The notes under the pieces: model-generated
Seen by the model: only the letters and a program-made list of their open reading frames with translations
What the model was told of the DNA's origin: nothing
The model's database searches: none
Made by a program: the position numbers and the translations under genes
In this document: piece after piece, positions 1 through 37,234 of the stretch
Position numbering within the stretch: the first letter of the stretch is position 1
Layout of the letters: each line of letters opens with the position of its first letter
Origin: Fimbriimonadaceae bacterium
GTDB lineage: Bacteria; Armatimonadota; Fimbriimonadia; Fimbriimonadales; Fimbriimonadaceae
Assembly (NCBI GenBank): GCA_025455775.1
Contig: JALOLT010000015.1
Location: forward strand, 1 to 37,234
Length of the DNA: 37,234 nt
Direction: 5' to 3'

Positions 1-205
1 CCACTGGCAAGCCCTGCACTTCTGCCTGGGAAGACAACTTATAGCGGCTATCTGTGATGAACAGTCCCTCGTCAGCGGTCAACAACACGAGTCCCGAGGA
101 ACCCCGGAACCCTGTCAGCCACTGAATGTTCACCAGATCCGTGAGGAAGAGGGCTTGCACATCCGAGTCGCGCAGCGATTTTTGCAGGCGTTGAACGTTT
201 GTCAT
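1..205 (-). CDS. Xaa-Pro peptidase, N-terminal fragment
   Basis: Partial gene cut by the left edge; only the first 68 codons are visible. It reads [11 protein letters not shown]...[27 protein letters not shown], which is the typical start of the creatinase/prolidase N-terminal domain (the NI-WLTGF and TDSRY motifs) of M24B aminopeptidase P/prolidase enzymes. These cytoplasmic metallopeptidases remove residues next to proline. The metal-binding pita-bread domain lies outside the window, so activity cannot be judged. The ATG overlaps the stop of aroQ in an ATGA, so it is probably translationally coupled as the last visible gene of a four-gene operon. In several bacterial phyla aroQ and pepP/pepQ are neighbours, which fits. 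Confidence 0.85.
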
Positions 206-666
206 GGTGAAACTGACTCCAGAGCCTTCAGGGCTTGGAGCCCAAGGAGATAGGAGGTGCCTCCGAAGCCGATAATTTGCCCGACTGTGATCGGGGAGAT
301 CACAGATTTATGGCGGAACTCTTCGCGGTTGTGGACATTTGAAAGGTGAACCTCCACAACAGGAAGCCTGACACTGACGAGGGCATCTCGAAGAGCATAA
401 GAGTAGTGTGTCAGGGCACCTGGGTTAATCAGGATGGCATTCGCCCACTTTCGGTTCTCTTGAATTTGGTCGATGAGAGCCCCTTCGTGGTTACTTTGAA
501 AAATTCGTAGCGACATCCCGAGTTTCGCCGCTGCCTCTTGAAGATCTGAATCAATATCGACGAGAGGTTTTTTACCATAGAGTTCCGGCTCACGGAACCC
601 GGTCATATTGAGGTTTGGTCCATGCAGAACCAAAACATTCATCGAATTGCTAGGAGCATTACTCAT
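202..666 (-). CDS. aroQ: Type II 3-dehydroquinate dehydratase
   Basis: This gives a 154-residue cytoplasmic enzyme of the shikimate pathway that converts 3-dehydroquinate to 3-dehydroshikimate. Visible type II motifs are GPNLN near the start, FREPELYG with the catalytic Arg and Tyr, QSNHEG, the [18 protein letters not shown] block with the catalytic His, and a final GFG--YLLGL. The usual AYTH segment reads [14 protein letters not shown] chose the ATG at 666, which overlaps the end of the Trm112-like gene by 8 bases; an inner ATG at 642 ([10 protein letters not shown]) is also possible and gives the usual family length. Neither has a clear ribosome site, consistent with translational coupling. 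DAHP synthase and PheA of the same metabolism lie elsewhere in the window. Confidence 0.95.
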
Positions 667-856
667 GATGCTGGGGGGGAGTTTCCTCGGAGTTTTTCCA
701 ATCTTTTGCCTCTTCTCGAACGAGGTGAGGGATGCCGTCGATAATGGGGAAAGCCTTCCGGCATGGGCACACCAAATGGTCTCCCTCAAGTCGAAGTGGC
801 GGACGCTCGGGACAAAGGGGGCAAGCTAAGAGAGCGAGGTGTTGGGGATCGATCAT
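659..856 (-). CDS. Trm112/YcaR family small zinc-ribbon protein
   Basis: A 65-residue protein with CPLC near residue 12, a second CPC at about residue 31, and the following [11 protein letters not shown] segment, the hallmark of the Trm112p-like (UPF0434/YcaR) family. Eukaryotic and archaeal Trm112 activates several methyltransferases; the role of bacterial short homologues is poorly defined. Its ATG overlaps the stop of the upstream glycosyltransferase gene (ATGA) and its own end overlaps aroQ. The length is normal for the family (about 60-70 residues). The family call is firm, the function is not. Confidence 0.88.
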
Positions 857-1968
857 AGGCTTGTCTGACGAAAAACGTCTTGATACACTTCCAAGGTCAG
901 GCGAGCCGTTTCGCCCCAGGAGTAAGCACCCAGGCGAGCCGCCCCCAACTCCTTCATCTTTTCTAACTTACCCGAATCAGAGACAAGGGATCGGATTGCC
1001 TGAGCCCAGGTCTCTACCTCGTAACTTTGCAAAACGAGGGCGGCATCCCCAGCCACTTCTGGAAGGGCTCCGCCAGATCCACAAACGACGGGACAAGAAC
1101 AGGCAAAAGCCTCGAGGAGAGGAATCCCAAAACCTTCATGGAGGCTTGGGCAAAGGTAGAGATCCGCGGCAGAATAGAGCCACGAGACTTGGTCAGATGT
1201 GAGGAAGTCAGTGTAGATAACTCGAGAGTTCTCCGGGAGGTCGCCCCAGCCTTCCTTGCCAGTAATCACCAACTGGTGGGGCAAGTCTGATAAGTGGTTC
1301 ATAATCTCGATCGCGAGTCGCAGGTTTTTCCTCGGCCATCTCGTTCCCAGAGTAAAGAAGAAGGGACTAGTGATGTTGAGTTCGGTGGCCACCTTTCGCC
1401 TCGCCTCTTCGCGGGACACTGGTCGAATTTCGTCTCCCAAGGCATTCGGAGTCACTACAACTTTTCCTCTTGCTGCTGGGATGTACCTCTCAATCTCCCG
1501 TTTTGAAGTTTCTGAAACGGTCAGAATCACCTTTGCCCGTTCTGCTGAGCGGGGAATCTGACTCCGGAGCAAAAAGCGATCTTTGGGAGAAAACCACTCT
1601 GGCCCGATGAAGAAAGAGACGTCGTGAATCGTCGTGATCCCTCCGTTCCTCACGAAAGGACTGAGGTTGTACTGGGTGTGAAAGACACGAGCTCCCTGTT
1701 GTCTGGCGATTCGCGGAAATTGGAAGAGACTCCAGGCCCTTTCGCCACCAAGGGGGGCAGGGATCGGAAACCACCGGCAAAAGGATGGCAAGGGGTCTAA
1801 GGCTTCGGGATCAAACGTACCAGCAGAACTGTTGTAACAAAGAAGGATCTCGCCATCAAAAGACCATTGGGTCATTCCTCGCAGCAATCCCCGCCAATAG
1901 GAGCGGTCTCCGGTTCCCTTCCCGAAGAGGAGCCTGGCGTCAAGCGCAACAATGGGGGATTGGGTCAT
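853..1968 (-). CDS. Glycosyltransferase family 4 protein
   Basis: A 371-residue GT-B fold glycosyltransferase, probably cytoplasmic and using a nucleotide sugar. The N-terminal part starts IVALDARLLFGKGTGDRSYWRGLL, a variant of the usual DAR-L---TGIGRY motif. The C-terminal GT1 domain shows GTRWPRKN, LVITGKEGW, SAADLYLCPS and the E-x7-E signature EGFGIPLLEA. I chose the ATG at 1968 because the family motif begins right after it; the frame stays open upstream to 2226, but that stretch is arginine-rich, non-conserved and overlaps the divergent gene at 2038. First gene of an overlapping chain with the Trm112-like gene, aroQ and the peptidase. Acceptor and sugar cannot be read from sequence; mannosyl- or rhamnosyltransfer to a surface glycan is plausible. 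Confidence 0.88.
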   Translation of the reverse strand: MTQSPIVALDARLLFGKGTGDRSYWRGLLRGMTQWSFDGEILLCYNSSAGTFDPEALDPLPSFCRWFPIPAPLGGERAWSLFQFPRIARQQGARVFHTQYNLSPFVRNGGITTIHDVSFFIGPEWFSPKDRFLLRSQIPRSAERAKVILTVSETSKREIERYIPAARGKVVVTPNALGDEIRPVSREEARRKVATELNITSPFFFTLGTRWPRKNLRLAIEIMNHLSDLPHQLVITGKEGWGDLPENSRVIYTDFLTSDQVSWLYSAADLYLCPSLHEGFGIPLLEAFACSCPVVCGSGGALPEVAGDAALVLQSYEVETWAQAIRSLVSDSGKLEKMKELGAARLGAYSWGETARLTLEVYQDVFRQTSL

Positions 1969-2037
1969 AGGGAGATAAGCGAGAAATCCGACAGAATAGA
2001 GAAGTTCTAAAGAATAGTCATTGTATCTGGTGCCGAA

Positions 2038-2421
2038 ATGCAAAAGCGCAAAACACCCATCTTTCTCATCGTTGCCGCTGCGACGATTTTTGTTGCGACC
2101 CTGCTGATCACGCGAGTCGACTTCGCCACTCTCTTTGCCCCTCCTGAACCAGCGCAACCTGCCCAGGCCACTGAAGATCAGCAAAGTCAGGGCCCGTCTC
2201 GGGAACAGCTCCGCGCCATGGTTCAAGGCGAGGAACGAGCGAACGTCACGTCAGCTGGTGGCAGTGAAGTCGTTTGGCCCAATCGGCCAGCCCTCATGAC
2301 CCCGACCCAAGAGCGGGTCATGCCGACTCCGAATGACAGTTCAACCTCTGGACAGTGGTTCCGAGAGCAAAGTCGGGAGCAAAAGCGCACGGAAGAAGTC
2401 CGCAAGATCCAATCCCAGTAA
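2038..2421 (+). CDS. Small membrane-anchored hypothetical protein
   Basis: Not a family I recognise. The 127-residue product starts MQKRKT, followed by one hydrophobic segment (about residues 8-25, PIFLIVAAATIFVATLLI), so it is probably a signal anchor. The rest is a polar, Gln/Pro/Glu-rich, low-complexity region (PPEPAQPAQATEDQQSQ, later REQSREQKRTEEV) that should sit outside the cytoplasm. It is divergent from the glycosyltransferase with about 70 bases between the starts, and convergent with the DinB-like gene. The lysine/arginine start followed by a hydrophobic core, with an ATG at the foot of a divergent gap, supports a real gene, but there is no motif evidence. Confidence 0.55.
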   Translation: MQKRKTPIFLIVAAATIFVATLLITRVDFATLFAPPEPAQPAQATEDQQSQGPSREQLRAMVQGEERANVTSAGGSEVVWPNRPALMTPTQERVMPTPNDSSTSGQWFREQSREQKRTEEVRKIQSQ

Positions 2422-2477
2422 CCAAGGAAGGGCCAGAGGATTTGCCTTAAGGCTGGACGCGATGTGCGATTCGAAGG

Positions 2478-2930
2478 TCAGTCGATGTAAGAATCCAACT
2501 GGTCAATATGATACAGGTCGTGGCCGAGCTGGAAGGCGACCATATCCGCGATAGACTGAATCCCGTATTCAGGATGGTGGATGGTTTGCTGAAGTTCGTC
2601 CTCGTCCAAACCCTTTAGAAAGGCGGCTGTCTGCGCCCGCTCTTGTTGGAAGCGTTCGAGTTCGTGGAAGGGGTCGCGTTCGTGGTAGTCGCCATCGATC
2701 GCTGCCTTTCCCTCATCCCAGGCAGTGACTTCGCTCCCAGGTCGCTCGATGGCCTGCTTCATTCTGCATCTGGCGACTGACTCCCAATCAGCGAGGTGGG
2801 CCATGATTTCTCGAGGGCTAAACCGGAAGAGTTCCAGCGGCCGATCCCAGTCTTCGCGGGGGACTCGCCTGAACGAACGCCGAATCAGTGTTCCCCCTTT
2901 CAGGAGGCCGGGAAAGAGGTAGGGGTTCAT
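2478..2930 (-). CDS. DinB-fold protein (DinB/DUF664-like)
   Basis: A 150-residue four-helix DinB superfamily protein. Its likely metal-binding histidines are visible: one in MAHLADWE (about residue 45) and two in LGHDLYHIDQL near the C-terminus, the classic H-x3-H pair. Members include thiol-dependent transferases of the YfiT/bacillithiol type and uncharacterised stress proteins, so substrate is unknown. The gene lies 28 bases downstream of tRNA-Thr on the same strand and may be transcribed through from the tRNA promoter. The ATG at 2930 opens directly into a typical first helix. The name refers to the fold and does not imply DNA polymerase IV. Confidence 0.8.
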   Translation of the reverse strand: MNPYLFPGLLKGGTLIRRSFRRVPREDWDRPLELFRFSPREIMAHLADWESVARCRMKQAIERPGSEVTAWDEGKAAIDGDYHERDPFHELERFQQERAQTAAFLKGLDEDELQQTIHHPEYGIQSIADMVAFQLGHDLYHIDQLDSYID

Positions 2931-2958
2931 AGCCGAGCTCCAAGACAGAGGCTGCGAG

Positions 2959-3033
2959 TGGAGCCCCCGACGAGAATTGAACTCGTGACCTCTCCCTTAC
3001 CAAGGGAACGCTCTGCCGCTGAGCTACGAGGGC
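2959..3033 (-). tRNA. tRNA-Thr (anticodon GGT)
   Basis: Read on the minus strand the gene begins GCCCTCG, paired with CGGGGGC at the 3' end. It has a normal D arm, an anticodon stem TTCCC/GGGAG around the 7-base loop TTGGTAA (anticodon GGT), a T arm ACGAG-TTCAATT-CTCGT, discriminator T and an encoded CCA (2959-2961). All four arms fold with only one G-U pair in the acceptor. It lies 16 bases downstream of tRNA-Tyr in the same direction. Confidence 0.96.
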
Positions 3034-3049
3034 CTCTTTTCTTGCTTGG

Positions 3050-3135
3050 TGGTGGGGAGTGCAGGATTCGAACCTGCGAAGGCGTTCGCCGACAGATTTA
3101 CAGTCTGTTCCCATTGGCCACTCGGGCAACTCCCC
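3050..3135 (-). tRNA. tRNA-Tyr (anticodon GTA)
   Basis: On the minus strand the acceptor GGGGAGT pairs with ACTCCCC. The anticodon stem-loop CAGACTGTAAATCTG carries GTA, and a long variable arm (class II tRNA) reads CGGCGAACGCCTTCG. The T arm is GCAGG-TTCGAAT-CCTGC, the discriminator is A, and CCA is encoded at 3050-3052. First of a two-tRNA cluster with tRNA-Thr. Confidence 0.97.
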
Positions 3136-3147
3136 AAGCAAGGGATC

Positions 3148-3153
3148 ATTATA
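3148..3153 (-). promoter_or_regulatory. Promoter -10 box of the tRNA-Tyr/tRNA-Thr unit
   Basis: A perfect TATAAT on the minus strand lies 12 bases upstream of the mature tRNA-Tyr 5' end, leaving a leader of only a few bases. The -35 is less clear: TTGCAA is present but with a 20-base spacer, and CAACAG lies at 17 bases. It sits between the tRNAs and the terminator of the preceding gene, so the tRNAs form their own unit. Confidence 0.65.
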
Positions 3154-3177
3154 CCGAGCCTCATTCGATTCTGTTGC

Positions 3178-3213
3178 AAAAAGGCCCTCTTCGCAAGAAG
3201 CTCGCAAGAGGGC
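3178..3213 (-). terminator. Rho-independent terminator of the export-protein gene
   Basis: On the minus strand GCCCTCTT pairs perfectly with AAGAGGGC across a 14-base loop, followed at once by CTTTTTG, a short U-tract. It starts 25 bases after the stop codon of the Wza-like gene (3239), so it ends that transcript before the tRNA promoter. Confidence 0.8.
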
Positions 3214-3238
3214 TGATGAACGGCCAAATGCCGCCTGG

Positions 3239-4162
3239 TTAGAACCGGAAAGGATTGATTCCGAAGCGCTCGAGGATGAAGAGCAAGTTCGCAACTGTGC
3301 CGATCTGATTGAAGTCTGCATTGCCGCTGTCCGGAATGTAAACGATGTCGCCTGGCTTGAGAAGAATGTTTTGCTTGGCGTCACCCCGGTTGTAGAAGCG
3401 AACCAGATCGACCTCGATGGAGAGGTAGTCGCCAGCCCGACCTGGCAGCTCGCGAATCACTTGGATCCGGCTAAATCGGGATCGGTAGGGGATTTCTCCG
3501 CCAGCCAGAGTGACTGCATCGAGAACCCTCATCTGCTCGCGATATTGGAACTGGCCAGCATTTCGCACCTGACCGATCACGTTCACTCTGTTCCGATTTT
3601 CCTGGGGAATGATCAGTTCGTCCCCATCCTCCAGAACGTAGTTTTGACTCAAGTCACCGCGAATGATCAGAGATTCCAGGTCGATAGGGATGAGTTCGTT
3701 CGTGGCTGCCCGGCGCAGGGTGGCGCGGCGCAGGTTTGCACTTCCATCGGTCGGAACACTGCCTCCTTGGGCCAGGAGAGTCTGAATCGTGTCACCTTGA
3801 CGGATTGGATAAACCCCAGGTCGGCCGATAAAACCGGAGACAGTCGCTCTCAAAACTCTAAAGGCTTCGATGGTCACGCTTACGATCGGATCATTGAGTT
3901 TGACCTTCGAGATGTAGAGATCCCGCAGATCCTTTTCCAGCTCAAAGGTGGTTTTGCCGGCTGCCTTGACGGGACCGACAAAAGGCGCGGAAATGAAACC
4001 ATCCTTGCCGACTGGCAAAGTTGCATTGATATCCAACTCTCGATAGACTTGGATACGGATCACGTCTTCAGCTTGCAAACGGTACGTTGCCGTTTGCTGC
4101 GCCATCACGATTTGAAGCATCGCGACAAGGGTTGCGAAGACCCAAAAGATTCTCATTCTCAT
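3239..4162 (-). CDS. Polysaccharide export protein, Wza-like with SLBB domains
   Basis: A 307-residue secreted protein. A signal peptide (MRMRIFWVFATLVAMLQIVMA, cleavage near residue 21) is followed by a Poly_export domain (about 27-110, YRLQAEDVIRIQVYRE and PFVGPVKAAGKT) and two SLBB domains (about 110-190 and 192-285, the second starting VNVIGQVRNAGQF and ending LLKPGDIVYIPD). Proteins of this type form or cap the periplasmic/outer-membrane channel for capsule or exopolysaccharide. There is no lipobox cysteine after the signal peptide, unlike E. coli Wza. It stands alone, flanked by its own terminator and a TATACT box, with no tyrosine kinase or polymerase genes beside it. The glycosyltransferase at 853-1968 could serve the same polymer, which is a guess. 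Confidence 0.9.
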   Translation of the reverse strand: MRMRIFWVFATLVAMLQIVMAQQTATYRLQAEDVIRIQVYRELDINATLPVGKDGFISAPFVGPVKAAGKTTFELEKDLRDLYISKVKLNDPIVSVTIEAFRVLRATVSGFIGRPGVYPIRQGDTIQTLLAQGGSVPTDGSANLRRATLRRAATNELIPIDLESLIIRGDLSQNYVLEDGDELIIPQENRNRVNVIGQVRNAGQFQYREQMRVLDAVTLAGGEIPYRSRFSRIQVIRELPGRAGDYLSIEVDLVRFYNRGDAKQNILLKPGDIVYIPDSGNADFNQIGTVANLLFILERFGINPFRF

Positions 4163-4218
4163 CGTCTGTTCCCGAGTTCAGGCACACCTGTCCAAGCGCA
4201 TACCATGCACTTCTTGTG

Positions 4219-4224
4219 AGTATA
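4219..4224 (-). promoter_or_regulatory. Possible -10 box for the export-protein gene
   Basis: TATACT (5 of 6 to consensus) on the minus strand, just past the rsmI stop codon and about 57 bases before the export gene start. No good -35 is seen at 16-18 bases. Weak evidence that the gene has its own promoter in addition to read-through from rsmI. Confidence 0.35.
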
Positions 4225-4226
4225 AC

Positions 4227-4925
4227 CTATTCACCATCAAAATCAGTTCGTCGGACCCCTTCAATCACTAATGTGAATTCGCCCTTGTCCGGCACTTCTT
4301 TCTCCGATGGGATTATCGGCAACTTGCCTCGAAAAACTTGTTGGTGCAGTTTTGTGAGTTCCCGGCACACGGCATAGCGTCTGTCACCCAGAATCTCACC
4401 ACACAAAGAGAGAGTTTTGCGAAACCGATAGGGTGATTCGAAAAGAACAAGGGTGAAGGTGGAATCAACAAAAGGAGCAAGAACGCTTTTGGCTGGGCCA
4501 GGTTTCTTGGGAAGGAACCCCAAAAATGCAAACCGTTGGGCAAAGAAACCACTGAGGGCGAGGCTTGTGGTGACCGCGCTTGGCCCTGGGATGCAATCCA
4601 CCAAAACCCCTCGCGAGGAGCAAAGGTCGATGAGTTGGGTGCCAGGATCGGAGATACAGGGAGTTCCCGCGTCTGTGAGGAGAGTGGCTGATTCACCTTG
4701 CTCCAGCCGCCCAATGATCTGATGCAAGACTCGCTCAGAGGCATGATCATTCAAAACCACCATTGGTTTTTTTATTCCCAAGTGGGAAAGAAGCTTGCCA
4801 GAGACTCGGGAATCCTCAACGATCGTGAAGTCTGCGTCAGCCAGGGCGGCCTTGGCCCGATCGGAAAGATCACCGAGATTTCCGATCGGGCTCGATACCA
4901 AGGTCACCTGGCCAGTGGGGGTCAT
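4227..4925 (-). CDS. rsmI: 16S rRNA (cytidine-1402-2'-O)-methyltransferase
   Basis: A 232-residue SAM-dependent methyltransferase of the tetrapyrrole-methylase fold that 2'-O-methylates C1402 in the decoding centre of 16S rRNA. Motifs: VSSPIGNLGDLSDRA at the start, the EDSR variant of the usual EDTR, LLTDAGTPCISDPG, IPGPSAVTTSLALSGF, FLGFLPKK, and FESPYRF. It is shorter than the E. coli protein (about 286), because the C-terminal tail after GEFTLVIEG is nearly absent. The ATG overlaps the stop of the upstream chaperone-like gene (ATGA), so the two are probably coupled. Confidence 0.95.
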   Translation of the reverse strand: MTPTGQVTLVSSPIGNLGDLSDRAKAALADADFTIVEDSRVSGKLLSHLGIKKPMVVLNDHASERVLHQIIGRLEQGESATLLTDAGTPCISDPGTQLIDLCSSRGVLVDCIPGPSAVTTSLALSGFFAQRFAFLGFLPKKPGPAKSVLAPFVDSTFTLVLFESPYRFRKTLSLCGEILGDRRYAVCRELTKLHQQVFRGKLPIIPSEKEVPDKGEFTLVIEGVRRTDFDGE

Positions 4926-6766
4926 GGTCCAGTTTGGCCAGAAGGTGCTGCTGGGGCTGGGCTGCTTGGTGCAGCACCAGGCAAAGCCGGGGCAGGAGCT
5001 TGCCCGCCAGATGGCGCGCCAGGCAGAGCGGGAGTAGAAGGCGTTGCTTGGCCCGTTCCAGCCTTGGCTGCTTCTTCTTGCGCCTTCCTCACTTCTTCCT
5101 CTGCTCGTTTGGCTGCTTCTTCCTGTGCCTTTCGAACCTCGGCGGCTTGTCGATCTGCATCCGCTTTTCGCTTCACCCAGTTGTCAAGGTCTTTCTGAAG
5201 CTCGGTCGCCTGTTCTGGTGTAACAAGCTTTTGTTCCTTAGCCTGAGTGAGATATTGGCTCGCCATTGTGTAGATCCCCTGACCATTTTGAGAAAAGTCG
5301 CCATTGTTGCGAATCAAGGCACCCAGGTGCTCGCTCACCACTTCTTGGTTCTTTTGCTGAATCGCGAATGCCACAAGCTGGCTTCTGAGGCGAAGGCTTT
5401 CGCCGAATTGGAGAATTTGGCGACTCGACTCCAGGAGGCCTGGGAAGAGCTTTACTTGCTCCTCGCCTTGCGACATTTGAAAGAGAGTGTAAGTTGCGAG
5501 GAATCTGGCCTGATTCAAAACAATCTGAGAGAAGCCGTCGGTCTTGGGGTCAGCCAGCATCTTCTGTGAGTCTGTTACCACAGCCTGGAGCTGCTGAGTT
5601 GCCTTCTCTGGCCCAGCTGCCATTGCTTCGGAATCTTGCGACAGGACGACCCGGTACAGAACCTCAAAAGCAGGGATCTTCCACTCCACCTTTGCCCTTC
5701 TGGCCTTGATCTCTTCGTCAATTTTTTTAACTGCTTCTTGTTGCTTAAGTTGCTCGAGCAGCATTGGTTTGTTCGCCTCAAAATCCGGCGGAAGCTCCTG
5801 GCCAGATCGGACAAACTGCATCAGGGTTGGGGTGCCAAAGACGTCGACAATAACTGGATCACTCCCAGGCTGCTGCGCAATGATTGGCTCGAGTTCCTTT
5901 CGAAATTGAAGGAGTCCCCGGGAAACCTTCGTCGGTTGATTATTCGCCTTTGGATTGATGGCTTTGCGGACATCCTCGAACTTCTTGCCACCCTTGATCT
6001 CAGCGAGTGCTCCTTCGAGCCTCTTCCTCTTATCAGCTGGGCTGGCTTTTGCATCGTCGATCTGGAGTTCGTTGATAAAGAAAACGTCGAAGGTTTTCTT
6101 CAGGTCCTCCTCTGTCTTGTTGATGCCCTTGGCGAAGCTCTGCAAAATGAGCTGGCCCTGGGTGAGGTCGAGCAGTTCCGGCCTGGTGCTCGGGTCGTTT
6201 ATCTGCCTCTGCATGCCAGTCCTCAGCTCCTCATCGGTGGGCCAAGGTCGTCCCGATTGGTTTAGGGCTTCAATCACCTGCTGATCCGTTGCATCTGCTT
6301 TCAAGACGCCAGAACTGACGAGGCGAGCCTTCTCGGCCTGAAGCTGTTGGGGTCGCTTCTTAATCTCTTCCTCAAGAATCTTAAAGAACGCTTCATCGTT
6401 CACTGAGACGCCACGTTCTTTTGCGATTTGGCCCATGATCGCTTTTTCAACCGCTTGGGCTAACGAAGTGGCTCGAATGTTCGCAAGATCAATTGCATCA
6501 ACGGAAACAGCAGCCATTCCCTGCTGACTCATCATTTGTGACCTTTGCTGTTGCGCTCGGTCGACAAGCAACTGCAGATCTTGATCCGTGATTCTCGTAT
6601 CCCCTACGCGGAGTACTTCAGTGGCACCCTGTTGCTGGGGTTGATTATTGAAGAGAAAGGGGAGAGTGGTGGCGATCAGGCCGATGCCAGTCAGGGATCC
6701 AATGATAACAAGTGCTACTTGGCACCCCTTTTTCTCCATCATTTTTTGTATGTTCGAAATGGACAC
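4922..6766 (-). CDS. Membrane-anchored PpiD/SurA-like folding factor
   Basis: A 614-residue protein starting at a GTG with a good ribosome site (AAAGGAG at 6776-6782, 9 bases away). One membrane segment (about residues 17-39) is followed by a SurA-N-like helical region (about 45-215: VLRVGDTRITDQDLQLLVDRA..., typical of PpiD/PrsA). A region about 225-330 looks like a parvulin core (EGALAEIKGGKKFEDVRKAI, then VFGTPTLMQFV) but lacks the usual HIL start and the GGDLG loop, so it is probably a non-catalytic chaperone. A helical segment follows (about 360-530), then an A/E/K/R coiled coil with a repeated RKAQEEAAK, and a Pro/Ala-rich tail. It is coupled to rsmI by a 4-base overlap. Probable role: periplasmic folding at the inner membrane. 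Assigned by architecture. Confidence 0.7.
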   Translation of the reverse strand: MSISNIQKMMEKKGCQVALVIIGSLTGIGLIATTLPFLFNNQPQQQGATEVLRVGDTRITDQDLQLLVDRAQQQRSQMMSQQGMAAVSVDAIDLANIRATSLAQAVEKAIMGQIAKERGVSVNDEAFFKILEEEIKKRPQQLQAEKARLVSSGVLKADATDQQVIEALNQSGRPWPTDEELRTGMQRQINDPSTRPELLDLTQGQLILQSFAKGINKTEEDLKKTFDVFFINELQIDDAKASPADKRKRLEGALAEIKGGKKFEDVRKAINPKANNQPTKVSRGLLQFRKELEPIIAQQPGSDPVIVDVFGTPTLMQFVRSGQELPPDFEANKPMLLEQLKQQEAVKKIDEEIKARRAKVEWKIPAFEVLYRVVLSQDSEAMAAGPEKATQQLQAVVTDSQKMLADPKTDGFSQIVLNQARFLATYTLFQMSQGEEQVKLFPGLLESSRQILQFGESLRLRSQLVAFAIQQKNQEVVSEHLGALIRNNGDFSQNGQGIYTMASQYLTQAKEQKLVTPEQATELQKDLDNWVKRKADADRQAAEVRKAQEEAAKRAEEEVRKAQEEAAKAGTGQATPSTPALPGAPSGGQAPAPALPGAAPSSPAPAAPSGQTGP

Positions 6767-6856
6767 GAATCGATGCTCCTTTGTGCGGTGCTAACACCCT
6801 TATGAGGCGGAACCGAAGTATGGCATGGGAGAGTTCCCCCAGTGAGGCAGGGGGCC

Positions 6857-6885
6857 TTGACAGGTAGACAAAAAGAAGTCATAAT
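6857..6885 (+). promoter_or_regulatory. Sigma70-type promoter of lexA
   Basis: A perfect -35 TTGACA (6857-6862), an exact 17-base spacer and CATAAT (6880-6885, 5 of 6) give one of the clearest promoters in the window. The predicted start near 6892 leaves an untranslated leader of about 70 bases. No CGAAC-N4-GTTCG or CTGT-N8-ACAG type SOS box is seen over it. The only nearby palindrome is AGAATTCT just downstream. Confidence 0.75.
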
Positions 6886-6961
6886 TTAATGCGAGGAATG
6901 GAGAATTCTGGTGCAGGAAAAAGGGGCCAGGTCTCGTTTGTTACGGATTGAGTGAAAAGTT

Positions 6962-7594
6962 ATGGCAAAAGGATTGACCACTCGGCAGGAAGCGATTCTT
7001 GCGTTTGTTTCGGAGTACACGGCTGAAAAGGGCTACCCACCCTCGATCCGCGAGATCGGAACCAGGTTTAGTATCGGGTCTCTGCGTGGCGTAACGGTTC
7101 ACCTCGATGCCTTAGAGAAAAAGGGATACATCGACCGGGCAAACACTCCGCGTTCAATCACGATCAAGCATCCTCACTTCCAACCTCCTTCGGCCCACGT
7201 GGTGAACCTGCCCCTGCTCGGAAACATCGCCGCTGGGATCCCAATTCTGGCCCAGGAACATGTGGAGGACATGATCCCAGTTCCTGCGCAGATGGTCCGC
7301 AACATCCGCGACGCCTACCTCCTGCGCGTGAGAGGAGATTCGATGTCCGGCGAAGGGATCAATCCTCGCGACCTCGTCGTGGTCAAACCCCAACAAACCG
7401 CCAGTCACGGCGACCTGGTGGCTGTCTTGATTGGCGATGAAGCGACCGTCAAGCGAATTCATTACTCCGGCAGTGCAGTGACCTTGATGCCGAGCAATCC
7501 CGCCTACGACCCGATCCCGATCCAGCAAGAGGATGCGAAGATTCTGGGCCGCATCATTGGTCTCCTCCGCGACTACGACAACATGGCCTTTTAA
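6962..7594 (+). CDS. lexA: LexA repressor / SOS response autoprotease
   Basis: A 210-residue LexA. The N-terminal winged helix (about 1-68, LTTRQEAILAFVSEY and PPSIREIGTRFSIGSLRGVTVHLDALEKKGYI) is followed by the S24 peptidase domain. The self-cleavage site is Ala91-Gly92 (GNIAAGIP), with catalytic Ser127 in RGDSMSGEGI and Lys164 in ATVKRI, so it should be cleavable after RecA activation. It is divergent from the chaperone-like gene and convergent with the lipoprotein/pcrA unit. UvrD/PcrA-type helicases are commonly SOS-regulated, but no shared box is seen here. Start: the ATG at 6962 follows TGAGTGAAAAGTT, a modest ribosome site. Confidence 0.96.
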   Translation: MAKGLTTRQEAILAFVSEYTAEKGYPPSIREIGTRFSIGSLRGVTVHLDALEKKGYIDRANTPRSITIKHPHFQPPSAHVVNLPLLGNIAAGIPILAQEHVEDMIPVPAQMVRNIRDAYLLRVRGDSMSGEGINPRDLVVVKPQQTASHGDLVAVLIGDEATVKRIHYSGSAVTLMPSNPAYDPIPIQQEDAKILGRIIGLLRDYDNMAF

Positions 7595-7628
7595 CCGGTT
7601 GGCTTGGGCCACGGGAACTACATGGCCA

Positions 7629-7664
7629 TTCTGCGAAGGTCTGGTCACCCAGGCTTTCGCAGAA
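7629..7664. terminator. 16-bp stem-loop between convergent genes (terminator-like)
   Basis: TTCTGCGAAGGTCTGG (7629-7644), loop TCAC, and CCAGGCTTTCGCAGAA (7649-7664) pair over all 16 positions with two G-U pairs on the plus strand. It lies 35 bases after the lexA stop and 112 bases beyond the stop of the convergent lipoprotein gene. There is no U-tract on either side, so it is not a standard intrinsic terminator; it could stop transcription from both sides or protect the 3' ends. The rest of the gap 7595-7776 holds nothing else I can support. Confidence 0.65.
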
Positions 7665-7776
7665 AATGAATGAGGGCAAGGCCCACAGCAGAGGGAGCAA
7701 CCAAAGACAGATCCCCAGGCCGATAGAAATCTCACCGACCCCGTTGCGCAGGGGCAGGCTATAAAAAGGCCATCGC

Positions 7777-8355
7777 CTAGGGGCCAGAAAGGTAAGTGAG
7801 CTTTCGCGAGAGGCTTCCACTCTCTCTCTGTTCCTGCCGGATGATGCCAAGGCCAGAGGAAAACCAAGTCATGATCTCGATCTGACCTTCTTCCAAAGTG
7901 AGAGTGAGGATTGAAAGGGTAGCAGTAACCGATTTCGTCCCCACTTGGGTTTCTTCTTCCTTGAACTCCAAATTCGCTCGCGCTGTACTGGCAGCGCCAG
8001 CGACAATGATCTGGCCCTTCCACGCTCTAGGCTTTTGATCAGTCGCCAGCAGGGGAATCGGAGGAACATAGGTCGTTCCGCTCAACTTGCCAGCGTAAAG
8101 CACGCCGTTTTGCCAGGCGAGAGTGCTCTCTCCAGCCGGCCCACTCAGCCGCCAGCCAGAAAAACTCCCCACGGGAGCCCTGCCTTCGACCGCCACTTCC
8201 CAAACCGCTTCGTGCAGAGGACTCCTCACCTGATAGGCCCACTGGCTCTTCTCGTCGAGCGGCATCAGGGGATGGCCAGAAGGACTACACCCTGCGACAA
8301 AGAACCACGCGAACCCAGCCAAACCGAGAGGAACCACACTCTGCCGGAATCTCAT
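7777..8355 (-). CDS. Hypothetical lipoprotein
   Basis: A 192-residue exported protein. The signal sequence MRFRQSVVPLGLAGFAWFFVAGC ends in a lipobox (VAGC, Cys at residue 23), so it should be lipid-anchored. The mature part is predicted beta-rich (WEVAVEGRAPVGSFSGWRLSGPAGESTLAWQNGVLY...), and its last part (EIMTWFSSGLGIIRQEQ) resembles the 'WFSKGVGLVK' phrase seen in several secreted proteins that report total-intensity-like outputs; I do not assign a function. It begins 3 bases after the stop of pcrA, so it is co-transcribed, although there is no obvious functional link. Confidence 0.8.
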   Translation of the reverse strand: MRFRQSVVPLGLAGFAWFFVAGCSPSGHPLMPLDEKSQWAYQVRSPLHEAVWEVAVEGRAPVGSFSGWRLSGPAGESTLAWQNGVLYAGKLSGTTYVPPIPLLATDQKPRAWKGQIIVAGAASTARANLEFKEEETQVGTKSVTATLSILTLTLEEGQIEIMTWFSSGLGIIRQEQRESGSLSRKLTYLSGP

Positions 8356-8358
8356 ACA

Positions 8359-10575
8359 CTAAGAGACGGATTCAAGCTTCGCAAGACTCTGAACAAGTTT
8401 TTTAACCCCGACATCACCAGGAAAACCGACGGTCACCTCTGCATCATTTCTCAAAGGAGCACAGGCAATGACGATCCCGAGACCGAACTTCTTGTGTTGA
8501 ACCTTTTGGCCAACTTGGAACGGGGGAGTCCAGCTTGGCCTCTGCCTGGGCTGGTCTGGCTCGCTCAATGAATAGGTGCCGCTTCGCTCCAAATGAACAG
8601 TCCTGGTGGAAGAAACAGGGGAAACGCTCGGCGAGGAACCCACCATCGGGTCAGTGAGATCGCGAGGAATATCCCCCAAGAATCGGGATTGGGGATTGAA
8701 TTTCGCTTGGCCATAGGTCGAACGACGCCGCGCGAAGGTGAGGTAGAGATCTTCTTTGGCTCTTGTCATCCCAACGTAGCACAGGCGGCGTTCCTCTTCC
8801 ATTTCAGTGTTCGAATCGAGGGCCCTGGAATGAGGAAAGACCCCTTCTTCGAGACCCATCAGAAAGACTGCCGGAAACTCGAGTCCCTTGCTGGAGTGCA
8901 GAGTCATGAGGGTCACAGAATCCCCTGATTCGTTCAGAGAATCTGTGTCGGCGCTCAGGGCCACCGATTCCAAAAAGGCTCCCAGAGTCTTTTCCGTTTC
9001 AGGATCATTGTCGAAGTTGGTCGTTACGTTGACCAATTCCTGCAGGTTTTCCAGGCGACTCTGGGATTCTTCGGTTCGTTCGGCCCGGAGCTCTTCTAGC
9101 AATCCGCTTGATTTCATCAGGTGAGTCAAAACGGGAGTGATTCGCCCCTCTTTTGCCAAGTGAGCCGCATCTTCGATCAAGCCAATGTAGGAGTTAATGC
9201 CTGAGAGTTGCTTTTTTTGAAGTTCTTGCTGAAAGGCTGTGTTTGCCAAGGTCTCGAACAGGGTGGCGCCCTTGTCGGCTGCCCACTTTTCCGCCTTTTG
9301 CACGGAGGTTTGGCCGATTCCTCGCGACGGAGTGTTAAGTGACCTCTTGACCGACACATCATCCGCTGAGTTGAGGACGACACGGAGGTAGGCGATCATG
9401 TCTTTGATCTCCTTTCGTTCGTAGAATCGCTGCCCCCCTACCAGGATGTGAGGAATCCTCATCGTCACGAAGGCTTCTTCCACCACCCGAGACATGGCGT
9501 TCATTCGGTAAAGCACGGCAAAATCTCCCCATTTTTTGCGCCCTGCCCTCACCTCGCGCAAGACAGTGTCAGCGACTAGCATCGCCTCATCTTGTTCCGT
9601 GCCAGCCTCTCCGATTTGAATGAGGCTTCCCCCTGTGTTTTGGGTCCAGAGCTTTTTATCATTGCGGCCCCGGTTGTGGCGGACGACCGAGTAAGCCCCA
9701 TCCAGGATTTGCTTTGTCGATCGGTAGTTCTGATCCAGGGTGATGATCTTCGCGTCAGGATGGTCCGAAGTAAATCGCAGCATCAGACTCAAATCTGCCC
9801 CTCTCCAGCCATAGATTGATTGGTCATCGTCACCGACAATCGTGATGTTTTTGTGCTTGGCGCTTAGGATATCAGCGAATTTATATTGGGCAAAGTTGAC
9901 GTCTTGGTATTCGTCTACCATCACTTGCTCGAATCGTTCTTGCATTTTTTCCCGGACTTCTTTGCCTTCTTGAAGAAGTCTCACTGCCATCAGCAGAATG
10001 TCGTCAAAGTCGAGCGCGTTGGCCTTTGCCAAGGTTCGGTTGTAGACGGGGAAAACTTGGGCGACGATTTTTTCGAAGTATCCGCTGGCTGTCGCTGCAT
10101 ATTGCTCGGGAGTCAGAAGCTTTTCCTTGGCCCGGCTGATTTCCGAGAGAAGGGCCCTTGGTTGAATCGACTTTTCTTCGAGCCCCTTCGATTTCAAGAT
10201 ATCCCGAATGAGTGTGTTTTGGTCCCCATCGTCGTAGACGACAAAATCGCGGCTAAGACCGACTGCTTCGCCTTCCTGCCGGAGCAATCTCGCGCACGTT
10301 GAGTGAAAAGTGCCAATCCACATATTCCTGGCGGCATCGCCAATCATGGCTTCCACCCTTGCTCTCATCTCTTTTGCCGCTTTGTTGGTGAAAGTGACGG
10401 CAAGAATTCTGCTTGGATAGAGTCCTGTTTGAATTAGGTGCGCCACTCGACTCGTGATGACCCTTGTCTTTCCAGAGCCTGCCCCAGCAATGATCATCAG
10501 GGGGCCTTTTTCATGCAAAACCGCCTCCCTTTGCTCAGGGTTCAGGGTTGATAGATCAAAGGCAGCGGTCTCCAT
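8359..10575 (-). CDS. pcrA: ATP-dependent DNA helicase PcrA/UvrD
   Basis: A 738-residue superfamily 1A 3'-5' helicase for repair, replication restart and removal of stalled RNA polymerase. Motifs in order: LNPEQREAVL (Q motif), Walker A AGAGSGKT at about 30-37, VTFTNKAAKEM, VDEYQDVN (motif II), GDDDQSIYGWRGAD (III), LDQNYRST (IV), VTLMTLHSSKGLEFPAVFL (V) and RRLCYVGMTRAKEDLYL (VI). The C-terminal domain (about 690-735, FQVGQKVQHKKFGLGIV) is the Tudor-like fold of PcrA that contacts RNA polymerase, favouring PcrA over Rep. First gene of a two-gene unit with the lipoprotein. The start ATG at 10575 is followed directly by a typical N-terminus. Confidence 0.96.
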   Translation of the reverse strand: METAAFDLSTLNPEQREAVLHEKGPLMIIAGAGSGKTRVITSRVAHLIQTGLYPSRILAVTFTNKAAKEMRARVEAMIGDAARNMWIGTFHSTCARLLRQEGEAVGLSRDFVVYDDGDQNTLIRDILKSKGLEEKSIQPRALLSEISRAKEKLLTPEQYAATASGYFEKIVAQVFPVYNRTLAKANALDFDDILLMAVRLLQEGKEVREKMQERFEQVMVDEYQDVNFAQYKFADILSAKHKNITIVGDDDQSIYGWRGADLSLMLRFTSDHPDAKIITLDQNYRSTKQILDGAYSVVRHNRGRNDKKLWTQNTGGSLIQIGEAGTEQDEAMLVADTVLREVRAGRKKWGDFAVLYRMNAMSRVVEEAFVTMRIPHILVGGQRFYERKEIKDMIAYLRVVLNSADDVSVKRSLNTPSRGIGQTSVQKAEKWAADKGATLFETLANTAFQQELQKKQLSGINSYIGLIEDAAHLAKEGRITPVLTHLMKSSGLLEELRAERTEESQSRLENLQELVNVTTNFDNDPETEKTLGAFLESVALSADTDSLNESGDSVTLMTLHSSKGLEFPAVFLMGLEEGVFPHSRALDSNTEMEEERRLCYVGMTRAKEDLYLTFARRRSTYGQAKFNPQSRFLGDIPRDLTDPMVGSSPSVSPVSSTRTVHLERSGTYSLSEPDQPRQRPSWTPPFQVGQKVQHKKFGLGIVIACAPLRNDAEVTVGFPGDVGVKKLVQSLAKLESVS

Positions 10576-10790
10576 AGCCCTTCATTATCCCTTTCCCTGG
10601 GCCAGAGTGGTAGACTTTTGGAAACGTGTTCGCGTGGCTTTTTTCCCAGATATTGGTCCGGGAGGAACCTGTAACCAATGAAGGGGAGTAAGACGTCAAT
10701 AATTGTCAGAAGAAGACACGTTTCAAAGTCTTGGTTAAAGTTCTGGTACCTTGTGAAAGGTAAGACGAGATTTTGGCGGAGTACTGAGTT

Positions 10791-12305
10791 ATGAAGAGAT
10801 TCGTTGGAGTTGCACTCGCGCTGGTTTTGGCCGGAATGGTCATGGCCCAGCAAAACTTCACAATTCGCCGACCGGCCGAAGGGTCGACCGTTCGCGAAGT
10901 CGTGAAAGTGAGATTTCCCAAGGACAGTGTGCCTGAGGGATGGTATGTCGGAATTCGAGTGAACGGTAAGTTCCTGGAAGCAGTTTTGCCAGAAGTAGAG
11001 GGGAACGACTACGTCTACAACCTCGACACAAAGGCACGCAACCTGCAAGACGGCCCTCTCTCCATTGAGGCGATTCTGTACGCCGATCCTGGTGATCGTC
11101 GACCTCAAGTGGCAAACCGAAGCCAGGTCAACGTGACGCTGGATAACCGAACCTCCATTCGGGTTCCCGAAGATGGTTTTCGACTCCGCTACTCCTTCCC
11201 GGTCGGCCGCGAATTCATTTACAACACAGAGGTCAGTTCGTCTGTCTCGATTCTGTCTCAGGCCCAAGCGCAACTCGGGAGTCGCGCCGCTGAGATTCCA
11301 ACCGCCATGGAGCGTCTAAGGCTCCTCTTTGCAGTTGACAACGCTTACTCTGGAGCGAGTGGACGCGAAGGGCTCGTTCGCCTTCAAGCTGTCCCTCCCG
11401 TCGGAACCGATCATGCCTGGCTCACGACCAGCGGAAGCAGCGGACCCCAAAAGTATTACGACTACCAAATGCACCCAATCTTCATGAGGCTCTCTAACAC
11501 AGGCCGAGAGATTTGGACAGCATTCCCCACCTACTTCCCCCTTGAAGGCACCTCTGGTGACTCAGCGCGTACCGACCTTTACGCCTTCTTCCCCCTCCCG
11601 ATCCTTCCCGAAAGAGGAATTCGTCCTGGCGAGGCCTTTGCCGCAGTTTTCAGCCAAGGAGTCATCAACCTTGACGAAAAAGACACTAAGGAAAAAAGTA
11701 CCCTGAGCGTTGATGGCAGGGGCGTCTTCGAAAGCGTCGAATGGGAAAAAGGACGCCCAACCGCTAAGCTGAGCGTAACAGTTGCCCAAGGGGCCAACGA
11801 CCTCCGTGGCATGGATCCAACCGCCCTCGGTGGAATCCCCCAAAGGATCGAGTCGAAAGGCACAATTTGGTTTGACCTAAGCCTGGGAATGGTCGTGAGA
11901 TATGATCAGGTCACGACAACTGAAGTCCTGATCGAAGGTGGAGCCGCCCAAGGAGGCGGGATGGGCCCAGGAGCGGGCGGAGGACGCGGCGGACGTGGAG
12001 GTGGGCCGGCCCCTGGTCAGATGGGGCCTTCGCAGCCAGGAAGTGCTCAATTTATGCTCCCGGGTCAGTTTGACCTCAATCCATCTTCCGCAGACAATTC
12101 ACGCCAAGCGGGACGAGGAGCACCAGGTGGACAGCCAGGAGGCGAGAGAGCCGGACGTGGCCGACAAGGTGGCGGTCCCCCAATGGGAACGATGGGTGGC
12201 CCGAACGGAGGATTCGGAGCTGGTAACCGAGGAGCAGGCGGGGGAGCCGGAAACACACGCCAAATTCTCAGGCAGCAGTCACGAATCTCCATGACCCTCG
12301 AATAG
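10791..12305 (+). CDS. Secreted protein with glycine/arginine-rich tail
   Basis: Unrecognised 504-residue exported protein. The signal peptide is MKRFVGVALALVLAGMVMA. Residues about 22-110 (FTIRRPAEGSTVREVVKVRFPKDSVPEGWYVGIRVNGKFL) look like a beta-sandwich of the kind found in surface proteins ('pumped-in' Ig-like). The middle (about 125-385) is predicted beta-rich and ends with VRYDQVTTTEVLIEG, resembling secreted proteins that describe bulk conversion from one form to another. From about 385 onward the tail is dominated by Gly, Arg, Gln, Pro and Met (GGGRGGRGGG, then GGPPMGTMGGPNGG), presumably disordered, ending in a normal RQILRQQSRISMTLE. A ribosome site GGCGGAG lies upstream. Its tail is unlike its neighbours. 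First gene of the long plus-strand run. Confidence 0.75.
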   Translation: MKRFVGVALALVLAGMVMAQQNFTIRRPAEGSTVREVVKVRFPKDSVPEGWYVGIRVNGKFLEAVLPEVEGNDYVYNLDTKARNLQDGPLSIEAILYADPGDRRPQVANRSQVNVTLDNRTSIRVPEDGFRLRYSFPVGREFIYNTEVSSSVSILSQAQAQLGSRAAEIPTAMERLRLLFAVDNAYSGASGREGLVRLQAVPPVGTDHAWLTTSGSSGPQKYYDYQMHPIFMRLSNTGREIWTAFPTYFPLEGTSGDSARTDLYAFFPLPILPERGIRPGEAFAAVFSQGVINLDEKDTKEKSTLSVDGRGVFESVEWEKGRPTAKLSVTVAQGANDLRGMDPTALGGIPQRIESKGTIWFDLSLGMVVRYDQVTTTEVLIEGGAAQGGGMGPGAGGGRGGRGGGPAPGQMGPSQPGSAQFMLPGQFDLNPSSADNSRQAGRGAPGGQPGGERAGRGRQGGGPPMGTMGGPNGGFGAGNRGAGGGAGNTRQILRQQSRISMTLE

Positions 12306-12328
12306 AAGACGAGTATCCTAAAGGCCGA

Positions 12329-13147
12329 ATGGCCCTCAAAAATCTCCTCAAGGCGCGTAGCTCTCTCGATGAATCGGGAGAGCTACGCGCGACTCTTGGG
12401 GAACATCTTGAAGAAATCCGCAAGAGAATCTTCGCTGTCGCCATCTTCTGGGTCATTGCCTCCTGTCTGGGATGGTGGCCCCTCCAGCCGATCGTCTACA
12501 AGGCTCTCGTAAACCAAGTCAATGCGGGACTCCCAAAAGACTTCCAGCTCACCGAAGCAATTCTCAACATCACAGAGCCCTTCTTCCTCACCCTCAGGCT
12601 CTCTCTCTGGATCGGTGCGATCCTTACTATCCCATTCGCCGTTTATCACCTCTGGGGCTTCGTGAAGCCAGGACTCAAGCCGAACGAAATCAAGCCACTG
12701 AGGATTGTCGTTCCCATCAGTGTCGTGCTCTTTGTAATCGGCGCCTCCCTCGGCTGGTATGTCCTGCCCCCCACCATCGGCTGGTTTGTGAGCTTCGCGG
12801 CGAACTACCAAGGAGTGCAAGTGATCGCAAACGTCCGCGACCTTGTGTTTTTGTGCGCCAAGCTCATCCTGGCCTTCGGGCTGAGCTTCCAGCTCCCCCT
12901 GGTTGTCTACTTCCTCACCAGAGTCGGCATCGTCACGCCAGAGACCCTCATGAGGTCTTGGAAACACTCAGTCGTAGGAGTCTTTGTGTTCGCCGCAGTC
13001 TTAACTCCGACTGGTGACCCCATCACAATGTCGGTTTTGGCAGTTCCCTTGTGCCTCCTCTTCTTTGCCAGTGTCATAGCCGCCAAAACCTCAGCCAAAA
13101 AGAGCAAAGCACAAGAACGAGTGGATGAGTTGAACGATTTGGATTGA
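12329..13147 (+). CDS. tatC: Twin-arginine translocase subunit TatC
   Basis: A 272-residue inner-membrane protein, the receptor that binds twin-arginine signal peptides in the Tat export pathway. It has the characteristic start LGEHLEEIRKRIF, the FFLTLRLSLWIGAILTIPFAVYHLWGFVKPGL block, and six predicted membrane segments. LTPTGDPITMSVLAVPLCLLF near the end matches the conserved T-P-D segment. The tail is short and charged. AAAGG lies 6 bases before the ATG. No tatA/tatB is in the window. It overlaps the following helicase gene by 4 bases. Confidence 0.95.
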   Translation: MALKNLLKARSSLDESGELRATLGEHLEEIRKRIFAVAIFWVIASCLGWWPLQPIVYKALVNQVNAGLPKDFQLTEAILNITEPFFLTLRLSLWIGAILTIPFAVYHLWGFVKPGLKPNEIKPLRIVVPISVVLFVIGASLGWYVLPPTIGWFVSFAANYQGVQVIANVRDLVFLCAKLILAFGLSFQLPLVVYFLTRVGIVTPETLMRSWKHSVVGVFVFAAVLTPTGDPITMSVLAVPLCLLFFASVIAAKTSAKKSKAQERVDELNDLD

Positions 13148-15384
13148 TACCAGACTACTCGCTCCCTCAATTTGCAGCTCCGATGCTCGTCGGGAGTTTC
13201 CAACTCGGCGAACAGGAAGGATCGTTTTCCGATCTCAAACAGCCACTTGACCTGAATGTGCAAAGACTGCTAGACAACCAGGGCATTAAGGGTCTCTATC
13301 GCCACCAAGCCCAGGCAATTGATCTCGCTCGATCTGGTCAAGACGTGATGATTGTCACAGGAACAGCGAGCGGAAAGTCTCTTTCCTACATGGTTCCCCT
13401 GGCAGAGATGCTGCTCAATGAACCAAACGCCAAGGCCTTGCTCATGTTCCCCACAAAAGCCTTGGGGCAAGATCAGGTGGGCCGATTAGAGTCGTTTTTG
13501 GAAGGCACACCCCTCCTCGTCAGCTCCTACGACGGAGATACACCAAAATCGGTCAGGCGAGGGGCCAGGGCGAGTGCCAATGTGATCCTCACTAATCCAG
13601 ACATGCTCCACGTTGGGATCCTGCCCCAACATGAACTCTGGACCAAGTTCCTTCGATCCCTCAGGCTGATCGTCATCGACGAAATCCACACCTACCGGGG
13701 GGTCTTTGGCGGCCACGTTGCGGGTGTCATTCGTAGGCTCCTTCGCCTCGCCGAGTGGCACGGGGCAAGGCCCCAGGTGATCGGTTGCAGTGCCACCATC
13801 GAAAACCCCCTTGAACACTTCCAAGATCTCGTCGGGAGAACGCCAGTACCCGTAGGACAAGATACAGCCCCGAAACCTGTTCGTTCCCACTACTTTCTGG
13901 CGACGCCGAATGATTCAGCAGAAACAACCGGAGAGTCGAGCAACTCTCTTGTCGCACGACTCTTGGTTGATGCGATCACCCAGGGAACCAGGGGTTACCG
14001 CTCCCTCGTTTTTTGCCGTTCCCGAACCTCGGTTGAACTCGTCCTTCGTCAAGCCAGAGACATCCTCAAGAAGATGGGAGAGGACGAAAAGGTCATCGAT
14101 AGCTACCGCGGAGGATATAAAGCTGCGGAACGCCGCTCCATCGAATCAGCAATGTTCAAGGGGAAGCTCTTGGGCCTGGTCTCAACAAATGCCATGGAGC
14201 TGGGTGTCGATATCGGCAAGCTACAAGTCGTCATCATGAATGGATTCCCCGGGAGCGTGAGTAGCTATTGGCAGCAAGGAGGCAGAACTGGGCGAACCAA
14301 GGCCACTGGCCATGTCCTCTACGTCGCCCACGACGATCCCTATGATCAGGCTGTACTCGTGGATCCTCACAAGTGGCTGATGCCAAATGCCGATCCGGTC
14401 CGCCTCGCCCACGGAAATCCAGTCGTCTTGGCAGGGCAGATCAAGTGTGCAGCCCACGAGCGGGCTTTGACGCATCAAGAAGTAGAGAGTTTTTCACCCG
14501 AGGCCCCCTTAATCCTGGACCAACTTTTGCAGGGCGGGGAGTTGGTCTTGAGTGCACAGCGCTACTTCTTCCCATCCTACACGTCGCCCGCCCACGCGAT
14601 CAACTTGAGGGGATCCAGCAACAGCCCAACCCAGATGCATGAGGGGACAAACTTCTTAGGAGACATGGAGCCCTGGCGGGCGACTCTCCAAGCTCACCCT
14701 GGGGCGATCTATCTGCATCGGGGGGAGCAATACGAGGTTCAGTCCTTGGATTTGGAACAAGGCAGAGCAGAACTCGTCCCCTTTTCTGGACGACACTTCA
14801 CCAGGGCCTTGCACCATTCTGAAGTAGAAACGACAGCCCAACTGGCCCAGCACGACATGGGCGAAGCCACCTTGTCCCTGTTGGGTCTCCGTGTTCGAAC
14901 CCAAGTCACAGGCTACCAATGCCTTTTGGGGAGTGGCCAGCATGTGGTGAGCGAACATCCTCTGGATCTCCCGGAGAGAGTTCTTCACACCCTTGGGCTG
15001 CGGCTCGATTTGCCCTATCGCTGGGGATCGGAGGAATTTATGGTCGATCTCCATGGACTGGAACATGCCCTGGCTGGCCCTGCCCCTCTCGTTGCCTCAT
15101 GCGATCGCAACGACATTGAGTCAATCTGGCGGCCCACCTACCCGGAAACCTTGGCCCCCTGCGTCATATTCTTCGACGCCAGAGAGGGGGGAACAGGGCT
15201 GAGCGAAGTCCTTTTCCAGCGATTTGATCAGTGGGTCGAAATTGCCCTGAAAAATCTCCTAAACTGCCCTTGCACCACTGGGTGCCCAAAGTGCCTCCTG
15301 AGTCCGCGCTGCGAAAGTGCGAACGAACTTCTCAGCAAGAGTGGGGCAATCGAGCTTTTGAAGAGACTGCTGGCTCTGTTGTAA
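13144..15384 (+). CDS. DEAD/DEAH-box helicase with DUF1998 domain, MrfA-like
   Basis: A 746-residue superfamily 2 helicase of the MrfA/YprA (Hrq1-like) type, whose B. subtilis member repairs mitomycin-C damage. The start is a TTG overlapping the tatC stop (TTGA). Motifs: LYRHQAQAI (Q), Walker A TGTASGKS at about 72-79, MFPTKALGQDQ, VIDEIH (motif II), GCSATIENP (III), FCRSRTSVEL, STNAMELGVDIGKL and GGRTGRTKATG (VI; the second R is the arginine finger). The C-terminal DUF1998 ends with the four-cysteine signature CPCTTGCPKC-----C at about 708-724. An inner ATG at 13183 is a shorter alternative start. The size matches MrfA (about 750). Confidence 0.93.
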   Translation: MIPDYSLPQFAAPMLVGSFQLGEQEGSFSDLKQPLDLNVQRLLDNQGIKGLYRHQAQAIDLARSGQDVMIVTGTASGKSLSYMVPLAEMLLNEPNAKALLMFPTKALGQDQVGRLESFLEGTPLLVSSYDGDTPKSVRRGARASANVILTNPDMLHVGILPQHELWTKFLRSLRLIVIDEIHTYRGVFGGHVAGVIRRLLRLAEWHGARPQVIGCSATIENPLEHFQDLVGRTPVPVGQDTAPKPVRSHYFLATPNDSAETTGESSNSLVARLLVDAITQGTRGYRSLVFCRSRTSVELVLRQARDILKKMGEDEKVIDSYRGGYKAAERRSIESAMFKGKLLGLVSTNAMELGVDIGKLQVVIMNGFPGSVSSYWQQGGRTGRTKATGHVLYVAHDDPYDQAVLVDPHKWLMPNADPVRLAHGNPVVLAGQIKCAAHERALTHQEVESFSPEAPLILDQLLQGGELVLSAQRYFFPSYTSPAHAINLRGSSNSPTQMHEGTNFLGDMEPWRATLQAHPGAIYLHRGEQYEVQSLDLEQGRAELVPFSGRHFTRALHHSEVETTAQLAQHDMGEATLSLLGLRVRTQVTGYQCLLGSGQHVVSEHPLDLPERVLHTLGLRLDLPYRWGSEEFMVDLHGLEHALAGPAPLVASCDRNDIESIWRPTYPETLAPCVIFFDAREGGTGLSEVLFQRFDQWVEIALKNLLNCPCTTGCPKCLLSPRCESANELLSKSGAIELLKRLLALL

Positions 15385-15416
15385 AGGATCAGACTGGTAT
15401 CCTTATCGCTCCAGAC

Positions 15417-16445
15417 ATGTTGATTTTGATGCAATTTGGGGCGACGGATGCCCAGGTAAAGGCGGTTTGCGCCGTTCTGAGGGAAAAGGGCATTGAGCCG
15501 CTCGAATTGCCGGGGGAGGATCGGGTCGCAGTTGGAGTTCCAGCATCGTTGAGCGCAGATCAACGCATCGCCCTCGAAGCGATTTTGGGGCGAATGGATG
15601 GGGTGAGCAAAGTCACCCAAACCTCCAGTCCCTTCAAGCTAGCGAGCCTCGAGTTCCGCCGCACCAAAACTTTGGTCGAGATTAAGGATGTCAAGATTGG
15701 GCCAGGGCACTTTGCCGTCATGGGTGGGCCTTGCTCGGTCGAATCGTTGGATCAGTTTCGCAAGGCAGCGGAAGTGGTCAAGCAGTCTGGAGCGAAGATC
15801 TTGCGCGGGGGTGCCTTTAAGCCCCGCACGTCTCCCTATTCCTTCCAAGGACTGCAACTCGAAGGCCTGAAGATCATCAAGCAAGTTGCGGAGGAGACAG
15901 GACTCGCCACCATCAGCGAAGTCATGTCCGCCGACATGGTTGAGGCTGTGGCAGACCACGTCGACATACTGCAAATCGGGGCAAGATCCATGCAGAATTT
16001 CCCTCTTCTGGTCGAAGCAGGAAAGTCACAAAAGCCGATTTTTCTGAAAAGAGGCCCGAGTGCCACCCTCGACGAGTTTTTGCTGGCGAGCGAGTACGTC
16101 TTGAACGAAGGCAACAACCAGGTGATCTTATGCGAAAGAGGGATCATCGCTTTTGACCGTGCCTACACCCGCAATACTCTTGATCTGAACGCAGTACCAG
16201 TCCTGAAAGAACTAACCCACCTCCCGGTTGTTGTTGACCCGAGCCATGGCACAGGTGTCGCGCGATACGTCGCAGCAATGGCAAAGGCGGCCCTGGTGGC
16301 TGGAGCCGACGGGGTGATGGTCGAGATGCATCCTGATCCCAAAGAGGCCCTCAGCGACGGAAGCCAGGCCCTGGACAGTGAACAGTTCAGCACCATGATG
16401 GATGACTTGAGGGGATTGGCTGCCTACATGCACCTCACACTGTAG
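15417..16445 (+). CDS. aroF: 3-deoxy-7-phosphoheptulonate (DAHP) synthase, type I beta
   Basis: A 342-residue enzyme joining phosphoenolpyruvate and erythrose 4-phosphate in the first shikimate step. The N-terminal ferredoxin-like (ACT-like) domain (about 1-75) is of the kind used for feedback control in the Thermotoga-type enzyme. The barrel follows: VMGGPCSVES, RGGAFKPRTSPYSFQG, QIGARSMQNFPLL, PIFLKRG, ILCERGI, VVDPSHGTG and DGVMVEMHPDP. I chose the ATG at 15417; the frame is open further upstream into the helicase gene, but that part is not family-like. No strong ribosome site is seen. It is 32 bases after the helicase stop, and separate from aroQ and pheA. Confidence 0.95.
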   Translation: MLILMQFGATDAQVKAVCAVLREKGIEPLELPGEDRVAVGVPASLSADQRIALEAILGRMDGVSKVTQTSSPFKLASLEFRRTKTLVEIKDVKIGPGHFAVMGGPCSVESLDQFRKAAEVVKQSGAKILRGGAFKPRTSPYSFQGLQLEGLKIIKQVAEETGLATISEVMSADMVEAVADHVDILQIGARSMQNFPLLVEAGKSQKPIFLKRGPSATLDEFLLASEYVLNEGNNQVILCERGIIAFDRAYTRNTLDLNAVPVLKELTHLPVVVDPSHGTGVARYVAAMAKAALVAGADGVMVEMHPDPKEALSDGSQALDSEQFSTMMDDLRGLAAYMHLTL

Positions 16446-16482
16446 GAGCCCCGCTTTTCCGGCAACAACAAGGCGAAGACAG

Positions 16483-17172
16483 ATGATTCCAATCCGCGAC
16501 AACTTGCTTTCCCGGGAAGTGCCGGTTGTCACCCTCACCTTGATCGGATTGAATGTCTTGATCTATCTGTGGGATCGCAATGGGAGCCTGCTGGGAGAAA
16601 GCCAGGCCTTCGCGGACTTGGCGATGCGTCCGGCAGAGGTCGTCCTTGCCTTCACCCCGGCTGGCGACCCAGTTGCCCTCGGAAAGATTTTCACCTCCAT
16701 GTTCCTTCATGGAAGCCTCGCTCACATCATCGGGAACGTTCTGTTCTTGCAGGCCTTTGGGCCGGGAGTCGAGCGAGCCCTCGGGGGGGCCAGATTTACT
16801 CTCTACTATTTGGTTTGGGGGTTCCTGGCGGCAGGGGCTCACGTCTTTGTCGATCCTCGATCGGTAGTGCCGACTTTGGGAGCCAGCGGAGCAATAGGCG
16901 GAGTCCTGGGGGCCTACTTCCTCACTTTTCCCGGGAGCAAGATGAAGGTGGTTGTCCCGCCTCTCTTTTTCCTTCCCTTCAATCTGCCTTCCTGGCTCCT
17001 CTTGGCCCTGTGGTTCGTCTTTCAGATAGCTTTTCCCCAGCCTGGTGTCGCGAACTGGGCTCATGCCGGGGGGTTCATGGCAGGGATGGCAACGATTCTG
17101 TTTCTGGGAGGACGCCAAAAGGTCACGCGCCATCTGAAGCTGGAGGAGGATGAAAACTTTGACGACGATTAA
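16483..17172 (+). CDS. Rhomboid family intramembrane serine protease
   Basis: A 229-residue membrane protease. It starts MIPIRDNLLSREVPVVTLTLIGLNVLIYLW, typical of the family. The oxyanion motif FLHGSLAHIIGN holds His81 and Asn85, the catalytic Ser135 lies in GASGAIGGVLGAY, and the catalytic His194 in NWAHAGGFMAG. Six membrane segments are expected, followed by an acidic tail (EEDENFDDD). Active residues are complete. It overlaps the DUF5693 gene by 23 bases, which ties it to the envelope genes downstream; substrates unknown. Confidence 0.94.
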   Translation: MIPIRDNLLSREVPVVTLTLIGLNVLIYLWDRNGSLLGESQAFADLAMRPAEVVLAFTPAGDPVALGKIFTSMFLHGSLAHIIGNVLFLQAFGPGVERALGGARFTLYYLVWGFLAAGAHVFVDPRSVVPTLGASGAIGGVLGAYFLTFPGSKMKVVVPPLFFLPFNLPSWLLLALWFVFQIAFPQPGVANWAHAGGFMAGMATILFLGGRQKVTRHLKLEEDENFDDD

Positions 17173-18997
17173 GACTCCCTGGTGGATTTGGGTGACCGTG
17201 GCCTTCGTCGCTGCCGCCTCTCTCTATAGTATTTGGCCTCGGTTCAAGGCGGAGCGAGAAAATCGAGCAGTTGGACTCGCCTACGAGCTCACGACAATTC
17301 GAGATGGGGCGGCGGCAGATGGGACTCCCCTTCCTGCCGCTCTGAGAGAACTAAAGGAGCAGGGATTGACCGGTGTCGTTCTCGTCGAAGACAAGGTGAG
17401 CGACCTCGTCCTTCGCGGCCAGGCGAGCCTCACCAATACTTCCGCCGGGACACTCGTATCAGCGGCTCCTCATCGCGTACCAGTTCTTAGAAAACTGCTC
17501 AAAGCCAGGTTTGGGGAAGACTCCGTTGGAGAGAACTCACCGATCGGGACAACGAGACTTGGGTTCATCGCCAAGGTGGATGGGGCGACCCTTGGCGCTG
17601 CGAGCGCCGGGATCGATTCCATCGAAGCGACGGCAATCCGCCAGGCAGGACTTATTCTCATCGTCCGCCACGGCAACTCAGTCGGAGTTAGCGAAGCCAC
17701 GGTTCGTAGCACTCTTCAATCATCTGCCGAACTCGGGGCAACGGCGTTCCTGCCTCTCGGCGACCAAGTTTTGGGCAACCGAGAACTGCTGGAAGTCACC
17801 CAAGAAGCTCTTCGAGACAATTCCCTGAACTACCTCTCAGTTGAGTTTGGGAAGATCATCGGCGATGGTCGAATGATCAATGAGATACCAGAGAACACGA
17901 TTCGCTTTCACACGGCGCAACAAGTTGAGATTGACCGACTCAGCTTAGGCGGGGTAACCGAACGCTACGCAAAGGCTTTCCGAGAAAGGAATATCCGCTG
18001 GCTTCTTTTGCGGCCTGTGACCCTGGCAGAAGAGAATCCTCTGGCGAGCCTCAAGAAAAGTATTCAGATGATTAAAGGGGCTATCATCCACGAGGGGGGC
18101 GGTGTGAAAGAGCCGCGGCCCTTCGCAGAACCACTGACCGAGCAGTGGATTTTCCCGGTCATTGGCGTTTTGCTTGCTCCCTTGGTAGCCTTTGCTTTCT
18201 ATGGCTTTTTTCCCAAAATCTGGTGGGCAGTCGGTGTCGGACTTCTCTTTGCGGGGCTAGGAGGACTCTGCTGGTTTAGCGAGCCTCGACCATATGTGGC
18301 TTTAGCCGGAGCAGTTGCTCTCCCCATGGTCGGGTTCATTTGGGGGCTCTCGTCTCGGCCTCACCCAGTCTTAGGCTACCTCCTCATTTCGGTCTGTGGC
18401 CTGGTTGGTGGACTCTGCGTCTCTGGCCTACTGGTCGGACTGAAATTCATGATCCAGGCAGACCAGTTTTCTGGGGTGAAACTGGCCCACTTCGGCCCGA
18501 TCCTCCTTGTCGGGCTCTTTGCTCTGATCGTGTCTGGAAAGGGGCGAGAGGTCGCAAAGAGTCCGGCCCAGTGGGGAACCTTGGTGGGGGCCTTCGTTCT
18601 CACCGCTGGCGTTGCCTTTATGCTCTCCCGAACGGGAAACGACAATCCGGCCGGGGTCAGTGATCTCGAACTCAGGATTCGATCACTCTTGGATGCAATT
18701 CTTTTCACCCGCCCCAGAACCAAAGAGTTTCTGATTGGCCATCCCGCCCTCATCGTAGGTTTAGGGTTTTTGGCTTGGTCGCGAAGCAAGGAAAAGTGGT
18801 TCACCCCTGCTGCGATCTGTTTGACCATCGGAGCGATTGGCCAAGCGAGTGTCGTCAACACTCTCTGCCACCTCCACAGCCCGATTGATTTGGGCCTTAT
18901 CCGCATCGGGATTGGCCACCTCTTGGGGGCTATAATCGGCGTGGGGGCCTGGCTCGCAGTTTCGGGCTGGTACCGGGCGCGCGGGGAACAAGTATAA
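17150..18997 (+). CDS. DUF5693 family multi-pass membrane protein
   Basis: A 615-residue membrane protein of the DUF5693 type, which in many Firmicutes sits directly before csaB, as here. One N-terminal segment (about 12-30, WIWVTVAFVAAASLYSIW) is followed by a large extracytoplasmic domain (about 31-335: ALRELKEQGLTGVVLVEDKVSDL..., LRDNSLNYLSVEFGK, RNIRWLLLRP). About eight further membrane segments run to the C-terminus. Family knowledge: function not established, association with CsaB suggests a role in supplying or flipping the pyruvylated wall polymer. It overlaps the rhomboid gene and lies 4 bases before csaB, so it is almost surely co-expressed with both. Confidence 0.8.
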   Translation: MKTLTTIKTPWWIWVTVAFVAAASLYSIWPRFKAERENRAVGLAYELTTIRDGAAADGTPLPAALRELKEQGLTGVVLVEDKVSDLVLRGQASLTNTSAGTLVSAAPHRVPVLRKLLKARFGEDSVGENSPIGTTRLGFIAKVDGATLGAASAGIDSIEATAIRQAGLILIVRHGNSVGVSEATVRSTLQSSAELGATAFLPLGDQVLGNRELLEVTQEALRDNSLNYLSVEFGKIIGDGRMINEIPENTIRFHTAQQVEIDRLSLGGVTERYAKAFRERNIRWLLLRPVTLAEENPLASLKKSIQMIKGAIIHEGGGVKEPRPFAEPLTEQWIFPVIGVLLAPLVAFAFYGFFPKIWWAVGVGLLFAGLGGLCWFSEPRPYVALAGAVALPMVGFIWGLSSRPHPVLGYLLISVCGLVGGLCVSGLLVGLKFMIQADQFSGVKLAHFGPILLVGLFALIVSGKGREVAKSPAQWGTLVGAFVLTAGVAFMLSRTGNDNPAGVSDLELRIRSLLDAILFTRPRTKEFLIGHPALIVGLGFLAWSRSKEKWFTPAAICLTIGAIGQASVVNTLCHLHSPIDLGLIRIGIGHLLGAIIGVGAWLAVSGWYRARGEQV

Positions 18998-19001
18998 ATT
19001 T

Positions 19002-20075
19002 GTGGCAAAGTTAGTTTTGGCCGGATATTTTGGGGCGGGAAACCTCGGAGATGACGCGATTCTCATGGGGTTTGCGAATGCTATCGAGACGCGGGGCCAT
19101 GGATTTCAGGTCATCGCCAAGAGCCCCGAACTTCTCATGAGAAACCTGGGAATCAGGGGACTCTTGCGATCAGACTTGGGTGAGATCCGGGAGGCACTCC
19201 AATCCTCTGACGCCCTTGTCTTTCCTGGCGGAAGCATTTTCCAAGATGTCACGAGTGTGAAAAGCGTCGCCTACTACGCCAACCTCGTTGCGATGGCAAA
19301 AAAAGCGAACAAGAAGGTCATCCTTCTGGGGCAGGGAGTCGGGCCACTGAATCGATGGTTGGGCAAGAGGTTCGCGGTTCGGGCCTTTAACTCCGCCGAT
19401 GCCATCGCGGTCCGCGACCCTGGCAGTGCTCAAACCCTGAAATCACTGGGGGTAAGAGTAAACCCTCGCCTTACTGGCGATCTGGCTTACCTTTTGCCCA
19501 AGCCACCCCCAGCAACCAATACGGCTGGGTTTGGCGTTGCGGGAATGAAGACCATCGCGGTGAACGCTCGGCCTTTCGGGAATGACAAAGGAAGGGGAGT
19601 CGTCACTCTCTTTTCTGGGCTGGTGCGGAAGCTCTATGCTGCCAACTATGTGCCAGTTATGCTCGAGATGGATGCGGCGGAAGATCGCCCCATTATCGAA
19701 GCGATTAGTAAGGAAAATGGCGGCAAGGTACCGGAAATCAAGGGGCTTACAAGCCCCAGGCAGCTGCAAGAGCGCATCGCAAGAGTTGAGGCAGTCATCG
19801 CAATGAGGCTCCATGCTGGCATCCTGGCCACAACAGTCGGCATCCCCCCCTATATGGTGAGCTACGACCCAAAAGTAGCAGCATTTTCGAACGCATTGGG
19901 CTTCTCGGCCCCTCCTAGCATTCAGGGCCTGACGGTCGAACGAGTCTTCGACGGTTTTCAGTCGTTCATAAAAGAGAAGGAACGAACTGCCGCCTCGCTG
20001 GAACGCAAGGTCAGCGAACTAGCCCAATCGGCCCTCCTCAACATCGATGTGCTGGAAGAAACTCTCCGCCGCTAA
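19002..20075 (+). CDS. csaB: Polysaccharide pyruvyl transferase CsaB
   Basis: A 357-residue enzyme that adds pyruvate ketal to a secondary cell-wall polymer, making the ligand for S-layer-homology (SLH) domains. Visible family motifs: LAGYFGAGNLGDDAIL at the start, VFPGGSIFQD, ILLGQGVGPL, VRDPGSAQTLKSLG, and MRLHAGILATTVGIPPYMVSYDPKV near residues 265-290. It starts at a GTG 4 bases after the DUF5693 stop and overlaps the next gene by 29 bases. In diderm Terrabacteria CsaB is thought to serve attachment of the outer membrane through SLH-bearing porins. No SLH protein is encoded in this window. Confidence 0.94.
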   Translation: MAKLVLAGYFGAGNLGDDAILMGFANAIETRGHGFQVIAKSPELLMRNLGIRGLLRSDLGEIREALQSSDALVFPGGSIFQDVTSVKSVAYYANLVAMAKKANKKVILLGQGVGPLNRWLGKRFAVRAFNSADAIAVRDPGSAQTLKSLGVRVNPRLTGDLAYLLPKPPPATNTAGFGVAGMKTIAVNARPFGNDKGRGVVTLFSGLVRKLYAANYVPVMLEMDAAEDRPIIEAISKENGGKVPEIKGLTSPRQLQERIARVEAVIAMRLHAGILATTVGIPPYMVSYDPKVAAFSNALGFSAPPSIQGLTVERVFDGFQSFIKEKERTAASLERKVSELAQSALLNIDVLEETLRR

Positions 20076-22662
20076 ACCAAGCCTGACGCGAACGGCCCTG
20101 GTTGCTGGCCTTTTTGTGTGCCAGAGTTTGGCTCTTGCCAAATCGCAGGATCCGGCTCCCGAGCAAGATCCAGTGCAACCGGCTGAGCCACCGATCGAGC
20201 AACCAAAACCACAACGCAATCCCAGCTGGTTAGAGCAGCAACTTCGAAAAGTCCGGGTGACAGGGTCGCGGTTCCTCACTTACCAAATCATGTCGGTCAG
20301 TGGCGACCGAGAGGCCTTTGAGTTCTCAAACTTTGGGGGTCTCGGGGGACAAAGGTTCTCCGACTTAGGCTATACAAGGTTCGAGGGTCGAGGAGTCTTT
20401 GGCGTCCTTAACTTCAGCTTTAACCTTCAGGACAGTCGATTCCAAGATCCCCAGGGGGAGCGAATCAGCCTGGATTGGAAGACCGGGCCTTGGACTTTCA
20501 ATCTGGGGGATATCCAGGGCTCGCTTCTCAACACGAACCGCTACGCCAGCTTTAATCGAACTCTGAGAGGGGCCTCGGTTGGCTATCGCCATGGACGGCT
20601 AGAGGGGAAAGCCCTGCGAAGCGAGACGAGAGGAGAAGCGCGAACCATCACCCTGAACGGGAACAACTCTGCTGGCCCCTATTATCTCCAGAGTTCCCAG
20701 ATCATTCGGGGATCCGAAAGGATCGCAATCGACGGAGTCTTGCAGGTTTTTGGCGAAGACTATTCGATCGACTACGACCTGGGGGCCATTACTTTCGTGA
20801 ATCGCCAAACCCTCACGGCGAAGGTCGTCGCCCCGACGAGCACAATCGTTGCCACCTACGAGTCCTTTAATTTCAACGGCTCCAGCGGCACAGTGGAGGG
20901 TATCGGCCTCGCCTACGACATGGGTCGCGCTGGCCGCATCGGAGTCACGGGAATGAGACAGCTCCAAGGCGGGCAAGGAAGGGATTCCTCGCGCCTTGAA
21001 AAGTTCCAGGGATTCGGCCCGCCTTCCAGTCGCTACACCCTTCAATTCCTCCCCCAGCCTGGAACTCCGATCGTGATCCGTATTGACGGTGTGCTCCAAA
21101 CAGAAGGGATCGACTACCGATTCGACCCTGCGAACCCCAGTGTCTTTTTCATCAACCGTTTTGTTCTGAGCACGAGCACTGTGGACGTGCTCTACACTCC
21201 CCGCATCGCGACGGCAACCCCTGGCGACCGCGAAACCTTTGGGCTGGACTACCGCCTGAATCTCGGATCCCAAACTCAGATCACTGCCTCGACCGCGCGG
21301 GGCAGCAGCACTGGCCAAGAAGCGCGAAGTGGTACTGCCACTGCCTTTGGAGCCTCGACCAAGGTTGGCCCCTGGAGTTTCTCAAGTCAAGTGCGAAATG
21401 TCACCGATGGTTTTGTCACAGTTCAAACAGTGGGGCTGGATCGAAACGAAAAGGCGTGGGACGTGACGTTTGGCTATTCACCGAGCGAGGCCCTTCGCTA
21501 CAGTCTGTCCCACAGCAATTCAGCGATTGCCAACAGAACCGGAACCACGTCTCAATCAGGTCGGTTCGTGAGAACAGGGGCAACTCTGGATGTCACTCCT
21601 CAGCTGGAAAAGAACTGGCCACTGCAGCTCGCCTTAACCAGAACCTCCAGCCAGACCCCCGGTCGCCAAACGTCAGTCGATGCTCTGAGCCTAACGACTG
21701 CCAAACAGGTCGGCAAATGGGGCACCAGGTTTGGTTTGGAAACCTCCCGGGTTTCCGGGGCAACCAAGGCAGACCTTCAAAGCCTGATCTTCAGAAACCT
21801 CTATCAGGCAAGTTCTGCTTGGTTCTTTGGCTTCGATGCAAGCCTGAGTCAGGTGAGAGCCGCCGGCAAGAGTGGGACTGGTTATGACGTGACAGGAACC
21901 ATCATTTACCGAGGCGGTGAAAAATTCAACGCGAGATTTACCGCCACGGAATCTGACTCTGGCGATGTGACAGACCTCCAGAACTTCGACAATGGCTTCG
22001 GCTTTGGGTTCAACGGGAACGGTTTCAGCTCCGGGGCTGAACTCGGTCTGACAACGGGAGTCACCAGCGGGAGGTTCTATACTCTGACCGGCGATTGGCA
22101 AGTGACGGATCGACTTTTCGTGAATGGGGCAGTCTCTCTGCGGCGATCGACTGGCAGCATCAGCTCAAACTCCGACACGAGGGGACTCAGTGGCGGTCTC
22201 GACTATCGCGTGAACGACGCTCTCGCTCTTCAGGGCCAGCTAAACTTTAGCGAAACTCAATTTGTGGGAAGCCCCTTGCGCAGCAGTGCGACAACCCTCA
22301 ACTTTGGCGCGGATGGCAGACCAGCCGGGAGGCTATCTTACCGACTGAACCTGAGCGCCCTTCTGAGCGGGGGTAATAGCCAGTTCAGGCAAAACAGCAT
22401 CGCCTATGATATCTCGACCAGCTACTTCCTGGGTCAAAGGCAAAACCTTGTCTTTCGCTACTCAAAAGGGACGACAACTGGCTACTACCCCCAGGATGAC
22501 TTAGACTGGGCCCTGACCCACCAGATTCAGATTTTTAGCAGCCTCTCGTTCAATACGAGTTACCGTTTTAGAGATGTTAAAAACCGTGATCTTAGCTTTA
22601 ATAGCGGCGCCTATCGGTCTCGGGGCTTTGCCTTCGAATTGGCCTTTAACTTTGCCCAGTAA
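20047..22662 (+). CDS. Putative outer-membrane beta-barrel protein
   Basis: An 871-residue exported protein overlapping the end of csaB. The signal peptide is about 1-31 (LTRTALVAGLFVCQSLALA). A Pro/Gln-rich linker (PAPEQDPVQPAEPPIEQPKPQ) follows. After that come alternating, aromatic-rich strands to the end, closing with FAFELAFNFAQ; the chain lacks cysteine after the signal. Two internal copies of a motif of the type I-IDGVLQ--G-DY-(I/F)D----I-F occur at about 225-270 and 343-390, as seen in some large envelope proteins. These features fit an outer-membrane barrel with about 24 or more strands. Placement after csaB and before LPS transport suggests export or display of surface material. There is no plug or POTRA domain, and no SLH domain. 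Confidence 0.7.
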   Translation: MCWKKLSAAKPSLTRTALVAGLFVCQSLALAKSQDPAPEQDPVQPAEPPIEQPKPQRNPSWLEQQLRKVRVTGSRFLTYQIMSVSGDREAFEFSNFGGLGGQRFSDLGYTRFEGRGVFGVLNFSFNLQDSRFQDPQGERISLDWKTGPWTFNLGDIQGSLLNTNRYASFNRTLRGASVGYRHGRLEGKALRSETRGEARTITLNGNNSAGPYYLQSSQIIRGSERIAIDGVLQVFGEDYSIDYDLGAITFVNRQTLTAKVVAPTSTIVATYESFNFNGSSGTVEGIGLAYDMGRAGRIGVTGMRQLQGGQGRDSSRLEKFQGFGPPSSRYTLQFLPQPGTPIVIRIDGVLQTEGIDYRFDPANPSVFFINRFVLSTSTVDVLYTPRIATATPGDRETFGLDYRLNLGSQTQITASTARGSSTGQEARSGTATAFGASTKVGPWSFSSQVRNVTDGFVTVQTVGLDRNEKAWDVTFGYSPSEALRYSLSHSNSAIANRTGTTSQSGRFVRTGATLDVTPQLEKNWPLQLALTRTSSQTPGRQTSVDALSLTTAKQVGKWGTRFGLETSRVSGATKADLQSLIFRNLYQASSAWFFGFDASLSQVRAAGKSGTGYDVTGTIIYRGGEKFNARFTATESDSGDVTDLQNFDNGFGFGFNGNGFSSGAELGLTTGVTSGRFYTLTGDWQVTDRLFVNGAVSLRRSTGSISSNSDTRGLSGGLDYRVNDALALQGQLNFSETQFVGSPLRSSATTLNFGADGRPAGRLSYRLNLSALLSGGNSQFRQNSIAYDISTSYFLGQRQNLVFRYSKGTTTGYYPQDDLDWALTHQIQIFSSLSFNTSYRFRDVKNRDLSFNSGAYRSRGFAFELAFNFAQ

Positions 22663-22705
22663 CGAGATCGAGATTTGTGCGTAACATCATCAGGGAACAA
22701 TCCAA

Positions 22706-24010
22706 ATGAACCGTGCCTTCACCTTCCTCTCCATCGTCGCGAGTCTTGTCATTCTTTCCGGATGTGGCGGAGAGACTGCGCCCCGCACTGCCACCATCTC
22801 TGGCACAGTGCTGGATCGGGATTTCAATCCCGTTCGCGATGCCACTGTCACAGCCGGAAGCCAAAGCACCAGAACCAGCTCGACCGGTAGCTTTACCCTT
22901 GCCTCTGTTCCGGCACGTCGACTCGAGGTCGTGGCAACCATCACCCAGGGCGGAACGAACTTCAGAGGCAGAACGTGGGCTCTCAACTTCGACGGTGAAC
23001 GAACCAACAACGTCAACATCGTGGTGAAACCAACTAATGCGATGGGGAGGGTGATCGGAACCGTACGAGATGCTCAGGGGTTCGTTCTCGAAAATGCCTC
23101 CGTCTTCGCCTTTGACGGAGTCGGATCCAGCCAAAGAACGTTCACAGATAGCAACGGCAACTTCACCTTGAGCGACCTCGGGGCAGGAACCTCTTATCGA
23201 ATCAGCGCGAGCGGTAGGAGTTTCCGCTCGGATCAGACCGATGTCACGGTCACAGCGGGAGGCACTGTGACGCGAAACTTCATCCTTCGCCAACCGACAA
23301 CGGTGAATCCTCCCGCTCCGACTGGGCTTTCGGCTACCGCGTGGACCGTGAATCCCGACACAACTCGTTCCCTTGGGCAGGGTTCTACTGCTTTGGCTTG
23401 GGTCAAGAACTTCTACCGCGACAACCGGCGTTCTGGGGGGCCGAGAACCAGGAACTTCGTGAGTGATCGGTCGGTCGAAGTCGAGCTCTTCTGGGACTCA
23501 AATCAATTCCCCGACCTCTACGGCTTCCCTATCTATCGGGCATTTGGAGCCAATGGTTCCCTGAGTTCTATCGACTTTATTTTCGAGCCCTTGGCCTCCT
23601 ACTACTACGACATGGGCTCTCTCCAACCCAACACCACCTACAGCTACTCCGTCTCCAGTGCCACAACCCTCTACCCAGACTTTCCTTCGGCTGAAAGTCC
23701 TCTCTCAAGTCGGGTCACTGCCTCGACCTTGGGAATCTTGAATTTGGGCAACGTTAGCTTTGGCCCCTTGACCTTTAATTGGTTCGCTGGGAGCGGAGCA
23801 ACCAGTCACGTCGTCTTCTTGTTCGACCGATTCCCTGGCGTGGGAGTGGATAGCATCTGGAACACGTCTGGATCCCCATCGGCAGGTTTCAGTCAGGTCT
23901 ATACTGGGCCCGCTCTGCAATCGGGTCGAACCTACTACTACATCGTTTTGGGCCTTGCAAACGGCAATTCCAGCCGAACGATTAGCCAGATAGGATCGTT
24001 CCAATTATGA
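22706..24010 (+). CDS. Lipoprotein with two carboxypeptidase-regulatory-like domains
   Basis: A 434-residue exported lipoprotein: MNRAFTFLSIVASLVILSGC ends in a lipobox (LSGC, Cys20). Two CarboxypepD_reg-like beta-sandwiches follow (about 28-107, ISGTVLDRDFNPVRDATVTAG...STGSFTLASVPA; about 113-195, VIGTVRDAQGFVLENASVFAF...SNGNFTLSDLGAG). After a Pro linker (TVNPPAPTGLSAT) two fibronectin-III-like regions are likely (about 200-335, with LQPNTTYSYSVSS; 340-434, with LQSGRTYYYIVLG). Such domains are structural and bind sugars or proteins; no catalytic site is seen. It is 43 bases after the barrel gene and 13 before the next gene, and is a candidate surface partner of the barrel. Confidence 0.78.
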   Translation: MNRAFTFLSIVASLVILSGCGGETAPRTATISGTVLDRDFNPVRDATVTAGSQSTRTSSTGSFTLASVPARRLEVVATITQGGTNFRGRTWALNFDGERTNNVNIVVKPTNAMGRVIGTVRDAQGFVLENASVFAFDGVGSSQRTFTDSNGNFTLSDLGAGTSYRISASGRSFRSDQTDVTVTAGGTVTRNFILRQPTTVNPPAPTGLSATAWTVNPDTTRSLGQGSTALAWVKNFYRDNRRSGGPRTRNFVSDRSVEVELFWDSNQFPDLYGFPIYRAFGANGSLSSIDFIFEPLASYYYDMGSLQPNTTYSYSVSSATTLYPDFPSAESPLSSRVTASTLGILNLGNVSFGPLTFNWFAGSGATSHVVFLFDRFPGVGVDSIWNTSGSPSAGFSQVYTGPALQSGRTYYYIVLGLANGNSSRTISQIGSFQL

Positions 24011-24023
24011 GGCCTTCGAAAAG

Positions 24024-26711
24024 ATGCATGGAATCATAACGCGCAGCAGGACAGCCTTGGCCGTCCTGCTCACATTTGGCTTAACCTGTTTTGGCATGGC
24101 GGCTGAGCTGCGCGTGGAACTCGCAGCAACGACTCGCTCTGCGGACGACGTCTCGCAGCAAGTCGAAGCAGCAGTTCGTCACCACGCCAGGGTCACAGCC
24201 CAACTCTCCGACAGAGTTCGACTCGCCAGGGGCGACAGGTCCACCTTCTTCCTCCCTCTCAGGGTGGTTCTGACCCGCAATGGAGAGGCCCTGCCATTCC
24301 CGAGCAGGACGCGAAATGGAGGTGGACTCTCTCTGAGCTTCGAAAGCTCAGGTCCACGGGCATTTCCGACTGAATACCGCACCCTGCTCGAAAATCTTTT
24401 CACCAACGCGACCCCGACCCTCGATGCAGTCTTCGGAACCCCGAACCAGGGCGGCACTGTGAAAGTGCTGAATTTTGATGGCGACATCCAGGCGCGATTG
24501 GCGGTTGCAGGAGGCTACTACGTTGCCAATGCCCCAGGAGGGCCAGAGATCCGCTTCCCGATCTACCAAAGCGCAGCGAGTGCATCTGTGAACTTTGTCC
24601 ACTGTCTCTTGCTGGCTTATCGGGGATCTGCCACAACTCCCTTCGACGCCTGGAACGACGGCTTGGTAAGGGCCGCCACGATGCAAGTTGTCCGAACCCC
24701 TGGCGTTGTGCCAGTTGTCACCTCGGAACAGATCGAAGGGGTTTTGGATAGCCTCTACGACGTTTCATCCCTCTATGACTGGTCCAACCATCCCGGGCTT
24801 GGAGCCCCGACTTTCATTGCCCCAAACCTCCTCAACACTCCCATTCCTCCCGGCGGCAGCACTGGCGGAGCCTTTTTGCTTCGCTACCAGATGGCAGGAA
24901 CCGCTTTTGCAAAGGTTCTCGCTCAGTACCCTGGCTTTGCAGCGGAATTTAATCGCAATTTTTATGCGTCGCCACTCTCCTATCAAACCAGTGTTCAACT
25001 TGAAACTCTGGCCCAGACTGCCTTAAATAACATCCAGCTGCCGCCAGGAGCGACCGTGGAGGGCCTCCCCTTTGCCGAATGGGCAGAGCGGCAAGCCATC
25101 TTGGATGTCGCACCGAATGCCGGGCTAAAGCTGGTGCCTCAAGCTTTTCCCATCGACCCAACACCAGGTTCAAGCGACTTTGGTGTCTTCGGCATCGTCC
25201 TGAACGCCTTCCTCTCAGACCCTCTTGGGAACGAGACTCTGCTTGGGGGACGCTCCTACCCCCTTTACTGGCGACCTGAGTTTGTGCGGTTCTTCACCAC
25301 CAGCCAAGACGATATCTTGTTCTTGGGAGGTGGCTACGGAGCCGTTGCGCCGAACTTCCCCGGTGCGACTTTTGGAGGAGCCCCCTATCGGGTGACGGTC
25401 GATTTGCCCTATCAAGGCAGGGTCGCGAGACTTCACCTTCCGGCTGGAGCAGTTGCGACCGGCAGTAACCCAGTACCCAACAACTTCTATGGGGTTTTGG
25501 TGGGGCTACCCTCGTCCGACACAGGGGGTCTCTTTGTCAGTGCTACCTATCCCGGGGGAGCGATCCCTCCCCAATCGATTCGGAATCGTGCCTTCGGCTT
25601 TCGCGTCAACGACCCGAGCTTTGACCGGGCCCAGTCGGTTGTGATTACAGTCAGGCGGGAGGGCGTCGTCGATCCTCTCCTAACGAGAGTTTTGAACAAA
25701 GGAGTCGGCCCCCTCGCTGCTGTTTTGACGACCCCCGATAGCGATGCCACTTTCACTCTCACAAGGCCAGGGAGACTCGCCTTTCTTGGAATTCCCTACC
25801 AGCCTTACCGGCCCTATGCTCCTGACCTTCTTTCCTCTACCCCTGGGGCCACTTTGGTTGCGCGGTGGAACAGCTCACTCGGAAGGTATGACCTCTTTCC
25901 GCGCGAGAGCGAACTGAGCCGCGGGCTAGGCTACTTCGTCAGAGGCGCAGGCCTCTCCAGCCAGGTGGTGCGAGGTCGCCACGAACCCAATACTCCCCTA
26001 GCGGTTTCCCTCCAACCTGGTTGGAACATGGTCACTGCCCCATCGCTCGATCCTGTGGCCTTGAGTCAGGTTCAGGTCACAACGACGACCCAAGCGATGA
26101 CTCCCTGGAACGAGGGGCTTGGGATCCTACTCGGCAACACGATGTTCCGCTTTGTGCCAGATCCCCTGAACCTCGATGGAGGAACGTTCCAACCAGCCAC
26201 CCTCTTCGAGCCAGGCCAGGCCTACTTCGTCCGGAGTCTTTCCCCAGAAGGAGGAGTCCTTCTCTTTGGAGTCGGCACCAGGCAAACGCGACTGGGCAAC
26301 GTGATTGTACCAGCGGGGAACCCTGACTGGCTGACCAGCGTGACCTTAACCTCTCGCCTGAACCACTCCACCACTGTGCAGATCGGGCAGCATGGATTCG
26401 GCCTCACTGGTTACAATCCCCGGCTGGATGACACGATGCCACCTGCCGTCGGGGGTCTTCAAGCGACTGTCTTTGCCGACACTGGCTACTACCGCAAACT
26501 CATGCCGCGCGGTCGAGGGATGATCTTCCGGATTAGGCTGGATGGCCTTCAGCGAGGGGAACGGTATGTCTTGAGCCTTCAGGGCCTCGTGCGCCAACAA
26601 AACCTACAAGTTTTTGACGAACGGTTCAACCAACTCGTCAGGGTCGATTACCGCAGAACAGCGATTCTGAGCGGAGAAGGTTCCGTCTGGCTGAGGATCG
26701 TGGTGCGATGA
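24024..26711 (+). CDS. Large secreted protein, possible degenerate peptidase plus beta repeats
   Basis: Unrecognised 895-residue secreted protein. The signal peptide is about 1-27 (ALAVLLTFGLTCFGMAA). The N-terminal half (about 100-370) is mixed alpha/beta. At 193 the segment FVHCLLLAYRG followed 14 residues later by FDAWNDGLVRAATM has the layout of a gluzincin metallopeptidase (HExxH, then EG) but with the Glu and second His lost, so if related it is inactive. The C-terminal half is beta-rich; two similar modules occur at about 575-650 and 655-745, each starting with a PG(R/W)- phrase (PGRLAFLGIP, PGWNMVTAP) and ending in a GYFVR/AYFVR phrase. It overlaps the next lipoprotein gene by 4 bases, giving a coupled trio of surface proteins. 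Confidence 0.7.
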   Translation: MHGIITRSRTALAVLLTFGLTCFGMAAELRVELAATTRSADDVSQQVEAAVRHHARVTAQLSDRVRLARGDRSTFFLPLRVVLTRNGEALPFPSRTRNGGGLSLSFESSGPRAFPTEYRTLLENLFTNATPTLDAVFGTPNQGGTVKVLNFDGDIQARLAVAGGYYVANAPGGPEIRFPIYQSAASASVNFVHCLLLAYRGSATTPFDAWNDGLVRAATMQVVRTPGVVPVVTSEQIEGVLDSLYDVSSLYDWSNHPGLGAPTFIAPNLLNTPIPPGGSTGGAFLLRYQMAGTAFAKVLAQYPGFAAEFNRNFYASPLSYQTSVQLETLAQTALNNIQLPPGATVEGLPFAEWAERQAILDVAPNAGLKLVPQAFPIDPTPGSSDFGVFGIVLNAFLSDPLGNETLLGGRSYPLYWRPEFVRFFTTSQDDILFLGGGYGAVAPNFPGATFGGAPYRVTVDLPYQGRVARLHLPAGAVATGSNPVPNNFYGVLVGLPSSDTGGLFVSATYPGGAIPPQSIRNRAFGFRVNDPSFDRAQSVVITVRREGVVDPLLTRVLNKGVGPLAAVLTTPDSDATFTLTRPGRLAFLGIPYQPYRPYAPDLLSSTPGATLVARWNSSLGRYDLFPRESELSRGLGYFVRGAGLSSQVVRGRHEPNTPLAVSLQPGWNMVTAPSLDPVALSQVQVTTTTQAMTPWNEGLGILLGNTMFRFVPDPLNLDGGTFQPATLFEPGQAYFVRSLSPEGGVLLFGVGTRQTRLGNVIVPAGNPDWLTSVTLTSRLNHSTTVQIGQHGFGLTGYNPRLDDTMPPAVGGLQATVFADTGYYRKLMPRGRGMIFRIRLDGLQRGERYVLSLQGLVRQQNLQVFDERFNQLVRVDYRRTAILSGEGSVWLRIVVR

Positions 26712-27583
26712 AAGACCTGAAGCTGATCCGAAATCTCTGCCTCTTGCTCCTTGTCGTCTTCGCCATCGGGTGTGGCGGAGGAGGAGGAGGGAGTGCCCCT
26801 GCGAACGTCCAGGCCTTTGGCAATATACTGTGGATCGAATCTGGCCAAGGAACTGTTCCCGCCAGTACCGTCAGGATTGGGGAAGTGGCTGGTCAAACTG
26901 CTTCTGATGGCTTCTTTAACCTGTCAGTGCCGCCAGGTGCCACGAGCCTTACTGTGACCTACACTCCCAGCGTCGGGTCGCCAGTCGTTCGAACTTTCAG
27001 TTTCTCAGCCCTCAATGGGACGAGGGATCTCGGGGAGCTTTGGATTGGCCCTGCGTCTATCGTCGTACAAGGTCGCCTCGTAGATTCGACCACCTCAGTC
27101 CCAGTTCCTGGCGGGCAAGTCAACTTGGCTGGGCAATCGGGAACCAGTGGTTCAGATGGTCGATTCACTCTCAACGGCGTCGCATTCTCGCCGAACAATA
27201 CAAGCATTTTTCTGACTCTTGAAGGTCAGGCACTGCGCACTGGCTTTTTTGCGACAACCTTCGGCCTCCCCACCATCCCAGTGGGGGGTGTTTTGGATGT
27301 GGGGGACGTGGCGATGGTGCCGACTGGCACGACTGATCCTCCCCCCTTGCCGTTCAACGTCCGGGGAGTCGTCTCCCCGACCGGAGGCGGATCGGTGGTG
27401 GAGGTTCTGTCTGGCGCGACCCCCATTCGCACTGTGACAGCTGACACGTCTGGGAATTACTCGGTCTGGATCCCAGAAGGAACCTACACGATTCGGGCAA
27501 CGAGTGGCACCAGAACCGGTTCGACATCCGTCACAATCACAGACGTCGGACAAGTGGTAACGGTGAATGTCACGCTCAACTAA
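26708..27583 (+). CDS. Lipoprotein with carboxypeptidase-regulatory-like repeats
   Basis: A 291-residue exported lipoprotein. MKDLKLIRNLCLLLLVVFAIGC ends in a lipobox (AIGC, Cys22), followed by a GGGGGGS spacer. Three similar beta-sandwich segments follow, each with a 'variable peptide + G-F-L' end: about 35-112 (SDGFFNLSVPPGATSLTVTY), 115-205 (VVQGRLVDSTTSVPVPGGQVNLAG...SDGRFTLNGV) and 215-291 (VRGVVSPTGGGSVVEV...SGNYSVWIPEGTYTIRATSG). It is coupled to both neighbours (4-base and 17-base overlaps). It is the second lipoprotein of this kind in the run, after 22706-24010. No catalytic residues are recognised. Confidence 0.78.
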   Translation: MKDLKLIRNLCLLLLVVFAIGCGGGGGGSAPANVQAFGNILWIESGQGTVPASTVRIGEVAGQTASDGFFNLSVPPGATSLTVTYTPSVGSPVVRTFSFSALNGTRDLGELWIGPASIVVQGRLVDSTTSVPVPGGQVNLAGQSGTSGSDGRFTLNGVAFSPNNTSIFLTLEGQALRTGFFATTFGLPTIPVGGVLDVGDVAMVPTGTTDPPPLPFNVRGVVSPTGGGSVVEVLSGATPIRTVTADTSGNYSVWIPEGTYTIRATSGTRTGSTSVTITDVGQVVTVNVTLN

Positions 27584-28967
27584 GCAGGTTTTTAAGACGG
27601 TTGGTTTTGCCGCAGTCGTCGTCGGGATTCTCGGCGCGTCTGGCTATGGCATCATGCGCATCATGGCGACCGACAGCCTGCAGCGATTCCGGGAACCAGG
27701 GCCGCCTCCCGATCAGGGGCTCGTTGTAAGAGACTTCGAAATGAAGACCTACAACGGCGACAAACTCGTCGCCTACGCCAAGGTAGATCAGGCCATCATT
27801 CGCAAAGACCGCAGCCAGATGGATCTTGTGGGCATTCAGGAAGGCTGGTTCCTGACGCAAGATGGCGAGAAAATTGACTTTGAGGCTGAATCTGCCGTCT
27901 ACCAGGTGTTCAGCAAGAATCTGCTGGCCGAACAGGGGGCGCGCCTTCGCGGCAAGGACTTTGACCTGAAAGTGGCGACCTTCACCTACCAAGGCAACAC
28001 GGAGGTCGTATCGGTCGAGGGCAAAGTGACAGGCACCCTCTTTGGCGGTGAGTTCGAAACGGAGAACATCAGGATCGAGGTGGCAGAGGGACGCCTCACG
28101 TCCGGCACCTTTAGCTGGCAGGGGACTCCTCAAGTCGAGGGCCAGCCCCAGCGCACTTCCTGGAACTTTAGGGGTGCGACGATCGAGACCGTAGGCGGAG
28201 TCAGCACCTTCACCGAAGGAATAGCAACCAGCAGTGACACGATCATTCGCGGCAAAAAGATCGTCTTCGATCGAAACGAAGACACCATTACCGCCGAGGG
28301 AGACGTGAAGTACTTTGGTGTGGATGCGAATATGACTTGCGCCAAAGCGGTTGTCACTCGCCGCGATCGCAGAGTTCTGCTCACAGGCCGCGTCAATATG
28401 CTGATCAAGCCTGAGACGGAAACTGCCCCGAAGGAGGTCGAAATCCCTCCCTTGAAGCCATTCGTCCCAGATGAAATCTCCGTAAACCGACCAGCGGCGC
28501 CGCGAGACGAAGCTCAGCGAAAGCAAGATGACGAGATTCGAGGCACAGATAACCTACGCCAATTTCCCATTGCGATCATCGCCGAGCGAGTGGAGTACTT
28601 TTACCGCCGGGGGGAGAGGAGAGCGACCATTACCGGCAGCCCCCAAGCCCGCCAAGAACTGGGGAGTGACCGCTGGCGCCTTGTTTGGTCGAACCGGGCG
28701 GAATGGGATGGGGAAAAAGATCGCCTGAAGCTCTTTTCCCGCCAGGGGGCAAAAGACGTCCGCATGAGGAACTCGCTGGGCGATGACATGCGCGCTACCT
28801 TCATCGAGGTCTCAACCCGCAAAAACGAGGATCTACTCTCGGCAAAAGACGCAGAGGGCACGATGAACCTGGACGACGACGAGGATCTGCCTCGCTCCCC
28901 GGCAACACCCCCTCCTGGCTCGTCTCCCTCTGCCCCCCCACTCCAGGGACCGATCGGGCGAGACTAA
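27567..28967 (+). CDS. LptC/LptA-like lipopolysaccharide transport protein
   Basis: A 466-residue single-pass protein. The N-terminal membrane segment (about 10-32, TVGFAAVVVGILGASGYGIMRIM) is followed by an LptC-like part (about 50-170, LVVRDFEMKTYNGDKLVAYAKVDQAII...AESAVYQ). Two OstA/LptA-like parts come next (about 200-285, TFTEGIATSSDTIIRGKKIVFDRNEDTITAEGDVKYFG; and 340-445, AERVEYFYRRGERRATITGSPQA), then an acidic, Pro/Ser-rich tail. LptC and LptA form the periplasmic bridge that carries LPS from LptB2FG to LptD. A single protein carrying both folds would be unusual. It overlaps the preceding lipoprotein gene by 17 bases. Assigned by pattern of repeated 'a-G-v-' strands, without searching. 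Confidence 0.75.
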   Translation: MSRSTKQVFKTVGFAAVVVGILGASGYGIMRIMATDSLQRFREPGPPPDQGLVVRDFEMKTYNGDKLVAYAKVDQAIIRKDRSQMDLVGIQEGWFLTQDGEKIDFEAESAVYQVFSKNLLAEQGARLRGKDFDLKVATFTYQGNTEVVSVEGKVTGTLFGGEFETENIRIEVAEGRLTSGTFSWQGTPQVEGQPQRTSWNFRGATIETVGGVSTFTEGIATSSDTIIRGKKIVFDRNEDTITAEGDVKYFGVDANMTCAKAVVTRRDRRVLLTGRVNMLIKPETETAPKEVEIPPLKPFVPDEISVNRPAAPRDEAQRKQDDEIRGTDNLRQFPIAIIAERVEYFYRRGERRATITGSPQARQELGSDRWRLVWSNRAEWDGEKDRLKLFSRQGAKDVRMRNSLGDDMRATFIEVSTRKNEDLLSAKDAEGTMNLDDDEDLPRSPATPPPGSSPSAPPLQGPIGRD

Positions 28968-28976
28968 CGGTCCCTG
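28944..28976. terminator. Stem-loop at convergent gene ends (terminator-like)
   Basis: CAGGGACCG (28944-28952) and CGGTCCCTG (28968-28976) form a perfect 9-bp stem with a 15-base loop that contains the TAA stop of the LptC/LptA-like gene. It lies 3 bases from the stop codon of the convergent pseudopilin gene. There is no U-tract on either strand. The position suggests bidirectional termination or 3' end protection. Confidence 0.6.
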
Positions 28977-28979
28977 AGA

Positions 28980-29696
28980 CTAGCGCGTGCGGGGATCCCG
29001 CAAAAACTTGACGCTCCCATCGAGGAAGAGGCGGTTCCGACCGCCAAAATGAGGCGTTAATCCCCGGAGCGCCGGAGCAACAGTCGGAATTGTCGCCGGG
29101 AAGTAGGGATCCACCGCTAGCTCGACTTCGCTCACACTTTGAGGATTTCCGACCTGAGCGTTTCCGGCCACCTGCAAATCTGCTAAGGCCTGATCCGGTG
29201 ACTTGCCCCAAAAGTTATCCAGAGGGGTCGGGTTTTGGATCCGGTCAAACCGCCACATCCAATAAGTGCTTCGCGGGCGATCCGAATCGAGCCCCGCTTG
29301 TTCCACCTGCACGACCCCTCGGAAAAGAGCAGCAATCGACGGGCAGGTCAAAATCGCTTCCCCATTGTAAAGGGAACTAACCGAATCGAACCAGCCGCTG
29401 CGAGGGTCAGAAGGGGGCCAGGAAGTCCAGGGCCGATAGCCAAGCTCCTGCTTCAGATCCCTGCGATCTGGCATCAGGTCGTCGTTGTCGCCAAGGTAGA
29501 GGGAAAAAACTGTACCAACCTGGCGGAGGTTGCTGAGACAGGTTGCCCGGTTTGCCGCCCCTTTTGCCTGAGCAAAAACGGGAAACAAAATCGCCGCCAA
29601 TATCGCGATGATCGCAATCACCACCAGGAGCTCAATCAGGGTGAAGCCTCGGGTCACACCCTCTCTACGACGAAAACAAAGAAGGCGAATGAGCAT
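28980..29696 (-). CDS. Type II secretion/type IV pilus-like pseudopilin
   Basis: A 238-residue protein with a prepilin-type N-terminal cleavage/methylation signal: basic leader of about 16 residues, then [19 protein letters not shown] (Glu at +5). [39 protein letters not shown] follows, the pattern common in Armatimonadota and Planctomycetota. Near the end [20 protein letters not shown] is the typical 'H-x9-DG' processed-tail motif. Such proteins are cut by PilD-like peptidase and assemble as pseudopili or surface filaments; large paralogue families are usual in these phyla. It is monocistronic in this window, convergent with the LptC/LptA-like gene. The start ATG at 29696 gives a 16-residue leader, reasonable for the class. 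Confidence 0.9.
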
Positions 29697-29757
29697 TTAG
29701 GCCTAGCGAGACAGGTTTCCACCAATAATCCATCAATAAAACACTGATGAATGATAA

Positions 29758-29792
29758 AAAGCTATCGTAGCTTTGTAATGAATGGAATACAA
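29758..29792. promoter_or_regulatory. Palindromes in the marR promoter (probable operator)
   Basis: AAAGCTATCGTAGCTTT (29758-29774) is a perfect 7-bp inverted repeat with a 3-base centre. Directly after it TTGTA-N10-TACAA (29773-29792) is a second, spaced repeat whose right half includes TACAAT (29788-29793), a plausible -10 box. The first palindrome covers the -35 position. Sites of this size near the gene are typical of MarR autoregulation. The remaining part of 29697-29834 is A/T-rich and shows nothing more. Confidence 0.55.
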
Positions 29793-29834
29793 TAAAGCAG
29801 TCGGTCCAAACGGTGGACTTCACCGAGGCAGAAA

Positions 29835-30308
29835 ATGAAAAACGAAGACAGGTCTAACGCAAGGCTAGACGCATTTCGACGATTGTTGAAGTGCGCAGAA
29901 GCCTTCGAGACAGTGATTGGTCGCTCCCTGGGCGAGTATGGTCTGACCACGTCTCAATTCAATACACTTGGCGTGCTGATGGAGCATGGACCCCTCTCTC
30001 AGCGTGACATCGCCGAACACCTTGATAAGACGGGGGGGAATGTCACCCTCGTCGTTGATAACCTCGTAAAAAGAGGTCTTGTCGAACGCACGCGCGATAC
30101 AGTCGATCGTCGCGTCATCTATGTGAGCCTGACTGAAAAGGGACGAATCACCTTTAACAAAGTAGTTCCGATCTACCATGCAAGGGTGGTTGAAACCTTG
30201 AAAGTCTGGGACGAGAAGCAAATCTCTGGTCTTCTGGAGATGCTGGATCCACTCGTGCCATCCGATTCACCCGCTCCCGTGCGAAACGGGGCCTACGTTG
30301 CCAACTGA
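29835..30308 (+). CDS. MarR family transcriptional regulator
   Basis: A 157-residue winged-helix dimeric DNA-binding protein. After a first helix (RLLKCAEAFETVIGRSL) the DNA-binding part is clear: TSQFNTLGVLMEHGPLSQRDIAEHLDKTGGNVTLVVDNLVKRGLVERTRDTVDRRVIYVSLTEKG (about 41-107), with the DRR wing motif. The C-terminal helices form the dimer. MarR proteins usually repress transport or redox genes and respond to small aromatic or oxidising ligands; no target gene lies in the same direction here, and the FAD oxidoreductase is convergent. GAGG lies 6 bases before the ATG. It is followed by its own terminator. Confidence 0.93.
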   Translation: MKNEDRSNARLDAFRRLLKCAEAFETVIGRSLGEYGLTTSQFNTLGVLMEHGPLSQRDIAEHLDKTGGNVTLVVDNLVKRGLVERTRDTVDRRVIYVSLTEKGRITFNKVVPIYHARVVETLKVWDEKQISGLLEMLDPLVPSDSPAPVRNGAYVAN

Positions 30309-30328
30309 AGATTCAGAGGGTTTGATAC

Positions 30329-30369
30329 TCCCGCTCTTGGAAAGGAAAACCAAGAGTGGGATTTTTTTT
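30329..30369 (+). terminator. Rho-independent terminator of marR
   Basis: TCCCGCTCTTGG (30329-30340) pairs with CCAAGAGTGGGA (30350-30361) over 12 positions with one G-U pair and a 9-base loop, followed at once by eight T. It lies 21 bases after the marR stop codon. The hairpin also faces the end of the convergent oxidoreductase gene, but without a U-tract on that side. Confidence 0.92.
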
Positions 30370-30382
30370 GTCGCTCGATCAC

Positions 30383-31927
30383 TTAGAGGGCATGGAAGCG
30401 CGGCCAAGCGATCTCAATTCCATGACTGCGACACCGGGCTTGAACCTGAGCCACTTTTTGAGCGTCTTCATAAATCGCCTGAGGAGTCAGGCCTTGGTCC
30501 AAACATTCCATCGCTAGAATCGCGGCAGACTCGCCAATGTTCCACTCCACAGGGTGCAGACGATAGCAACCATTCGTGATGTGGGTCACCCCAATGTTCT
30601 TGCCAGCCGCAACCACGTTGGTCACCTCTGACGGGATCAAGGAGCCGAGGGGAATCTGAAAGGGCAGAGTTGAGGTGTCAATCGTCGGCCGACCGTTCGT
30701 CGAGGGGTGTAGGTCAATCCGGTAAGCACCAACCCCCACCGAATCCCACATTTCTGGCGCCAGTGTCTCTCCCTGATTCGTGTAGGCAGCAACGTCCTGC
30801 TCCTTCACCATCCTCAGGGCCTTGATCCGCCTTGATTCACGAATGTAGGGAGCCTGGGCAAGGCCATCCTCTGTCCCTGTGATATCAGGCCTTAGATAGA
30901 GTCCCTTGTACCCGCACTCGGTTTGGAGCCAATAGAGGACACTCAGGGTAAGTTGCCTGGCACTGGAGAGGCGGACATTCGCGTCCTCCTCCGATACATC
31001 CAAAATCGTCGCTGCATAATAATCGTTTTGAGGCCAGTTCATGATTGTGGTCGGAACTGGCTCAAAACCAGCAGCATAGAGCGATGGATCTACAATCTGG
31101 CGGTAGGAAAACAGGTTGAACCAATGATCGCTAAAGAGAGGAAAGTCGATGACCTCTCCTCGCTGTACATGAAGCATCTTAAAGCTCAAAAGACGATCTG
31201 GCCACCCTTCTGGGTGATACTGGCTCCAGAAACCGTATTCCCTGGGGCGGTCAATCGTTCCGTCAACTTCTGGATCATAACTGACTGCCGCACACCAGGT
31301 GATTCCCTGAATATTGTCCCACTCGGGATAGAGTCCATCGAGAGCATTTGGCTCGCCTGTTTGAGCTTTTGTCTCTGCTCCCAGCCAGTAGGGGACCGCA
31401 GCCATCGGCAGAAGCTCGCCCGTCTCTGTCGCTTCTAAGACAAAGCGGCAATCCACCGTCATCTCGTCACCATCGTGGATATTCACAAAGGTCACAGATG
31501 TCACCTGATCGCCGTTTCGCTGAGCGGACAAGGGACGGAATCCGGTAAAAATGCGAAGATTATCCGCCTTCGCTGGGGCAAGCATGTCTTGCAAAACCCC
31601 ATGACCAACGCTTGGCTCGTGGCAAAGCCGACTCACCCATCCGCCACCGGGATTCAGAAACTGCTCGCTTTGAGCACTTTCCAGAAGGGGGCGGAGTCGA
31701 TAGGCACTGCGAACGAGGTCTCGATACTCTCGGTACCTTTTAGTGCAACCACACTGCTCGATCCAAGGGTGCTCATCGGGTGGAACAGCCTGAGAAGTGA
31801 GCTGGCCACCCACCCAGGGGTACCTTTCGGTCATGATCACCGAATAGCCAGAACCAGCCATGGCCATCGCAGCAGCGCAACCTCCTGTGCCACCACCGAC
31901 AATTAGAACATCACAGCCAAAACCCAT
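30383..31927 (-). CDS. FAD-dependent oxidoreductase (FAD_oxidored family)
   Basis: A 514-residue flavoprotein. It begins DVLIVGGGTGGCAAAMAMAGSGYSVIMTERYPWVGGQLTSQ, the nucleotide-binding fold and the glycine-rich GGQLT segment typical of the FAD_oxidored (Pfam 12831) family. VLEATETGELLP and, near the C-terminus, LIPSEVTNVVAAGKNIGVTHITNGCYRLHPVEWNIGESAAILA complete the FAD site. Members are often found in soil bacteria that use plant polymers; the substrate is usually unknown. There is no signal peptide or Tat motif, so it is cytoplasmic. Its ATG is 21 bases after the pheA stop, so the two probably share a transcript. Confidence 0.88.
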   Translation of the reverse strand: MGFGCDVLIVGGGTGGCAAAMAMAGSGYSVIMTERYPWVGGQLTSQAVPPDEHPWIEQCGCTKRYREYRDLVRSAYRLRPLLESAQSEQFLNPGGGWVSRLCHEPSVGHGVLQDMLAPAKADNLRIFTGFRPLSAQRNGDQVTSVTFVNIHDGDEMTVDCRFVLEATETGELLPMAAVPYWLGAETKAQTGEPNALDGLYPEWDNIQGITWCAAVSYDPEVDGTIDRPREYGFWSQYHPEGWPDRLLSFKMLHVQRGEVIDFPLFSDHWFNLFSYRQIVDPSLYAAGFEPVPTTIMNWPQNDYYAATILDVSEEDANVRLSSARQLTLSVLYWLQTECGYKGLYLRPDITGTEDGLAQAPYIRESRRIKALRMVKEQDVAAYTNQGETLAPEMWDSVGVGAYRIDLHPSTNGRPTIDTSTLPFQIPLGSLIPSEVTNVVAAGKNIGVTHITNGCYRLHPVEWNIGESAAILAMECLDQGLTPQAIYEDAQKVAQVQARCRSHGIEIAWPRFHAL

Positions 31928-31948
31928 TGAGTCAAAGGAATATACCGG

Positions 31949-33052
31949 TCAGTGACCAGTCAGGTTCGGGTCATAGCTGGGATAGCTGCCTAGAATCACT
32001 GACTCCATGGCCAGTTCCCGTACAGCTTGCAGAGTCTTTGCCACGTTAGGTGAACTCTGGTGCCCGACGCAATCCAGGTAGAAAATGTACTCGAAACTCG
32101 CCCGTTGAGCAGGGCGGGATTCGATCATGAGAAGGTTCACCTCATTTTCGACAAAGGATCCCAAGACCCGGTAGAGCTCGCCTGGCTTGTTGCGCAAGTT
32201 GAACATCAGGCTGGTCTTATCGCTGCCGCTGGGGGCAGGTTCGTTGTGCCCCAGCACCACAAACCTCGTGCGATTTTTTGAGTGATCCTCGATGTGTTCG
32301 GCCAAAAGCTCCAGTCCGTAGATCTCAAGGCACAGGCGGTTGGCAATCGCTGCCCCAACTGGGTCGTCCACCGCCCTTTGCACTGCGCGAGATGTGGGAA
32401 CTACGTCGATGATTTCTGCCTGGGGCACATGTTCCCTCAGCCACCTGCGGCATTGGCTGGAGGGTTGTGGCCCAGCATAAACATGGCGAATTTGGGAGAA
32501 ATCGGAAGCATGGGAACCAAGATGATGATGGATATCGAGAAAAGTTTCGGCACAAATCTTCACGTTCGTCTGAGGAAAGAGGTCTAGGGTCTCTGGCACG
32601 ACCCCAGCCGTAGAGTTCTCGATCGGAGCGACCCCATAATCAGCCTGACCTCTTTCGACCGCGAGGAACGTCTCTTCGATCGTATCGGTTGGCTGAAACA
32701 AGGCTGAGCGGCCAAAGGTTTGAACCGCCGCCTGATGAGTAAAGGTGCCTGGCGGACCCCAATAGGCAACAGTCAGAGGCTTTTCGGCGGCGCGAGCTGC
32801 CGAGATGATCTCCCGGAAAATCGCGACCAAATGGTTGGTGCCGAGAGGAGCAGCCTCCACTTGAGAAAGCTTCTCAAAAATCTGCCGTTCCCGTTCGGGA
32901 GTAAAAAATGGCCTACCGTCGAGCCCCTTGATCCGTCCGATCTCTTGGGCCAGGCCAGCACGGCGAGAGAGCAGTTCAATGAGTTGCCGATCGACCAGAT
33001 CTATTTCAGTCCGCACCTCTTCAAGTGATCTCATGTCAGACGGTTCGTTCAT
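31949..33052 (-). CDS. pheA: Bifunctional chorismate mutase/prephenate dehydratase
   Basis: A 367-residue P-protein for phenylalanine synthesis. It has an AroQ-class chorismate mutase (about 8-90, RTEIDLVDRQLIELLSRRAGLAQEIGRIKG and TPERERQIF), a prephenate dehydratase (about 93-275, YWGPPGTFTHQAA, PIENSTAGVV, TRFVVLG), and a C-terminal ACT domain (about 283-360, KTSLMFNLRNKPGELYRVLGSF, then IESRPA) for feedback by phenylalanine. The order and length match the usual fusion. Its start faces the cdaA gene with only 64 bases between. No attenuator or T-box is recognised before it. The FAD oxidoreductase gene follows 21 bases downstream. Confidence 0.96.
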   Translation of the reverse strand: MNEPSDMRSLEEVRTEIDLVDRQLIELLSRRAGLAQEIGRIKGLDGRPFFTPERERQIFEKLSQVEAAPLGTNHLVAIFREIISAARAAEKPLTVAYWGPPGTFTHQAAVQTFGRSALFQPTDTIEETFLAVERGQADYGVAPIENSTAGVVPETLDLFPQTNVKICAETFLDIHHHLGSHASDFSQIRHVYAGPQPSSQCRRWLREHVPQAEIIDVVPTSRAVQRAVDDPVGAAIANRLCLEIYGLELLAEHIEDHSKNRTRFVVLGHNEPAPSGSDKTSLMFNLRNKPGELYRVLGSFVENEVNLLMIESRPAQRASFEYIFYLDCVGHQSSPNVAKTLQAVRELAMESVILGSYPSYDPNLTGH

Positions 33053-33078
33053 TCAGAAAGATTATGGGCCGGTTGCCC

Positions 33079-33118
33079 AGGTTCTCACCAGCAGGAGTTA
33101 AACTGTTGGTGAGAACTT
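33079..33118 (+). promoter_or_regulatory. Perfect inverted repeat in the pheA-cdaA gap, overlapping the cdaA start region
   Basis: GTTCTCACCA (33081-33090) and TGGTGAGAAC (33107-33116) are perfect 10-bp arms with a 16-base loop; A-T and G-T pairs extend it to 33079 and 33118. The second arm holds GGTGAG, the nearest ribosome-site-like sequence, and ends directly at the TTG start (33117). The loop carries AGGAG (33092-33096). It could be an RNA hairpin controlling cdaA translation or a DNA operator shared by the divergent pheA and cdaA promoters. Confidence 0.7.
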
Positions 33119-33959
33119 GAACGAATTATTCACCGACTTTTCCTCGCGAACACTTGTCACGATCGTCGACATTTTGCTTGTCACGTTCCTGATCTTTCGC
33201 CTGCTCTTGTTGGTGCGCGGACAACGTGCGTGGCGCGTGGTGATCGGGATTGCTGTTTTTGTTCTTGCTCTTTGGCTCAGCGATGTCTTCGGACTGCGAA
33301 CCTTAAACTGGTTGCTCGACAAGGCATCCTTGCTCGCCCCGGTCGCTTTGGTCATTCTCCTGCTTCCCGAGTTGCGCCAGGCGATCGAAGGCATGGCTCG
33401 GCTCGGGATTTGGAGCGAACGATTTTTGGGGACAAGGCGCAGTATCGGCGACTTGACCCTGGAGGAGATCGTGAGAGCCACCCAGGTCTTAAGCGGCCAA
33501 AAGACGGGAGCGATCATTATCATCGAGCGCAACAACCCGCTTGACGATGTTGCTTCAACCGGGATCCCCATTCAGGCGAAGGTCTCTGCTCCCCTCCTGG
33601 AATCGATCTTCTACGGCGAAAACCCCTTGCATGATGGAGCGATCGTCATCCGCTTTGACCGCATTTTGGCTGGCGCCTGTCGCCTCCCTCTTTCTGAAAG
33701 CCAGAACCTGAGCAACAACCTCCACATGCGTCATCGAGCAGCAGTTGGGATTACAGAACAAAGTGACGCCCTGGCCCTCGTTGTGAGTGAGGAGCGCGGC
33801 ACAATCAGCATCTGCACTGGGGGAGTCTTGACTCCTATTGGCCCAAACGACGATCTGCGCGAGATTCTTCGCCGCGAAGTCGGGGAGGATGACTCCAAGC
33901 CCAAGGGGGGCAAAGCAATTCTGACCAAATCAGCTGAGCCAAAAGAGGTGACCCAGTGA
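33117..33959 (+). CDS. cdaA: Diadenylate cyclase CdaA
   Basis: A 280-residue membrane enzyme that makes c-di-AMP from two ATP. Three N-terminal membrane segments (about 13-33, 39-57, 70-84) precede the DAC domain (about 105-250). Its motifs are present: DGA at 173-175 (PLHDGAIVI) and RHR at 205-207 (HMRHRAAVGI). Normal length for the family. The TTG at 33117 is the first possible start after an in-frame stop (33099), and no ATG occurs before residue 93. It overlaps cdaR by 4 bases (GTGA). c-di-AMP controls potassium/osmolyte balance and wall homeostasis in many Gram-positive and other Terrabacteria. Confidence 0.95.
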   Translation: MNELFTDFSSRTLVTIVDILLVTFLIFRLLLLVRGQRAWRVVIGIAVFVLALWLSDVFGLRTLNWLLDKASLLAPVALVILLLPELRQAIEGMARLGIWSERFLGTRRSIGDLTLEEIVRATQVLSGQKTGAIIIIERNNPLDDVASTGIPIQAKVSAPLLESIFYGENPLHDGAIVIRFDRILAGACRLPLSESQNLSNNLHMRHRAAVGITEQSDALALVVSEERGTISICTGGVLTPIGPNDDLREILRREVGEDDSKPKGGKAILTKSAEPKEVTQ

Positions 33960-34873
33960 CATTCGGCAAGTTCGCCCTCTTTTTGGGCTCCCTCGCGATC
34001 GCCCTTCTCATGTGGCTTCAAGTGGTCGAGAAAGTTTCGACAAAAGCCATCACTGTCTCACTTGAGCTCACTGGATTGCCCCGAGGATTGGTGATCCCCT
34101 ATCCTCAAGAGTACATCAACGTCACTGTCAGAGGCAGTAACTCCGAAGTCAGTCGCCTCGACCCTTCACTTGTGAAGGCAAGAATTAACCTTTCTGGCGC
34201 AAAACCAGGGCAAGTCGACAAGAGAGTGATCCTCCAGCCTCCCCCAGGCACCAGACTCGAATTTACAGCCAACACCCCTCAAATCCGCCTTATCATCGAG
34301 AGAGAGGCAGAGATAGAGATGCCTGTCACTGTCATCCCCCAAGGGGTTCCCATCGACGGCTATGTCTATAACGGTGCCACAACTTTTCCCCGAACAGTTA
34401 AGGTCATGGGGGCAGAATCTTTGCTTCCCAGAATCAGCCAGGCTCAAGCGGTTCTCAACCTCGTGAGCCTCCAGCCAGGAGATGCCCCCTCGGCAGAAAT
34501 TCGATTGATTGACAACGAGAACCAGCCAGTCCCTTCGACCAGGATCATTCCCGATCGCGTTGCGATCACCCCGAGCTTAGAACTCGCCCCTAGTGCGAGA
34601 CGCGTCCTTGTGGTGCCTACATTCGTCGGCCAACCTCGGTTTGGTTACCAAGTTCGGAATTACACAATCGAACCGCCCCAGGTTGAACTTCGCGGCCCAA
34701 GTGCAGTTTTGTCCGGCAGATTGACGGTCGAAACTGAGCCGCTCACTTTGACAGGGCTCAATGAAAGTCGAACCAGAACCGTTCCGCTCCGCCTGCCAAC
34801 CGGGGTGACCGCAGACGTGAGGGAAGTGACGATTACCCTTGAGATTGTCGCAGTTCGCAGCGGAAACCCATGA
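33956..34873 (+). CDS. cdaR: YbbR-domain protein CdaR
   Basis: A 305-residue protein with one N-terminal membrane segment (about 5-22, FALFLGSLAIALLMWLQV) and an extracytoplasmic part with three YbbR-like beta repeats (about 30-110, 112-190, 195-300), with phrases such as PQEYINVTVRGSNSEVSRL, and PPQVELRGPSAVLSG. CdaR partners regulate CdaA activity. The GTG start overlaps the cdaA stop; its own stop overlaps the GNAT start. This is the usual cdaA-cdaR order. Confidence 0.9.
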   Translation: MTFGKFALFLGSLAIALLMWLQVVEKVSTKAITVSLELTGLPRGLVIPYPQEYINVTVRGSNSEVSRLDPSLVKARINLSGAKPGQVDKRVILQPPPGTRLEFTANTPQIRLIIEREAEIEMPVTVIPQGVPIDGYVYNGATTFPRTVKVMGAESLLPRISQAQAVLNLVSLQPGDAPSAEIRLIDNENQPVPSTRIIPDRVAITPSLELAPSARRVLVVPTFVGQPRFGYQVRNYTIEPPQVELRGPSAVLSGRLTVETEPLTLTGLNESRTRTVPLRLPTGVTADVREVTITLEIVAVRSGNP

Positions 34874-35646
34874 GAGAAATTCGGCCGATCCACGAGCATG
34901 AGAGCGAGACTTTTCTCAGACTCCTGTGTGACTGTTTTGAACTCGACATGTCTCGGGCCCAGGGCGTCTTCTTCACGGAGCCGTTCTTTGATCTGCGGCG
35001 CAAATGGGCCCTCTTTGAGGACGGAGTGATGCACTCGATTCTGACGACGACTCCTCTTGAGTTTGGATGGGGCAAGGCCATCGGAATCGCAGGGGTAGCG
35101 ACGGCGCGCGAGTTCCGCAAAAAGGGTCTTGGCCAGGCTCTGCTCGAGGAGGTCTTGCTATCCGCTGCAGCAGATGGCGAGGGTGCGGCCCTCCTCTTCG
35201 CCCATGAAACTGTGGTCTACGAAAGGGTCGGCTTCGACGTGATTGACGAAGTCGTCCAAGCAGAGATCGTGCGAGACGAATCCTGTGGCGAAGTGCGACT
35301 TCTCGACTTTCCCACGGTTCAAAAGCTCTACACAGAGTGGGCCTCTGACTCTCCCGATCGGTTGCGTCGCGATAACAAACGGTGGACCTACTGGCAATGG
35401 GTTCCTCGCCCCTGCGAAGGCCTCGAGGGAGGCTATCTCTGCCAAGAAGGCCTGATGGTGCGCGAGGCTGTGATCTCCCCCGATCGATCCGGATGGCCAG
35501 TCCCGCCTGGGAGTCAGTTCTTTGGCTTACGCTCGATGGCGCAGAAGATGGGAGTGCCTCTGCGCGGAACTCAGCGCAGAGAACTCTTGCTCATGGCCTA
35601 CCGCTTCCCCAGCCTGCCAGAGATGTTTATGACAGACCAGTTCTAA
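34870..35646 (+). CDS. GNAT acetyltransferase (Eis-like)
   Basis: A 258-residue acetyl-CoA-dependent acetyltransferase. The acetyl-CoA site is clear: IGIAGVATAREFRKKGLGQALLEEVLLSAAADGEGAALLF at about 58-100, with the R-x-x-G-x-G/A loop. The C-terminal half (about 130-258) is an unfamiliar second lobe, resembling shortened Eis-like proteins. Substrate cannot be told. The ATG overlaps the cdaR stop. It occupies the place where glmM usually follows cdaA-cdaR. It ends TTCTAATAAG, two stops nearly in a row, just before the integrase. Confidence 0.85.
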   Translation: MREIRPIHEHESETFLRLLCDCFELDMSRAQGVFFTEPFFDLRRKWALFEDGVMHSILTTTPLEFGWGKAIGIAGVATAREFRKKGLGQALLEEVLLSAAADGEGAALLFAHETVVYERVGFDVIDEVVQAEIVRDESCGEVRLLDFPTVQKLYTEWASDSPDRLRRDNKRWTYWQWVPRPCEGLEGGYLCQEGLMVREAVISPDRSGWPVPPGSQFFGLRSMAQKMGVPLRGTQRRELLLMAYRFPSLPEMFMTDQF

Positions 35647-35679
35647 TAAGTTCAAAATAACTAATTCCTGGGAGTTTTC

Positions 35680-36873
35680 TTGGGACTCATCGGGCATACT
35701 GGATTCATGTCGAAGGAATTCCGGTCCCCAGGAACAAGGAAAGGCAATGTCTGGATGATCCGCGCCGGAAAGGAAGCGGGCCGTTGGGGTTGGGAAGTAG
35801 AGCTTGTTCGTAAGGATGGTTCGCGGTTCCGTAAAGCCGGTACGCGCAAGACTGAGCAAGAAGCATTGAAGGCTCGAAATGCCGCATACAACAAGTTCAA
35901 CCAATCGGGCGGCAAGGCCGGGAAACAATACACCGTCGAATCGTGGTGCGAATACTGCTTGGACGGCGGGATGACCACTCAGACGAAGAAAACTCTCTAT
36001 CACTATCGGGGTTGGCTTAATAGCCGGGTCTATCCGGCCATTGGAACGATCAAGCTCGATGAATTGAGGGTTGATACTCTCCAATTGTTCTACCAGGGAC
36101 TTCAAGACAAAGATGTTCAATCGGCGGCGGTAAGAGTTCGTGCCGCGTTGAACGCCTGCCTTACGAGGGCGGTTGAAGAAGGACACATTGATAAACACGT
36201 TGGCCGAATAGCGAAGCTCAAGAAAATCGAAGCAAGAATGAACCCTGAAACTGCCGACTCGGAGCCTGAGCTTCCTGGAAAACGAATACTGAATTCGGAA
36301 GAGCAAGAATCGCTTTTGGATCACGCCCGAGACCGGGGTTTGTTCTGGCCTGTGTTCCTTGGGCTCAAGTTCGGATTGAGATTGGGTGAGTGCTTGGGCC
36401 TGAGTTGGGCCAATGTAGACTTGGATAACAATCTTCTCAAAATCAGGTGGCAAGCTCAACGAATTCCAGGAGAAGGAAAGCAATTGACCAAGCTTAAGAC
36501 CGATAATTCTCGAAGGGACATTCCGATTCCTCCTAGCCTCCAGCCGATCTTCAAGGAAGCCAAGGAAAAGGCAACTGCCACGGGCCAGACGATGGTATGC
36601 CCAACCTTGGCCAACACACTTGCGACTCCCCAAGAGTTCTCCGTCAAGTTCAAATCTCTTTGCAAGGCGGCGAAGATCAATGGAGAAGAAGGGCAGATTG
36701 ATTGCACTCATCACGACCTGCGAAGCACCTTCCTCACCTATATGGCGAATACAGTTGGTGTGAGCCCGGCTACTCTTCGAGCTTTGGCGGGACATGGCAA
36801 GATTGAAACGACCTTCCGCTACTACATCCAGGCCGCTAAGTCGGACATTGTTGAAGCGATGACTCACGTTTGA
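35680..36873 (+). CDS. Tyrosine recombinase / integrase
   Basis: A 397-residue site-specific recombinase of a mobile element. The N-terminal region (about 15-60) resembles an AP2-like arm-binding domain. The SAM-like core-binding domain is about 75-195. The catalytic set is complete, numbered from the TTG: Arg234 (GLRLGECLGL), Lys273 (KLKTDNSRRDIP), His345 and Arg348 (HHDLRSTF), His372 (LAGHGKIETT) and Tyr381. Starts: TTG at 35680 has GGGAG 5 bases before it and is preferred; ATG at 35707 (MSKEFRSPG) has no ribosome site. It is the first gene after the GNAT gene and convergent, 4 bases apart, with the HTH gene. Probably still functional. Confidence 0.93.
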   Translation: MGLIGHTGFMSKEFRSPGTRKGNVWMIRAGKEAGRWGWEVELVRKDGSRFRKAGTRKTEQEALKARNAAYNKFNQSGGKAGKQYTVESWCEYCLDGGMTTQTKKTLYHYRGWLNSRVYPAIGTIKLDELRVDTLQLFYQGLQDKDVQSAAVRVRAALNACLTRAVEEGHIDKHVGRIAKLKKIEARMNPETADSEPELPGKRILNSEEQESLLDHARDRGLFWPVFLGLKFGLRLGECLGLSWANVDLDNNLLKIRWQAQRIPGEGKQLTKLKTDNSRRDIPIPPSLQPIFKEAKEKATATGQTMVCPTLANTLATPQEFSVKFKSLCKAAKINGEEGQIDCTHHDLRSTFLTYMANTVGVSPATLRALAGHGKIETTFRYYIQAAKSDIVEAMTHV

Positions 36874-36877
36874 TTTT

Positions 36878-37218
36878 TCAAAAGTCCAAACCTTTGGGTG
36901 GTCTGAACCCGACTCGAAGTTCAGCGGTTCGGACAAACGCTTTGAGCATGTCGCGGGAAACCCGTCGAAGCCGTTCCGTTCCTGGCAATCCCAAGGTCTT
37001 CAAGTCCCCAGAAGCAACCCATTCTTGAACCTGTCTCTTGCTGACGCTAAGCAACTGAGCCGCTTCTTCGTAAGTGAACGATTCTTGGCTAGTTAACTTG
37101 GTAGTATCGCGAATTGCTTGAAGAGCCTCTTGCACCCCTGCATCCCGCCGCTCAAGTTCAGCAAGAACTTCCCGCTTCTTCGGTTCCTGAACGTAGGAAT
37201 CGCGAACCAGTCGCTCAT
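36878..37218 (-). pseudogene. Excisionase-type HTH protein, probably frameshifted near start
   Basis: The product carries a MerR/excisionase-type HTH (FTYEEAAQLLSVSKRQVQEWVASGDLKTLGLPGTERLRRVSRDMLKAFV), after a helical, charged N-terminus (REVLAELERRDAGVQEALQAIRD). The coding frame runs to the stop at 37220-37222 without an ATG; only GTG (37135) or CTG (37210) could start it. One base out of frame, an ATG at 37216-37218 has AAGGGG 8 bases before it, but runs only 42 codons. One extra base near 37211 would join this start to the HTH frame (M-S-E/D-L-V-R-D-S-Y...). So the gene may be broken, mis-sequenced, or start at 37135 (85 residues). Could be the element's excisionase or another regulator. 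Confidence 0.6.
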
Positions 37219-37234
37219 GCTAACCACCCCTTAC

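Follow-up and report, generated by a model that had tools for sequence, protein, structure and literature searches.

Type IX secretion has been reviewed as specific to Bacteroidetes, and its component SprA as the largest outer-membrane barrel identified (PMC7463736). The second system to which the present locus has to be compared is the OmpM/SlpA-type tether, for which the protein layout and the logic linking SLH domains with pyruvate have been described (PMC10628300, PMC9388160). Our literature search found no paper tying SprA or type IX secretion to the envelope of Armatimonadota and none on DUF5693. Here, we describe a locus from this phylum, the envelope of which is hardly studied, where genes for pyruvylation and LPS transport are kept beside a very large barrel. 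The new part of the locus is best read as an SprA-like barrel with surface partners. All data on gene order, co-occurrence, folds, the remote similarity to SprA, the SLH-OmpM gene and the LPS genes were obtained by computation.

The source genome (3.0 Mb, 98% complete) belongs to the class Fimbriimonadia, and the window, the whole analysed stretch of 37,234 nucleotides, lies on its contig C9. An earlier note on this DNA had described a run of seven genes joined by overlaps or gaps of at most 43 bases. All seven open reading frames were recovered at their positions on the forward strand, and the junctions from DUF5693 to the Lpt-like gene are a gap of 4, an overlap of 29, gaps of 43 and 13, and overlaps of 4 and 17 bases. 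The run begins one gene earlier than noted, with a rhomboid gene that overlaps the DUF5693 gene by 23 bases. Scans for promoters and terminators gave counts at chance level. The features are:

16483..17172, + strand: rhomboid-family intramembrane protease, first conserved gene (Pfam Rhomboid, 2e-27)
17150..18997, + strand: DUF5693 membrane protein, presumed partner of CsaB (PF18949, 346.8 bits against a cut-off of 29 bits, residues 40-605, full length)
19002..20075, + strand: CsaB polysaccharide pyruvyl transferase (passes the TIGR03609 equivalog cut-off, 222.8 against 213.1 bits)
20047..22662, + strand: predicted SprA-like giant outer-membrane barrel, 871 residues (AF2 model, structural match to SprA, TIGR04189)
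22706..24010, + strand: lipoprotein of 434 residues with carboxypeptidase-regulatory-like and fn3-like domains (domain matches, lipobox LSGC)
24024..26711, + strand: secreted multidomain protein of 895 residues, M1-like pseudopeptidase with macroglobulin/Ig-like domains (AF2 model, structural match)
26708..27583, + strand: lipoprotein of 291 residues (lipobox with an invariant Cys and poly-Gly after it; present together with the barrel and the 895-residue protein)
27567..28967, + strand: fused LptC-LptA-like periplasmic LPS-transport protein (domain matches below cut-off, separate genes in outgroups)

That genes for pyruvylation of the wall polymer and for LPS transport meet at one locus with a large barrel, as the earlier note had it, is borne out by the gene order in relatives. 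In most of 40 genomes of the class the barrel follows CsaB and DUF5693, and the block of 434-residue lipoprotein, 895-residue protein, 291-residue lipoprotein and Lpt-like gene is often next. Elsewhere in the class this block is inverted (L045), lies upstream on the opposite strand (L034) or is distant. Of the named Fimbriimonadia loci, 61 extend far enough upstream, and in 48 of these CsaB immediately precedes the barrel; 45 extend far enough downstream, and in 25 of these the genes for the 895-residue protein, the 291-residue lipoprotein and the Lpt-like protein all lie in the locus. DUF5693 adjoins CsaB in most of the class and is directly preceded by rhomboid in nearly all Fimbriimonadia loci holding it; the most stable stretch of order is rhomboid-DUF5693-CsaB-barrel. 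Much of the same order is kept beyond the class in other Armatimonadota (L135, L139, L142, L143, L146, L148), where the genes downstream of csaB are conserved neighbours too. Since the same order is found across many divergent genomes whose proteins are roughly 25-70% identical, it cannot be ascribed to chance.

The barrel is not an ordinary porin. Its named relatives belong to Fimbriimonadaceae, Fimbriimonadales and other Armatimonadota; among the matches listed, all are titled Armatimonadota, a subgroup of it or an unassigned bacterium. The AF2 model, built with 51 sequences, reached a pLDDT of 85.7 and a pTM of 0.73 and contains, according to DSSP, 35 strands of at least 8 residues outside inserts, one possible further strand and two small inserted domains near residues 225-274 and 316-383. 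Foldseek matched this model with many outer-membrane barrels, SprA and LptD among them, and a second look with VIA-align placed SprA first, with Z 17.8 and either 550 residues at rmsd 5.7 or 640 residues at rmsd 8.1. For porins the alignments cover about 240-305 residues with Z up to 16.5, so that the Z of SprA is only slightly higher and it is the aligned length that singles out SprA, which alone among solved structures aligned over most of the barrel (model residues 64-869).

At the sequence level the SprA profile TIGR04189 matches 44 of 51 barrel relatives at 1e-3 or better, the best match being L135 (2e-21, 75.1 bits, three stretches). All matches, those of this relative and of the window barrel (27.5 bits) included, fall far short of the curated membership cut-off of 200 bits. 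The sequence domain common to the barrel and SprA comprises about 100 residues (profile positions 592-687). Part of it also resembles phage tail proteins, and therefore the module is not exclusive to SprA. Searches of barrel profiles against PDB sequences gave only OmpG at E 0.2-0.3 and no SprA; one distant barrel gave nothing. We take the barrel to be remotely related to SprA in fold without being a member of its family, and it probably shares descent with SprA. The earlier note had considered that the barrel could belong to a known unrelated family; this is not the case, but SprA is a remote known relative.

The main rival to an SprA-like role is a large uptake channel for nutrients or polymers, with the 895-residue protein and the lipoproteins as surface capture or lid in the manner of SusC-SusD and with no protein export at all. 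The two small inserted domains could plug the barrel model, which would suit such a channel. On the other hand, domain searches detected no match over cut-off to a TonB-receptor plug or a SusD family, and both the number of strands and the length of the alignment point to SprA rather than to TonB receptors. On balance we regard uptake as rather unlikely, though likelier than the other alternatives.

What the SprA-like barrel might handle is suggested by the secreted protein encoded two genes downstream. Structure prediction, which the earlier note had recommended for both proteins and which gave the giant barrel described above, produced for this protein a model with pLDDT 85.7 and pTM 0.86. 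In this model an M1 aminopeptidase fold occupies residues about 48-363 (Z 13.0 and rmsd 3.9 over 225 residues), and macroglobulin- and Ig-like domains come after it. The zinc site of M1 enzymes is HExxH-x18-E, and HExxH was found in 0 of 30 relatives; His193 and an acidic residue 19 positions further on (212) are kept in most of them, position 212 being Glu in nearly all and Asp in the window protein. Pfam and NCBIfam searches returned no match for the 895-residue protein itself, and comparison of its profiles with PDB sequences yielded nothing below 0.08. A further C-terminal domain, about 100 residues long, is present in relatives that belong neither to Fimbriimonadaceae (f1) nor to the sister family (f2); it matches FlgD_ig and gives a weak match to the C-terminus of the type IX sortase PorU. 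As this FlgD-like domain is absent from Fimbriimonadaceae and the sister family, the window protein included, export cannot depend on it in all cases. The region 585-814 was also considered as a barrel-specific signal and was rejected, because it recurs in other proteins, also in genomes that have no barrel.

The barrel, the 895-residue protein and the 291-residue lipoprotein have an identical presence pattern over 37 genomes (21 with all three, 16 with none), a set picked to include every genome of the class without a barrel match. Weak single-domain matches in other proteins were left out of this count, and in G103 only part of the barrel is present, at the end of a contig. The pattern also holds where the genes are unlinked (G002, G009, G012, G035). 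CsaB, DUF5693 and Lpt are mostly retained where the set is missing. So is the gene of the 434-residue lipoprotein, which stays beside CsaB or LptCA after loss of the barrel; in five genomes (G018, G026, G028, G029, G112) it still follows CsaB with its usual neighbours gone on both sides. The survival of this intervening gene means that the losses are not explained by one deletion. Matches to carboxypeptidase-regulatory-like domains are over the Pfam cut-off in the 434-residue lipoprotein and below it in the 291-residue one. Mapped on the DUF5693 tree, the absence of the set needs 7 changes, 5 of them among genomes at least 90% complete, and an underpowered sign test found all 4 of 4 independent pairs on well-supported branches concordant (p 0.125).

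These data bear on two of the alternatives. The genes beside csaB could be merely co-located housekeeping and surface genes, the barrel and the 895-residue protein having separate jobs and nothing in common except their lineage history. The two halves of the cluster are indeed apart in several genomes, and just 4 to 5 independent losses occurred among well-complete genomes; against this stand the perfect agreement of three genes in presence and absence over 37 genomes, unlinked cases included, the retention of the gene between them and the presence of the same block in other Armatimonadota. Mere co-location appears improbable. The repeated loss with other envelope genes kept would also fit an accessory transporter, and surface lipoproteins together with a pseudoenzyme suit substrate binding, so that both points speak for the uptake channel discussed above.

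The pyruvylation genes can be explained without the barrel. CsaB and DUF5693 are each present in 36 of the 37 genomes. DUF5693 occurs in 4 of 14 control genomes, in 3 of them over cut-off, and these four include Thermus, Deinobacterium and Thermotoga, all three of which also have SLH proteins. The earlier note had found it puzzling that no SLH protein is encoded here. This holds for the locus, where the barrel beside csaB is without an SLH domain, but it does not hold for the genome, in which a PF00395 search found one SLH protein on another contig (C120; 30.6 bits against a cut-off of 20.8). This protein has a signal peptide and an SLH domain with HW, GVLIG and TRFE motifs, together with a stretch resembling a coiled coil and the beginning of a strand-rich region, both judged from sequence; its frame reaches the contig end, where the barrel is incomplete. 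It thus has the OmpM-type layout, in which a single protein combines SLH, coiled coil and barrel, and relatives occur in 18 of 18 genomes tested, some with an SLH domain below threshold. A protein of the OmpM/SlpA type in the genome accounts for what CsaB serves.

It had also been proposed that CsaB has unusual clients in the barrel and the lipoproteins, which would bind the pyruvylated wall polymer although they have no SLH domain. The direct adjacency of csaB and barrel is in favour of this. The SLH-OmpM client elsewhere in the genome argues against it, as do 13 genomes that encode CsaB over cut-off and lack the barrel, the 895-residue protein and the 291-residue lipoprotein, from which it follows that CsaB is independent of these three. 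We therefore reject the barrel as CsaB client, a role that is now very improbable. Nor did anything emerge that shows the physical link between wall polymer, outer membrane and LPS envisaged in the earlier note.

The last gene probably belongs to LPS transport. The LptC and LptA matches of the window protein itself are below cut-off, and a search with profile A3 gave LptA structures at 3e-4. In four loci outside the class (L135, L139, L143, L146) two genes, one LptC-like and one LptA-like, occupy the same place, and in L143 and L146 these pass the cut-offs of PF06835 and PF03968; the window gene is for this reason best read as an LptC-LptA fusion. This fusion is found in 111 of 113 genomes of the class and so is LptF/G; the source genome encodes LptF/G and LpxC. 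The nearby fusion, together with LptD among the Foldseek matches, could suggest that the barrel stands in for LptD when LPS is inserted. However, the barrel is absent from 16 of the 37 genomes, of which 14 have LptCA (all except the incomplete G005 and G082) and all 16 have LptF/G, and domain searches gave no LptD_N match. Because of its absence from LPS-positive genomes the barrel is rejected as LptD substitute, the least probable of the roles considered here.

We suggest that the locus is an old envelope-assembly neighbourhood of Armatimonadota which would hold three functions. DUF5693 and CsaB would prepare pyruvylated wall polymer, with an OmpM-type SLH porin encoded elsewhere as its reader, and the fused LptC-LptA protein would serve as periplasmic bridge of LPS transport. 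The SprA-like barrel would reside in the outer membrane, where the 895-residue pseudopeptidase may reach the cell surface through or on it, and the 291-residue lipoprotein would be its outer-membrane partner. For this division into three functions, with barrel, 895-residue protein and 291-residue lipoprotein as one surface unit, we see about even chances. From fold, linkage and co-occurrence we infer a role for the barrel in exporting or displaying the 895-residue protein, and the three proteins may act together physically. More tentative, and in our opinion rather doubtful, is the further step to an outer-membrane translocon of SprA descent, independent of the type IX system of Bacteroidota, that exports a pseudopeptidase with an ancestral FlgD-like tail. 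If it were true, giant barrels of the SprA kind would predate type IX secretion or lie outside it. A small SprA-like barrel with a fixed set of partners in a phylum of diderm Terrabacteria would help to trace how the translocon originated and would provide a simpler model for it, and the locus is a hint that a related system for surface export exists beyond Bacteroidota.

Compared with SprA/Sov, the type IX translocon of Bacteroidota with 36 strands, the Armatimonadota barrel is similar in its predicted single chain of about 35-36 strands and, in distant relatives only, in a linked secreted protein with FlgD-like C-terminal domain. It differs in size (871 residues against a family model of 2,319 positions), in a score far under the family cut-off, in its phylum and in its partners, which are carboxypeptidase-regulatory-like lipoproteins, and there are no type IX genes within the locus. 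The 895-residue protein is like M1 aminopeptidases in the fold of residues about 48-363 and unlike them in having no HExxH, one His and a later acidic residue being kept in most relatives. With the OmpM/SlpA tether of Deinococcota, Cyanobacteriota and other diderm Terrabacteria the genome shares CsaB and DUF5693 at this locus and an SLH-coiled-coil-barrel protein, whereas the barrel next to csaB is of another family and the tether is encoded elsewhere. Finally, the Lpt bridge is represented by LptC-like and LptA-like parts, with LptF/G and LpxC in the genome, and in contrast with the described bridge the two parts are fused in Fimbriimonadia and lie near csaB.

Parts of the two largest proteins of the cluster recur elsewhere. 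A short domain of the SprA-like barrel (profile positions about 183-235) is also found in a second large protein of the same genome, which could be placed in no family and whose relatives of about 1,140-1,250 residues occur in most of the 37 Fimbriimonadia genomes scored for the barrel, including genomes in which the barrel is absent. The region about 585-814 of the secreted 895-residue protein is found again in other large proteins, among others in the window's own genome.

L151:3630-7199 (contig C85), minus strand: second large protein with the short domain of the barrel
C154:12783-13109: one of the copies of region 585-814

In the single-contig genome of Uphvl-Ar1 (G085) the reading frame of the barrel is split into three pieces, the remaining genes of the cluster being intact.

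L130:9728-12431, also locus L069: fragmented barrel frame

Outside the cluster the window encodes the following features.

2959-3135, minus strand: tRNA-Thr and tRNA-Tyr genes
3239-4162, minus strand: Wza-like polysaccharide export protein
28980-29696, minus strand: prepilin-like protein with N-methylation motif
33117-35646, plus strand: CdaA-type di-adenylate cyclase, YbbR protein and GNAT acetyltransferase

The prepilin-like gene adjoins the 3' end of the cluster and is convergent to it; related pilin-like genes are close to the barrel in several other loci. The gene of the Wza-like protein adjoins the two tRNA genes, and those of the cyclase, the YbbR protein and the acetyltransferase form a single overlapping run.

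Family f3 possesses up to six further copies of region 585-814 per genome. The CsaB proteins of its genomes G098, G103, G107 and G110 reach TIGR03609 scores above those of the remaining class and csaB is often not linked to the barrel gene; by the higher score together with this frequent unlinking the f3 CsaB looks as if it were derived from another lineage.
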